NCBI GenBank assembly: GCA_018241365.1 | Contig: JAFEDX010000003.1 | Coordinates: forward strand, 1 to 53,846 | Direction of reading: 5' to 3' | From: Pseudomonadota bacterium | Lineage (GTDB): Bacteria > Pseudomonadota > Gammaproteobacteria > Xanthomonadales > Rhodanobacteraceae | DNA length: 53,846 nucleotides | Shown here: positions 1 through 53,846 of the stretch, piece after piece | Numbering within the stretch: the stretch's first letter is position 1 | Layout of the letters: the number at the start of each line of letters is the position of its first letter | Notes under the pieces: model-generated | Told to the model about the DNA's origin: nothing | Databases searched by the model: none | Seen by the model: the letters and a program-made list of their open reading frames with translations, nothing else | Position numbers and translations under genes: made by a program

Positions 1-3000
1 GAGCTTGCGCGCGGCGGGCCAGTCGCGCCGATAGAAGAAATAGTCCCCGGCTGTGTCGGTGAAATTCGGATTGTTCTTGATGATGGCCGGCGCGTTTTCA
101 ATCAACTTGCCCATGCTCGGCAAGTCGCCGAGGTAGGCATACAGTTCGGCCAGCGAATCCAGCGTTCTCCATGAATCCGGGTTGATCGCGAGTGCACGCT
201 GCAATGTTTGTTCGGCAGCCGCGAAGTGGTGTAAATCCGCGAGTTCCTGACCCAGCTGGGTGGGTGCCCGCTTGGGGTCGATTACCTGCAACTGTCGCAA
301 AATGCGGATGGATTCCTCTGGCTTGCCCGCTGCCTCCAATGCACCGGCAAGCCACGGCAAGACCTCCGCATTCTGCGGCTGCAACGCGTGCGCCTTCTCG
401 AAAGCTTTCAACGCGGCATTCGAATTGCCTTCCGGCCAGATATCCGCAATGCCCTGCGATATGTAGGCCGCAGCGAGATCAGGTTGCAGTGCCAACGCCT
501 TCGCGATTGAGGCTTTCGCATCCGCGTAAAGCCCGGTGGCGACGTTCGGATTGTCCTGCGTCATCGCAGCGAGAAAGGTCTGCGCATTGGCAAGCCGCGC
601 CCACGCCAATGCGAATTTTGGATCCTGCCCCACGGCGTCGGTAAACTCGCGGACAGCGATTTCGACATCCGATTTGATCAAGCCGCTTCCGAAATTGCCC
701 ATGTGATATTCGCCGCGCAGATACGCGTCATAGGCGGCTGCATTGGTGGTCGGGGTCGCCGCCACGCGAGCCGCCTCGGATTCGGTGAGCTTCGCGTCCA
801 GGGCCTTGGCGACCTTGTCCGCCACATCTCCCTCCACCCCGAAGATGTTGTCGAGCGTGCGGGTATAGCTTTGCGCCCAAATGTGCGAATCGCTATCTGC
901 GTTGATCAACTGCACGTTGATCAACACCTGCTTGCCCGATTTCTGCACGCTACCCTCCAGGAACGTCGCCACGCCGAGTTGTTGACCGATGGCTTTCAAA
1001 TTGTCCGGATGGCTTGCGTACTTCTCCGTCGAGGTACGCGCGATCACTTTCAACCCGCCGATGTCGGCCAGCTTGGTCAGGATCATTTCCTGCATCCCGG
1101 CGACGAAGTATTCGTTCTGCCTGTCGTCGGACAGGTTTTCGAACGGCAACACCGCGATGGATTTGGCAGGAATCGGCGCTGCGATCGGCACCGGCGCGGA
1201 CGCCCTCGCCGATACCGCAATGGACGTCGACGCAGACACGGGAGTCCGATAGTTCTTCAGCAACGCCTGGAAGCGCGGGTCGTTTCGAATCGGATCCCAG
1301 GTCGGGTCGAGTTGCATCCGCGCAAGAAACAACAACCAGGGAGCCCGGATAGCGCGGGGGTCCATCGCCAGCACTTCCGCGAGGGTGTCGATTGACGCGG
1401 ATTTGTTGCCGAGCGCGAGCTGGGTCTCGGCAAGGACATATTTCACGCCTTGCGGAGCGTCGTACTTGTGTGACTCGACGGCCATTGCGAGCGCTTCGTC
1501 GCTTGCCTGCGTGGCAGACTTGGCATCCCCGAGCCGTGCGTAGGCAAGACCGAGCCGGGCATGGTCCCCCACACCGATTTCGGACCCCGGCCGGTTCACC
1601 AAGCCGATTGCGCTGCGGTACAACGCGCGGGCAGCACCCGTCTTGCCGGCCAGCCATTCGATGTTTGCGCGGGCGAAGGCCATGTCGACGGCAGCGGGAC
1701 CAGCCAGAAATCTTCCGGCATCTTTTTCTGCCAATGCACGTGCCGCATCGAATTGGCGGCGGAACAGCAGCAGGTCGATGCGCCATGTTGCAAGTATGGC
1801 GTTCATCGGCGTCCCAGGTGGAATGTGCTCGAGAACCTTCGTCGCGGCCTTCACGTCGAGGTTCTGGGAGATTTCGATCTGGCTCAACGCAAGGTAGGCC
1901 ATCGCGTTTTGCGGGTCGATGGCCAGCGCCCGGTGCTCCGCTTGCCGCGCCCCGGCATAATCGCCGTTGCTGGCAAGCCCCCAGCCCAGCTCGAACCACA
2001 TGAAGCTGTCGGTGGGGTCCAAGGCAAGCGCGCGTCGTCGTGCCTTGATCCCTGCTTCGACGTAACCGAGATTGCCATCGGCCGTGGCCAACTCCCCGAG
2101 GGCATTCGCATCGTTGGGGCGAAGTTCGACTGCCTGCTGGATCTGGTCGTGCGCGGCAATCAAATCGTGGTGCAGGAACCGCTCGACGCCGGCCATTGCG
2201 ATATGGGCATCGGGTAATTTGGGATCGAGTTGCAACGCTCGCTTGGCGGCTGCGTCAGCCGCAAGCAGATTCGCCCTGGAACGATCCGGTCCCCAGTAAT
2301 AGGCGTCGCTGCGCGCGTTCGACAGCGCCGCCCACGCCAGCGCAAAGGCCGGATCCTCGTCGACGGCCTTCTTGTAAGCGGCGATAGCCTGTGGCAGATA
2401 TGTCGCAAAGCCACCTTTCGACGCCACGTTGTCGAAATGCAGCCCGCGCAGGAAATCGTCGTAGGCTTGCGGGTTGGAGGTGGGCACGTGCGCCACGGCG
2501 GCAGCCTCCGCGGCCGTCAGCTTGGCGTTCAACGCATCCGCGACTTTCCCGGCAACTTCGCCTTCGATGCCGAAAATGTTGCCGAGGTCGCGTTGATAAC
2601 TCTGCGCCCAGACGTGCGCATCGGTCTTGGCGTCGATCAACTGCACGTTGATCAGCACCTGATTCCGGACCTTCTGCACGCTGCCTTCCAGGATGGTCGC
2701 GACGCCGAGTCGCCGCCCGATGGCTTCAAGGTTGCCTGGATGGCTGGAGTAGCCCTCGGTGGAGGCGCGCGAGACGACCTTGAGGTCGCCGATGTCGGCC
2801 AGCTTGGTCAGGATCATGTCCTGCATCCCGGCGACGAAGTATTCGTTCTGCTTGTCGTCGGACAGGTTCTCGAACGGCAACACCGCGATGGATTTGGCAG
2901 GAATCGGCGCTGCGATCGACACCGGCGCGGACGCCCCCGTGGATACCGCAACCATGGCGCTGGCGCCCGGCGCTGCGGGCCGCGACATGTGCCGCAATCC

Positions 3001-3480
3001 CGCACCTCCAGAGCTGGTGTGCATGGCCCACCAGACACCCACAAGCACAACCCCGACCACAGCCAGTCCTACGGGCAGCGCAATCCGCAGCACGTGATGC
3101 GAGTGTGGCGGGGCGACCGGCTCTGCCGGCTCTGCTGGCTTCGCCTGATCTTCCAGCGGCGTCACCGGCGCGATCAGCCGATAACCCCGCTTCGGTATGG
3201 TCTCGATGAAGCGCGGCGCGCCGAGAGTGTCTCCCAAGTGGTTGCGCAACTCGGAAACGCAACTGGTGAGCGCGTGGTCGGTCACCACGCTGCCACGCCA
3301 AACGTGTTCGTCCATGAACTCCCGGGTCACCACTTCGCCGGCATGCTCAGCCAGGCAAACCAGTACCGCCATGGTCCTGGGCACGACATGGGCATCCTCT
3401 CCATCGCCGGAAATCCGGTTCTGCTCCGGCAAAACCGTCCGGTCGTGAAGGCGAAAGCCGCGTTGCAGGTCCGACTGCAT
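1..3480 (-). CDS. Winged-helix membrane regulator with two fused FlgO-like/TPR modules (3' end off window)
   Basis: I translated this frame by hand: it is open from ATG 3480 to base 1 (1160 codons) with no stop, so the C-terminus lies outside the window. An in-frame TAA at 3514-3516 limits the start. Residues about 1-103 form an OmpR/CadC-type winged helix (EFMDEHVW, IPKRGYRLIAP). A Pro/Ala linker and one membrane helix (about 133-153) follow. Residues about 191-741 are a periplasmic-type module beginning [14 protein letters not shown], with [13 protein letters not shown] and TPR units, ending NDPRFQALLKNY where such proteins normally stop. Instead the frame runs straight into a second [14 protein letters not shown] module (about 770 onward) with its own TPRs. 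CadC-type proteins sense a periplasmic signal and bind DNA in the cytoplasm; the target here is unknown. The double module is the odd feature. Confidence 0.85.
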   Translation of the reverse strand, partial: MQSDLQRGFRLHDRTVLPEQNRISGDGEDAHVVPRTMAVLVCLAEHAGEVVTREFMDEHVWRGSVVTDHALTSCVSELRNHLGDTLGAPRFIETIPKRGYRLIAPVTPLEDQAKPAEPAEPVAPPHSHHVLRIALPVGLAVVGVVLVGVWWAMHTSSGGAGLRHMSRPAAPGASAMVAVSTGASAPVSIAAPIPAKSIAVLPFENLSDDKQNEYFVAGMQDMILTKLADIGDLKVVSRASTEGYSSHPGNLEAIGRRLGVATILEGSVQKVRNQVLINVQLIDAKTDAHVWAQSYQRDLGNIFGIEGEVAGKVADALNAKLTAAEAAAVAHVPTSNPQAYDDFLRGLHFDNVASKGGFATYLPQAIAAYKKAVDEDPAFALAWAALSNARSDAYYWGPDRSRANLLAADAAAKRALQLDPKLPDAHIAMAGVERFLHHDLIAAHDQIQQAVELRPNDANALGELATADGNLGYVEAGIKARRRALALDPTDSFMWFELGWGLASNGDYAGARQAEHRALAIDPQNAMAYLALSQIEISQNLDVKAATKVLEHIPPGTPMNAILATWRIDLLLFRRQFDAARALAEKDAGRFLAGPAAVDMAFARANIEWLAGKTGAARALYRSAIGLVNRPGSEIGVGDHARLGLAYARLGDAKSATQASDEALAMAVESHKYDAPQGVKYVLAETQLALGNKSASIDTLAEVLAMDPRAIRAPWLLFLARMQLDPTWDPIRNDPRFQALLKNYRTPVSASTSIAVSARASAPVPIAAPIPAKSIAVLPFENLSDDRQNEYFVAGMQEMILTKLADIGGLKVIARTSTEKYASHPDNLKAIGQQLGVATFLEGSVQKSGKQVLINVQLINADSDSHIWAQSYTRTLDNIFGVEGDVADKVAKALDAKLTESEAARVAATPTTNAAAYDAYLRGEYHMGNFGSGLIKSDVEIAVREFTDAVGQDPKFALAWARLANAQTFLAAMTQDNPNVATGLYADAKASIAKALALQPDLAAAYISQGIADIWPEGNSNAALKAFEKAHALQPQNAEVLPWLAGALEAAGKPEESIRILRQLQVIDPKRAPTQLGQELADLHHFAAAEQTLQRALAINPDSWRTLDSLAELYAYLGDLPSMGKLIENAPAIIKNNPNFTDTAGDYFFYRRDWPAARKL
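1057..1220 (-). repeat. Internal direct repeat, copy 2 (second effector module)
   Basis: This stretch matches 2788-2951 with 7 mismatches in 164 bases by my hand count. The spacing is 1731 bases, an exact multiple of three, so both copies sit in the same frame of the same gene. The copy encodes the start of the second FlgO-like module. The TPR parts farther on are much less alike, which suggests either gene conversion over this patch or strong constraint on it. Confidence 0.85.
2788..2951 (-). repeat. Internal direct repeat, copy 1 (first effector module)
   Basis: Partner of the repeat at 1057-1220. It encodes the start of the first FlgO-like module plus the Ala/Ser/Pro-rich linker before it. 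The linker is also partly copied in the second unit, so the duplication boundary lies in the linker. Confidence 0.85.
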
Positions 3481-3605
3481 GCCCGCCCGTCGAAAAGCGT
3501 GGTGATGGCAAATTTATCACGCCCGTACTGCCTTCCACAGTTTGGGAATGCCCAACGGCACGACCGCATGCCGTACAGCATGCCCGCCGACTACCCCATA
3601 CGCAT

Positions 3606-3636
3606 GGCGGGCACACATACGAGACGTGTGCCCGCC
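3606..3636. repeat. Perfect 11-bp hairpin in an intergenic gap
   Basis: Arms GGCGGGCACAC and GTGTGCCCGCC are separated by a 9-base loop. It lies just after the stop of the small secreted-protein gene and before the giant regulator gene. It has no T-tract, so it is not a classic intrinsic terminator. It could stabilise the 3' end of the upstream transcript or be a REP-type palindrome. Confidence 0.6.
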
Positions 3637-3656
3637 AGAAGCCTGAACCGCCCGCA

Positions 3657-4019
3657 CTACTTGCCCGCAACTCGAACGTCGAGCTTCGAGTGGGTAGCCA
3701 TGTAGTCCCGGTCATACTGCTGCAGAAAGTGTCCGTAATCCGAGACGAGGCGATCCCGCGCACCTGTATTGATGTACGCAAGGTGGGGTGTCGTCGTCCC
3801 GTAAATCACGCTTAGCTGCCAAGCGGAGTAGTGCGCAAGTATTGCTTCACGCAGCGCGCGGCAGGCCTGGCTGTTCGGGTGCACCGATGGGCTGCAGCCG
3901 GCCACGACCGGTGCTCCGGATACCTTGATTTGTGGAAAGACTTTGACCTGACCAGCTGCCGATGCGACACCGGCGATGCCGGCGAGAACGATGGCGATGG
4001 AGATTGCGCTGAATTTCAT
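3657..4019 (-). CDS. Small secreted protein of unknown function
   Basis: The start at 4019 is chosen because it is preceded by AGAGGTGA at good spacing and opens a clear Sec signal peptide (MKFSAISIAIVLAGIAG, cleavage near ASAA). That gives 120 residues. A longer frame to 4088 adds a poor, non-signal N-terminus. The mature part is about 100 residues with two cysteines and no motif I recognise. It sits upstream of, and in the same direction as, the giant regulator; a 176-base gap with a hairpin separates them, so shared transcription is uncertain. Function unknown. Confidence 0.65.
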   Translation of the reverse strand: MKFSAISIAIVLAGIAGVASAAGQVKVFPQIKVSGAPVVAGCSPSVHPNSQACRALREAILAHYSAWQLSVIYGTTTPHLAYINTGARDRLVSDYGHFLQQYDRDYMATHSKLDVRVAGK

Positions 4020-4457
4020 GGCATTCACCTCTGAACCCTGCTGCAGGTCATCCCTGGCTGACATGCACGGCGGTGGTGGCGCCAGCATCCTGTCGGCGGC
4101 AAGGGCTCATCCCTCACGGTTCCATCCAAGTGCATTGGCGCAAGAAAGTCCTCGGCGAAACGTCCGGGTAAGGTTCGACTAAGGTCAGGAAGGGTCTGGT
4201 ACAGGGCTGACATGCGGCCAGAAGGGCGCGGGACCGCTGCGAGCCACGGCGGGCTCGCGTTATCAGGACAATCTGGCGCTGTTCACCGCGCTTCTTTCCG
4301 GTCGTCCAGGTCGATCTTGGATCGGCAGATCGCTCAAAGGCGGTTCGGTTTCCGGTCAACAACACAGATCCTCGCCACAAGACGCGAAAGGGGCCTTCGA
4401 GGCCCCTTTTTCGTCTGTGCAACATGTTGCAACCGGACCCTCGCGGTCACGCAAGCC
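4020..4457. other. Intergenic region of 438 bases without a supported gene
   Basis: The left part should hold the promoter of the small secreted-protein gene (minus strand). Read on that strand, a repeated ACCTTA hexamer (11 bases apart, around 4165-4185) is a possible regulator site, but I see no convincing -35/-10 pair. The right part holds the terminator at 4381-4415. No coding frame between them looks real. Confidence 0.5.
4381..4415. terminator. Bidirectional intrinsic terminator
   Basis: A 10-bp stem, AAAGGGGCCT / AGGCCCCTTT, with a TCG loop is followed by further Ts on the plus strand and preceded by As, so it can act in both directions. Outer GACG/CGTC arms extend the dyad. On the minus strand it ends the mltD transcript, about 45 bases after the mltD stop. 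Confidence 0.8.
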
Positions 4458-5957
4458 TCACTCCCGCTTGCACCCCGCCAGATTCAGCCGCTTGCCCACC
4501 TGCAGGTCGGTGGCCGAGTGCAGGCGGTTGCTGCGCACCAGTTCGCGCACGTTGTCGCAGTTGAACCGGCGCGCGATGGCGTACAGCGTGTCGCCCCTGC
4601 GGATCGTGTAATGCTTCGTGGCACTGCCCGCCCTGCGCGACGGCGGCGTATCGGCCGACGCGATCTGCGCGGGCGGCGGCGGTGGCTGGGCGGCCTGCAA
4701 CTGGTCGGCCAACGCCACCCATTTGCCCGCAGTGCACGACTGTTTGTACGCGCCCTGGAGGAATTTCGGCAGGTTCACCCGCGTGCCCTGCGGCTGCTCC
4801 TGCGCGGGATTCATCTGCGGATTGAGGTTGCGCAAGGTGCGGTACCAGCCGTAATGCGCACCATCATCGTCGCCAAGGCAAACCGACAGCTCGTTCAGCG
4901 ACGCCGGTTTGGCCAGATCGACGTACCCGGGGACGCCATCGATCCGCGGGAAATGCAGGTTGTAGCGCTGCGGATGCATGAACAGCCATGCCGCAGCCAG
5001 CACCATCGGCACGTATTCGCGGGTTTCCGCCGACAGCGAGAAATACACGTTCGGATCCCAGAAGTTCGCGTCCGGGCTGCCCGCCGCGAGCCGCCCCACC
5101 CGGCCTTCGCCGCCGTTGTAGGCGGCCAGCACCATCGCCAGGTTGTCATTGAGTTTCCCGAGCTGCTCGTTGAGGTAAGCCGCCGTCGCATTGGCCGACA
5201 TGGTCGGGTCGAAACGCTGGTCGAAACCGTCGATGGTGTTGAGCCCGAAGCGCGAACCGGTCGCGGGCATGAACTGCAGGGGGCCCGCCGCGCCCGAACG
5301 CGACACCGCATGCACGTTGCCACCGGATTCCTTGGCCATCAGGCCGAACAGGATCGCCTCCGGCAAGTCGGCCTTGTGGAAGGCCGGCCACATCTGGTAA
5401 CGCAGGTACTGGTAATCGACATACGCGCGGATCAGGTTGGGCCGCATCCGCGTCAACCACACCTGCAACGCCGCCTGCACGGTGACGTTGCTTGCGACCA
5501 GGTCCGACAGCTTGTGATCATGCAGCAACTGCACGGTACGTTGTGCCTGCGGCAAGGTGGCCAACACGGCGGAATCCGCAGCGCTGTTGCCCTCGTCGGC
5601 ATCCACGAGCGCATCGCCATCGTTGTCGGTGCCGAGGAAACTGCCGTCCTTCAGGCGCAACGCGCGGTCGTAGGCGGAAAGGAAGCGCTGCGTATCGCAA
5701 CCGGCGGTATTGACGCACTTGTCCGATGCAGTGCGCATCGCATCCAGCGCAGCTTCCAGGGTTTGCTGCGACTGCGTCGCATCGCCGCGCCGCGCCTGCT
5801 CCAGCGCCACGTCATATTGCTTGCTGGCCTGCTCCAGCTGCGCGTACAACCCGTCCAATCCCGATGTTCCGGCGTTCTGGCGAGCCGGAGCCTGCGCGCA
5901 ACCCGCCAGCATCGCGAACGCACCCGCCGACGCCAGCCATTTCAATCGACCCAACAT
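4458..5957 (-). CDS. mltD: Membrane-bound lytic murein transglycosylase D-type lipoprotein
   Basis: A 499-residue protein with a lipoprotein signal peptide (lipobox LAGC, lipidated Cys20). The SLT domain spans roughly 195-320: the catalytic glutamate is in AKES (Glu210), followed by GPLQFMPATG and the AYNGG motif. A C-terminal LysM domain (about 450-495, IRRGDTLYAIARRF) binds glycan. MltD cleaves peptidoglycan between MurNAc and GlcNAc to give 1,6-anhydro ends and acts at the outer membrane facing the periplasm. Unusual for the family is an acidic loop around 111-122 (DNDGDALVDADE), which looks like an EF-hand or thrombospondin-type calcium site. It is somewhat longer than E. coli MltD and has one LysM. 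It is transcribed alone and divergently from the HerA-like gene. Confidence 0.92.
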   Translation of the reverse strand: MLGRLKWLASAGAFAMLAGCAQAPARQNAGTSGLDGLYAQLEQASKQYDVALEQARRGDATQSQQTLEAALDAMRTASDKCVNTAGCDTQRFLSAYDRALRLKDGSFLGTDNDGDALVDADEGNSAADSAVLATLPQAQRTVQLLHDHKLSDLVASNVTVQAALQVWLTRMRPNLIRAYVDYQYLRYQMWPAFHKADLPEAILFGLMAKESGGNVHAVSRSGAAGPLQFMPATGSRFGLNTIDGFDQRFDPTMSANATAAYLNEQLGKLNDNLAMVLAAYNGGEGRVGRLAAGSPDANFWDPNVYFSLSAETREYVPMVLAAAWLFMHPQRYNLHFPRIDGVPGYVDLAKPASLNELSVCLGDDDGAHYGWYRTLRNLNPQMNPAQEQPQGTRVNLPKFLQGAYKQSCTAGKWVALADQLQAAQPPPPPAQIASADTPPSRRAGSATKHYTIRRGDTLYAIARRFNCDNVRELVRSNRLHSATDLQVGKRLNLAGCKRE

Positions 5958-6092
5958 CCCGAATCACCTTCCTGATGCAACCCCATCAGCCCTGCACCCT
6001 AGCGGCACGCGGCGCGCGACTCAAGGCAGCGGCGCACATTCCCGGGCCGCAACGTACAATCGCGGCAACAGCTCACGAGGGAGCCATCACGC

Positions 6093-7598
6093 ATGTCCGA
6101 CATCCTGATCGGAAGGAACGACGCCACCGCCGTCGAACTCGACCCCCGCTTCGGCAACCGCCACGGCATGATTGCCGGCGCCACCGGCACCGGCAAGACC
6201 GTATCGCTGATGGTGCTGGCCGAAGGCTTCTCGCGGCTCGGCACGCCGGTGTTCATGGCCGACGTGAAGGGCGACATCGCCGGCATGTCGCAGGCCGCAG
6301 GGCCTGCCGGGGACAAGCTGAAGGCGCGGCTGGAAAAACTCGGCATCGACAAGGCCTGGCAGCCCGCGGCCAACCCGGTGGTGTTCTGGGACTTGTACGG
6401 CAAGCTCGGCTCGCCGGTGCGCGCCACCGTCTCCGAAATGGGCCCGGCCTTGCTCGGCCGCGTGCTGGACCTCAGCGACGTGCAGCAGGGCGTGCTGGAA
6501 ATCGTGTTCAAGCTGGCCGACGACAACGGCTGGCTGCTGCTCGACCTCGACGACCTGCGCGCGCTGCTCAACCACGTGGGCGACAACGCCAAGGACGTGT
6601 CGCAGCACTACGGTCTCGTCAGCACCTCCAGCCTCGCCGCCGTGCAGCGCGCCCTGTTGCAACTGGAACAACAAGGCGCCGCGCAGTTTTTCGGCGAACC
6701 CGCGCTGGACCTGAAGGACATCCTGCGCCAGGACATGTCCGGGCGCGGCATCATCAACATCCTCGCCGCCGACCAGCTGGTCCTGAAGCCGAAGCTGTAC
6801 TCGACCTTCCTGTTGTGGATGCTGTCGGAACTGTTCGAACTGCTGCCGGAAGTCGGCGATCCCGACACGCCCAAGCTGGTGTTCTTCTTCGACGAAGCGC
6901 ACCTGCTGTTCGACGACTGTCCGCCGGCATTGCGCCAACGCGTCGAGCAGGTGGTGCGGCTGATCCGCTCCAAGGGCGTCGGCGTGTATTTCTGTTCGCA
7001 GAATCCCGATGATGTGCCCGACGTGATCCTGGGCCAGATGGGCAACCGCATCCAGCATGCCCTGCGCGCATTCACGCCGCGCGACCAGAAGGCCGTGAAG
7101 GCCGCGGCGGAAACCTTTGCGCCGAATCCGAAGCTCGACGTCGCCAAGGTCATCGGCGAATTGGCCACTGGTGAAGCGCTGGCCTCCACGCTGCGCGACA
7201 AGGGTGCGCCGACGCCGGTCGAACGCGTGCTGGTCACCACGCCCACCTGCCGGCTGGGACCGATCAGCGACGAGGAACGCAGCGTGATCCGCTCGCGCTC
7301 GCCGGTCGGCCCGAAATACGACACACCCGTCAACCGCGAATCGGCGGCGGAGATCCTGGCCCGGCGCGCCGACGACAAGGCCGTGGACAACCCGCAGCAG
7401 GTTGCGCAGCAGGAAGCCGCCGCGGCGCCGCAAGGTTCCGCGTGGGGCGGCGCGATGCACGACGCCATCTTCGGCACCAAACGCAGGCAAGGCATGATCG
7501 AAACCATGGCCAAGCAGACCGTGCGCACCATGGGCAGCCAGCTCGGCCGGCAGATCCTGCGTGGGGTGATGGGCGGGATTTTCGGCGGCAAGCGCTGA
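6093..7598 (+). CDS. HerA-like ATPase of the DUF853 (YjgR) family
   Basis: A 501-residue P-loop ATPase. The Walker A motif is GATGTGKT (about 29-36) and the Walker B is in LVFFFDEAHLLF (about 263-275), typical of HerA/FtsK-fold translocases. The DUF853 family (E. coli YjgR) has no firmly established role, although the fold suggests DNA-dependent ATP hydrolysis. The start has a GAGGGAG ribosome site 9 bases upstream, and a TACAAT -10-like hexamer lies at 6055-6060. The C-terminus ends in a Gly-rich tail (LRGVMGGIFGGKR), also seen in relatives. It is the first gene of a probable operon with the membrane protein and greB. Confidence 0.88.
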   Translation: MSDILIGRNDATAVELDPRFGNRHGMIAGATGTGKTVSLMVLAEGFSRLGTPVFMADVKGDIAGMSQAAGPAGDKLKARLEKLGIDKAWQPAANPVVFWDLYGKLGSPVRATVSEMGPALLGRVLDLSDVQQGVLEIVFKLADDNGWLLLDLDDLRALLNHVGDNAKDVSQHYGLVSTSSLAAVQRALLQLEQQGAAQFFGEPALDLKDILRQDMSGRGIINILAADQLVLKPKLYSTFLLWMLSELFELLPEVGDPDTPKLVFFFDEAHLLFDDCPPALRQRVEQVVRLIRSKGVGVYFCSQNPDDVPDVILGQMGNRIQHALRAFTPRDQKAVKAAAETFAPNPKLDVAKVIGELATGEALASTLRDKGAPTPVERVLVTTPTCRLGPISDEERSVIRSRSPVGPKYDTPVNRESAAEILARRADDKAVDNPQQVAQQEAAAAPQGSAWGGAMHDAIFGTKRRQGMIETMAKQTVRTMGSQLGRQILRGVMGGIFGGKR

Positions 7599-7604
7599 GA
7601 CAAC

Positions 7605-8741
7605 ATGCCACCGATACGCACCGCCGTCGAAGACATGCCGTTGGCCGAGCGGCTGCTGAATGGGCTGCGCTATCCGTTGCGCGGCGGCGCGCTGGCCGCG
7701 TGCATCACGTTGGGCTTGTGCCATTACGTGGTGCTGCTGCCCAGCTTCGTCGGGCTGATCGCCGTGGTCATCGTGTGGATCGCAACCCTGCGCTACGCGA
7801 TCGACTGCCTGGTCGCCACTGCGGGCGGCTGCGACGACCCGCCGGAGGTGCAGGTCGAAAGCCCGAGCGGCAATCCGCCCGGCATTTTCATCCTGCACGC
7901 GTTCGCGGTGCTGGCCTGCGTGGCGACTGCCGCCTTTGCGCCAGCATGGCTGTGGCTGGCGCTGGGCGCAGCCGCGCTGCTGTTGCCCGCCATCAACATG
8001 TCGCTGGCTTTCGATGGTGACCTGGGTGTGGCGCTGAACCCGTTGACTTGGGTGCAGGTCATCGCTCGATTCGGCGCGGCATACCTGATCCCCGTGCTCG
8101 CCAACGCGGGGCTGGTGGCGACCATCATGCTCGCGCGCAACAGCATTGCCATGTTGCCACTCGCGCTCTCGTTGCCGGTGTTCGGTTTCGTCTGCACCTG
8201 GCTTGCCATCCTCGATTTCCACTGGATGGGCGCGCTGGTGTGGCACTATCGCGAACGCCTTGGCATGGGGCCCGAGGCATCCACGGTTGCGGCACGCCTC
8301 GAAGCGAACCCCGACGAACAACTGCTGGCCGAGTGCGCAACCATCGCGCGGCACGATCCGGAAGAAGCCGCGATCCGCCTGCGCGACCGTATCCACGAAC
8401 GCTACGCGCCCGGTGTCGTCCACGCGCGGTTCCGCGAGTTGCTGCGCAAGCTGGATCGCAAGGATCTGCTGATCAAGCATGGGCAAGACTGGATCGCGCA
8501 ACTGTGCACCAGCGGTGACGATCGACGGGCGCTCGGCGTGGTGCAGGAATGCCGCGGGATCGAAGCCCGCTTCCTGCCCGACGATCCCGGCCACGCCGTG
8601 CTGCTGGCGAAGGCCGCGGCACGGCTCGGCATGCACGAACTGGCCTGGCATCTCGCCAATGGCTTCGTGCAACGCTGGCCGCGGCATGCAGCCGCACCGG
8701 AATTGCAGCTGCTGGCTGCGCCGCCGCGGACCGGCACATGA
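7605..8741 (+). CDS. Uncharacterised membrane protein with a helical C-terminal domain
   Basis: A 378-residue protein starting 6 bases after the HerA-like gene. The N-terminal half (about 25-230) has several hydrophobic helices, including pairs near 30-70, 95-130 and 145-205. The C-terminal half is soluble and alpha-helical with TPR-like spacing but no clear consensus. I do not recognise the family. Its stop overlaps the greB start as ATGA, so the two are translationally coupled. The pairing with greB and a HerA-like ATPase gives no firm hint of function. Confidence 0.75.
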
Positions 8742-9238
8742 GCCGCTGGCGCCCCCCACCGCCGCGCTCCACGGCGATCATCACGCGCGCGGGCTTCGAT
8801 GCGTTGAAGGCCGAACTCGACCACCTGTGGCGCGAGCTGCGCCCGGAAGTGGTCAAGGCACTGGCCGCCGCCGCCGCCGAAGGCGACCGTTCCGAGAACG
8901 CCGAATACACGTACCGGAAAAAACAGCTCGGCGAAATCGACCGCCGCGTACGCTACCTGTCCAAGCGCATTCCGTCATTGAAGGTTGCCGAAGGCGTGCC
9001 GACCGACCGCGCGGCGATCTTCTTCGGCGCCAGCATCGAGATCGAAAACATCGTCACCGAAGAGACCCACGTCTACCGCATCGTCGGCCCCGACGAAACC
9101 GACGCAAAAAAAGGCTGGATCAGCGTGGATTCGCCGTTGGCGCGTGCATCGTTGAAAAAACGCATCGACGAGGAATTCGAGGCGGAGCTGCCGGGCGGCA
9201 AGGCGCGGTTTGCGGTGCTCGCGGTGAACTACCCGTAG
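8738..9238 (+). CDS. greB: Transcription elongation factor GreB
   Basis: A 166-residue protein. The N-terminal coiled coil (about 15-80) includes the acidic tip region [20 protein letters not shown], whose Asp/Glu residues reach into the RNA polymerase secondary channel and trigger cleavage of backtracked RNA. The C-terminal FKBP-like domain (about 85-160) binds polymerase. The basic, proline-containing N-terminus (MSRWRPPPP) fits GreB rather than GreA. The ATG at 8738 is chosen because it overlaps the previous stop (ATGA) and because a longer frame starting at 8549 reads out of frame through the upstream gene. The TAG stop lies inside a palindromic repeat (9235-9307). Confidence 0.9.
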
Positions 9239-9307
9239 GAGCCTGCGCGCAGGCGACTCGGGGTCGTGTAGCGCCGAGCACAGGATCTCGACCACGGTCG
9301 CTCCTAC
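9235..9307. repeat. GTAG-headed REP doublet spanning the greB/rimO convergent stops
   Basis: The element is bounded by inverted GTAGGAGC (9235-9242) and GCTCCTAC (9300-9307), with an inner GCCTGCGCGCAGGC palindrome. REP elements starting GTAG and linked to RAYT transposases are known in Stenotrophomonas and relatives. The TAG stop codons of both flanking genes (9236-9238 plus, 9304-9306 minus) lie inside the two termini. Confidence 0.75.
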
Positions 9308-10656
9308 AAAGAAGCCATCGCTTCCAGATCGTGCGCACCTGCACCGGTCACGCGCACCTCGACGAACTGGCCGGGCTTCAGCCTCTGGCCGTCCACAACG
9401 CGCACCACGCCGTCGATTTCCGGTGCGTCGGCCATCGAACGCGCGACGGCGCCGTTGGCATTCACTTCGTCCACCAGTACCGTCAACGTGCGGCCGATCT
9501 TTCGCTGCAGCTTCGCGGCGGAAATCTCCGCCTGCACCTGCATGAAGCGTTCGAGCCGGTCTTCCTTCAATTCTTCCGGCACCGGATCGGGCAGGTTGTT
9601 GGCCTTGGCGCCGCCGACCGGTGAATACGCGAACGCGCCCACGCGGTCGAGCTGTGCCTCGCGCAGGAAGGCCAGCAACTCTTCGAACTCGGCATCGGTT
9701 TCACCGGGAAAGCCGACAATGAACGTGCTGCGGATGGTGAGATCCGGGCACACCTTGCGCCAGGCATGGATGCGTTCCAGCGTTTTTTCCGCATGTGCGG
9801 GTCGCTTCATCAATTTCAGGATCCGCGGCGAGGCGTGCTGGAACGGAATATCGAGATACGGCAGGATCTTCCCCTCCGCCATCAGCGGAATCACATCGTC
9901 GACGTGCGGGTACGGATACACGTAGTGCAGCCGCACCCACGCGCCAAGCTCGCCCAAGCCCCGGCACAGGTCGGTCATGCGCGTCTGGTATGCGTGGCCG
10001 CGCCATGTGCGTTCCGCGTATTTCAAGTCCACGCCGTAGGCGCTGGTGTCCTGTGAAATCACCAGCAGCTCCTTGACGCCTGATCGCACCAGTTTCTCGG
10101 CTTCGACCAGCACCTCGTCGATCGGTCGCGAAACAAGACTGCCGCGCATCGACGGGATGATGCAGAACGTGCAGCGATGGTTGCAGCCCTCGGAAATCTT
10201 CAGGTACGCGTAGTGCTTCGGCGTCAGCTTGATGCCGACATTATTGTCTTTTTTCGCGTCGCCAAGGCGACGCTTGGGCACCAGGTCAACGAACGGATCG
10301 TGCGGCTTCGGCAGCGCCTTGTGTACCGCCTCCATTACGCTGGCGTAGTCCTGCGGACCGGTGATCGCCAGCACGTCCGGATACGCCTCGCGGATCAGCG
10401 CGTCGCGCTTGCCAAGGCAGCCGGTGACGATGACCTTGCCGTTCTCGTGCAGCGCCTCGCCGATGGCATCCAGCGACTCCTGCACCGCCGCGTCGATGAA
10501 ACCGCAGGTGTTGACGATCACCGCGTTGGCCTTGTCGTAGCGCGGCACGATGCCGTAACCCTCGGCCTTCAACTGGGTGAGGATGCGCTCGGAATCGACC
10601 AGCGCCTTGGGACAACCGAGGCTGACGAAACCTATTTTCGGGGCAATCGCTGGCAT
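9304..10656 (-). CDS. rimO: Ribosomal protein uS12 (RpsL) methylthiotransferase RimO
   Basis: About 450 residues from ATG 10656; a frame to 10689 adds 11 unlikely residues. RimO adds a methylthio group to the conserved aspartate of ribosomal protein S12 using S-adenosylmethionine and two [4Fe-4S] clusters. The N-terminal MTTase domain carries Cys15, Cys51 and Cys80 ([23 protein letters not shown]). The radical-SAM cluster motif is CNHRCTFC (158-165). A C-terminal TRAM domain (about 375-445) binds substrate. The [12 protein letters not shown] signature separates RimO from MiaB. It converges on greB and is divergent from a membrane TPR gene. Confidence 0.95.
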
Positions 10657-10763
10657 GGAGGACGTGGTTCCGGCAAGACAGCCTGTCATTGTATTGGCCG
10701 CTTGCGCCGACGTACCGTCGGGTTGAAACTATCCCTGAAGGAAGCCGGCCTGGCCCGGCGGAG

Positions 10764-12557
10764 ATGCTGGTGGCAACGAACCGTCCGGCTTTTCTCTCGG
10801 AACTCAGGCGCCGCAACGTTCTGCGTGCGGTGGTGCTGTATGCGGGCGCCACCTGGGCACTGGCGCAGGGCATTTCACAACTGACCCCTGCGATCGGACT
10901 TCCAGACCCCGCGACACGCTGGTTCCTGATCGTCGCCGTGATCGGCTTTCCATTCTGGGTCGCCTTCGCCTGGTTCTACGAATTCACGCCGCAGGGAATC
11001 AAGCGTGAAAGCGAGGTCCCGCCCGGCGAGTCGACCACGCATCGCACCGCCCGCAAACTGGATCTCGCCATCATGGGCGTCCTCGCGATCGCCGTGGTGC
11101 TGCTCGCCTCGGGCTACTTCATTCGCCGGCAACCCATCACCATCGGCCCGCGCGGCAATGGGCACGCTGCATTCGACCCACCGAAGGATTCGCTGGTGGT
11201 GCTGCCGTTCCGGAATCTCAGCGGTGATCCGAAACAGCAATACTTCAGCGACGGCATCACCGAGGAGCTTACGGGCGCGCTGGGCCAGAATCCCGCGCTG
11301 CAGGTGATCGCCTGGGGTACCGCCGCGACCTTTCGCGACACCGCGCAATCCGCATCCGACATCGGACAACGCCTGAACGTCGCCAACGTCCTGCACGGCA
11401 GCATCCTGCGGGACGGCAACGACGTGCGGATCACGGCGGAACTGGTCAACACGGTGACCGGCTACGAACTGTGGTCGGCACATTACGACGGCACGTTCAA
11501 GGACATCTTCAAGGTGCAGGACCAGGTCTCGGAAGCCATCGCGCACGCGTTGCAAGTCAGGTTCGCGAAACCGGATCAGCCTGCGAACGAAACCGGCAGT
11601 CCCGAAGCCCACGATCTTGTCCTGAAGGGCAAGGAGCTTCTGAACCGATTCGACGCCGGCAGCCTCGTGCAAGCGAAGGCGGATTTCGAGAAAGCCATCG
11701 CGATCGATCCGGAATACGCCGGCGCCCACGCGATGCTCGCCGACGCGATCCTGGCGATGACCCAGCGCGCCGATCTGCCGCTCGATTCCGCCCTGCCCCG
11801 GATCCGCGCGGAAGCGGACAGGGCACTCACGCTTGACCCGCGCAACAGCGACGTCTGGGTCACGCTGGGCATGGCGGACTCCAACACCAGCCCCCCCGAT
11901 GTGGCCAGGGCACGAGCGGAATTGCAGAAGGCGCTGGAGCTCAATCCAAGCAATTCCGCAGCCCATACCGATTACAGCAACATCCTGCCTCTGCGAAAAG
12001 CCTTGCTGGAGGTGCAGGAAGCCACGCTGCTCAGTCCCGATGACCAGGCCGCATGGAACAACCTGGTCACGGATGCCCAGGATGTGGGCGACTGGAAGCT
12101 GGAAATCCAGGGTGCGGAAACCCGTTTGAAGCTCGATCCGGCGAACGCGGACAGCGCTTTCGCCCTCGCATTCGCGCGTCAACAATTGCATCAATACGAC
12201 CAGATGGTGGCTGCATTCGACCGCGTGCGTCCGTCCAATCCCCTCGACGCGCAGCAGATCGACGCCGGCAGGCTGGTCTATCGCTCGCTGGTGGACCCGG
12301 CAATTCGCACGCGTGCACTTGCGGCAATCAGGCAACTTGCCGCGCACCAATCCAATCAGGACGTGGCAGGCAATCTCCTGCAGCTGTATCTCGCCCTCGG
12401 CGAGACCGAACCGGCGCAGCAATTGCTGGAAGTTTCCTGTCCAACCGACCCTGTCGGCTGCAGCGATCTGGCGGTCAACCCGATGTACCAATCGCTGCGC
12501 GGAAACCTGCGCTTCCAGAAGTTGGAGAAGAAATACAATACAACCACCGTCGACTGA
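10764..12557 (+). CDS. Membrane-anchored FlgO-like/TPR protein
   Basis: About 597 residues from ATG 10764, preceded closely by CGGCGGAG; an upstream ATG at 10689 gives an unconvincing N-terminus, so the start is uncertain. The N-terminus is a short basic segment (FLSELRRRNVLRAVVLYAG) with hydrophobic helices at about 20-40, 50-70 and 110-130. A domain starting SLVVLPFRNLSGDPKQQYFSDGITEEL, a FlgO-like fold common in these proteins, precedes TPR units (FEKAIAIDPEYAGAHAMLAD and similar). It has the same architecture as 50216-52264 and as the sensor part of the giant regulator, but lacks a winged helix. Proteins of this type are annotated as adenylate-cyclase-like or TPR proteins of unknown role; signalling is likely but unproven. 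Confidence 0.8.
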   Translation: MLVATNRPAFLSELRRRNVLRAVVLYAGATWALAQGISQLTPAIGLPDPATRWFLIVAVIGFPFWVAFAWFYEFTPQGIKRESEVPPGESTTHRTARKLDLAIMGVLAIAVVLLASGYFIRRQPITIGPRGNGHAAFDPPKDSLVVLPFRNLSGDPKQQYFSDGITEELTGALGQNPALQVIAWGTAATFRDTAQSASDIGQRLNVANVLHGSILRDGNDVRITAELVNTVTGYELWSAHYDGTFKDIFKVQDQVSEAIAHALQVRFAKPDQPANETGSPEAHDLVLKGKELLNRFDAGSLVQAKADFEKAIAIDPEYAGAHAMLADAILAMTQRADLPLDSALPRIRAEADRALTLDPRNSDVWVTLGMADSNTSPPDVARARAELQKALELNPSNSAAHTDYSNILPLRKALLEVQEATLLSPDDQAAWNNLVTDAQDVGDWKLEIQGAETRLKLDPANADSAFALAFARQQLHQYDQMVAAFDRVRPSNPLDAQQIDAGRLVYRSLVDPAIRTRALAAIRQLAAHQSNQDVAGNLLQLYLALGETEPAQQLLEVSCPTDPVGCSDLAVNPMYQSLRGNLRFQKLEKKYNTTTVD

Positions 12558-12619
12558 TGTGCCGCCCGAATCGCGTCCGGTAGTACGCTGACGCGATTGC
12601 AGCTGAAGGAGAATCCGCC

Positions 12620-13297
12620 ATGGGCCAACGCATCAACCTCAACACCGCCGGCACGCATTGCATCGGCGCCTACCTCGCCAAACCGTCCGGCAAGCCCAAG
12701 GGCGGCATCGTAGTGGTGCAGGAAATCTTCGGCGTCACCGCGCACATCCGCGCCGTCGCCGACGGTTTCGCCAAACACGGCTACACCGCGATCGCGCCGG
12801 CGTTCTTCGATTTCGTCGAAAACGACGTGGAACTCGCCTACGACGACGCCGGCATGCACAAGGGCGTTGCCCTCGTCGGCGAACTGGGCATGGACCGCGC
12901 GCTCGAAGCCGTCGCCAGCGCAGCGGATTCGATCAATTCCTCCGGAAAAATCGGCGTAGTCGGCTATTGTTGGGGCGGAACTGTCGCCTTGCTTGCCGCG
13001 CAACGCCTCGGCCTGCCGGCGGTGAGTTATTACGGCGCGCGCAACCTTGCCTTTCTCGACCAGCCGCTCGAAGCGCCGGTGATGTTCCACTTCGGCGCCA
13101 GGGACCGTTCGATCACGGCAGAGGCGGTGCAGAAGCATCGCGAGGCGTATCCCGATGCGCCGACATACGTGTACGACAAGGCCGGACACGCCTTCAACCG
13201 CGACGTCGATCCGACCCACTACGACCCGGTCGGCGCACCGCTGGCGCTCGAACGCACGCTGGCGTTCTTCGACAAGCATCTGGCGCACGCTGCATGA
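12620..13297 (+). CDS. Dienelactone hydrolase family protein
   Basis: A 225-residue alpha/beta hydrolase with the dienelactone hydrolase triad: Cys117 in GYCWGG, Asp162 in GARDRS and His190 in AGHAFNRD. Glu35 in VVVQEIFG matches the glutamate that keeps the cysteine in check. Family members open lactones or cleave small esters; the substrate here is not evident. AAGGAG lies at good spacing before ATG 12620. Its stop overlaps the HIT gene start (ATGA), which makes it the first gene of the run leading into the pyroglutamate genes. I see no chemical reason to link it to that pathway, so it may be a passenger. Confidence 0.9.
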   Translation: MGQRINLNTAGTHCIGAYLAKPSGKPKGGIVVVQEIFGVTAHIRAVADGFAKHGYTAIAPAFFDFVENDVELAYDDAGMHKGVALVGELGMDRALEAVASAADSINSSGKIGVVGYCWGGTVALLAAQRLGLPAVSYYGARNLAFLDQPLEAPVMFHFGARDRSITAEAVQKHREAYPDAPTYVYDKAGHAFNRDVDPTHYDPVGAPLALERTLAFFDKHLAHAA

Positions 13298-13755
13298 CTG
13301 TCGATCAGGAAGCGCAGTTCGAACTCGATTCCAGGTTGGCCAAGGACACGGTATTCGTGGCGAACTGGAACCTGTGCGAAGTGAGGCTCATGGACGATGC
13401 GCAGTTCCCGTGGCTGGTGCTGGTGCCGCGCCGCGCCGGCGTGTCCGAACTGGATGACCTGAACGAAAATGACCGTACGCGGCTGATGCACGAAATCCAG
13501 CGCGCGATGAAGACACTGCGCGCGGTAGCCGATTGCGACAAGCTCAATGTCGGCGCGCTCGGCAACATCGTGCGGCAATTGCACGTGCACGTGGTGGCGC
13601 GTCGCAGGGACGATCCGGGGTGGCCGGGGCCAGTGTGGGGACACGGCCCCGCCCATCACTACCTGCCGGAGGCGCGCGACAAGCTGGTCGTGGCGTTGCG
13701 CAGGGAAGGCCTCGACTACGCGGAAGACTTCACACGTCATGCGGGTGAAGCGTGA
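13294..13755 (+). CDS. HIT-family (histidine triad) hydrolase
   Basis: A 153-residue protein with a C-terminal HIT signature [14 protein letters not shown] (about 103-116), the nucleotide-binding and catalytic loop of histidine triad proteins. HIT proteins hydrolyse or transfer nucleoside monophosphates. The motif has the two-histidine LHVHVVAR form common in this gammaproteobacterial subgroup rather than a full HxHxH. The start overlaps the previous stop (ATGA), and its own end overlaps the start of pxpB (GTGA-type overlap near 13752). Substrate unknown. Confidence 0.85.
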
Positions 13756-14513
13756 CGAATGGGTTCGTGATCGAGCCGCTGTCCGAAGACGCGCTGCTGC
13801 TGCGCTTCGGTGACTCGATCGATCCTGCGGTCAATGCGCGCGTGCACGCGGCGGCACGCGCGCTGCGCGACGCGGCGTTGCCGGGCGTCGCCGACATCGC
13901 GCCTGCGTATGCAAGCCTGCTGGCGCGCTTCGATCTCTCCGTCTGGAGCGACGCCGCCGACAGCGCACCGTTCGCACGCATCAGTGCGCGGCTCGTGGCG
14001 CTGGTCGGAAGCATCGCACCTTCCGAACCCTCACCCCTGCCCCTCTCCCGAGGGGAGAGGGGTTCACGGGGGACCGGAGGCCTTTCGCCCGTGATCGACC
14101 TGCCCGTTTGCTACTCCGGCGAATTCGCCCCCGACCTCGCTACCGTCGCCGCACATGCGGGTTTGTCGTCGGACGAAGTCGTCGCGCGTCACACCGCCGC
14201 CGAATACACCGTCGCGATGCTGGGCTTTGCGCCGGGCTTCCCTTACCTGCTCGGACTGGACAAGAGCCTGCACATGCCGCGCCGCGCCAGCCCGCGAACC
14301 CGGGTGCCTGCGGGTTCGGTGGCGATCGGCGGCGCACAGACCGGCATCTACCCCGGTGAACTGCCGGGCGGCTGGCACCTGATCGGGCGCACACCGCGCG
14401 CCTTGTTCGATCCGCAGCGCGATCCGCCTGCACTGCTTGCGCCCGGTGATCGGGTGCGGTTTCAAGCGATCGATGCAGATGAGTTCGCGCGACTTGCGGA
14501 GCGCAACGCGTGA
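13752..14513 (+). CDS. pxpB: 5-oxoprolinase subunit B (KipI family)
   Basis: A 253-residue protein of the KipI/PxpB family. With PxpC and PxpA it hydrolyses 5-oxoproline (pyroglutamate) to glutamate with ATP. The family core is clear: [12 protein letters not shown], the [12 protein letters not shown] motif, and [16 protein letters not shown] with [11 protein letters not shown] near the C-terminus. It begins with GTG overlapping the HIT stop and ends overlapping the pxpC start. Odd: residues about 92-112 ([17 protein letters not shown]) are encoded by a palindromic repeat inserted in frame in the linker between the N-terminal domain and the core. Confidence 0.92.
14027..14080. repeat. Palindromic repeat inside pxpB
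   Basis: The segment holds a perfect 10-bp stem, CCCCTCTCCC (14040-14049) / GGGAGAGGGG (14053-14062), preceded by CCCTCACCCC. The same organisation (ACCCTCACCC, then CTCTCCC and GGGAGAGGGG) occurs in the intergenic element at 29189-29330, so this looks like one half of that MITE-like family. It is read in frame as part of PxpB. Confidence 0.75.
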
Positions 14514-15472
14514 GTATCGAAATAGTCAAACCCGGCCTGCTGACGACCTTGCAGGACCGCGGACGCGCCGGCTTCGCGCACCTCGGCGTCGGGCGCAGCG
14601 GCGCCTTCGACACGTTGGCGCTGCGCATCGCCAACGCGCTGTGCGGCAATCCGGCCAACGCCTGTGGACTGGAAATCACCCTCCTCGGCCCGACCCTGCA
14701 CTTTCACGCAGCCGCGTGGATCGCCGTGACCGGCGCACCGCTGCCCGTTCGCATCGACGGCCGCGAGCAACCGGCATGGGCACCCGTATCGGTACCCGCG
14801 GGCGCCACGCTCACGCTCGGCGCAATGCGTTCGGGATGCCGCAGCTACCTTGCCGTGCACGGCGGATTCGACGTGGAATACGTACTCGGCAGCCGCAGTC
14901 TGGACGTCAACGCCGCGCTCGGGCCCCGGCCCGCACGACCACTGAGGGCCGGCGACACCCTGCCCGTGGCCGCTGGACACAGGCGGCTTGCGGCCACGCC
15001 GGGCTGGTGGCTGGATGCGCGCCCATGGTTCGACGGCGATGCCGTCCGTAGCCTGCGACTGTTGCCCGGAAGTCAGCTCGAACATCTCACCGAAACAGCG
15101 CGCAACGCACTGTTTTCGCAAACATTCAAAGTGCAATCCGACTCGAACCGCACGGGCCTGCGTCTGTCCGGCCCCAAACTGGAATTCGATGCCCCCATCG
15201 AGATGGTCAGCGAAGGTTGCGTACCGGGCCTGCTGCAACTGCCGCCGTCCGGACAACCGATCGTGTTAGGTCCGGAAGGCCCGGTCAGCGGGGGCTACCC
15301 TCGCCTCGGCCAGGTCGTGGCGGCGGACATCCCGCGTCTCGCGCAACTCCGGCCGGGCGATGCGCTACGCTTCGCGCCTTGCGCGTTCGACGCGGCGCTG
15401 GCGGCATGGCGCAAGCGCGAACACGCCCTCGCGCGGCTGGAAGCCGCCATTGCCAAGCGGCTCAAGGCATGA
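14510..15472 (+). CDS. pxpC: 5-oxoprolinase subunit C (KipA family)
   Basis: A 320-residue protein of the KipA/PxpC (biotin-dependent carboxylase-like) family. The N-terminal signature is [30 protein letters not shown]; later marks are LAVHGGFDV and the C-terminal [17 protein letters not shown] with GYPRLGQV. It pairs with PxpB to activate 5-oxoproline with ATP before PxpA completes hydrolysis. The start codon is GTG at 14510, overlapping the pxpB stop by four bases. The stop overlaps the pxpA start (ATGA). Confidence 0.94.
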
Positions 15473-16236
15473 ATCGCATCGACCTCAACGCGGATATCGG
15501 TGAATCGTTCGGCGCCTGGAAGATGGGCGACGACGCCGGCGTGATGCCCTGGATCAGTTCGGCCAACATCGCCTGCGGCTTCCACGCCGGCGATCCCTCG
15601 ATCATGCGCACGACGATCCTGTCGTGCGTGCAACACGGCGTCGCGATCGGCGCGCACCCTTCCCTGCCCGACCTGCAGGGCTTCGGTCGACGCGAGATGA
15701 AGATTGCGCCCGACGAGGTGTACGTGCAGACGCTCTACCAGATCGGCGCGCTGCACGCGCTCACCCACGCCGCCGGCACGCAACTGCACCACGTCAAGCC
15801 GCACGGCGCGCTGTACAACATGGCGGCGCGCGATCGCGCGCTGGCCGAGGCCATCGCCCGTGCGGTGCGCGATTTCAATCCACGGCTGATCCTGGTCGGC
15901 CTTGCGCGAGGCGCGCTGGTCGATGCCGGACGCGATGCCGGTCTTGCGGTGCAGCGTGAAGGCTTTTGCGATCGCCGTTACCAGCCTGACGGCTCGCTGA
16001 CGCCGCGCGCGCGGGCTGGCGCGGTGATCGAGGACATCGACCTCGCGGTCGCGCAGGCCGTCTCGATCGCGACGCGCGGCGAAGCCGTGGCGGACAACGG
16101 CACGACGATACGCATCGAAGCCGACACCCTGTGCGTGCACGGCGACCGCGCCAACGCGGCGGCCTTCGCCGAACGCCTGCACCACGCGCTGGAACAGGCG
16201 GGTCTGCACATCGCTGCCACGGGACACGCGGCGTGA
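15469..16236 (+). CDS. pxpA: 5-oxoprolinase subunit A (LamB/YcsF family)
   Basis: A 255-residue LamB/YcsF protein. Signatures are IDLNADIGESFGAWKMGDD at the N-terminus, SANIACGFHAGDP, GAHPSLPDLQGFGRREM and VKPHGALYN, containing the conserved histidines and acidic residues of the active site. It completes opening of the pyroglutamate ring to give glutamate. ATG 15469 overlaps the pxpC stop; a longer in-frame extension upstream reads through pxpC and is rejected. It is followed directly by the DUF969 gene. Confidence 0.95.
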   Translation: MNRIDLNADIGESFGAWKMGDDAGVMPWISSANIACGFHAGDPSIMRTTILSCVQHGVAIGAHPSLPDLQGFGRREMKIAPDEVYVQTLYQIGALHALTHAAGTQLHHVKPHGALYNMAARDRALAEAIARAVRDFNPRLILVGLARGALVDAGRDAGLAVQREGFCDRRYQPDGSLTPRARAGAVIEDIDLAVAQAVSIATRGEAVADNGTTIRIEADTLCVHGDRANAAAFAERLHHALEQAGLHIAATGHAA

Positions 16237-16940
16237 TGCACTGGCTGCCGTTGCTCGGCGTCGCGGTGGTCGTGATCGGCTTCGCGCTGCGCTTCAACCC
16301 GGTGCCTGTGGTCGTCGCGGCAGGGATCGCCAGCGGACTCGCCGCGGGCAAGTCCATCGGCGAAATCCTGGCGCTGCTCGGTCAGAGTTTCGTGTCCGAG
16401 CGTGCCTTGCTGCTGTTCGTGCTGACCTTGCCCGCGATCGGCGTGCTGGAACGTGCCGGCTTGCGCGAACACGCGCGCAACTGGATTTCGACCCTGCGCG
16501 GACTGACCCTGTCGCGCCTGTTGATCGCCTACCTCGGCCTGCGCCAGATCCTGTCGATGCTGGGCCTCACCAACGTCGCGGGACAGGCGCAGACGGTGCG
16601 CCCGCTGCTGGCGCCCATGGCCGAAGCCGCCGCCGAACAACGCGGCCAACCGCTGAGCCGGGATGAGCGCAACGATGTGCGCGCCTTCAGCGCCGCCACC
16701 GACAACATCGGGCTGTTCTTCGGCGAGGACGTGTTCATCGCGCTGGGCGCGGTGCTGCTGATCCAGGGTTTCTACTCCCAGCACGGCATCGAACTGGAGC
16801 CGCTGCACATCGCGCTGTGGGCGCTGCCGACCGCGATCGCCGCGTTCGTGATCCACGCGGTCCGCACGGTGCTGTTCGGCAGGCGGCTGGCGCGCGGTCG
16901 CGGCAAGCCGGCAACCGAAACCACGCAAGCTGCCGACTGA
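16236..16940 (+). CDS. DUF969 membrane protein, candidate pyroglutamate permease component
   Basis: A 234-residue membrane protein with about six hydrophobic segments (near 1-20, 23-40, 55-75, 90-115, 165-180 and 190-215). It matches the DUF969 family, which is regularly found next to DUF979 and pxp genes. ATG 16236 is chosen; a GTG one codon earlier (16233) overlaps the pxpA stop and is equally possible. Its role as one half of a two-protein transporter for 5-oxoproline or a related acid is inferred from gene order only. Confidence 0.85.
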   Translation: MHWLPLLGVAVVVIGFALRFNPVPVVVAAGIASGLAAGKSIGEILALLGQSFVSERALLLFVLTLPAIGVLERAGLREHARNWISTLRGLTLSRLLIAYLGLRQILSMLGLTNVAGQAQTVRPLLAPMAEAAAEQRGQPLSRDERNDVRAFSAATDNIGLFFGEDVFIALGAVLLIQGFYSQHGIELEPLHIALWALPTAIAAFVIHAVRTVLFGRRLARGRGKPATETTQAAD

Positions 16941-16941
16941 C

Positions 16942-17910
16942 ATGCTCAAGATCGAGCACGCCTACTGGCTGATCGCGCTGTTCCTCGCCGGCGCCGCGTG
17001 GCTGAACCTGCGCGACCGCCGCTGGTCGCATGCGGCGTTCTGGCTGGTGCTGGCGGTATTGATCGGCGGCGGGAAATACGTGCTCGCCGCCAGCGCTGTA
17101 CATCACGAGCTGCCGGCGCAACTCGCGGGCATAGGCGTGATCGCGCTGGCCGCGCTGTCGCCCCGGATGCGGCGCGGTCATCTCGTCGAACGCGATGAAG
17201 CGGCACGCATGGCCGACGCACAACGCCTGGGTCACCGCCTGTTCGGCCCGGCCGTCTTGATCCCTCTGGTGACGCTGCTGGTCGCCTTGTTCGGTGGCTG
17301 GGTTGCCTTCGGCGACTGGCGCCTGTTCGACCCGACCCGCATGACCCTGACCGGGCTTGCGCTGGCGTGCGTGATCGCCTTGATCGCGGCACTGTGGGTA
17401 ACGCGCGCGCGACCGGCTGCGGGTTTGGCCGAAGGCCGCCGCCTGCTGGACACGCTGGGCTGGGCCGCGCTGCTGCCGCTGACGCTGGCGGCGCTCGGCG
17501 GCGTGTTTGCGGCAACCGGCGTCGGCAGCGCGGTGTCGGATCTGGTACGCATGCTCATCCCGGTCAACAGCGCGCTGGCCTGCGTCATCGCGTATGGACT
17601 CGGGATGGTGCTGTTCACGGTGATCATGGGCAACGCCTTCGCGGCGTTCCCGGTCCTGACCGCTGGCGTCGGCCTGCCGTTGCTGATCCAGATGCACGGG
17701 GCCAACCCTGCGATCCTGGGCTCGCTCGGCATGCTGACCGGCTATTGCGGCACGCTGTTCACGCCGATGGCGGCCAACTTCAACATCGTGCCGGTTGCGT
17801 TGCTGGAGCTGCCCGGCCAGAACGACGTGATCCGCGCGCAATGGAAGACCGGCGCCGCGCTGCTCGTCGTAAACTTGGCGCTGATGTATTTCCTGGTATT
17901 CCGCTTTTGA
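16942..17910 (+). CDS. DUF979 membrane protein, partner of DUF969
   Basis: A 322-residue polytopic protein with about nine hydrophobic segments. The C-terminal part (MGNAFAAFPVLTAGVGLPLL, GMLTGYCGTLFTPMAANFN) is the well-conserved signature of DUF979. It starts 1 base after the DUF969 stop, so the pair is co-translated in practice. Together they resemble a split permease. Position between pxpA and pcp supports a role in moving pyroglutamate or pyroglutamyl peptides across the inner membrane, but no experiment is implied. Confidence 0.87.
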   Translation: MLKIEHAYWLIALFLAGAAWLNLRDRRWSHAAFWLVLAVLIGGGKYVLAASAVHHELPAQLAGIGVIALAALSPRMRRGHLVERDEAARMADAQRLGHRLFGPAVLIPLVTLLVALFGGWVAFGDWRLFDPTRMTLTGLALACVIALIAALWVTRARPAAGLAEGRRLLDTLGWAALLPLTLAALGGVFAATGVGSAVSDLVRMLIPVNSALACVIAYGLGMVLFTVIMGNAFAAFPVLTAGVGLPLLIQMHGANPAILGSLGMLTGYCGTLFTPMAANFNIVPVALLELPGQNDVIRAQWKTGAALLVVNLALMYFLVFRF

Positions 17911-17915
17911 ACAGG

Positions 17916-18572
17916 GTGACGCGCTGCAACGGATCCACCGTGCTGCTGACCGGCTTTGCGCCGTTCGGCGGCGAGGCCGTGAACCCGTCGTGGCAGGCGG
18001 TACGCGCGCTGGACGGTATGGTCATCGAGGGACATCGCGTGATCGCGGTGGAGTTGCCTTGCGAATTCGATGCCGCCCTGCCCGCCCTGTGGCATGCCTT
18101 GCGCGAACACGAACCGCGCGTGGCAATCGCGGTGGGACTGGCCGGCGGGCGTGAAGGCCTGTCGCTGGAACGCGTGGCGATCAACCTGATCGACGCGCGC
18201 ATTCCCGACAATGCCGGCGCGCAACCGGTGGACGTGCCGGTGCTGCGCGGTGGCGCCGCGGCATTCTTCGCGACCCTGCCGATCAAGACCGCCCTGCTCG
18301 AGCTGCAACAAGCAGGCATCGCCGCGCACATCTCGCAGACGGCGGGCACCTACGTGTGCAACCAGGTGTTCTATGCGCTGATGCACGCGCTGCGGCGCCA
18401 GCGCCACACCCGCGCGGGCTTCGTGCACGTGCCATGGTCGCCCGAGCAGGCCATCGTCCACGCGCAACCCGGCATGCCGATCGACGAGGTGCGGCGTGCG
18501 CTGGAAATCATCGTGCGCGCCGCGCTCACTTCCCGTAGCGACGCGCGAATCGCGGCAGGCCGCGAATCCTGA
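17916..18572 (+). CDS. pcp: Pyroglutamyl-peptidase I (pyrrolidone-carboxylate peptidase)
   Basis: A C15-family cysteine peptidase that removes N-terminal pyroglutamate from peptides. The N-terminal signature is LLTGFAPFGGE. The triad is Glu85 (SLERVAINL), Cys148 (AGTYVCNQVFY) and His171 (GFVHVPW), numbered from GTG 17916. The start is uncertain: TTG 17907, GTG 17916 and GTG 17940 are all in frame, and none has a strong ribosome site (AGG lies just before 17916). It is the last gene of the pyroglutamate run; its product feeds PxpABC. Confidence 0.92.
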   Translation: MTRCNGSTVLLTGFAPFGGEAVNPSWQAVRALDGMVIEGHRVIAVELPCEFDAALPALWHALREHEPRVAIAVGLAGGREGLSLERVAINLIDARIPDNAGAQPVDVPVLRGGAAAFFATLPIKTALLELQQAGIAAHISQTAGTYVCNQVFYALMHALRRQRHTRAGFVHVPWSPEQAIVHAQPGMPIDEVRRALEIIVRAALTSRSDARIAAGRES

Positions 18573-18584
18573 AACGCGCGGCGG

Positions 18585-18989
18585 TTATTTCTTCTTTTCC
18601 GGCGCTTCCACCGCACTCATCAGGGTCAGCTTGCCCTTGTGCATCACATACCCGGTGAAGTGGAACGCCAACTGCAGGCTGGCGAATTCTTCCAGGGCCT
18701 TGTTGTTGACCTTGGCGGCGTCGGTATCTTCCAGCAGCACCGTCTTCGGCAACTGCTTCTGTTCCTGCAGGTAGCGGAAATGCGCTTCGAGGTCCGGCGC
18801 GCTGAGTATCGCGCCATCCAGCGAGAACTGGCTGTCCTTGGCAACGCCGATCGTCATGTCGTATTGCTGCGGCACGTTGACCGTGGTCTCGCCGCCACGC
18901 CGGACGATGCCGTTGCATGCCGTCAGTGCGAACATCGACGCCAGCATGGCCGCGCCACCAAGGCGCACAACAAACGAACGCAGGTTCAT
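18585..18989 (-). CDS. Small lipoprotein with an ExbD/TolR-like C-terminal pattern
   Basis: A 134-residue lipoprotein: signal peptide and lipobox LTAC put the lipidated cysteine at about 25. The start at 18989 is chosen because it opens the signal peptide; upstream codons to 19091 are unlikely. The mature part (SQFSLDGAILSAPDLEAHFRYL, then a TVLLEDTDAAKV segment) resembles the periplasmic fold of ExbD/TolR proteins in pattern, but without a membrane anchor, and the match is weak. The C-terminus is a Lys-rich APEKKK tail. It converges on pcp. Function unknown. Confidence 0.65.
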   Translation of the reverse strand: MNLRSFVVRLGGAAMLASMFALTACNGIVRRGGETTVNVPQQYDMTIGVAKDSQFSLDGAILSAPDLEAHFRYLQEQKQLPKTVLLEDTDAAKVNNKALEEFASLQLAFHFTGYVMHKGKLTLMSAVEAPEKKK

Positions 18990-19123
18990 GGAATCGGTCT
19001 CCGTTGCTGATCGTGAATGCCGGCGGCAGGGCCGCAACCGCGCAAGTCTGCCATAGCAACGCTGAACGCGTTGCCGCCGCAGCCAGCGCACCTTCCGGCA
19101 CGTCGTACAAACGACGTCCCATT

Positions 19124-19147
19124 GTAGGAGGGCCGGAAGGCCCGAGG
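19124..19147 (+). repeat. Single GTAG-headed REP
   Basis: GTAGGAG is followed at once by GGGCC-ggaa-GGCCC. This is the same head as the element at 9235-9307, but here as one unit, lying between the lipoprotein gene and the dcd stop. Confidence 0.6.
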
Positions 19148-19163
19148 AAATACGCGCGCGGCC

Positions 19164-19730
19164 TCAGGTCTTGGGCAGCGTCACGCCCCGCTGTCCCTGG
19201 TACTTGCCGCCACGATCCTTGTAACTGGTCGCGCACACCTCGTCCGATTCCAGGAACAGCATCTGCGCCACGCCTTCGTTGGCGTAGATCTTGGCCGGCA
19301 GCGGCGTGGTATTGGAAAACTCCAGCGTCACGTGGCCTTCCCATTCCGGTTCCAGCGGCGTCACGTTGACGATGATGCCGCAACGCGCATAGGTGCTCTT
19401 GCCGAGGCAAACCACCAGCACGTTGCGCGGAATGCGGAAGTATTCGACCGTGCGCGCCAGCGCGAACGAATTGGGCGGGATGATGCAGCAATCGCCCTTG
19501 AAATCGACGAAGTTGCGCGAATCGAAATCCTTGGGATCGACGATGGTCGAATTGATGTTGGTGAAGATCTTGAACTCGTCGGCGCAGCGCACGTCGTAGC
19601 CGTAGCTGGACGTGCCGTAGGACACGATCCGCCCATCGCCATTGTGCTTGACCTGCCCCGCCTCGTACGGCTCGATCATGCCATGGGTCTCCGCCATCCG
19701 GCGGATCCAGTTGTCGCTCTTGATGCTCAC
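19164..19730 (-). CDS. dcd: dCTP deaminase
   Basis: A 188-residue homotrimeric dUTPase-fold enzyme that deaminates dCTP to dUTP for thymidylate synthesis. Signatures: [13 protein letters not shown] start, [46 protein letters not shown] (with the catalytic glutamate) and [11 protein letters not shown]. The start is GTG at 19730, matching the usual (M)SIKSD N-terminus; a longer frame to 19772 adds 14 atypical residues. It is downstream of apbC on the same strand with a 93-base gap, an order I associate with xanthomonads. Confidence 0.95.
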
Positions 19731-19823
19731 GCGCGCTCCGGGTTGCGAAAAGCGCCGGAATGATCCGGCCAAAATGGCAAAAATACACGGGAATGGCGCG
19801 TCCGCGCCAGCTGCACAACCGGG

Positions 19824-20918
19824 TCAATCGTCCACGACACGGATATTCGGCACGCCCGTCATGTCACGTTCGGCCTGCAGCGACAGGCGTGCTGCGGTAT
19901 TGCGCGCAATCTCGCGGTAGCGCAGCGCAAGATCGGATTCCGGATCGGCCGACACGGTCGGGTTGCCGCCGTCGGCCTGCTCGCGGATGCGGATGTCCAG
20001 CGGCAGGGAACCCAGCAACGGGACGCCGTACTGCCCGGCCATCTTCGCGCCGCCACCCGCGCCGAAGATGTGTTCTTCGTGGCCGCAGTTCGAACACACG
20101 TGGGTCGCCATGTTCTCGATGATGCCGAGCACCGGCACGTTGACCTTCTCGAACGCCTTCAGGCCCTTTTTCGCATCCAGCAGCGCGATGTCCTGCGGCG
20201 TGGTGACGATCACCGCACCCGCCACCGGCACGCGCTGGGTCAGGGTCAACTGGATGTCGCCGGTGCCCGGCGGCATGTCCACCACGAGATAGTCGATGTC
20301 TTTCCAGCGCGTGGAGTGCAGCAACTGCGTCAGCGCCTGGGTCACCATCGGGCCGCGCCACACCATCGGCGTGTCCTCGCCCACGAGGAAACCGATCGAC
20401 ATCACCTGCAGGCCATGGTTGGTCATCGGGATGATGGTCTTGCCATCCGGCGATTCCGGCCGGCCGACGATCCCGAGCATCAGCGGCTGGCTGGGGCCGT
20501 AGATGTCGGCATCCAGCACGCCGGCATTGGCGCCTTCCGCGGCCAGCGCCAGCGCAAGGTTCACCGCGACCGTGGACTTGCCGACACCACCCTTGCCCGA
20601 TGCCACCGCGATGATGTTTTTCACACCCGGAAGCGGCATCAGGTTGCCTTGCACCTTGTGCGTGGCAATCCGGGAGGTGACCGATACTGTCGCCTGCGCG
20701 ATCGCGGGATCGGCTTCCAGCGTCCCTTTGATCTGTGTGGCGAATCCCTTGCGCCAGCCATCGGCGGGATAACCCAGGGAGATTTCGACCGCGACCCTGT
20801 CGCCATCGACGCCTAGCGCATGGATCTCGCCGCTGTCGGCCAGCGATGCGCCGGTATGCGGATCGACGATGCCGGCGAGAAGCTCTCTGACGTGTTGCTC
20901 GGTTACTGCAGTCATCAT
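19824..20918 (-). CDS. apbC: Iron-sulfur cluster carrier ATPase ApbC/Mrp
   Basis: A 364-residue protein with an N-terminal MIP18/DUF59 domain (about 5-85) and a C-terminal Mrp P-loop ATPase domain. The deviant Walker A is SGKGGVGKST; DADIYGPSQP follows, then VVDMPPGTGD. The CxxC pair VCSNCG carries the transferable cluster between subunits of the dimer. It delivers Fe-S clusters to apoproteins in the cytoplasm. Two adjacent ATG codons (MMTAV) make the start uncertain by one residue. It is divergent from the DUF2147 gene. Confidence 0.93.
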   Translation of the reverse strand: MMTAVTEQHVRELLAGIVDPHTGASLADSGEIHALGVDGDRVAVEISLGYPADGWRKGFATQIKGTLEADPAIAQATVSVTSRIATHKVQGNLMPLPGVKNIIAVASGKGGVGKSTVAVNLALALAAEGANAGVLDADIYGPSQPLMLGIVGRPESPDGKTIIPMTNHGLQVMSIGFLVGEDTPMVWRGPMVTQALTQLLHSTRWKDIDYLVVDMPPGTGDIQLTLTQRVPVAGAVIVTTPQDIALLDAKKGLKAFEKVNVPVLGIIENMATHVCSNCGHEEHIFGAGGGAKMAGQYGVPLLGSLPLDIRIREQADGGNPTVSADPESDLALRYREIARNTAARLSLQAERDMTGVPNIRVVDD

Positions 20919-21065
20919 GCAATCTGGAAGCCTGTAAATGAAAAATTATGCCAGAGGCCGGCGCAGGCTCCCTGACACGCATCAGCCCGCGGGGGCATTC
21001 CGGTGTGCTTGACGGAACGCCCTGCATCGCGCACGCTGGCGCCACAGCCCTTGGAGGTCACGTCC

Positions 21066-21521
21066 ATGCGCAAGCTCATCGTTCCCGGCCTGCTCGTTTT
21101 CGGCTTGCTGCTCGCTGCACAGGCCTACGCCGCCGACACCACGCCCGTCGGCACCTGGACCCAGGTGGACGATGCCACCGGCAAGCCCAAATCCATCATC
21201 GAGATCACCGAACAGACGGATGGCACACTGCAGGGCGTGGTCAAGCAGGTGATCTTCTCCACCCAGGGCCCCAACCCCGTGTGCGACAAGTGCGAGGGCG
21301 AACGCCACAACCAGCCGGTGGTCGGCATGACCATCATGTGGGGCGTGAAGGCCGACGGCGACAACAACTGGGATGGCGGCCAGATCCTCGATCCGGCCAA
21401 GGGCAAGATCTACAAGGTCAAGTTGTCGCTCGAAGACAACGGCCAGAAGCTCGACGTGCGCGGCTACATCGGCATGCCGATGCTGGGCCGCACCCAAACG
21501 TGGATCCGCAAGACCGACTGA
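21066..21521 (+). CDS. Secreted DUF2147 protein
   Basis: A 151-residue protein with a signal peptide (MRKLIVPGLLVFGLLLAAQ, cleavage after AYA). The mature part has the DUF2147 pattern: VGTWTQVDDATGKPKSIIEI, a CDKCEG pair and WDGGQILDPAKGKIYKVKLSLEDNG-like strands ending GRTQTWIR. The family is periplasmic and of unknown function, with a lipocalin-like beta-barrel expected. The ATG at 21066 is preceded by TTGGAGGT. No operon partner is evident. Confidence 0.85.
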   Translation: MRKLIVPGLLVFGLLLAAQAYAADTTPVGTWTQVDDATGKPKSIIEITEQTDGTLQGVVKQVIFSTQGPNPVCDKCEGERHNQPVVGMTIMWGVKADGDNNWDGGQILDPAKGKIYKVKLSLEDNGQKLDVRGYIGMPMLGRTQTWIRKTD

Positions 21522-21649
21522 ACCGCGCGGGCGCGCTACGGGAATCGCTGTCCCCATTCGTCCACAACCTTGATCCAGCACGCGTGCCGAACCCGGCGCG
21601 CGTGTTTTCGCGCTAAGGTTGCGTATTCGCAGGTTCGCGGGGAAGGCCG

Positions 21650-24085
21650 ATGTCTGCACGTTTCACCTTGATTCCACGCGGTTGCATGGCTGTCCTGCTC
21701 GCCGCGCTGCTGATTCTTCCGCTTTGCGCCACGGCGCAAGCGCGCGCCGACGCGACCACGCCGCCGGCGCGGCAGGGGCCCACTGCGAAAGGCGGAGCCG
21801 AATACGCGCGCCTGCAGAAGGAAGCGCAAGCCGTCACCATCACCCGCGACGACTGGGGTATTCCGCACATCCACGGCAAGACCGACGCCGACGCGGTATT
21901 CGGCATGATCTACGCGCAATGCGAGGACGATTTCAGCCGCGTGCAGGCAAACCTGCTCACCGCGCTGGGCTGGAGCGCCCGCGCCAAGGGCGAGGCCGCG
22001 ATCTGGGACAACCTGCGCTACCAATTGTTCATCGATCCGGTGGTGCTGAAGCAGGACTATGCGAAAAGCCCGGCGTGGTTGAAGCAGTTGATGAATGCAT
22101 GGGCCGATGGTTTGAACTGGTATCTCGCCAACCATCCGGACGCGCGTCCGGTGATCGCGCATTACGAGCCGTGGATGGCGCTGAGCTTTACCGAGGGGAG
22201 CATCGGCGGCGACATCGAGGATGTGGACCTGGCCGACCTCGCGAAGTTCTACGGCGCGGACCACGCGACCACGCTTGCGCTGGCGCAACGACACCCCGCC
22301 ACCTGGTACGGCGACACCGGTTCCAACGGCATCGCGATCGCTCCAAAGCTCACCGTCGATGGCCACGCGCTGCTGCTGATCAACCCGCACGTCACCTTCA
22401 ACTTCCGCAGCGAGTCGCAGATGTCGAGCGACGCGGGCTTGGACGCCTACGGCGCTTCGACCTGGGGCCAGTTCTTCATCTACCAGGGTTTCAACCAGCA
22501 CATCGGCTGGATGCACACCTCGACCGGCGTCGATGCGGTCGATCAATTCGCCGAAACCGTTTCGAAGAAGGACGGCAAATCCTGTCAGGCTGCTGAAAAG
22601 CAGTCTGACGGGGCAATCCAGGGACGGATTGCTCGCGGGTCAACGGCGCAAGCCGTGGATCCGTCGGGAGCGAGTCCGCGCATGCACCGGACTCGCGACG
22701 TCGAGAAAGTACAGGACGGTACTTTCTCGACCCAATATTGTTACAAGTTCGGCGACCAGGAACTGCCGGTCACGACCCGCGAGATCACCATCGACTATCG
22801 CAAACCCGACGGCTCGATGGGCCAGCGCACCTTCACCGCCTACTTCACGAAGGCCGGCCCGATCGTCGCGGAACAGAATGGCAAGTGGATCGCCGAGGCG
22901 TTGATGAACCGCCCGATCGCGGCGCTGGAACAAAGCTGGCTGCGCACCAAGGCCACGGATCTCGCCAGCTACATGAAGGTCGCGGAGTTGCAGGCCAATT
23001 CCTCCAACAACACCTTGTTCGCCGATGACAAGGGCCAGATCGCGTTCCTCACCCCGCAGTTCATTCCCAAACGCGACAACGCGTTCGATTACCTGAAACC
23101 GGTCGATGGCAGCAATCCGGCCACCGCGTGGCAGGGCCTCACGCCGATCAAGGACATGCCGAACGTCATCGACCCGCCCAACGGCTGGGTGTTCAACACC
23201 AACGACTGGCCCTACTCCGCCGCCGGCAAGTACAGCCCGAAACGCGCGGATTTTCCGCAATACATGGATTCGTTCGGCGAGAACGCGCGCGGCATCCACG
23301 CGACAGAGATGCTTGAAGGCGCGCGCGACTTCACCAAGGCCAAGCTGATCACCGATGCGTTCGATTCATACCTGCCCGCGTTCGCGCGGCTCATTCCGAT
23401 TTTGGTGAAGGATTGGGACGCGCTGCCCGCGGACGATCCGTCCAAGACCAGGCTCGCCGGCCCCATCGGGGTGTTGCGGCACTGGGATTACCGCTGGGGC
23501 ACGGCTTCGATTCCCACCACCATCGCGGTGATGTGGGGTGACACGATGTGGAACGAAGTCCACCAACCGGCGGTCGCGATGGGCCTCGATGCGCACACCA
23601 CCAATCTGCGCGAGATCGACTACATCGCCGAGAAGGCCACCCCGCAGCAACGCCTTGCCGCTCTGGGCGAAGCCATGGACCGCCTCGAAAAGGATTTCGG
23701 CTACTGGGGCGTGGCGTGGGGCCAGGTCAACCGTTACCAGCGCCTGGATGATTCCATCGAACCGCACTTCGAAGACGCCAAACCGAGCCTTGCGGTTCCC
23801 TTCACCGCATCCCGCTGGGGCTCGCTCGCCGCCTCCAACGCCCATCGCTGGCAGGGCACCGACAAGTACTACGGCAACATGGGCAACAGTTTCGTTGCCG
23901 TGATCGAATTCGGACCCAAGGTCAGTGCGCGCGCGATCCACGTCGGCGGCCAGAGCGGCCATCCGGGTTCAAGGCACTTCACCGACCAGGCCGAACGCTG
24001 GGCCACCGGCGACCTGCGCACCGTGTACTTCTGGCCAGAGCAAGTGAAGGACCACGCCGTGCGCACCTACCATCCGGGCAATTAG
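21650..24085 (+). CDS. Penicillin-acylase-family Ntn hydrolase (acylase)
   Basis: An 811-residue precursor with a signal peptide (cleavage near residue 31-33). In this family the chain self-cleaves into alpha and beta subunits; the likely new N-terminus is Ser225 in YGDTGSNGIAIAP. Other marks are the ITRDDWGIPHIHGKTDADAVFGMIYAQCEDDF start, NPHVTFNF and the C-terminal GGQSGHPGSRHFTDQAERW. Family members hydrolyse penicillins, acyl-homoserine lactones or other N-acyl compounds in the periplasm; the substrate cannot be told here. Residues about 312-361 are translated from an inserted multi-hairpin repeat within the beta chain. A 16-bp hairpin follows the stop. Confidence 0.9.
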   Translation: MSARFTLIPRGCMAVLLAALLILPLCATAQARADATTPPARQGPTAKGGAEYARLQKEAQAVTITRDDWGIPHIHGKTDADAVFGMIYAQCEDDFSRVQANLLTALGWSARAKGEAAIWDNLRYQLFIDPVVLKQDYAKSPAWLKQLMNAWADGLNWYLANHPDARPVIAHYEPWMALSFTEGSIGGDIEDVDLADLAKFYGADHATTLALAQRHPATWYGDTGSNGIAIAPKLTVDGHALLLINPHVTFNFRSESQMSSDAGLDAYGASTWGQFFIYQGFNQHIGWMHTSTGVDAVDQFAETVSKKDGKSCQAAEKQSDGAIQGRIARGSTAQAVDPSGASPRMHRTRDVEKVQDGTFSTQYCYKFGDQELPVTTREITIDYRKPDGSMGQRTFTAYFTKAGPIVAEQNGKWIAEALMNRPIAALEQSWLRTKATDLASYMKVAELQANSSNNTLFADDKGQIAFLTPQFIPKRDNAFDYLKPVDGSNPATAWQGLTPIKDMPNVIDPPNGWVFNTNDWPYSAAGKYSPKRADFPQYMDSFGENARGIHATEMLEGARDFTKAKLITDAFDSYLPAFARLIPILVKDWDALPADDPSKTRLAGPIGVLRHWDYRWGTASIPTTIAVMWGDTMWNEVHQPAVAMGLDAHTTNLREIDYIAEKATPQQRLAALGEAMDRLEKDFGYWGVAWGQVNRYQRLDDSIEPHFEDAKPSLAVPFTASRWGSLAASNAHRWQGTDKYYGNMGNSFVAVIEFGPKVSARAIHVGGQSGHPGSRHFTDQAERWATGDLRTVYFWPEQVKDHAVRTYHPGN
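22584..22730. repeat. Five-hairpin palindromic element inserted in frame in the acylase gene
   Basis: Five consecutive hairpins fill 147 bases: 22584-22609 (GTCAGGCTGCT / AGCAGTCTGAC), 22613-22632 (GCAATCC / GGATTGC), 22643-22656 (ACGGC / GCCGT), 22670-22696 (GCGAGTCC / GGACTCGC) and 22701-22730 (TCGAGAAAGTAC / GTACTTTCTCGA, perfect 12 bp). Such serial hairpins are typical of mobile intergenic repeats, not protein-coding sequence. I cannot name the family. The encoded peptide (AEKQSDGAIQGRIARGSTAQ and on) has no counterpart in acylases I know. Confidence 0.8.
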
Positions 24086-24091
24086 CCTTCA

Positions 24092-24129
24092 TCGACGCCA
24101 TGCCATGGAATTGCATGGCATGGCGTCGA
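24092..24129. repeat. Perfect 16-bp hairpin after the acylase gene
   Basis: Arms TCGACGCCATGCCATG and CATGGCATGGCGTCGA enclose GAATTG. The stem begins 6 bases after the acylase stop. No T-tract follows, so it may be an mRNA-stabilising or rho-assisted end rather than an intrinsic terminator. More small dyads (for example GCGTGA / TCACGC around 24164-24183) follow it. Confidence 0.65.
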
Positions 24130-24219
24130 CAAGGTTCGCAGCGCATGCGAAGAGCGCGTGTCGATGCGTGATGGATCGTCACGCCGATTCATCACGATGA
24201 TGACTGTCACCATCGCGCG

Positions 24220-24939
24220 GTGACGCGCACTACTCGCGACCATGCGTGGAAACGTGCGATCGTCGCAGGCATGCAACCACCGTCGGCAACAGCGCGACCC
24301 TCGAATCAAACGGAACCACCGGCAATCACACCCGCCGCTTTGCGCGGGCGCGGCACCGGGATGATCGTCTGCGCCGCTTTCGCGACATTGTGGATGAGCT
24401 GGGCGGCGCCGATGTTGTCTGGGCTTCCCGAACCACTCGGATGGGCCGCCATCTGCATCGTCGCCGCGCTCAGCGGCACGCTCCTGGCCGCGGGCATGGC
24501 AACGATACGTCGTGGTCGCCGACTGTCGCTGGCAACTGTCGTGGGCGACAGCGCGCGGCGCGGCATGCGTCGTGGGTTCATATGGGTGTTGTTCGGCGAG
24601 ATCGCAGCTTTGAACGTCGCCGCGTATTTGCTGATCGGCCATCACATGGTGCAATACCTCGCGCCAGCCTTCACGCTCATCGTTGGCCTGCATTTCCTGC
24701 CGCTGGCGAAAATATTTCGTGCTCCCTACTACTTCGCCACCGCCATGGTGATGATGTCGGCCGGTGTCGTCGCGGTTGCAGCCATCGCGACAGGCAGCGC
24801 CGCGACGACCGCCAACGGCATGGTCGACCTGGCGTGCGCAGCCGCCTTGTGGGCAACGGGTTTCATGTCGTGGTCCCGCGTGCACACGGCGTTGGCAGTC
24901 AATCGTTTCATCATCACGGCGACCGATCCCGTCGATTGA
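24220..24939 (+). CDS. Uncharacterised six-helix membrane protein
   Basis: Up to 239 residues from GTG 24220; ATG 24271 (222 residues) is an equally good start since no clear ribosome site decides it. Six hydrophobic segments are visible at about 48-68, 74-95, 118-140, 145-163, 170-192 and 200-218. No motif identifies a family. It stands alone between the acylase and the amidohydrolase genes, with a palindrome-rich leader upstream. Confidence 0.6.
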   Translation: MTRTTRDHAWKRAIVAGMQPPSATARPSNQTEPPAITPAALRGRGTGMIVCAAFATLWMSWAAPMLSGLPEPLGWAAICIVAALSGTLLAAGMATIRRGRRLSLATVVGDSARRGMRRGFIWVLFGEIAALNVAAYLLIGHHMVQYLAPAFTLIVGLHFLPLAKIFRAPYYFATAMVMMSAGVVAVAAIATGSAATTANGMVDLACAAALWATGFMSWSRVHTALAVNRFIITATDPVD

Positions 24940-25049
24940 TACCCACGGCCGTCCGCAACGTCAGCGCGTTGCCAAGGTGTACCATCCCGGCGGATTGATT
25001 CACGTGTTGGCCGCGCAACGCGGCCGCCACCGCCACCAAGGGGGTCGCC

Positions 25050-26471
25050 ATGAAACATACACTCGTCCTGATCCTTGCCCTGCTTGCAGCCGTCTCCGGC
25101 GCCCGTGCCGCGCCCGAGGATTGGGTTGCCTACCAACAGCCGGTGATTGCATTCACCCACGCCACCATCGTCGACGGTACCGGTGCCGCGCCCAAACACG
25201 ACCAGACGCTGGTGATCGAAAAGGGCCGCATCGCCGAACTCGGCCCCGCGACAAGTACCAAGGTTCCAGCCGACGCGACCGTGATCGACGCGCATGGCAA
25301 AACCCTGCTGCCCGGCTTCGTGATGATGCACGAGCACCTGTTCTACACGACGCGACTCAGTCCCGGTTACTACATCACGCCGATGTCCTACAGCTTCCCG
25401 CCGCTGTACCTCGCGGGCGGCGAAACCACCATCCGCACCACCGGTTCGATGACGCCGTACGTGGATTTGAACGTACGCGACGACATCAATGCGGGCAAAC
25501 GCATTGGCCCCGACATCGACGTCACCGGCCCATACCTCAACGGCAAGGATGGGTTCACCGAAGACCTGGCCCGGCTTAGCGGCCCGGCCGACGCCACGCG
25601 CACGGTCGATTACTGGGCCGAACAGGGCGTCACCTCGTTCAAGGCCTACATGCAGATCACCCGCGCGGAACTGCAAGCCGCCATCGATGCCGCGCACGCG
25701 CACCATGACAAGATCACCGGACACCTGTGCTCGGTCACGTTCCGCGAAGCCGCCGACCTTGGCATCGACGACCTCGAACACGGCTTCTTCGTGGCCACGG
25801 ATTTCGTCAAGGACAAGCAGCCCGACCAGTGCCCACGCGGTGGCGATGCATCCATCGCGGCGCTGGACCTGGATTCCCCCGCCGTGACATCGTTGATCAA
25901 GCTGCTGGTCGCCAAGCACGTTGCACTGACTTCGACCCTCGGCGTATTCGCAACCACCGTGCCGGGCCAGCCCGAAACACCACAGGCAGCGCTGGCGCTG
26001 CTGAATCCGGCGCTGCGCAACTTGTACGAAAGCACCTGGAAGAAAATACAGGCGATGCCGGCTGCGCGTGCGAAAACCGAGCAGGCTGCGTTCGCCAACG
26101 CCACCCGGCTCGAAAAGCGCTTCGTTGAAGCCGGCGGCCTGCTGATGGCCGGCAGCGACCCCACCGGCTACGGCGGCGTGATTCCCGGCTATTCGTCCAA
26201 GCGCCAGCTCGAACTGCTGGTGCAGGCAGATGGTTTCAGCTTCCCGCAAGCGGTCCGGATCATGTCGCTGAACGCCGCGCAATTTGAAGGGCGCGACAAG
26301 GACATCGGCTCACTGGCGGTCGGCAAGCGCGCCGACATCGTGGTGGTTGACGGCGATCCCGCGAAGGACATTACTGCCATCGAGCAGATGCCACTGGTAT
26401 TCAAGGATGGCATCGGCTACGACACCGCCGCGATCTTCAAGTCCATGCAGGGACAGGTCGGCATGAACTGA
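25050..26471 (+). CDS. Secreted amidohydrolase-family protein
   Basis: A 473-residue protein with a signal peptide (MKHTLVLILALLAAVSGARA). The amidohydrolase TIM-barrel marks are present: the N-terminal beta-sandwich strand VDGTGAAPKHDQTLVIEKGRI, metal ligands His94 and His96 in MMHEHLF, a candidate bridging lysine in SFKAYM, later histidines in ITGHL and DLEHGFF, and aspartate in LMAGSDPTG. The end SLAVGKRADIVVVDGDPAKDI is typical of imidazolonepropionase-like or dipeptidase members. Secreted homologues often cleave cyclic amides or dipeptides. Substrate unknown. Confidence 0.88.
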   Translation: MKHTLVLILALLAAVSGARAAPEDWVAYQQPVIAFTHATIVDGTGAAPKHDQTLVIEKGRIAELGPATSTKVPADATVIDAHGKTLLPGFVMMHEHLFYTTRLSPGYYITPMSYSFPPLYLAGGETTIRTTGSMTPYVDLNVRDDINAGKRIGPDIDVTGPYLNGKDGFTEDLARLSGPADATRTVDYWAEQGVTSFKAYMQITRAELQAAIDAAHAHHDKITGHLCSVTFREAADLGIDDLEHGFFVATDFVKDKQPDQCPRGGDASIAALDLDSPAVTSLIKLLVAKHVALTSTLGVFATTVPGQPETPQAALALLNPALRNLYESTWKKIQAMPAARAKTEQAAFANATRLEKRFVEAGGLLMAGSDPTGYGGVIPGYSSKRQLELLVQADGFSFPQAVRIMSLNAAQFEGRDKDIGSLAVGKRADIVVVDGDPAKDITAIEQMPLVFKDGIGYDTAAIFKSMQGQVGMN

Positions 26472-26488
26472 CGACGCCGGCACTTGCG

Positions 26489-27181
26489 TCAACGTCCGGC
26501 AGCCGCGCGTTGCAACGACCAGAACGGAATGTCGCGGCGCAGCCGGTAGCCGAGCCGCTCGTACAACGCTTTCGCGTGCGCGTTGTCGTAACTGACGTGC
26601 AGGAACGGCGTGCGTCCCTGCGTCAGCGTGTCATTGGTCAGGAACGCGGTCAGCCGGCGCGCGTAACCGCGTCCAAGGAAATCGGGATGCGTGCAGATCG
26701 CGCTCATTTCGACATGCGTAGCGGTACCAAGGCGCTCGCCGATCATCGCGGCGAGGCGCATCTTTCCGGTTGCATCCGGCAGGTAGATCCCGAAATAGCG
26801 GCCCAACTCCATCGCGCGCGGCCGGAAGTAATGCGGATACACCAGTGCGACCAGCGCCAGCACGTCGGTGCGGTGCGCCGCGTCCAGCGCAATGATCTCC
26901 GGACCATCAACCAGCGGGATCGGCGACGTGCAAACCATCTGCGCCAGCGTTTCCAGCGGTTGCAGCCGCCACGCATCCGACAAGCGCGGCGCCACGCCCA
27001 GCAGCAACGCGGTTTCATCCGGCGCCAGCAGCGACGCGAGCGCGGCATTCGCGTTGGCGGCACCCAGGAACGGCGCGAATTCGCGCGGATAGCGCGCGAC
27101 ATCGCCGGTACCGAGCGCGAGCGCGCGATGCCGGGTTTGCAACGCTGACCAGAACGGATTGTCGAGTTCGGAGTCGCTCAT
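26489..27181 (-). CDS. GNAT-family N-acetyltransferase (FR47-like)
   Basis: A 230-residue protein. The C-terminal half has the GNAT acetyl-CoA fold: EMSAICTHPDFLGRGYARRL carries the V/I-C-T-H-P-x-x-x-G-x-G-x-A pattern that binds the pyrophosphate of acetyl-CoA, followed by FLHVSYDNAHAKALYERLGY. The N-terminal half (about 1-105) fits FR47-like GNAT proteins. It lies 9 bases downstream of the beta-lactamase gene and is probably co-transcribed with it. Target unknown; a link to drug modification cannot be claimed. Confidence 0.87.
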   Translation of the reverse strand: MSDSELDNPFWSALQTRHRALALGTGDVARYPREFAPFLGAANANAALASLLAPDETALLLGVAPRLSDAWRLQPLETLAQMVCTSPIPLVDGPEIIALDAAHRTDVLALVALVYPHYFRPRAMELGRYFGIYLPDATGKMRLAAMIGERLGTATHVEMSAICTHPDFLGRGYARRLTAFLTNDTLTQGRTPFLHVSYDNAHAKALYERLGYRLRRDIPFWSLQRAAAGR

Positions 27182-27190
27182 CGCAGGGGC

Positions 27191-28072
27191 TCACAAACTG
27201 GCGGCGATACGGCCGACGTCTGCCAGAACTGCCTTCCGCGCGGCGACGTCGGTCGATCGGGTCATGTAATACGCAGCGACCAGCACGGGTTTGCGCCCCG
27301 GCGGCCAGGCGATCGCGACATCGTTGTTGATGCCGACACCATGGCCATCCCACTGCCCGGTCTTGTCTCCGGCACGCCAGGTCGCCGGGAACCCTGCGCG
27401 CAGCGATTGCAGGCCGGTCTGGCACGCCAGCATCCAGCGGACCAGCTGTCCGCGCGAAGGCTGCGTCAGCGCATTACCCAGCAACACCCTTTGCATATCC
27501 GCCAACATCGCGGCCGGCGTGGTGGTGTCCAACTCGCCTTGCGGCTGGTTGAGCGCCGGTTCGGTTCGATCCAGGCGGGTGACCGGATCGCCAAGGCCGC
27601 GCATGTAAGCGGTCACGGCCGATGGACCGCCGATGCTTTGCAGCAACAGGTTGGCCGCGGTGTTGTCGCTCAGCGTGACCGCGGCCTCGCACAATTGCGC
27701 GACCGTCATGCCCGGTGCGCCGGCGTGCTTGCTGGTCACCGGCGCCCAATCGAGCAGCGCATCCTTGCCGAACACGATGCGGCGATCGAGTCTTTCCACG
27801 CCGTCATCCACGCGTTTCAGCACGGCCGCCGCCAGCAGCCATTTGAACGTGCTGCACATCTGGAAGCGTTCATCGGTGCGATAGGCCGCGCCCTTGCCGC
27901 TGCCGGTGTCGAGGATTGCGACACCGAGTCGTCCACCATGCTGGCGCTCCAATGCAGCCAACCGCGCACTCGTGCCTCCAAGCGCGGTTTTCGCTGATAC
28001 CAAACGCACCGACGACAAGGCCGCGACGACGCCACCCAGCACCAACCCCTTGAGCAAATCGCGACGATGCAT
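27191..28072 (-). CDS. Class A (serine) beta-lactamase
   Basis: A 293-residue protein from ATG 28072, chosen for its AAGG ribosome site and Tat-like signal start ([19 protein letters not shown]). All class A motifs are in place: Ser74-x-x-Lys77 (CSTFK), Ser135-Asp-Asn137 (LSDNTA), Glu171 and Asn175 (RTEPALN, the omega-loop general base) and Lys237-Thr-Gly239 (DKTGQWD). It hydrolyses beta-lactams in the periplasm through an acyl-enzyme. The cysteine before the active serine resembles CTX-M and L2-type enzymes. No ampR-type regulator is next to it; spectrum cannot be predicted. Confidence 0.93.
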
Positions 28073-28203
28073 GGACCTTACTCGAATCACCCGGGAATCC
28101 CACCGATGGTAACGTGCTCGTCACGGCTTGCTACCACGGCGCGCACCCCCATATTTCCTCCTGCCGGCGGACACGCCAAGCCCAAGACACGCAAAAGCAC
28201 GCC

Positions 28204-28662
28204 ATGGCCAAATACCGAAAGACGCCCGAAGCCGTCGCCAGGCTCACGCCATTGCAATACCGCGTGACCCAGGAAGCCGCGACCGAGCGCCCGTTCGCCA
28301 ACGAGTTCAACGACCACCACGAACCAGGCCTTTACGTGGACATCGTCTCGGGCGAACCGTTGTTCACTTCGCTCGACAAGTTCCAGAGCCACTGCGGCTG
28401 GCCGAGTTTCACCAAGCCGGTGGAAACCGGCAACGTGGTCGAAAAGCATGACACCAGCCACGGCATGCGCCGCACCGAAGTGCGCTCCGCCCATGCCGAC
28501 AGCCATCTCGGCCACGTGTTCGACGACGGTCCACGCGCGACGGGAGGTCTGCGCTACTGCATCAACTCCGCGTCATTGCGCTTCGTGCCCTTGGCCGAAC
28601 TGGAGAAACAGGGCTACGGCGAGTATCGTCACTTGTTTGATTCCGAGGCAACGCAACCATGA
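28204..28662 (+). CDS. msrB: Peptide-methionine (R)-S-oxide reductase
   Basis: A 152-residue MsrB that repairs methionine-R-sulfoxide. The catalytic Cys119 is in [13 protein letters not shown]; Cys64 in SHCGWPSF is the likely resolving cysteine. The [17 protein letters not shown] motif supplies active-site histidines. The two CxxC zinc pairs of zinc-type MsrB are absent, so it is the zinc-free form. ATG 28204 is chosen for its [21 protein letters not shown] start, standard for the family. It overlaps the msrA start by four bases (ATGA). Confidence 0.94.
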
Positions 28663-29177
28663 CCGATCACACCCAACGCGCCATCCTCGCCGGCGGCTGC
28701 TTCTGGGGCATGCAGGACCTGATCCGCAAGCAGCCCGGCGTCGTCGCCACGCGCGTCGGCTATTCCGGCGGCGACGTGAGAAACGCGACCTACCGCAACC
28801 ACGGCAGTCACGCCGAGTCCATCGAGATCACGTTCGATCCTTCGATCATGAGTTTCCGCAAGCTGCTGGAGTTCTTCTTCCAGATCCACGACCCGACCAC
28901 GCGCAATCGCCAAGGCAACGACCTCGGCAGCAGCTACCGTTCGGCGATCTTCTACTTGAACGACGAACAGAAGCGCATCGCCGAGGACACCATCGCCGAC
29001 GTTGACGCATCGGGGCTGTGGCCCGGCAAGGTCGTCACCGAACTGTCGCCTGCCGGCGATTTCTGGGAGGCCGAGCCCGAACATCAGGATTACCTGGAAC
29101 GCATTCCCGACGGTTACACCTGCCATTTCATCCGCACGGACTGGAAATTGCCGGTGCGTGAAAAGGCCGTGGGATAA
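28659..29177 (+). CDS. msrA: Peptide-methionine (S)-S-oxide reductase
   Basis: A 172-residue MsrA that repairs methionine-S-sulfoxide. The catalytic motif is GGCFWGMQ with Cys14; downstream marks are [25 protein letters not shown] and [14 protein letters not shown]. The classic C-terminal resolving cysteines are reduced to one (YTCHF). Translational coupling to msrB (ATGA overlap) means both stereoisomers are repaired from one transcript. It is followed by a MITE-like element. Confidence 0.95.
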
Positions 29178-29188
29178 GGAGACGCCTT

Positions 29189-29330
29189 GTTTAACCCTTC
29201 TCCCTTCGGGAGAAGGTGGCGCGGAGCGCCGGATGAGGGTCCGACATCGCGAAAGCAACCCTTTCACCGCAACAAATGCGCGTACCCTCACCCACCCCTG
29301 CGGGGCACCCTCTCCCAGGGGGAGAGGGGA
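29189..29330. mobile_element. MITE-like palindromic element between msrA and the dehydrogenase gene
   Basis: The left end holds a CCTTCTCCC-ttc-GGGAGAAGG hairpin followed by GGCGC-ggag-GCGCC and ATGAGGGT. The right end holds ACCCTCACCC and CCCTCTCCC-aggg-GGGAGAGGG-type arms. The ends are roughly inverted copies, without an open frame between them. The right half matches the repeat inside pxpB. I read it as a non-autonomous repeat of a type common in high-GC proteobacteria. Confidence 0.7.
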
Positions 29331-29355
29331 TTTTTTCAAACCTCAGGAGATCCCC

Positions 29356-30426
29356 ATGCCCCACACCCCCGCTTACGCCACCCAGTCCGCCGACAAACCG
29401 CTGGGTCCGCACGCCATCGAGCGGCGCGCACCCGGCGCGCACGACGTGGCCATCGAAATTCTTTTTTGCGGCGTTTGTCATTCCGACCTGCACACCGCGC
29501 GCAACGAATGGGGCGGCACCCAATATCCGTGCGTGCCCGGTCATGAAATCGTCGGCACTGTCACCGCGGTCGGCAAGGGCGTGAAGAAGTTCAAAACGGG
29601 CGACACCGTCGGCGTCGGTTGCATGGTGGACAGCTGCGGCCACTGCGCATCCTGCACGTCTGGCGAAGAAAACTATTGCGAAAATGGTTTCACCGGCACT
29701 TATGACAGCGCCCTGCCCGGCGGCGGCCACACCTTCGGCGGCTATTCGACCCGCATCGTGGTCGATGAGCGTTTCGTGCTGCGCATCCCGCACAAGCGCA
29801 ACCTCGCCGCGGTCGCGCCACTGCTGTGCGCGGGCATCACCACGTACTCACCGTTACGACATTGGCACGTCGGTCCCGGCAAGAAGGTCGGCATCGTGGG
29901 ACTGGGCGGACTCGGCCATATGGGCGTGAAACTCGCGCACGCGATGGGTGCACACGTGGTGTTGTTCACGACGTCTCCCGGAAAGATTGCCGACGGCAAG
30001 CGCCTCGGCGCCGACGAAGTGGTGATTTCGAAGGACGCCGCAGACGTTGCGCGCCACGCCCGCAGCCTTGACTTCATCCTCGATACGGTGGCCGCACCCC
30101 ACGACCTCAATGCGTACCTGAAGCTGCTCCGGCTGGACGGCACGATGTGCCTCGTGGGCGCACCGCCCACCTCCACGGCGCACCCGGGGCTCGCCGCCTT
30201 CAGCCTGATCACCAACCGCCGCGGGCTGGCCGGATCGCTGATCGGCGGCGTCCGCGAAACCCAGGAGATGCTCGATTTCTGCGCCGCGCACGACATCGTC
30301 TGCGACATTGAAACCATCGCGATGCGCGACATCAACACCGCCTACGAACGCATGCTGAAAAGCGATGTGAAATACCGCTTCGTGATCGACATGCAGACGT
30401 TGAAGGACGAAGCGCACGCAGGATGA
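29356..30426 (+). CDS. Zinc-dependent alcohol dehydrogenase, NAD(P)-dependent (YahK/CAD-like)
   Basis: A 356-residue medium-chain dehydrogenase. Catalytic zinc ligands are Cys41 and His63-Glu64 ([15 protein letters not shown]); the structural zinc is held by Cys94, Cys97, Cys100 and Cys108 ([15 protein letters not shown]). The Rossmann motif GLGGLGHMG binds the cofactor. Family members reduce aldehydes with NADPH. ATG 29356 follows CAGGAGA at good spacing; longer frames run into the repeat. The flavin monooxygenase gene starts 7 bases after its stop, so the two are co-transcribed. Confidence 0.92.
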
Positions 30427-30433
30427 GCCCAAC

Positions 30434-31432
30434 ATGATCCCCTTTTCGATCCTGGACCTTGCGCCCATCGCCGAGGGTGGCAGCGCTGCGCAATCGTTCC
30501 GCAACACCGTGGATCTCGCGCGCACGGCGGAGCGGCTCGGTTACCACCGCTACTGGCTGGCCGAGCACCACAACATGCCGGGCATCGCCAGCGCCGCGAC
30601 CGCGGTGCTGATCGGACATGTTGCCGGCGCCACCGCACGCATCCGCGTGGGCGCCGGCGGCATCATGCTGCCCAACCACTCGCCCCTGCAGGTAGCCGAA
30701 CAGTTCGGCACGCTGGGCACGCTGTACCCCGGACGCATCGATCTGGGACTTGGCCGCGCGCCGGGCACCGACCAGCCCACCGCGCGCGCATTGCGCCGCT
30801 ACTTCGACGGCGCGGAAGACTACCCGCAGAACGTCGTGGAACTCATGGGCTACTTCCTGCCCGCCAGCGCGGGGCAGCGCGTACAAGCGGTGCCAGGCGC
30901 CGGCGTCGACGTTGCCATCTGGCTGCTGGGTTCCAGCCTGTTCAGTGCCCACATGGCCGCGCAACTGGGCCTGCCCTACGCCTTCGCGTCGCACTTCGCG
31001 CCAGCCGCGCTGGAACAGGCGCTCGATGATTACCGCCGCCATTTCATGCCGGCCCGCACACTGCGGCAACCGTACGCGATGCTCGGACTCAACGTGGTCG
31101 CGGCCGCGACCGATGCCGAAGCGCGCCGGTTGTTCACCAGCCAGCAACAGATGTTCGTCAACCTGCGCCGAGGTTTGCGCGGCAAGGTCCCGCCGCCCAT
31201 CGACGACATCGAGGAATACTGCCAACCCCAGGAGCGGCACGTCCTCGACCAGGCGCTGTCATGCAGCATCGTCGGCGGGCCGGATACGGTGCGTGCCGGC
31301 ATCGATGCCTTCATCGCGCGACACCGTCCCGACGAATTGATCATCACCGCCAATACCTTCAGCCACGATGCCCGCAGGCGATCGTTTGAAATCGTTGCCG
31401 AGGTGATGGCGATGGGTACCGATCCGCGCTGA
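30434..31432 (+). CDS. LLM-class flavin-dependent oxidoreductase (luciferase-like)
   Basis: A 332-residue TIM-barrel protein of the bacterial luciferase superfamily. The start [12 protein letters not shown], then [23 protein letters not shown], the [23 protein letters not shown] block and [16 protein letters not shown] are typical of the YhbW/MsnO8-like subgroup. It uses reduced FMN; the oxidised substrate is unknown. It follows the alcohol dehydrogenase with a 7-base gap, so an aldehyde or alcohol may be the shared metabolite (inference). Confidence 0.9.
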
Positions 31433-31564
31433 CGCATCAGCAACAGTCGCGACCTCCACTCGCTGAGGCGTCGCGCCAAACAAGCCACCGCAGGCGCATG
31501 ACCTGCGGTCCGGCTCACGTCATCGCGGCAATGATTCACGCGACGTGCAAATGCTGCGCCGTCA

Positions 31565-32002
31565 TCACTTCGCCTGCGGCAATGGCATCACCGCGTTGTT
31601 CTGCGAAAACACGATCCACCAGCGCGTACCGTCATGGACCAGCACGTAATGCATCCGCGTGCGGAGCACGTCATTTCCGATGCTCGGACGGATGCCGGGC
31701 GGAAGCTTGCTGAACCCGGTCAGGTCAAGAACAAGGTCGGCGGTCGCCGTGAAATCCCCGAGCGCACGAATCTTCATCTCGCGCACGGCAAGCCGGCTGC
31801 CCTTGAAAATCGTCGCAAACAGTTCCGCGTGCCGCCGCACGTTGGCGTCCCTGTCCTCGAAGCATGCGCCGATGATGTTCACGAACTCGGAGTCTTCCGT
31901 GAAATCCCTGCACCAGCCCTCGGCGTCGCCTGCATTCCACGCGTCGATCTGCTCGTCGAGCAACTGGCGAATCGCATCTTCATGGACGTTCGATGGCTGC
32001 AT
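31565..32002 (-). CDS. SnoaL/DUF4440-like protein (SgcJ/EcaC family)
   Basis: A 145-residue NTF2-fold protein. The pattern IRQLLDEQIDAWNAGDAEGWCRDFTEDSEFVNIIG, then RHAELFATIFKGSRLAVREMKIR and a final HYVLVHDGTRWWIVFSQNNAV, matches the SgcJ/EcaC type. Members bind small ligands or act as cyclases/hydrolases, often without known substrate. The start at 32002 is the first methionine giving a normal family N-terminus. It lies 22 bases downstream of the winged-helix regulator, in the same transcript. Confidence 0.85.
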   Translation of the reverse strand: MQPSNVHEDAIRQLLDEQIDAWNAGDAEGWCRDFTEDSEFVNIIGACFEDRDANVRRHAELFATIFKGSRLAVREMKIRALGDFTATADLVLDLTGFSKLPPGIRPSIGNDVLRTRMHYVLVHDGTRWWIVFSQNNAVMPLPQAK

Positions 32003-32024
32003 TCCGTTCTCCCGAAAAGTGGCA

Positions 32025-33791
32025 TCAAAGGCGGCTGTAACCGCGCTCGCCCACCAGGCCCATGCGCTGCGCCAATGCCCGGAAGCGCGGCAACGCACGC
32101 AGCGGATTCCAGCGCGCATCCACTTTCAGGAACACCATGCGGATGTCGTGCTCGCGTTCCGCACGCTCCAGCTCGTCCAGTGCCCGGCCGGTATCGTCCA
32201 GCGCGACCGCCACCGCGGCAATGCTGGTGGCGGACACGTAACCTCGGGCACGCCGCGCTTCCAGTTCGTCGAGGATGGCCTGCACCTGCACGCGGTCTCC
32301 CGCCTGCGCACAGGCGGTGGCCAGAAACGCCAGCATCTGGCTGGCACGCTGCGAACTGGCCGTCGCGCGCTGGAAGTCATCCAGCGCCGCTTGGGTATCG
32401 CCCCGTTCCAATGCCAGCCCGCCACGGACGTGCAAGGCAATCCAGAAATCGGGTTGCAAGTCCAGGGCGCGCTCGACCTGCTTCGCGGCGGCTTCCGGCT
32501 GGCGCGCAGCGGTCAGCAGCCCGGCAAGAATTGAATTGCACCACGGCGACAACGGATCCAGCGCCCGCGCTGCGTGCGCCTGCTCCAGGCCTTCCTCGAA
32601 CCGTCCCAGGGTGACCAGCAGATGCGCGCAACCGAGGCGCGCCTCCATCAGGCTGGGATTCAATTCGATCGCGCGCTTCAGCGATGCTTCCGCGCCCGTC
32701 CAGTCCCAGTCGTACAGTTGCCGATTGCGCCCCTGCATCGCCAGCGCCTCGGCTGAATCCGGATCGATCCTGAGTGCCTGCGCGACCGCCGCCTTGGCCA
32801 GCCCGAACATCTCGTCCGGTTCGTTGTCGAGATGCACGAGGCCGCGGTACGCCAGCGCCATGCTGGCGTAGGCGCGGGTACATGCGGTGTCGAGGTCGAT
32901 GGTGCGGCGAAATGCCGACAACGCTTCGCGCAGGTTCGCTTCGTTCGGCCGCTGCAACAAGTGATGGCCGCGCAACCAGGCACGATAAGCGGCCGGATCA
33001 TCGCCGTCGCACGGGCTGCAGCCGTGCCGCGCCACCACGATCGGCTGCAGCGCCAGTGCCCCTAGCACCGCCGCGGCAATCCGGTCCTGCAAGGTGAACA
33101 CATCGTCGGCACCGACATCGAAGGTGTCCGCGTACATCGTCGCGCCTTCCGCCATCGACAGCAGGCGCACGTTCACGCGCACGTTGTCAGCGAACCGCTG
33201 CGCCGAACCATCGACGACGTACGCCGCGCCAAGTTGCCGGCCTGCCGCTATCGGATCACGCACGTCACGACCGAGGCGTTGCGAGGATGCCAGCGCGCTC
33301 ACGCGCAGTTCGCGCGAGTGGCTGAGCCGCGTGATCAGGGTTTCAGCCAGGCCCAACTCGAACAGCTCGTCGTGCGGCACCGCGGACAGGAACCGGAACG
33401 GCAGCACCGCCAGTGTCTTCGGCTCCCGTGGTTGCAGAGATTCGCCCGTCGCAACCGCTGAACCTTCCTCGCCGACCCGGGCGACGAACCGGTAGCCACG
33501 CCCGGGAATCGTCACGATATAGCTGTGGTCGCCAACGCCGGTGCCGAATGCGCGCCGCACCAAAGAGATCGCCTGGGTGAGATTGTTTTCCTCGACGATC
33601 CGGCCGCTCCACACCGCGGCCAGCAGTTCGTTCTTGAAAACCACGCGACCGCGCTGCTCGATCAGGTAGATCAGCACGTCCAGCGCCTTGGACGTAAGCG
33701 GCACGCGGGCGCGATCCGGCCCGAGCAGCTCCCGTGCGACGACGTCCAGTCGAAAGTCAGAAAACTCGTAGTAGCGGCGGTCCCCGTCCAT
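32025..33791 (-). CDS. Soluble winged-helix/TPR transcriptional regulator
   Basis: A 588-residue protein. Residues about 5-105 form an OmpR-type winged helix (YEFSDFRLDVVARELLG, KNELLAAVWSGRIVEENNLTQAI, IPGRGYRFVARV). A FlgO-like segment (TLAVLPFRFLS) starts near 127, and TPR units follow (for example AFRRTIDLDTACTRAYASMA and AIELNPSLMEARLGCAHLLV). Unlike CadC and the regulator at the left edge, it has no membrane helix, so it must sense a cytoplasmic signal. It sits upstream of the SnoaL-like gene and divergent from the autotransporter gene; either may be its target (inference). Confidence 0.88.
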   Translation of the reverse strand: MDGDRRYYEFSDFRLDVVARELLGPDRARVPLTSKALDVLIYLIEQRGRVVFKNELLAAVWSGRIVEENNLTQAISLVRRAFGTGVGDHSYIVTIPGRGYRFVARVGEEGSAVATGESLQPREPKTLAVLPFRFLSAVPHDELFELGLAETLITRLSHSRELRVSALASSQRLGRDVRDPIAAGRQLGAAYVVDGSAQRFADNVRVNVRLLSMAEGATMYADTFDVGADDVFTLQDRIAAAVLGALALQPIVVARHGCSPCDGDDPAAYRAWLRGHHLLQRPNEANLREALSAFRRTIDLDTACTRAYASMALAYRGLVHLDNEPDEMFGLAKAAVAQALRIDPDSAEALAMQGRNRQLYDWDWTGAEASLKRAIELNPSLMEARLGCAHLLVTLGRFEEGLEQAHAARALDPLSPWCNSILAGLLTAARQPEAAAKQVERALDLQPDFWIALHVRGGLALERGDTQAALDDFQRATASSQRASQMLAFLATACAQAGDRVQVQAILDELEARRARGYVSATSIAAVAVALDDTGRALDELERAEREHDIRMVFLKVDARWNPLRALPRFRALAQRMGLVGERGYSRL

Positions 33792-33839
33792 CGTCGCTTC
33801 ACAACAATTGAGAACTTTTCACAAATCTAGCAGGACTCC

Positions 33840-33854
33840 CGCGCGCGCGCGCGC
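33840..33854. repeat. 15-base alternating CG tract in the autotransporter leader
   Basis: A run of CG dinucleotides lies between the divergent promoter region and the autotransporter start at 33937. Dinucleotide runs can slip during replication. The tract lies upstream of the chosen start, but inside an in-frame extension that would begin at 33808. Confidence 0.7.
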
Positions 33855-33936
33855 CAAGGTGGAGGCGTCGATGGCGAAGGTGCACGGGTCGCACCCATCC
33901 CGTCGAAGCGTTGTTCCACGTCCGGGGAGAAGGGCC

Positions 33937-35922
33937 ATGAAAACCAGATATTTGTCAGCCATCCTGCTTGCTGCATCGAGTTGCCTGTTGGCGGCCTGCG
34001 GAGGCGGCAGCACGCCGGTGCGTCCGAGCGTCAGTCCTGCGGCGGATCCACCGCAGCCACCTCCCCCACCGTCCAGCGCACCGGCCGAACCGTGTCCCGC
34101 GCCCATCACCGCCAACTGCGTGGTAGACACGCCTTCCGCTGCCGGTGATCAGGACATGACCGGTGGCCGCCAGAGCGACTACGCCCTCGTCAAGCGTGGG
34201 ACCGCCACGCTGACCCTGGCCAGCCATTCGCGCAACGACAACCTTCCTCCGACGGTCGATTTCCGCTTCAGCGGCGGCACCACGGTCGAAGAGGGCAGGC
34301 TGAGAATTTATTCCAATGCCACTCTGCACTCGAACGTCGTGGTGCAAGCTGGCGGATCACTGTCTGTGGGCGGCACCATGACAGGCGACTTGGACAACCA
34401 CGGCAACACACTCCTCGGGGCCAAGCTGATCGGGAACGTGATCAACGGCGGCGTCCTCGGCGCAGGCGCGTCCATTTATGAACCGCCGTTTTATTCTTCC
34501 AACAGCATCGAGGGCAACTACAAGCAGACGCCGAGCGGCACCCTGATAGCCGTTATCCCGATGACAGCTTACGGATCCACCATGACCGGCGGATTCGTGT
34601 CGGTCACCGGCCGCGCCGACATCGAGGGCACGCTGCGGCTCGTCCAGTACACCGACGACTGGGGTCCCTACCCGCTGCTTGCGGCACCCTTCACCATGCA
34701 AGTGCTGCACGCCGACGGCGGTGTGTTCGGGCAATTCGCGCAGTGGACTTCGCCGGGGCTGTTCATCACCGGTGCGGTGCGTTACCTGCCGAACGACGTG
34801 TATTTCGATGCCATCGCGATCTCCGTGGCACCCGCAATGGCCGCCGCGAAGGCCGGTGATGCATTGACGCTGGCCAGCGCCGCGCGCTTCGACGCCGTTC
34901 TCGACCACGCATCGTTTGCCAACGCACCCGACGCGGCACGCACGCCGGAACAACAGCGTTTGCTTGCGGCAGCCGGCCTGATCCAGCGTACGCAAAGCTT
35001 CGATCAGGCCATCCGTACCTTCGACAGCCTGTCCGGCTCCGGGCACACCGCCGCCATCGAGGCACTACTGCTGCAGTCCTCGCTGCCGGATGCCAGCCTG
35101 ATGTCGCGCATGGACAGCGTGCGTCCGGGATCGAGGCTGGGCGCATGGTCAGGCCAGACCTCCGTGCTGGCTTCGGGCAACGGCGCTTTCACCGGCGTGC
35201 GTGCGGGCTTCGACCAGTGGCTGGGCGATCGCCTTGCGCTCGGCGTCAGCCTCGGCACGAGCGAGGGCAGCCTGAGGTTCGGGCACCTGGGCGGCACTGC
35301 GCGCGACCGCTCGCCGCAATGGGACGTGTACCTGCAGCAGCTCGTCGGCGATGGCGGCTACCTGTTCGGCGATATCGGCTATGGCCGCCACCAGCTCGAT
35401 ACGCGCCGCGCGATCGATCTCGGCATCGGCCAGTTCCGGGTCACGGGCCTGCGCGATCTCGACCTGCTGCGGGCCCACGTCGAAAGCGGCCAGCATTTCC
35501 GCGTCGGCAACGGTCGGGTGACGCTGTTCGGCGCCTTGAGCCACGTGGCCCTGCACGGCGCCGGCTTCGTCGAACAAGGCGGCACCGGTTTCGAGCTCAT
35601 CGCGCAACCGTCCACCCACCAGCGCACCCGCGCGACGGCGGGCCTGCGCTTCGGCCAAGCCTGGCGCAGCGGCGACCGCGTCACCACGCTGAATCTCGCG
35701 ACCGGCTACTCGCAGGTCCTGCTTGCCCGCGACAACGCCCGGGCGGCATTCACCGGCGCGCCCGATGCGATGTTCGCACTCGATGCGCTGCCCACGGCGC
35801 GCGGCAACGGCTGGCTGCAACTGGGAATCGGCACCGGCAACCAACGCTGGAACCTCGACCTCGACTACGCCCGCCTTGCCGAAAACCAATCACTGATGTT
35901 GCACACCCGACTCGCGTTCTGA
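33937..35922 (+). CDS. Autotransporter lipoprotein
   Basis: A 661-residue protein. The start at 33937 opens a lipoprotein signal with lipobox LAAC (lipidated Cys21) followed by GGGS and a Pro-rich linker (PPQPPPPPSS). The passenger (about 60-390) has beta-helix-like strands (GGSLSVGGTMTGDLDNHGNTL, AKLIGNVINGG). The C-terminal 260 residues are an autotransporter beta-barrel (LGAWSGQTSVLASGNGAFTGV, FDQWLGDRLALGVSLGTS) ending in Phe (HTRLAF), the usual signal for outer-membrane insertion by BAM. Lipidated autotransporters are uncommon (NalP and SphB1 are examples), and this one shows no subtilase motif. The passenger role is unknown. Confidence 0.88.
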   Translation: MKTRYLSAILLAASSCLLAACGGGSTPVRPSVSPAADPPQPPPPPSSAPAEPCPAPITANCVVDTPSAAGDQDMTGGRQSDYALVKRGTATLTLASHSRNDNLPPTVDFRFSGGTTVEEGRLRIYSNATLHSNVVVQAGGSLSVGGTMTGDLDNHGNTLLGAKLIGNVINGGVLGAGASIYEPPFYSSNSIEGNYKQTPSGTLIAVIPMTAYGSTMTGGFVSVTGRADIEGTLRLVQYTDDWGPYPLLAAPFTMQVLHADGGVFGQFAQWTSPGLFITGAVRYLPNDVYFDAIAISVAPAMAAAKAGDALTLASAARFDAVLDHASFANAPDAARTPEQQRLLAAAGLIQRTQSFDQAIRTFDSLSGSGHTAAIEALLLQSSLPDASLMSRMDSVRPGSRLGAWSGQTSVLASGNGAFTGVRAGFDQWLGDRLALGVSLGTSEGSLRFGHLGGTARDRSPQWDVYLQQLVGDGGYLFGDIGYGRHQLDTRRAIDLGIGQFRVTGLRDLDLLRAHVESGQHFRVGNGRVTLFGALSHVALHGAGFVEQGGTGFELIAQPSTHQRTRATAGLRFGQAWRSGDRVTTLNLATGYSQVLLARDNARAAFTGAPDAMFALDALPTARGNGWLQLGIGTGNQRWNLDLDYARLAENQSLMLHTRLAF

Positions 35923-35964
35923 CCGCACGCGGGCGCCCCTTCCACGCAAAACGAGGGAAACGAC

Positions 35965-36489
35965 ATGATCCGCAAGACAGCACTCGCAGCCGCCATCATC
36001 GCATTCTCGACCGCCGCCGGCGCCGGCGGCCTGGATTCGTTCCTGCAAACCCAATTGACGCTCACATGGGGCGCCAGCCGGATCGTCGGCACCTACCACA
36101 CCGATGCACAGGTGCGGCCGTGCGGCAGCAACGCGCCGTTCCAGCCCGTTGTCAACACGTTGACCTTCAACTACGGCGGTACGGTGCTCGAAAACCCACG
36201 CTTCCCGCCAATCGGCGCGCCGAATGCGTTCGGCATCCCAGGGCAATTCACGCGCAGCGTCGGCATGGGCTCGTGGACGTACAACCCGCGCAAGAACAAT
36301 TTCACGATGACCTTGAGCTACGACTTCTTCGTGGACGGCGCGTTCTATGGCACCGGCACCGTCGAGCGCGACATCGACCTCAGCCGCGACGACAGCACCG
36401 CCTCCGGTGCAGTCACGGTCACGATGTACGCGGTGGACGGCAGCGTGCTGCGGAAGCTGTGCGGGACGGGTGTTTCGACGCGCATCTGA
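35965..36489 (+). CDS. Secreted protein of unknown function
   Basis: A 174-residue protein with a signal peptide (MIRKTALAAAIIAFSTAAGA). The mature part is Gly, Asn and Thr-rich with alternating hydrophobic residues, suggesting beta structure, and has two cysteines (RPCGSN, KLCGTG) that may pair. I do not recognise the family. It lies 42 bases after the autotransporter stop, with a GAGGGAAA ribosome site, and is probably co-transcribed with it. Confidence 0.72.
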   Translation: MIRKTALAAAIIAFSTAAGAGGLDSFLQTQLTLTWGASRIVGTYHTDAQVRPCGSNAPFQPVVNTLTFNYGGTVLENPRFPPIGAPNAFGIPGQFTRSVGMGSWTYNPRKNNFTMTLSYDFFVDGAFYGTGTVERDIDLSRDDSTASGAVTVTMYAVDGSVLRKLCGTGVSTRI

Positions 36490-36591
36490 GTCGGATTGGT
36501 ACCGCTGGCGCGCCTGCCCATTGCCCGCGGCAGGCGCGCCAGCCACACTGGTGCGTCCACGCCGCTGGTGCGTGTCCGGAGCCGGTGGCCC

Positions 36592-37806
36592 ATGAAACCG
36601 CGCAGGCGCGCGCCCATCTGGCTGATGGGCATGACCATGCTGCCTTTCGGCATGGTCACCGGTCTCATCCTCTTTACCGTCCCGCAACTGCTGGCCGCCC
36701 GGCACATCCCCGAGTCGGAAATCGCCGCGCTGACGGCGCTCGCGGGATCGCCGATGTTCTGGGCCTTCCTCGTTTGCCCGATCCTCGACGTGCGTTTCAG
36801 CCGGCGCACTTACGCCATGGCCGGCGCGGTCATCGCCGCTGCGCTCGTGCCGGTCGCCATGTGGAACCTCGACCATCCGGCGCTGCTGGGCAGCCTGCTG
36901 CTCGTGGCCGCCTTCGCCAGCATGTGCATGGGCAATGCGCTGGGTGGCTGGTTCTCGACGGTGATCGACCGCAAGGACGAAGGTCGCCTCAGCGCATGGA
37001 TGAACGTCGGCAACATCGGGGGCTTCGGCCTGCTTGCCGCCACGGCCATTGCGCTGATCGACGCGTTGACCTTGCGCGTCGCGGCGATCGTGATTGGCGC
37101 CGCCCAGCTCGTGCCCTTGCTGATTTACCTGTTCGTGCCGAGCATCCCACCCGACGCGCGCCTCGCACGCGACAGCTTCGTGCAGTTCTTCGCCGCCATC
37201 GCGGGTTTGTTCAAGCGTCACGAGATCCTGGTCGCGCTGGCGATGTTCCTGCTGCCGTCGGCCTCCTTTGCACTCACCAACGTGCTGGGCGGTCTCGGCG
37301 GCGATTTCCATGCATCGCCGCAAACCATCGCGTTCGCCGGCGGCACCGGCGCCATCGTAGCCGGCATCGCCGGCAGCCTGGCCCTGCCGCGGCTTGCCAG
37401 GCGCGCGCCGCTGCGCCCGCTGTACCTCGGCATCGGCATCGTCGGCTCCTTGTTCACGCTCAGCCTGCTGTTGCTGCCGCACGAGCCGTGGACGTTCTTG
37501 ACCGCGATCGTGGGCGAAAACGTGTTCCAGTCGCTCGCGATCACCTGTTCGTTCGCAATCGCGTTCGAAACGATCGGGGCGGACAACCCGCTCGCATCAA
37601 CGATCTTCGCGGTGCTCATGGCAGCCGGCAACTTCCCGATCGACTACATGGTGGCCGTGGATGGCCATGCGTACGCATGGCACGGGCTTGCCGGAAGTTT
37701 CATTGTCGATGCCGGCCTCGGCCTGATCTCTTGCCTGCTGCTCGCGGGCCTGCTGCACTGGGTTCGGTTGAAGCCGGGCACTGCACCTCTGCCGGAATCC
37801 ACCTGA
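36592..37806 (+). CDS. Major facilitator superfamily transporter (AmpG-like)
   Basis: A 404-residue protein with about 12 hydrophobic helices split into two halves by a cytoplasmic loop near 185-205. The start at 36592 ([17 protein letters not shown]) is preferred to an earlier GTG/ATG at 36496, which adds 32 polar residues. The first helices ([40 protein letters not shown]) resemble the AmpG/PAT branch of MFS proteins. AmpG takes up anhydro-muropeptides; whether this one does is not shown. It follows the secreted protein by about 100 bases. Confidence 0.83.
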
Positions 37807-38010
37807 CTCCATTCAACCAACCGCACATGGGTCGTCGATTGATCACCCACCTGCTGGGCGGCACCGCGCCACGTGCGAGAACCGCATTGCACACAAGACA
37901 AGCGTGAAAGACAAGACCCGGACTGGGCGCCGCACGACCTGTCGCGTTGGTCCACACGTTGCGCCGCACGCGTGCAGCAGCCAACCAGGCGGCGATTTGG
38001 GGTTACACTG

Positions 38011-38028
38011 CCCAAACATATGCTTGGG
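38011..38028. promoter_or_regulatory. 18-bp near-palindrome centred on the NodT start codon
   Basis: CCCAAACATATGCTTGGG is symmetrical at 8 of 9 pairs and its centre includes the ATG at 38020-38022. It could be an operator or an RNA hairpin that hides the start codon. It may also be chance. Confidence 0.4.
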
Positions 38029-39456
38029 TCCGCAAACCATTGCCGACTGACTGCGCGTGCATGGGCAGCAGCGGCTTTGGGACTCGCGCTGGGTGCGTGC
38101 GTCAGCGTGCAAGTCCCGAAGCTGCCGAACGGCGACCTTCCGGCACACTGGCGAAACGCCTCCGCACTCGGGGAGCAACCCGACCTCACCGGCTGGTGGC
38201 AGCACTTTGGCGATCCCCGCTTGAATGCGCTGGTCGGCATGGCATTGGCGGACAATCCCGATGTCGCGCAGGCCGTTTGGAATCTGCGTGCGGCGCGCGC
38301 GCTCGAGGATGCCGCGGGGGCCGGAATCAAGCCCTCGCTGGCGTTTCGAACCGACGAGCAGTCGAACGCCGCCAACACCGCCAGCTATTTCCAGGCCGGG
38401 TTTGACGCCACGTGGGAAATCGGCCTGTTCGGGCGCGCGGAGGCCAACGGCCATATTGCAAAAGCCAACACGGGTGCCGCCGCAGCCGAGTTGCAATCTG
38501 CACGGGTGTCGCTGGTGGCGGAGGTCGTGCGCGAGTACCTGGAGCTGCGCGCGGCACAGCGCGAGGAAGCATTGCTGGATGCAGCCGCGGGCAAAGCCAG
38601 GCGGAGGCTCGCGCTGATACGCGGGAAGGAGCGCCTGCAATTGGCCACGCGGATCGATGTCGAACAGGCTGCGACCGAAGCGGAGACGGCTGCGACACGG
38701 CTTGCCGATCCGCGCATGGCGATTGCCAGGTCCGCGCAAACCCTTGCGCTGCTGCTGGGCAAGAGCGAGCCGGACCCGGCCTGGTTCAAGCCGGCCTCGC
38801 AGCCGCACCTCGAGGGTGGCAACGTGGTTTCGCTGCCGGCGAACCTGTTGCGCACCCGCCCCGAGATCCGCTACGCGGAAGCCAAGGTGCTGAAGGCCGC
38901 GGGCGAGCTCGGCGTCGCCAAGGCCGAGCTTTATCCGCGTTTGTCATTGGGCGGCGGCCTGACCTTTGCCACCCGGGTGCAAGGCACCGGGCGCCCGGGC
39001 ACGGGTGCCGTCAACGGAATTTTCGGGATCGGACCGTTCATCGATATCCCGCTGTTCGACTGGGGGCAGCGCAGGGCGCAGCGCGATGCACGCGCCGATC
39101 TGCTGCAGGCCGCGTTGGCCGGATACCACAAGGCGGTCCTCGAGGGCGCCGCCCAGGTCGAGACTGGCCTCGCCAACCTGCATGTCACGCGCGAGCGGCT
39201 TGAGCACGCCGATGCTGCGGTGACGACTTCGCAACGCAGCCTGGCATTGAGCGGGAAACTTCAGGCACGCGGCGAATCCGACCAGATGGATCTGATTGCC
39301 GCCGAGCTTGCGCTAGGCCAGGTGGAACTCGCGCAGGCGCAGGCGCGTTTGCAGCACGGGCTGGCGTTCGTGGCCTTGTACAAGGCCCTGGGCGGCGCAC
39401 CGTTGCCGCATACCGACGATGCCGCTGCACGAGCCGCAACCGGACACCAAGGTTGA
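38020..39456 (+). CDS. Outer-membrane efflux lipoprotein, NodT/TolC family
   Basis: A 478-residue protein with a lipoprotein signal (lipobox LGAC, Cys about 26). It has the two OMF repeats: WWQHFGDPRLNALVGMALADNPDVAQA with long helices, and LRTRPEIRYAEAKVLKAAGELGVAKAELYPRLSL, then GPFIDIPLFDWGQRRAQ in the second half, all standard for NodT proteins. It forms the trimeric channel across the outer membrane. ATG 38020 is chosen at the signal peptide; the frame extends upstream to 37873. It overlaps the permease start by four bases (TTGA). Confidence 0.92.
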   Translation: MLGSANHCRLTARAWAAAALGLALGACVSVQVPKLPNGDLPAHWRNASALGEQPDLTGWWQHFGDPRLNALVGMALADNPDVAQAVWNLRAARALEDAAGAGIKPSLAFRTDEQSNAANTASYFQAGFDATWEIGLFGRAEANGHIAKANTGAAAAELQSARVSLVAEVVREYLELRAAQREEALLDAAAGKARRRLALIRGKERLQLATRIDVEQAATEAETAATRLADPRMAIARSAQTLALLLGKSEPDPAWFKPASQPHLEGGNVVSLPANLLRTRPEIRYAEAKVLKAAGELGVAKAELYPRLSLGGGLTFATRVQGTGRPGTGAVNGIFGIGPFIDIPLFDWGQRRAQRDARADLLQAALAGYHKAVLEGAAQVETGLANLHVTRERLEHADAAVTTSQRSLALSGKLQARGESDQMDLIAAELALGQVELAQAQARLQHGLAFVALYKALGGAPLPHTDDAAARAATGHQG

Positions 39457-40580
39457 TCATCCCGCTCGCCCGCAAGATCCTCATCCACGACTGGCGGCGT
39501 TTTCTGCCGGCGATGTTTGCCGTGGCGCTCTCCGGCGTGTTGTTGCTGATGCAGACGGCGCTGGTGTTCGGCATCCTGGGGGCAACCGCCGTGTACATGC
39601 GGGAGTCCAACGCACAGGTGTGGGTGGGTTACCCGGGCACCCAGACCATCGAGCTGGGCCGCCCCATTCCCGTGACCGCGCAGACCGCGTTGCTGGCGGA
39701 CCCGGGAGTGGCGCGGGTCGAACCGTTTGCGTGGTTCAACGGCGACTGGCAGGGGCCGCCACGTGCCGGAGGCGTATCGGTGTTCGTGTCCGGCGTGAGC
39801 ACCGAACCCAATGCATTGATGTTCTCCAGGGTGCTTACACCGGCCCAGCGCGCGCTGCTCGATCAGCCGTTCACGATCCTCGTCGATCGCGCCGAGCTGG
39901 CCAAATTGGGCCTGCCCATCGGCGGACGGGCGTTGCTCAACGGCCGACTCGTGAAGCTCGTCGGTGTGGCCTCGGGGATCAGCGCATTCGGCGGGGTCAA
40001 CGTCGTGGCTTCGCTGGCGACCGCGCGTGCCCTGGACGGCAGTTCCGGCGGCGCAGAGGTCGAATATTACGTCGCCGAACTCAAGCATGGCGCGAATGCT
40101 GCCGCCGTGGCGGCGCGCGTCAACCGCGAAGCGCGCGGTTACAGCGCGTGGACCGCTGCGTCATTCGCGCGTAACGCGGTACTCTATTGGATGTTCCAGA
40201 CTGCCGCCGGCGTCAGTGCGATCTTCCTGGCCGCGGTGGTATTCGTCGTCGGCGCCGTCATCACCAGCCAGACCTTGATGGGCGCGATCACGGGGTCGAT
40301 CAACGAATACGCCACGCTGCATGCACTTGGGGTGGGCCTGCGTCCGTTGCGGAGGGTTGTGCTGGAACAGTCCGCCTGGATCGGAGCGTGCGGACTGGTC
40401 ATCGGGGTAGTGATCAGCCTCGGGCTGCTTGGGCTGGCACAAGCGCAAGGCGTACCGGCAGACATCAACCTGGCGGTCTGGCTGATGTGCGCGGCCCTGG
40501 TGATGGGGATCGCGCTGGTGTCGGGGACTGCCGCCGTGCGCGTCCTGCGCAAGGCAGATCCTGCGTCGCTGTTGCGATGA
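39453..40580 (+). CDS. ABC transporter permease, FtsX/DevC type
   Basis: A 375-residue protein starting at TTG 39453 that overlaps the NodT stop. One N-terminal membrane helix (about 17-42) is followed by a large periplasmic domain (about 43-255) and three C-terminal helices (about 262-290, 312-345 and 350-370), the FtsX/MacB-type plan. The closest pattern is DevC, whose partner ATPase is a separate protein, as here. It contacts the HlyD-type adaptor in the periplasm. The unusual start codon may lower its output relative to the channel protein. Confidence 0.9.
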   Translation: MIIPLARKILIHDWRRFLPAMFAVALSGVLLLMQTALVFGILGATAVYMRESNAQVWVGYPGTQTIELGRPIPVTAQTALLADPGVARVEPFAWFNGDWQGPPRAGGVSVFVSGVSTEPNALMFSRVLTPAQRALLDQPFTILVDRAELAKLGLPIGGRALLNGRLVKLVGVASGISAFGGVNVVASLATARALDGSSGGAEVEYYVAELKHGANAAAVAARVNREARGYSAWTAASFARNAVLYWMFQTAAGVSAIFLAAVVFVVGAVITSQTLMGAITGSINEYATLHALGVGLRPLRRVVLEQSAWIGACGLVIGVVISLGLLGLAQAQGVPADINLAVWLMCAALVMGIALVSGTAAVRVLRKADPASLLR

Positions 40581-41299
40581 GCGCACTGCTCGCCAGCAAC
40601 CTGTACAAGAGCTACGCCAGCGGGAAACTCCGCATCGACGTCCTGCGGGGCTTGTCGATTGCAGTCGAAGCGGGACGGCTGACCCTGATCGAAGGTCCAT
40701 CGGGCTGCGGCAAAAGCACGCTGCTGTCGATCCTGTCCGGGCTGCAGCGCCCGGATGCCGGCAGCGTGACCGCACTTGGCCAGGACCTGTGGCGTGGTGA
40801 CAACGACGCCGTGGACAGGTTCCGGCTGCAACACACCGGTTTCGTGTTCCAGGGCTTCAACCTGTTCTCGGCGTTGAGCGCGCTCGAGCAGGTCATGCTG
40901 CCGCTGGGCTACATGGGCATGACGCGCGCCGAGGCGATCGACCGCAGCCAGGCCGCCCTGGTCGAAGTCGGACTTGGCGATCGCATCGACTCCAGGCCCG
41001 CCGAGTTGTCGGGCGGAGAAAAACAGCGTGTCGCGATTGCACGCGCGCTGGCCAAGCGGCCGCAACTATTATTTGCGGACGAGCCCACCAGTGCCCTGGA
41101 CGCCGCCAGCGGGCAAGTCGTGATCGACATCCTGCGGCGCGTCGCGCATGAGCATGACACCACCGTGCTGTGCGTCAGCCACGATCCGCGCTTGGTGAGT
41201 CACGCGGATCGCGTGCTTGGAATGGAAGATGGCGTGATCCTGAATGACAGGAAGATGCAATCAGTCAGCGGACCTGAAAAGGACGGGAACGTGTCGTGA
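40577..41299 (+). CDS. ABC transporter ATP-binding protein, DevA/LolD type
   Basis: A 240-residue ATPase. Walker A GPSGCGKST (about 41-49), Q-loop FVFQGFNLF, signature LSGGEKQRVAIARAL, Walker B LLFADEPTSALD and switch His in CVSHDPRLV are all intact. ATG 40577 overlaps the permease stop (ATGA). It powers the FtsX-type permease by mechanotransmission, as in MacAB and DevBCA, where substrate moves from the periplasm to the outside. The end overlaps the adaptor start (GTGA). Confidence 0.95.
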   Translation: MSALLASNLYKSYASGKLRIDVLRGLSIAVEAGRLTLIEGPSGCGKSTLLSILSGLQRPDAGSVTALGQDLWRGDNDAVDRFRLQHTGFVFQGFNLFSALSALEQVMLPLGYMGMTRAEAIDRSQAALVEVGLGDRIDSRPAELSGGEKQRVAIARALAKRPQLLFADEPTSALDAASGQVVIDILRRVAHEHDTTVLCVSHDPRLVSHADRVLGMEDGVILNDRKMQSVSGPEKDGNVS

Positions 41300-42213
41300 A
41301 CATCCGCACTTGTTTTGCCGTGGGTACCGCCGTGCTGGCGCTGGCGGTTGCCGCATGCTCCTCGGGTACGCAAGCCCAGTCCGACAGCTCCAGCGCGCCC
41401 GCCTCCTCTTGGCTTGCCGTGGCGCGTGGCCAGGTCGACGTGGAAGGCGGGATGGTGCAAATCGTGCCGCTTGTCGGTGGCGTGGTCGCTTCGGTGGCGG
41501 CAGAACCCGGAGAGCACGTCAAGGCCGGCCAGGTGCTTGCCAGGCTCGATCCACGGGCAGCCGAGATCGGGGTGGCGGTGGCCAGGACGAATGTTGCCCA
41601 GGCCGAGGCCAGGCTTACCGAGTTGCAGGCATCACTGGCACAGGCCAGTTGGGACGCCCGGCACCTTGGCGCAGCAGCCAAGGAGGGGACCGCGACCGGG
41701 GCAGCGGCAGTTGCAGCCGAGACCGGCGTGGCCACCCTCAAGGCAAAACAGGAAGCGGCCAGGGCCGGCCTGGAAGCGACCCGCCATCAACTCGCGAGTG
41801 CGCAACTGGAGCTCGATGAGGCGACCCTACAGGCCCCCATGGCGGGAACCATTGTCACCCGCGATGTCGCGGTTGGCCAAGCCGTAACGGCGGCATCCGG
41901 TCCGCCCTTGTTCAAGCTGTTGCCGGACCGACCCTACATCGTGCGGGCGCAGGTGGACGCCAGGGCCGCCGCCCACCTGCGTCCGGGAATGCATGCCGAC
42001 GTGGTGCGCGACTCCGGTGCCGGGCCGGTGTATTCGGCAACCGTCGTGCGGGTGGGCAAGGTCTTGCAGGCCGCCACCGTGGCCCCGACTCCCCTCGAGC
42101 GTGCGCTTGCCGATGACGTCGATTGCACCCTGAAACTCGAGCCGCCCAAGGCTGGCGTCACGCCACTCAACGTGGGCCAGATCGTGGTGGTGAAATTCCC
42201 GCGCCAACCATGA
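41296..42213 (+). CDS. Periplasmic adaptor lipoprotein, HlyD/RND-type (DevB-like)
   Basis: A 305-residue protein beginning at GTG 41296. It has a lipoprotein signal with lipobox VAAC (Cys about 21). A lipoyl-like half-motif (VASVAAEPGEHVKAGQVLARLD) precedes a coiled-coil hairpin (about 90-175) rich in Ala and Glu, and a second lipoyl half follows (ATLQAPMAGTIVTRDVAVGQ). A beta-barrel domain comes after it. The adaptor links the ABC permease to the NodT channel. It is the last gene of the four-gene operon and converges on the diiron gene 13 bases away. Confidence 0.92.
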   Translation: MNIRTCFAVGTAVLALAVAACSSGTQAQSDSSSAPASSWLAVARGQVDVEGGMVQIVPLVGGVVASVAAEPGEHVKAGQVLARLDPRAAEIGVAVARTNVAQAEARLTELQASLAQASWDARHLGAAAKEGTATGAAAVAAETGVATLKAKQEAARAGLEATRHQLASAQLELDEATLQAPMAGTIVTRDVAVGQAVTAASGPPLFKLLPDRPYIVRAQVDARAAAHLRPGMHADVVRDSGAGPVYSATVVRVGKVLQAATVAPTPLERALADDVDCTLKLEPPKAGVTPLNVGQIVVVKFPRQP

Positions 42214-42226
42214 CGCAGCCGCTGCT

Positions 42227-43159
42227 TCATTTTTCCCGTCCGGACCCGGGGCGGAACCGGCATGCAAGCCGGGCAAAAAACGGCACGAACGTGGGGCGCA
42301 GCAGGCGCGGGTCGTAGCCGGCCATGCGCCGGTCGTTTTCATCCAGGCAGATCTGCAGCAGGTCCAGCAGGCCGAGATCAACCCCGATCTTCTTGCCGCC
42401 AGTCACCGCGAAGTTCGCATCCTGCGCCTCACCCTGCGCGTTGAAGCCGCGCGCAAGCCCGATGCGTTCGTAGATCAGGAACGCCCACACGGTCCAGATC
42501 TTGAGCCGGAACCACGGACGCTTCCACCAGGCGAGTTGGTGCCGATACCACTGCACCCAGTTGGCGAAGAACAGGATGTGGCGGCCTTCTTCCTGGATCA
42601 CCGGCTCGAAGGTGTCGATCAGCGCCATCGGAAAGTAGCCGGTGCGCTTGGCCGCTTCGAACAGGCCGAACGCGAAAAAACTGTCGATGCATTCGCTGTA
42701 ACCGGTGACCATCCATGCCCACTCGGGGTGCTTCGGCGCCGGGTAGTCCGGCTCCGGCGCAAGCTGGATGCCGTATACCTCGACCAGCCGCGAGAGCACG
42801 ACCTTGTGGCGCCCCTCTTCCCACGCGTCCATGTCGAGGGCTTGCTTGAGCAGGGGATCGGTGACGGTGCCGGCGTAGGTCCGGGCGCGGATGCCGGCAC
42901 GGCCTTCGGTCTGCACCGCGATGTCCCAGATCGGCAGTGAAGTCACGCGTTGCAGCGCATCGGGCGCAAGCGTCGGCCAGTCGATGACGGCGGGCTTGTA
43001 CGGATTGTGGGTTTCGAGGAGTTGCAGGCAGAACATCTGCTTGTGGGCGTCGCTGCCGATCCTCACCTTGCCGGGGATCGCAAAGCGCCAGTTGCGCATC
43101 GCGTAATCGGCGGCCGCAACCGCGTCGGCCTTGTCCGGGGTGTGCAGGTGATCTGCCAT
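42227..43159 (-). CDS. Ferritin-like diiron protein, copy 1 (hpn operon end)
   Basis: A 310-residue helical protein. Candidate diiron ligands follow the ferritin-like order Glu ... ExxH ... Glu ... ExxH: Glu in QTEGRAG (about 86), EEGRH (about 115-119), Glu in GYSECIDSFF (about 156) and QEEGRHILFF (about 190-199). It is a clear paralogue of 48919-49806, sharing KVRIGSDAHKQMFC / RIKVGSEEHKALFC starts and all ligand motifs. Ferritin-like diiron enzymes hydroxylate, desaturate or N-oxygenate substrates; this one is not assigned. It lies 49 bases downstream of hpnL on the same strand, so it is probably co-transcribed with hpnIJKL. Lipid modification is the inference from context. Confidence 0.78.
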   Translation of the reverse strand: MADHLHTPDKADAVAAADYAMRNWRFAIPGKVRIGSDAHKQMFCLQLLETHNPYKPAVIDWPTLAPDALQRVTSLPIWDIAVQTEGRAGIRARTYAGTVTDPLLKQALDMDAWEEGRHKVVLSRLVEVYGIQLAPEPDYPAPKHPEWAWMVTGYSECIDSFFAFGLFEAAKRTGYFPMALIDTFEPVIQEEGRHILFFANWVQWYRHQLAWWKRPWFRLKIWTVWAFLIYERIGLARGFNAQGEAQDANFAVTGGKKIGVDLGLLDLLQICLDENDRRMAGYDPRLLRPTFVPFFARLACRFRPGSGREK

Positions 43160-43208
43160 GGCGACTCCATTCTAGGCCGCGAGACGCTGCTCCGCCCAGC
43201 GCCGCCGA

Positions 43209-44234
43209 TCAAACGCGCGTCGAATCGGCGGCATCCGCGCGCGCACGTGCGCGCAGCCGGCGCGCTTCCACCCACTGCCACGACAAGAGCGCGGGAATGC
43301 CGAAGCCGACGTCGCGCAGCCGTTTCACCAGCGACAGCGCCATGGTCACGTCGGCCGGCAAGCCGAACAGGCTGCCGAAACCCACGAAGCTCGCCTCCTG
43401 TACGCCGATGCCGCTCGGGACGAAAAACGCGACGTCGCGCACGATCGCCGCGAGGCTTTCCAGCACCAGCGCTTCCCAGATCGATACCGGGGACCGGAGC
43501 AGCCACAGCGCTACCCACGTCTCGATGCCACCCAGCACCATGCCGGCGAGCTGCCAGCCTAGCGCCACGGCCAGCGGCTTCGGCATCCGCAACAGGGCGT
43601 GCAGGTTGGCATCGAGCTCCGCGGCTGAATCGGCGATGACAGCCGACAGGCGGTGGTTGTCGCCCAGGAAGCGCAACGCCACGCCCTTGACGCGATCGAA
43701 CAGCCGCCCGTTGCGCAGCGCGAAATACAGCACGATGGGCATCGGCAGCGTGACCACGAGCCCGCCGATCAGTCCGTTGGCCACGCGCGTGTCATGCACG
43801 AGGATGATGAGCAGGGCCAGACCGATGGCAGTGAACACGTACCGGTTGACGATGTTCAGCAACACATCGACCAGCACGCTGGTGGTCGCAGCCGCCGCGG
43901 TCAGCGGCCGCAACAGCAGGAGCCGGATGCCGACGAGTTGCCCGCCGACGCTCGCCACCGGCAGCAGGCGGTCCACGGCTTCCCGGACGGCCGCGATCCA
44001 CGTCAGGAACGGGAACGTGGCGCGCCGCTGCGGATCGAATGGACGCAGCAGGGCCTGCCAGCCGCGCGCATCGAGCGCGACCGGGACGATGTGCAGCGGA
44101 ATCAGCCAGAAGACGCTCCAGCCGGAGACTTCAAGCACCACAAGGATGTCGTGGACACCCTCGTGGAGGATCAGCCATATCGCCAAGCCGAGACCGAGGA
44201 GGCCGGCAACGATGGCGAGCAGTTTCGCCTTCAT
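43209..44234 (-). CDS. hpnL: HpnL-type integral membrane protein
   Basis: A 341-residue polytopic protein (about eight helices; for example LLAIVAGLLGLGLAIWLILH at 4-23) of the lysylphosphatidylglycerol-synthase transmembrane family. It includes the pattern RPLTAAAATTSVLVDVLLNI, then VALRFLGDNHRLSA and AAIVRDVAFFVPSGIGVQEASFVGFGSLFG near the C-terminus, typical of HpnL. HpnL is found in hopanoid gene clusters; its biochemical role is not established, though lipid handling across the inner membrane is plausible. Its ATG overlaps the hpnK stop (ATGA). Confidence 0.82.
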   Translation of the reverse strand: MKAKLLAIVAGLLGLGLAIWLILHEGVHDILVVLEVSGWSVFWLIPLHIVPVALDARGWQALLRPFDPQRRATFPFLTWIAAVREAVDRLLPVASVGGQLVGIRLLLLRPLTAAAATTSVLVDVLLNIVNRYVFTAIGLALLIILVHDTRVANGLIGGLVVTLPMPIVLYFALRNGRLFDRVKGVALRFLGDNHRLSAVIADSAAELDANLHALLRMPKPLAVALGWQLAGMVLGGIETWVALWLLRSPVSIWEALVLESLAAIVRDVAFFVPSGIGVQEASFVGFGSLFGLPADVTMALSLVKRLRDVGFGIPALLSWQWVEARRLRARARADAADSTRV

Positions 44235-45043
44235 GCCGGCGTGACGAATCCGCGCGGCACCAGGCCAAGCCCGGCCACGGCGTCGCGCACGCGTGGCGAG
44301 AGCAAGGCGGCGAGTTCATCGGTGTGGCGATAGTCGCGCATGCCGGATGTCAGCCCGCGACGTGTCGCGGGGTGGGCGTAGATCTCGGTCAATCCGCCGG
44401 CAAGCCGGTCCAGGATCCCGAGCAGCGCCTGCTCGTCCATGGCGCCGGTTGCCGCAATGCCGAAGATACGGTCGTTGTGCAAGAGTCCGGCGCGGTCGAG
44501 GCGCATGCCCATCAGGCGCACCCATGGCGCGAGCCACCACGGCATCCCGGGTTCGGCCGGCAGGCGCACCGCGCGCAGCCCGAACCCGCGGCCGATCGAC
44601 AGGACCAGCGACAGGATGGTCGGATGCAGATGGAAGTGCTTGTGGGCGTTGACATGGTCGAGTTCCAGACCGGTGGCGGCGAAGGCCTCGAATTGCGCGC
44701 GTATTTCTGCAGCAAGCTGCCGGCGCACGCGCGGCAAGCAAAAAAAACGCACGCCATCACGCGCCATGTGGTTTCCAAAGCAGCCGTCCGACCCAACGAG
44801 GTCCGGAATCCTTGCCGGCGGCAGCGTGGCACGGCCGTCCGCCAGCACCAGATGCAGGCCCACGGCGAGGCTTGTCAGGCGCTTTGCCCGCGCGACGGCA
44901 TCCGCCGCTGCCGGCGCCGACACCATCAGGCTCGTGGCGCTGAGTACGCCGTGCGTGTGCGCCAGCTCCACGGCTTCGTTGACCGCCACATCCAGTCCGA
45001 AATCGTCGGCGGTGATGATGAGTCCGGCGGCTTTGCCGTGCAT
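44231..45043 (-). CDS. hpnK: HpnK-type YdjC-family deacetylase
   Basis: A 270-residue YdjC/ChbG-fold protein. The catalytic ITADDFGLDVAVNEAV motif (about 10-25) supplies the acidic metal ligands; DHVNAHKHFHLHP (about 128-140) supplies histidines, and EIYAHPATR follows near 220. In Burkholderia cenocepacia HpnK removes the N-acetyl group from the glucosaminyl-bacteriohopanetetrol made by HpnI. It lies 51 bases after hpnJ and is coupled to hpnL by ATGA. The size and motifs match the family fully. Confidence 0.87.
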   Translation of the reverse strand: MHGKAAGLIITADDFGLDVAVNEAVELAHTHGVLSATSLMVSAPAAADAVARAKRLTSLAVGLHLVLADGRATLPPARIPDLVGSDGCFGNHMARDGVRFFCLPRVRRQLAAEIRAQFEAFAATGLELDHVNAHKHFHLHPTILSLVLSIGRGFGLRAVRLPAEPGMPWWLAPWVRLMGMRLDRAGLLHNDRIFGIAATGAMDEQALLGILDRLAGGLTEIYAHPATRRGLTSGMRDYRHTDELAALLSPRVRDAVAGLGLVPRGFVTPA

Positions 45044-45094
45044 GGTTCGTCCGGGCTGGCGCGTGCGATATGACGGCCGCGACCGGCACGGACC

Positions 45095-46651
45095 TCACAT
45101 CTCGTGGGCGTGCAGGAAGTGGAAGAACTCGACGCCCTCGCGCAAGCGGCGCTTGGTCATGTCCCAGCTCGCCAGCATTTCCTTGACGATTTCCCAGATC
45201 TTGGCAGGGCGGAAATAAAATGCGCGATAAAAGCGCTCCACGCCATGGTAGATCTCCTCGCTCGAGAGGTCCGGATAGCTGAGCGCAGCGAGTTGCACGC
45301 CCCGGTCGTTGACGAGATTGTGGCCGCCGGTGTCCTGCAACCAGCCGTTTTCCACCGCCTGCCTGTACAACGCCGTGCCCGGATAAGGCGCGGCCAGCGA
45401 GACCTGGATCGTATGCGGGTTGATGGACTTCGCGAATTCGATGGTCGCGTCGATCGTTGCACGCGTCTCGCCCGGCAAGCCGAGGATGAACGTGCCGTGC
45501 ACAAGGATGCCGAGCTTGCGGCAATCTTCCGTGAAACGGCGCGCGATGTCGGTACGCAGTCCCTTCTTGATGTTGAGAAGGATCTGGTTGTCGCCGGATT
45601 CGTAGCCGACCAGCAGCAGCCGCAGGCCGTTCTCCTTCATGATCTTCAAGGACTCGTACGGCACGTTGGCCTTGGAGTTGCAGCTCCAGGTCCAGCCCAT
45701 GGCGTGCAATCCCCGCGCGATCGTGTACACGCGTTCCATGTTTTCCTTCGACAGGTCCGTGAACGTGTCGTCATCGAACATGAGTTCCTTGACTTCCGGC
45801 ATGTTCTGCTTGATCCAGCGCGCTTCGGCCAGCACGCTTTCGGCCGAGCGGGTGCGGTAACGGTGCCCGCCGACGGTTTGCGGCCACAGGCAGAACGTGC
45901 ACTTCGAACGGCAACCGCGTCCGGTATAGAGCGACACGTAGGGGTGCTTGAGATAGCCGATGAAGTAGTTGTCGATGTTCAGGTCGCGCTTGTAGACCGG
46001 CGCCACGAAGGGCAGCGCATCCATGTCGTGGATGGTCGGCTGCGACACGTTGTTGACCACGTTGCCGTCGGGTCCGAGCCAGGACACGCCACGCACGCTG
46101 GTGAGCGGCTTTTTCTCCGCGATTTCCTTGCAGGCGTAGTCAAACTCCTCGCGGCAGACGAAATCGATGGCCCTGGTCGCCCGCAGCGAGCCTTCCGGAT
46201 CGACCGCGGTTTTTGCGCCGACCATGCCGATGAGGATGCCCGGCCGTCGCGCCTTCAGGAGTTCCGCGAATTTTGCGTCCGTCGGAAACGAAGGTGTACT
46301 GGTGTGGATGATCACCAGCTCGTATTCTTGCGCGATCCCGAGCGTCTCTTCCACGCCGAGGTCGTCCGCGGGCGCGTCCAGCAGACGCGAGCCAGGCACC
46401 ATCGCGGCAGGCTGCGCCAACCATGTCGGGTACCAGAAGCTCTTGATCTCGCGTTTGGCTTGGTAGCGGCTGCCGGCGCCGCCGTCGAAGCCGTCGAACG
46501 ACGGAGCCTGCAGGAAAAGTGTCTTGTAGACGCCGGCAGGTTGACGCATCGCGGTGCGCCCTGCCTCGCCCGGTTTCGCCGCGTGTGCAGGCTGCGTTGA
46601 CGGCGCGGGGTCCTTTCCCAGTGCCTCCGATGCCGATGTGCTCAGATCCAT
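45095..46651 (-). CDS. hpnJ: HpnJ-type radical-SAM, B12-binding-like protein
   Basis: A 518-residue radical-SAM protein. A cobalamin-binding-like N-terminal domain (about 40-195: LFLQAPSFDGFDGGAGSRYQ, KREIKSFWYPTWLAQP) precedes the SAM domain with Cys-x3-Cys-x2-Cys in GCRSKCTFCLWP (about 248-259) and LLLVGYESGDNQILLN. HpnJ carries out the rearrangement that turns the glucosamine head group of bacteriohopanetetrol into the cyclitol ether. ATG 46651 has a good AGGAG site 8 bases upstream, giving about 40 residues ahead of the usual HpnJ start; Met35 (46549) is an alternative. It is 29 bases downstream of hpnI. Confidence 0.88.
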   Translation of the reverse strand: MDLSTSASEALGKDPAPSTQPAHAAKPGEAGRTAMRQPAGVYKTLFLQAPSFDGFDGGAGSRYQAKREIKSFWYPTWLAQPAAMVPGSRLLDAPADDLGVEETLGIAQEYELVIIHTSTPSFPTDAKFAELLKARRPGILIGMVGAKTAVDPEGSLRATRAIDFVCREEFDYACKEIAEKKPLTSVRGVSWLGPDGNVVNNVSQPTIHDMDALPFVAPVYKRDLNIDNYFIGYLKHPYVSLYTGRGCRSKCTFCLWPQTVGGHRYRTRSAESVLAEARWIKQNMPEVKELMFDDDTFTDLSKENMERVYTIARGLHAMGWTWSCNSKANVPYESLKIMKENGLRLLLVGYESGDNQILLNIKKGLRTDIARRFTEDCRKLGILVHGTFILGLPGETRATIDATIEFAKSINPHTIQVSLAAPYPGTALYRQAVENGWLQDTGGHNLVNDRGVQLAALSYPDLSSEEIYHGVERFYRAFYFRPAKIWEIVKEMLASWDMTKRRLREGVEFFHFLHAHEM

Positions 46652-46680
46652 CGCGTTTTCTCCTGTGAGGAGCGACCGCT

Positions 46681-47811
46681 TTATCGCAAGTTTAACTCAC
46701 GCCCTGCCCACGCTACACGACGGCTGGCAAAAGCCCCTCCCCAAACCATTGCGTTCAGCACGTCGCGCAGTACAACCAGCGGCAGGGTACAGCTCGCACG
46801 CCATAGCCATCCCGATATGCGCTCTGCCATGGCAAAGTGCAAGGCGGCACGCGCGACACAGGTGACCGCGAGGAGCACGAGCGCAGCATTCGTCCAGCCT
46901 GCCAGAAAAGCCCCGAGCGTGGCCACGGCAGGCCCGAAGCTGACGAACATGAACGCGTAACCCGCCGGATTGAGCATGCGGATCGTGCGCATCCAGCGCA
47001 ATTCACGCGCAAGCATCTGCCGGGGCTTTCTTTCCGCCACGTCGGTCTGCACCACGTAATCGGACAGTTGGGTCACGAGACCGGCATCGCGCGTGCGCTC
47101 CGCGAGGCGGTAGTCATCCGCCAGTTCGTTGGTAATGCTCTGGAAGCCCCCGATGGCATCCAGGGTTTCGCGGCGCAGCGCCAGCGTTGCGCCGAAGCCG
47201 AACGCGTGCGAGCCGAACAGCTGCGCAATGTGTACCGCAGGCACGAACCATTCATCGATGAACAACACACCCAGGCGCGACCACAGCCCTCCGATCGCCC
47301 GTCCTCGATACAGGCACGTGACGACTCCGATGTCGGGCTGCGCCAGCGGCGCGCACACGCGTTCGAGGTAATCGCGACCCACGCGGATGTCGCTGTCCGC
47401 GATCACCAGCCACGGGTGGCGCGCATGGTGCAGAAGGTTGGTGAGGTTGCTGACCTTGTGGTTCGTGCCGTACAAACGCGCGTCGACGACCACCACGATG
47501 TCCAGCTGGGCGAATTCCGCCTGCAGGCGTCGCGCGACCGCGAGCGCGGGGTCGGCCACGTCGCGCACGCCGAACAGCAGTTGGAACGTGGGGTAGTCCT
47601 GCAGACAAAACGAGCGCAGGTTTTCGTAAAGCAGCGGTTCCGCGCCGTGCAACGGCTTGAGGACGCTCACCGGCGCGAACGTTGTGCCGGCTGCGAGGCT
47701 TCGGCCACGGGCCCTGAACAAGGCCACGAGGGCCAACAGCGCATAGGCGGTCGCAGCGCTGCACAGCGCCAGGCCGATGCCAAAGACCACGGCACTCAGC
47801 ACGGGCGTCAC
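46681..47811 (-). CDS. hpnI: HpnI-type glycosyltransferase (ceramide glucosyltransferase-like)
   Basis: A 376-residue membrane glycosyltransferase. An N-terminal helix (about 5-30) leads into a GT-A domain: FAPVSVLKPLHGAEPLLYENL, VVVDARLYGTNHKVSNL, the metal-binding ADSDIRV and the acceptor-site LARELRWMRTIR, a variant of (Q/R)xxRW. Hydrophobic helices close the C-terminus. HpnI attaches N-acetylglucosamine to bacteriohopanetetrol in Burkholderia. The start codon is GTG 47811, overlapping the stop of the alpha/beta hydrolase (GTGA), so the two are coupled. Confidence 0.85.
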   Translation of the reverse strand: MTPVLSAVVFGIGLALCSAATAYALLALVALFRARGRSLAAGTTFAPVSVLKPLHGAEPLLYENLRSFCLQDYPTFQLLFGVRDVADPALAVARRLQAEFAQLDIVVVVDARLYGTNHKVSNLTNLLHHARHPWLVIADSDIRVGRDYLERVCAPLAQPDIGVVTCLYRGRAIGGLWSRLGVLFIDEWFVPAVHIAQLFGSHAFGFGATLALRRETLDAIGGFQSITNELADDYRLAERTRDAGLVTQLSDYVVQTDVAERKPRQMLARELRWMRTIRMLNPAGYAFMFVSFGPAVATLGAFLAGWTNAALVLLAVTCVARAALHFAMAERISGWLWRASCTLPLVVLRDVLNAMVWGGAFASRRVAWAGRELNLR

Positions 47812-48794
47812 ATGTCACCGCGCTCGGCGCCGACCCCAACCGTTGCGCGCGACGTCGCGGGTCCCGGCGCACCGGCACCCGAAGTCACGGACCCCGGATT
47901 CGAACCTGTCGCACGCAGGGCCAGTTTGTCGACGAACGCCAGGATCGGCGCCCATACCGCATCCATGCTGCCCGCTTCCACGATACCGCCGTGCCCCACG
48001 TCCGGGACAAGGACAAACCGGCTGCCACTGTTGGCCGCCTGCGCAAACAAGGCGATGTGCCGGCCCATGCTCGGTGGCACGTTGGTGTCATCCATTCCCG
48101 CGACCACCAGCAGCGGCTCACGCAGACTGGCCGCAGCTTCGACGTTGTCCCACAGGTCCGGCATGATCGGCTTCAGCCATGCAGGGAGCCCCGGACTGAT
48201 GTAGCTGACCATGTTCTTGGCGCTGCTGAACGCGCCGTACACGATGACGCCCAGCGGCTGCGGCATGAACGCCGACACGTTGTGGAGCGCCACTCCCGTG
48301 CCGAGCGAGTAGCCCAGGACAAACTTCGGGCGCTGGTTGCCGGCCCACTGCGCAAACGCCCGCCACGCGGCCTTGGCATCCTGGTTGAGATTGCGGACAG
48401 TCGCCTTGCCGGTACTGGCTCCAAAGCCCGAGTAATCAAAGCTCATCGACGACAGGTGGTGCTTGAACAGGAAAACCTGGATCCGGGCGAAGTCATGGAT
48501 CGTTTCGCCGTTGCCGTGGAACAGCAGCAGCGCCGGCGTATCCGCTCCGGCATTGACGATCCACGCTTGCAGGCTGCGGCCGCCGCTGTCGACCATGACA
48601 ACGTGGTAGGGCACACCGTACGTTCGGGGTGTATCGGTGCTCGGTGATTGCGTCGCGAAAATGTCGCGTTCCAGCCGCGGGACCAGGGTGGCACGCACGA
48701 CGAACGCAGCCGCGACAACCACGCAGATCGCGATGAAGGTAATCCCGCCCAGCCAGGCGAACAGATGCCGGATTCGACGCAGGCCGTGACTCAT
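47808..48794 (-). CDS. Membrane-anchored alpha/beta hydrolase upstream of hpnI
   Basis: About 328 residues from ATG 48794 (SHGLRRIRHLFAWLGGITFI); a frame to 48977 adds an improbable basic N-terminus. One N-terminal membrane helix (about 12-33) anchors a periplasm- or cytoplasm-facing hydrolase. The nucleophile is in GYSLGTGVALH (GxSxG), the acid likely in VVAGMDDTNVP and the histidine in PDVGHGGIVE. A LLLFHGNGETIHDF oxyanion-loop region is present. The C-terminal 40 residues are Ala/Gly/Pro-rich and probably disordered. It is translationally coupled to hpnI. It may act on a hopanoid or other lipid ester; this is inference. Confidence 0.8.
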   Translation of the reverse strand: MSHGLRRIRHLFAWLGGITFIAICVVVAAAFVVRATLVPRLERDIFATQSPSTDTPRTYGVPYHVVMVDSGGRSLQAWIVNAGADTPALLLFHGNGETIHDFARIQVFLFKHHLSSMSFDYSGFGASTGKATVRNLNQDAKAAWRAFAQWAGNQRPKFVLGYSLGTGVALHNVSAFMPQPLGVIVYGAFSSAKNMVSYISPGLPAWLKPIMPDLWDNVEAAASLREPLLVVAGMDDTNVPPSMGRHIALFAQAANSGSRFVLVPDVGHGGIVEAGSMDAVWAPILAFVDKLALRATGSNPGSVTSGAGAPGPATSRATVGVGAERGDM

Positions 48795-48918
48795 CGCCTG
48801 CGGCCTGTCAACGCCGCAACAATTGGTTTGCATTGGCACCGCAGCGGCGGGTACCTGCGAGACGCACGCCGCAGCGCGATGGTGACTGCATGGCCGAGGC
48901 AGCACACGGGAGTTCCGT

Positions 48919-49806
48919 TCATGCGGCCTTGCGCGCCGCCGGTCCGGACTTGGGCCTGCGCCAGAACCGCGCGGCATCCCAGGCCCGCATGCCGCGCAGC
49001 GCCACGTCGGCGATCGACGGTAACAGGCGCGGCTGCATCAGGTCCGGATCGAATGCGCTCATGCGGCGCGCGTTCTCGCGATAACAGTCCTCGACGAATC
49101 GCCGGAACGAGAATCCCTCCAGGAACATGCTGGCCTGGGTGACGGCGAAATCCTTGCCGTCGTTGGGCTGTTGTCCGCGCTTGACCATGCCCACCAGGCG
49201 ATGGCCGGCACGCCGGTAGAAACGCAGCGACTTCATCGCGCGCCGCACCCGTCCCAGGCCGCGCTGTTTTTCCCGCCATGCCATGTAGTTGATGAAGAAC
49301 ACGATGTGGCGGGTCTCTTCGAACATGAGCATGTCGAAGATGTCGAACAGCTGGTCCGGCATGAACCGGGATTGACGGGCGGTCTTGAACGCCCCGAATC
49401 CCAGGAATGAATCCAGGCATTCACCGAAACCGAAGTCGATGAACGCGGTTTCCAGATCGCCCGGCAAGGCCTCCAGCGGTTGCGCACTGGCATCGATGCC
49501 GTAGCGCTCGATCATCACGCGGATCAGTTCCGCATGCCGGCGCTCCTCGAAGCCCTGCAAGGCAAGCGCAGCATGCACCACCGGGTCATCCACATGCGGC
49601 GTGTAGGCATCGACGATGGCGCCAGCGCGTCGTTCGGTGTGGTAGACCTCCTGCCAGAAAGGCACGCCACGCAAGCGTTCCAGATCCTCGCCACCCAGTT
49701 CGGGCCACGGAAGCGTGTTGGGCTGGTAGTCCTGGTGCGTGTCCATGAATTGCTTGCAGAAAAGCGCCTTGTGTTCCTCGGAACCCACCTTGATTCTTGT
49801 TGTCAT
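48919..49806 (-). CDS. Ferritin-like diiron protein, copy 2 (hpn operon head)
   Basis: About 295 residues from ATG 49806, preceded by GGGAAG; a frame to 49848 is also open. Ligand motifs mirror copy 1: Glu in YHTERRAG (about 63), FEERRH (about 89-94), Glu in FGECLDSFL (about 133) and FEETRHIVFF (about 167-176). These fit a four-helix diiron site. It is 124 bases upstream of the alpha/beta hydrolase on the same strand and leads the probable hpn operon. The two diiron proteins bracket the cluster at both ends. The reaction is unknown; oxygenation or desaturation of a lipid is an inference. Confidence 0.78.
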   Translation of the reverse strand: MTTRIKVGSEEHKALFCKQFMDTHQDYQPNTLPWPELGGEDLERLRGVPFWQEVYHTERRAGAIVDAYTPHVDDPVVHAALALQGFEERRHAELIRVMIERYGIDASAQPLEALPGDLETAFIDFGFGECLDSFLGFGAFKTARQSRFMPDQLFDIFDMLMFEETRHIVFFINYMAWREKQRGLGRVRRAMKSLRFYRRAGHRLVGMVKRGQQPNDGKDFAVTQASMFLEGFSFRRFVEDCYRENARRMSAFDPDLMQPRLLPSIADVALRGMRAWDAARFWRRPKSGPAARKAA

Positions 49807-50215
49807 GTCCGACTTCCCGTTGGGAACGCCGCCAAAACCGTTGTGCAAGTTGCGTGCAACGACGTCAAGAGGCTACGCACTGTGCCGCCATGTGGCGGTG
49901 ATGAGCCAAACCGGGCGTCCAGCTTCAACCGCGCAGAATCGCGCATGCAGTCAACATGGAATATTACGCCCGGAACAGCCGCTGCGCCCAATCGCGGAGG
50001 TGGACACGTGCGTGGGGGTTCTTCGGCATACTGGACAAGACCACCACCCAGGCAACGCTGCTGCCTGGTCGCGCACATCGGCGCCTGGCACGTGCACTTG
50101 ACACAAAACGCGAACACGGGCGACCCACATGTCGCCAACGGCTATGTCCCGCTGCCAAATCCACCATCGACAACTGGATTACGTGGCACCCGAACATCTG
50201 AACGCCTGCGACGGC
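49807..50215. other. Intergenic region of 409 bases without a supported gene
   Basis: It separates the head of the hpn run from the end of the membrane TPR gene. The left end holds the candidate regulatory dyads at 49841-49860. Short frames such as 49956-50201 have no recognisable product or ribosome site. I see no terminator hairpin with a T-tract for the TPR gene, whose 3' end lies here. Confidence 0.5.
49841..49868 (-). promoter_or_regulatory. Candidate operator/promoter of the diiron-hpn run
   Basis: Two adjacent dyads, TTGTGCAA (49841-49848) and GTTGCGTGCAAC (49849-49860), lie 35-55 bases upstream of ATG 49806. On the minus strand a TTGACG -35-like hexamer (49863-49868) precedes them; the matching -10 position (CACAAC) is weak. 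The dyads would overlap the spacer, as expected for a repressor site. No regulator gene is adjacent. Confidence 0.35.
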
Positions 50216-52264
50216 TCAGTCGTGCACGCTGTAGTGCACGTTCGCATACTTCCGCAGCAGCTGCTTGAACTCGGGCGTGTTGCGGATCGGATCGTAGTCC
50301 ACGTCCGTGCGCACGGTGGCGATCGAAATCGTGCCGCCATGCTCGGTTGAAACCAAGGCATCAAGGATCGGCACAGCCTTGTCGGCATGCCCGAGTTGCG
50401 CCTCGATTTTCGCGAGATTCATCAGCATGTCGGCCCCGCCTTGCCAGTTCTTTGCAATCGGCACGAGTGCCACGGCGCGCTGGCTCTCCCGCTCGGCGTC
50501 CTGCTTGCGTCCCAGTCGCGCATAGGCCCAGCCAAGCTGCGCGGATTCGAAACCATTGGCTGCATGATTCGGGGCCGCCAGGATCAGGTCCGCGCAATGC
50601 CGGTATTCCGTCTTCGCCTGGTCGCGCTGCCCGAGCTGCCATTGGGTATCGGCCTGCATTTCACACAAGCTCACAGGACCGTACACCGAGCCGCGACTCG
50701 CGGTGAACAGCGGCAACGCCGCCGCGTAATCGTGCGAGTGATACAGCGCCTGTGCATGGTCCACCAGATGGGTCGGAATTGCCCGCACGTCGGGTGGCGC
50801 GGCCATGATCATCGCCAGCTGCGCAGCGCCGCTGCCGGTTGCGTAGTAGGCCAGGAAATCCCGCATGCCCCACGTCAGCCCCGCGTGGTAGTTGACGTCG
50901 AGCGCCTTCAAGAGGATGCGGTCGGCGGCTGCATATTGATGCCGTTCTCCGTCAAGCCACGCCAACCCCTGCAATGCCAGAACGTTGCGCGGGTCCAGGC
51001 TCACGGCCTGCTGGTAGGCCACGTTCGCAACGTCCAGATGCCCCAAGTTGTATTCGATATCGGCCAGCGCCAACTGCGCGTTGGCATCGCGCGGATTCAG
51101 CGCCAGCGCCTGCTTGAACTCCGCCTGCGCCGCTACCTCGTCGTTCTCCGCCCACTCGTGGTAGAAACCCGCTGCGATGTGCGCTTCCGGCAGGTTCGGA
51201 TTCAATGCCAGCGCCTTGTCGAACGCCTGCTTGCTCTTCGCCGACATCGCCTTCGCATCGGCGGAAGGGACGAAATTGATCGTCCACACGTAGGCATAGG
51301 CCAGCCGCGCCCAGGCCAACGCGAATTGCGGATCAGCCTCGACGGCTTCCTGATAAGCCGAGATCGCGGCGTCGATGTCCGGCTGCTTCCAGCTAACATC
51401 GGCGCGCTGTTGTGCCGCTTCGCCGCGCAGTAAGGCCTGATAGGCATATGGGTTGTGCGTGGGTGCCTCGGCGAGCGCGCGCTTCTCTTTCGGCAGCAGC
51501 GTCACCTGCAGCGCATCCGCCACTTTCGCTGCCACGTCGCTCTCTACCGTGAACACGTTGTCGAGGCTGCGATCGTAGGTTTCCGCCCATACCTGCGTGC
51601 CATTGCCGGCGTCGATCAACTGCAGGCTGATGCGCGCCTCGTTGCCAACCTTCTGCACGCTGCCTTCCAGCACGTTGCTGACGCCAAGCTGCTGGCCTAT
51701 GGCCCGCACGTCTTCCGGATGGCTGGCGTATTTGTCGGTGGAGGTGCGCGCAATCGTCTTCAGACCGGAAAGGCGCATCAGTTGGGTCAGGATCTGCTCC
51801 TGCATGCCAGCCGCGAAATAGGCGTTGTCGCGATCGGGCGACAGGTTTTCGAATGGCAGCACCGCAACGGACCTGGCGCCGGCTACGACACTAGGGGCCA
51901 CCGAAGACCGGGAGCCAAAAGCCTCGGTGCGCCAAAGCACCACCGTCACAACGATCGAAAACACGACCAGTCCGAGGATGGCGAAATCCATGCGGCGCAA
52001 GCGGCCACGCGCGCTGCCCTCACCCGTATCGCGGCGCAGGCCCGAAGGGCCGATCTCGTAAAACCACGCCAGCAACAGCGCGACCGGAAACCCGGCGAGC
52101 ACGACCAGCACCGCCAGCCGCTGCGCCCAGATCGAAATTTCGAAAACGGGAAGAACCTGGGTGATGACCTGCGCCAGCAGCCAACCGATCGCGGCATAGG
52201 CCACAGCGACGCGATAGACATGGCGACGTCGGAGTTCCGCCAGAAAGGAACCGAAAGCCCCCAT
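50216..52264 (-). CDS. Membrane-anchored FlgO-like/TPR protein
   Basis: A 682-residue protein. The N-terminus ([19 protein letters not shown]) resembles that of the gene at 10764; hydrophobic helices lie at about 20-40, 47-67 and 93-110. The FlgO-like module starts [20 protein letters not shown] (about 130), with [20 protein letters not shown] and [12 protein letters not shown]. About ten TPR units follow (for example [19 protein letters not shown]). The end, [18 protein letters not shown], is the usual terminus of this protein type. It matches the modules of the giant left-edge regulator but has no winged helix. Role unknown. Confidence 0.85.
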
Positions 52265-52372
52265 GCCCGCCTTCCGAAGTCAACGCCGGTGGCTGGAATC
52301 TACCAGCGGGTGATCCATGGCGCACAGGTTCGCGCATACTGGCGGTTCGCACGCATATCACCGGAATCAGCC

Positions 52373-52795
52373 ATGCACGACCTGCCGCCGTTCCACCTCG
52401 CCTTCCCCGTCGCCTCGCTCGCCGAAGCCCGCGCCTTTTACGGCGACCTGCTCGGCTGCCCGGAAGGCCGTTCCAGCGATGCCTGGGTGGACTTCGACTT
52501 CCACGGCCACCAGATCGTTGCGCACCTCGCGCCCGAGGAGCGGCACGCAGCGGCTCCGCATGATGTGGACGGCGACGACGTGCCGGTACCGCACTTCGGG
52601 CTGGTGCTGTCGATGGGCGAATGGCAAAAGCTGGCCGACAGGTTGCGCGCTGCCGGTACGCGCTTCGTGATCGAACCGCACGTGCGGTTCAAGGGCCAGA
52701 CCGGCGAACAGGCCACGATGTTCCTGCTCGATCCCTCCGGCAATGCGCTGGAGTTCAAGGCATTCGCGGATCGGTCGAAGCTGTTTGCGAAGTAG
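52373..52795 (+). CDS. VOC-superfamily (glyoxalase-like) protein
   Basis: A 140-residue protein of two beta-alpha-beta-beta-beta units. [23 protein letters not shown] opens the fold with a candidate metal ligand (His8), [11 protein letters not shown] carries a second histidine, and the C-terminal [15 protein letters not shown] carries a glutamate. Metal ligands are therefore plausibly His, His and Glu. The family includes glyoxalase I, extradiol dioxygenases and resistance proteins; no specific substrate is indicated. ATG 52373 gives the normal N-terminus; an extension upstream overlaps the TPR gene antisense. Confidence 0.88.
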
Positions 52796-52801
52796 CCGGC
52801 A

Positions 52802-53011
52802 CTAGCCCCACCGGAATACTTCGTCGAGCGGCTTGCCGAACACCTCGGCGATGCGGAAAGCGCATTCCAGACTCGGCGAATACTTCCCCGCTTCCAGCGC
52901 CGCAATGGTCTGGCGCGTCACGCCGACGCGCCTGCCCAATTCCTCCTGCGTCATCTCGCCCGCGTGGAAGCGCAGCGCACGGATCTCGTTGGCCAGCCGC
53001 CGCTCACGCAT
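52802..53011 (-). CDS. XRE-family HTH regulator
   Basis: A 69-residue single-domain regulator from ATG 53011; GTG 53020 is an alternative start. The HTH ([39 protein letters not shown]) is a textbook HTH_3 domain. The C-terminus ends [10 protein letters not shown], as in small regulators paired with membrane proteins. Its start lies inside the 3' end of the upstream membrane gene, so the two are co-translated. It probably controls its own operon through the dyad at 53467-53493 (inference). Confidence 0.9.
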
Positions 53012-53429
53012 GCCAGCCACGGCGATAGCCCATCAGGATGAGCGCGCCGTGGACGATTTCCGCTACCGCGACGAAGAACAGAGCCGCGTGCACGATTTCC
53101 CAGCCGCCGTGGGTGAACGGCATCACCATGCCGGTGTAGATGATGCCCGCCAGCAACACGTAGTAAGCGATCTTCGACGAGCGCTGTTCGATGAAACGAT
53201 CGCGCTCGTCTTCCGCGATTTCGCCGCGGTCGCGCCAGCGTCCATACAACCACGCGCCCAGCGCGATCATCCCCAGCGTGCCCAACGCCACGGCGAGCAT
53301 GCCGATCCGGGCCAGCAACGACAGATCGGGATGCGTGTAATGCGTGAGCGTCACGGCCGCAAAATACAGGCCCAGCACCACTACCAGCGTCGTCACCCAA
53401 ACCAGTGCGAAGCGTTCTTTCGACAACAT
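53004..53429 (-). CDS. Small membrane protein paired with the XRE regulator
   Basis: A 141-residue protein with four hydrophobic helices (about 8-30, 41-62, 85-105 and 112-133) and a charged loop after helix 2 ([23 protein letters not shown]). This plan matches the membrane partners often found before small HTH_3 regulators. The ribosome site is CGGAGG, and a strong promoter lies upstream. Function unknown; the pair may respond to membrane stress. Confidence 0.82.
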
Positions 53430-53458
53430 GCGGATTGCCTCCGTTTCAGGTCGGCGGC

Positions 53459-53487
53459 AATGTAAAATATTATTTACGCAATGTCAA
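53459..53487 (-). promoter_or_regulatory. Sigma70-type promoter of the membrane protein/XRE operon
   Basis: Read on the minus strand, TTGACA (53487-53482) and TACATT (53464-53459) are separated by exactly 17 bases. The surrounding DNA is strikingly AT-rich for this genome. Confidence 0.75.
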
Positions 53488-53493
53488 TAATAT
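53467..53493. promoter_or_regulatory. Candidate XRE operator dyad
   Basis: Perfect inverted arms ATATTAT (53467-53473) and ATAATAT (53487-53493) are separated by 13 bases and overlap the promoter spacer and -35. This is the position expected for autorepression by the downstream XRE protein. Confidence 0.55.
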
Positions 53494-53535
53494 CTAACAT
53501 GCCAATCAGACGAAAGTGTCATCGTACGGGGGGCT

Positions 53536-53846
53536 TCAAATCATCGGCAGCTTCAACCCCTGCTCTTTCGCGCATTGAATTGCTTCCGGGTAGCCCGCAT
53601 CGGCATGCCGCATCACGCCGGTGCCGGGATCGTTCCACAGTACGCGGGCGATGCGGGCGTCGGCTTCGGGCGTGCCGTCGCAGACGATCACGAGTCCGGC
53701 GTGTTGCGAGTAGCCCATGCCGACGCCGCCGCCGTGGTGGAAACTGACCCACGTCGCGCCGCTGACCGCATTGAGCAGGGCGTTGAGGATCGGCCAGTCG
53801 CTGACGGCATCGGAACCGTCGCGCATGGATTCGGTTTCGCGGTTGG
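53536..53846 (-). CDS. hutU: Urocanate hydratase, C-terminal part (5' end off window)
   Basis: The last 102 or so codons of a urocanate hydratase, running in from the right edge. [25 protein letters not shown], then [22 protein letters not shown], is the highly conserved NAD-binding end region of the family. The protein ends [10 protein letters not shown]. The enzyme converts urocanate to imidazolonepropionate in histidine breakdown. The rest of the hut genes should lie to the right of the window. Only identity, not completeness, can be judged. Confidence 0.95.

What the first reader, a model, noticed from the sequence alone, without database searches (positions are those of the whole stretch)
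42227..49806. hpnI-J-K-L cluster in a seven-gene run, with no hopanoid-core gene in view
Seven minus-strand genes with short gaps or overlaps run diiron-2, hydrolase, hpnI, hpnJ, hpnK, hpnL, diiron-1. HpnI, HpnK and HpnJ are the known steps that put a glucosamine-derived cyclitol ether on bacteriohopanetetrol. Squalene-hopene cyclase, squalene-synthesis genes (hpnC, hpnD, hpnE) and hpnH/hpnG are not visible here. Either the core lies elsewhere in the genome, or the head-group machinery works on another lipid, with extra oxidative and hydrolytic steps added. Three enzymes beyond the described pathway make this the best candidate for a new lipid-modifying system.
Basis: partly seen in the sequence, partly recalled or inferred. 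Interest (0 to 1): 0.78.

Follow-up and report, generated by a model that had tools for sequence, protein, structure and literature searches.

The report
Candidate iron oxygenases tailoring bacterial hopanoids
Two iron-dependent enzymes of a family without a name sit in an operon for bacterial sterol-like lipids (hopanoids) and were found only beside hopanoid-making genes in the genomes sampled, which makes them candidates for tailoring steps whose genes are still unknown.

Summary
HpnI/J/K/L pass NCBIfam cut-offs. SHC and HpnH are not in the window but lie on another contig of the same genome, with HpnA, HpnG-like, HpnB-like, squalene-synthase-like and mevalonate genes, so the alternative-lipid idea is not supported.

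The two diiron proteins are the real find. The window copies hit nothing in Pfam/NCBIfam at E<=1e-3. They form two paralogous clades with an E..ExxH..E..ExxH site invariant in 60 of 60 sequences and R2/ferritin-like predicted folds. Of 299 Pseudomonadota genomes 12 carry one; all 12 have SHC, and 0 of 259 SHC-less genomes carry one, though 28 of 40 SHC genomes lack it. All 49 searched genomes with an hpn-unlinked copy have SHC. D2 often lies inside hpn clusters. Genes for hopanepentol/hexol and for hopanoid unsaturation were called unknown in 2025 (PMC12583986). I propose side-chain hydroxylase first, ring desaturase second; my data do not separate them. The hydrolase is not conserved.

The parts
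48919..49806 (-).
   Evidence: ATG start and alignment; no Pfam/NCBIfam hit at E<=1e-3; ligands E72, E102/H105, E143, E178/H181 (numbering of the 309-aa ORF) invariant in 60 of 60 rows; AlphaFold2 pLDDT 80, Foldseek to RNR R2/R2lox
47808..48833 (-). Alpha/beta-hydrolase with a hydrophobic N-terminal stretch (ORF opens at 48977; in-frame ATGs at 48833 and 48794); probably an accessory or chance member
   Evidence: PF12146, PF00561; homologue in G008 (57%), absent between D1 and HpnI in G003, no hit in 80 named loci; starts
46681..47811 (-). HpnI, BHT N-acetylglucosaminyltransferase
   Evidence: TIGR03472 432 bits, cut-off 310
45095..46651 (-). HpnJ, B12-binding/radical SAM enzyme (glucosamine to cyclitol)
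   Evidence: TIGR03471 798 bits, cut-off 577.6
44231..45043 (-). HpnK, YdjC-like deacetylase
   Evidence: TIGR03473 371 bits, cut-off 232.6
43209..44234 (-). HpnL, putative membrane protein (flippase-like)
   Evidence: TIGR03476 306 bits, cut-off 195.65
42227..43159 (-).
   Evidence: ligands E85, E115/H118, E156, E191/H194 invariant in 60 of 60 rows; AlphaFold2 pLDDT 84, pTM 0.84; Foldseek to RNR R2, R2lox, AurF; gene context

Best explanation
D2 and D1 are two paralogous O2-dependent, ferritin-like diiron oxygenases that tailor hopanoids. The operon makes a composite bacteriohopanepolyol from BHT supplied by the core locus on contig C101: HpnI adds GlcNAc, HpnK deacetylates, HpnJ contracts the sugar to a cyclitol ether (known steps). 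D2, and in a nested subset of genomes D1, oxidise the hopanoid itself. I commit to hydroxylation of the unactivated CH2 groups of the BHP side chain: D2 at C-31 (tetrol to pentol), D1 then at C-30 (pentol to hexol). Shown: gene linkage, co-occurrence with SHC, invariant ligand pattern, predicted fold class, D1 found only with D2. Inferred: catalysis, metal, substrate, position, order.
For: (1) Co-occurrence: D in 12 of 299 genomes, all 12 among the 40 with SHC (Fisher p 7e-12; by genus 11 of 11, p 4e-11; not corrected for tree shape). 49 of 49 searched genomes whose D2 is not beside hpn genes have SHC. In 61 close genomes the same 6 carry D and HpnJ (SHC was not searched in that set). (3) Not cyclitol-specific: 4 of the 12 D genomes have no HpnJ hit at E<=1e-60. 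(4) Ligand pattern invariant in 60 of 60; fold like RNR R2 and R2lox, D2 also AurF; weak profile hits to AurF (12 of 26 D2 members at E<=0.05, best 7.6e-4) and to the Mg-protoporphyrin ester cyclase model NF010172 (7 of 13 D1 members, best 1.9e-4), which is, by recalled knowledge, AcsF, a diiron oxygenase that oxidises an unactivated alkyl side chain. (5) D1 in 13 of 38 D genomes, each also with a D2-side copy, in tandem in 7: fits two successive steps. (6) B. cenocepacia carries D2, and its strain K56-2 was annotated by MS as making pentol cyclitol ether (PMC8560942, passages); the same passage names Azotobacter vinelandii among fully characterised pentol makers, and A. beijerinckii carries D2 inside its hpn cluster.
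Against: No biochemistry. B. cenocepacia also makes unsaturated hopanoids (annotated as delta-6, position not proven), so it does not tell hydroxylase from desaturase. A Rhodoblastus MAG (order Hyphomicrobiales by recalled taxonomy) has D2, while PMC12583986 Table 3 gives at most 1% pentol/hexol for its Hyphomicrobiales. D is optional: 28 of 40 SHC genomes lack it, among them 3 of the 8 SHC genomes of the window's own class (G159, G323, G329), and 64 of 92 in the class of G244; if any of these makes pentol another enzyme must. Nostoc makes pentol and was not tested for D. Foldseek E-values are only 0.007-0.02, best TM-scores about 0.5, rmsd mostly 7-15 A. One search scored at most 8 candidates per genome and may have missed some D.
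Confidence: 0.45

Rival explanations
1. D2 and D1 are the missing hopanoid ring desaturases (delta-6, and delta-11 for D1): ferritin-like diiron enzymes that introduce double bonds into the ring system, acting like soluble acyl-ACP desaturases on a triterpenoid.
For: Same co-occurrence, linkage and diiron evidence as the best explanation. Genes for BHP unsaturation were unknown in 2025 (PMC12583986 section 33). Unsaturated BHT and pentol cyclitol ethers are annotated in B. cenocepacia. A nested D1 within D2 would also fit delta-6 with a rarer delta-6,11.
Against: In PMC12583986 Table 3 high BHP unsaturation is nearly limited to Acetobacteraceae, Skermanella and Afipia (4% in Hypericibacter, 1% in a few others), whereas pentol/hexol is broader. 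Unsaturation in Azotobacter was not mentioned in the passages seen. Earlier authors favour membrane sterol-desaturase-like proteins. None of this tests D2 itself.
Confidence: 0.33
2. D2/D1 are oxidoreductases of the hopanoid pathway acting elsewhere: on the cyclitol/glucosamine head group, as 32-oxo-forming alcohol oxidases, or as redox helpers of HpnJ.
For: Tight linkage to HpnK, HpnL and HpnJ in the window and relatives; within 40 SHC genomes D leans towards HpnJ (8 of 12 against 9 of 28, p 0.08); in 61 close genomes D and HpnJ coincide.
Against: 4 of 12 D genomes have no HpnJ hit, and D2 lies near SHC in one of them, G191; 9 genomes with HpnJ over cut-off lack D. In L059 D2 sits beside SHC, but that 7.1-kb contig is too short to exclude HpnJ elsewhere.
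Confidence: 0.12
3. D2/D1 are non-catalytic or stress-related ferritin-like proteins (metal or peroxide handling) that merely travel with hopanoid genes.
For: Ferritin-like folds are versatile; two D2 members weakly hit Ferritin_2 and two hit Rubrerythrin.
Against: 0 of 259 SHC-less genomes carry D; beyond the ligands many residues are invariant, among them E274 and R278 of D2, which suggests a specific active site.
Confidence: 0.07
4. One reading: hpnIJKL plus the extra enzymes act on a lipid other than a hopanoid.
For: SHC and HpnH are not on the window's contig.
Against: SHC (779 bits), HpnH (500), HpnA (484) and HpnG-like and HpnB-like genes in the same genome.
Confidence: 0.03

Closest known systems
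HpnI-HpnK-HpnJ pathway to BHT cyclitol ether (TIGR03472, TIGR03473, TIGR03471)
   Same: All three enzymes over cut-off, plus HpnL, in one run of genes
   Different: Two diiron paralogues bracket the run; these are not part of the described pathway
AurF N-oxygenase / R2-like ligand-binding oxidase / class I RNR R2 (ferritin-like diiron carboxylates)
   Same: Two ExxH and two further Glu on a helical bundle; weak profile and Foldseek matches
   Different: No significant family match for the window proteins; extra invariant E274/R278; in the 299-genome draw found only in SHC genomes
AcsF (aerobic Mg-protoporphyrin monomethyl ester cyclase)
   Same: Weak NCBIfam hits (NF010172) in 7 of 13 D1 members, best 1.9e-4; oxidises an alkyl side chain (recalled)
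   Different: Window D1 scores 14.2 bits against a cut-off of 391; the operon is a hopanoid one
Sterol-desaturase-like (FA hydroxylase superfamily) candidates for hopanoid desaturation, incl. hpnX
   Same: Proposed for the same open question (PMC6460317 passages; PMC12583986 section 33)
   Different: The PMC6460317 candidate is a histidine-rich integral membrane protein and the PMC12583986 one lies outside the hpn clusters; D1/D2 are ferritin-like carboxylate proteins often inside them

Membership tests
hpnIJKL composite-hopanoid operon | HpnI, HpnJ, HpnK, HpnL each over the curated cut-off and adjacent | tested here: met
Hopanoid producer genome | SHC and HpnH in the genome | tested here: met
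   TIGR01507 779 bits and TIGR03470 500 bits on C101
Hopanoid producer genome | Squalene route (HpnCDE or squalene synthase) and HpnG over curated cut-offs | tested here: inconclusive
   Squalene-synthase-like gene 114.5 bits (cut-off 286.75), HpnG 139 (187.1): homologues below cut-off; HpnC and HpnE were not searched genome-wide
Ferritin-like diiron carboxylate oxygenase superfamily | E ... ExxH ... E ... ExxH ligand set | tested here: met
   Invariant in 60 of 60 rows
Ferritin-like diiron carboxylate oxygenase superfamily | R2/ferritin-like helical bundle | tested here: inconclusive
   Foldseek probability up to 1.00, but best E 0.007-0.02 and TM about 0.5
AurF family (PF11583) | Score over Pfam gathering cut-off | tested here: not met
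   Window D2 11.4 bits against 29.6; window D1 no AurF hit
Sterol desaturase / FA hydroxylase family | Pfam/NCBIfam match of the family | tested here: not met
   No such match for the window's D1 or D2, D2 relatives in Pfam or D1 relatives in NCBIfam
BHP side-chain hydroxylase (activity class without a known gene) | O2-dependent conversion of tetrol to pentol | not testable with these tools
   Needs mutants or expression with LC-MS

The most novel reading that the evidence does not exclude
D2 and D1 are the long-missing aerobic enzymes that hydroxylate bacteriohopanetetrol at C-31 and then C-30 to give the pentol and hexol series: a new diiron oxygenase family inside hpn clusters that was not recognised as a candidate, so that pentol/hexol hopanoids become gene-traceable biomarkers.
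Probability: 0.4. Interest if true: 0.82.

Novelty: new variant of a known kind. Interest (0 to 1): 0.7.

Why it matters
The 2025 survey of alphaproteobacteria PMC12583986 (sections 32 and 33 read, section 26 in passages) says the genes for BHpentol/hexol and for unsaturated BHPs are unknown and that no candidate was identified near the hpn clusters. A family that follows SHC and often sits in those clusters, without annotation of the window copies in Pfam or NCBIfam, makes the question directly testable and would give geobiologists a gene marker for these hopanoids.

Tried and rejected
Alternative-lipid idea: rejected after SHC, HpnH and further core genes were found in the genome. Hydrolase as a system member: not conserved. 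Cyclitol-specific role for D: 4 of 12 D genomes lack HpnJ. Conserved neighbours or redox partner beside hpn-unlinked D2 (ORFs of 100 aa or more within 7 kb, groups in 6 or more of 55 loci): apart from D2 and ORFs overlapping it, one gene recurred (28 of 55, not identified), with its overlapping reverse ORF (26). Annotation of D2 in three plasmid-collection records: none present. Promoter/terminator scan 49700-50300: nothing found. First tree was wrong because 13 rows were translated on the wrong strand; replaced. That scan kept the 80 best matches to D2, so it says nothing about D1.
Full report
Observation. HpnI, HpnJ, HpnK and HpnL all exceed their NCBIfam cut-offs. The spacing fits one operon: 4-bp overlaps at hydrolase/hpnI and hpnK/hpnL, gaps of 29 bp (I/J), 51 bp (J/K) and 49 bp (L/D2), and about 85-125 bp between D1 and the hydrolase. 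D1 starts at ATG 49806. No sigma-70-like promoter or terminator was found in 49700-50300.

Where the core is. The window is contig C156 of a 3.23-Mb, 222-contig genome. The same genome carries on C101 (L002) SHC (TIGR01507, 779 bits), HpnH (500 bits), HpnA (484 bits), an HpnG homologue (139 bits, below its cut-off of 187.1), an HpnB homologue (328 bits, below 379.25), a squalene-synthase-like protein (TIGR01559, 114.5 bits, below 286.75), and an HMG-CoA reductase-mevalonate kinase fusion, a second kinase and diphosphomevalonate decarboxylase. The operon therefore has an ordinary hopanoid supply. Same-genus genomes G008 and G005 hold contigs of the same length (11,821 and 179,307 bases) as records titled Rhodanobacteraceae bacterium, so the organism is probably of that family (inference).

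The diiron proteins. D1 and D2 share 32% identity. The window copies hit neither Pfam nor NCBIfam at E<=1e-3, nor a solved structure by sequence with a convincing score. Some relatives hit weakly: AurF (12 of 26 D2 members, best 7.6e-4) and the Mg-protoporphyrin ester cyclase model NF010172 (7 of 13 D1 members, best 1.9e-4). In 60 aligned sequences the pattern E, ExxH, E, ExxH is invariant. AlphaFold2 models (D2 pLDDT 84, D1 pLDDT 80) match RNR R2, R2lox and, for D2, AurF in Foldseek, with probability up to 1.00 but best E of only 0.02 (D2) and 0.007 (D1) and TM about 0.5. The tree splits them into two clades, D1 with 13 rows and D2 with 47, support 100/100. G405's D2-side copy has a long branch, so its place is unsure.

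Distribution. In 61 relatives the same 6 genomes have D and HpnJ, none discordant. In 299 Pseudomonadota genomes D is in 12, SHC in 40 (39 over cut-off), HpnJ over cut-off in 17. All 12 D genomes have SHC; 8 have HpnJ and 4 do not; 9 HpnJ genomes lack D, and 28 SHC genomes lack D (Fisher tests). Of these 80, 25 have at least two hpn/SHC genes on the held stretch. Of the 55 without, 50 were given to an SHC search, 49 were held, and 49 of 49 have SHC over cut-off. D1 occurs in 13 of the 38 D genomes, each also with a D2-side copy, in tandem in 7.

Gene order. In the window's relatives D2 follows HpnK-HpnL in G000, G003, G005, G008 and G032 and stands alone in G021; D1 is near HpnI in G003, on the HpnI-HpnJ contig in G008, far from the cluster in G032, and was not found in G005 and G021. 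Dyella, Rhodanobacter, Azotobacter, Azomonas: I-J-K-L-D2-A-(squalene-synthase-like)-SHC-G, with HpnA on the other strand. G191 has D1 and D2 flanking a cluster with HpnH, SHC, HpnB and HpnA. In the 55 unlinked loci, mostly Burkholderia and relatives, D2 has no hit to the hpn proteins I compared within the held stretch.

Function. PMC12583986 (abstract, sections 14, 15 part 1, 18, 19, 30, 32, 33, and passages) states for alphaproteobacteria that the genes for pentol/hexol and for unsaturation are unknown and that no candidates were identified near the hpn clusters. PMC8560942 (passages) annotates BHT, unsaturated BHT, pentol and unsaturated pentol cyclitol ethers in B. cenocepacia by mass spectrometry and names Acetobacter, Azotobacter vinelandii and Nostoc as organisms with fully characterised pentols; Acetobacter and Nostoc were not tested for D by name. 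PMC6460317 (passages) proposes a membrane sterol-desaturase-like protein for hopanoid unsaturation. A diiron carboxylate oxygenase fits either missing reaction. I favour hydroxylation: D2 and D1 as two successive side-chain steps, the AcsF likeness, and the pentol record of Azotobacter; each is weak.

Not in print, as far as searched. Searches for hopanoid with ferritin-like, desaturase, diiron, and hydroxylase/aminopentol listed no paper whose title or start of abstract describes this family; subscription journals are mostly missing from the library, and most listed papers were not opened.

Limits.

Noticed in passing
L002 (contig C101 of the window's genome), 2940-15103: The hopanoid core locus also holds mevalonate-pathway genes (an HMG-CoA reductase-mevalonate kinase fusion, a second GHMP kinase, diphosphomevalonate decarboxylase), and its squalene step is a squalene-synthase-like gene; no separate HpnC/HpnD pair was seen there.
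   Followed up: partly
L123 (G346) against G032 and the window: A D1 copy in a genome of another class (G346) groups closely with the D1 copies of the window's family, which suggests recent horizontal transfer.
   Followed up: partly
L015, 1926-2825 (IMG/VR contig): A D2 grouping with Burkholderia copies lies on a contig catalogued as viral, possibly host DNA beside a provirus.
   Followed up: no
window 37873-42213, +: Next to the operon on the plus strand: an outer-membrane efflux-like protein, an FtsX-like permease, an ABC ATPase and a HlyD-like protein, apparently an export operon (names by sight, not scanned).
   Followed up: no
window 45095-49806: HpnJ matches the BchE model, D1 members weakly match the aerobic Mg-protoporphyrin cyclase model, and the hydrolase matches the BchO model (all below cut-off): a curious echo of the bacteriochlorophyll cyclase steps.
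   Followed up: no
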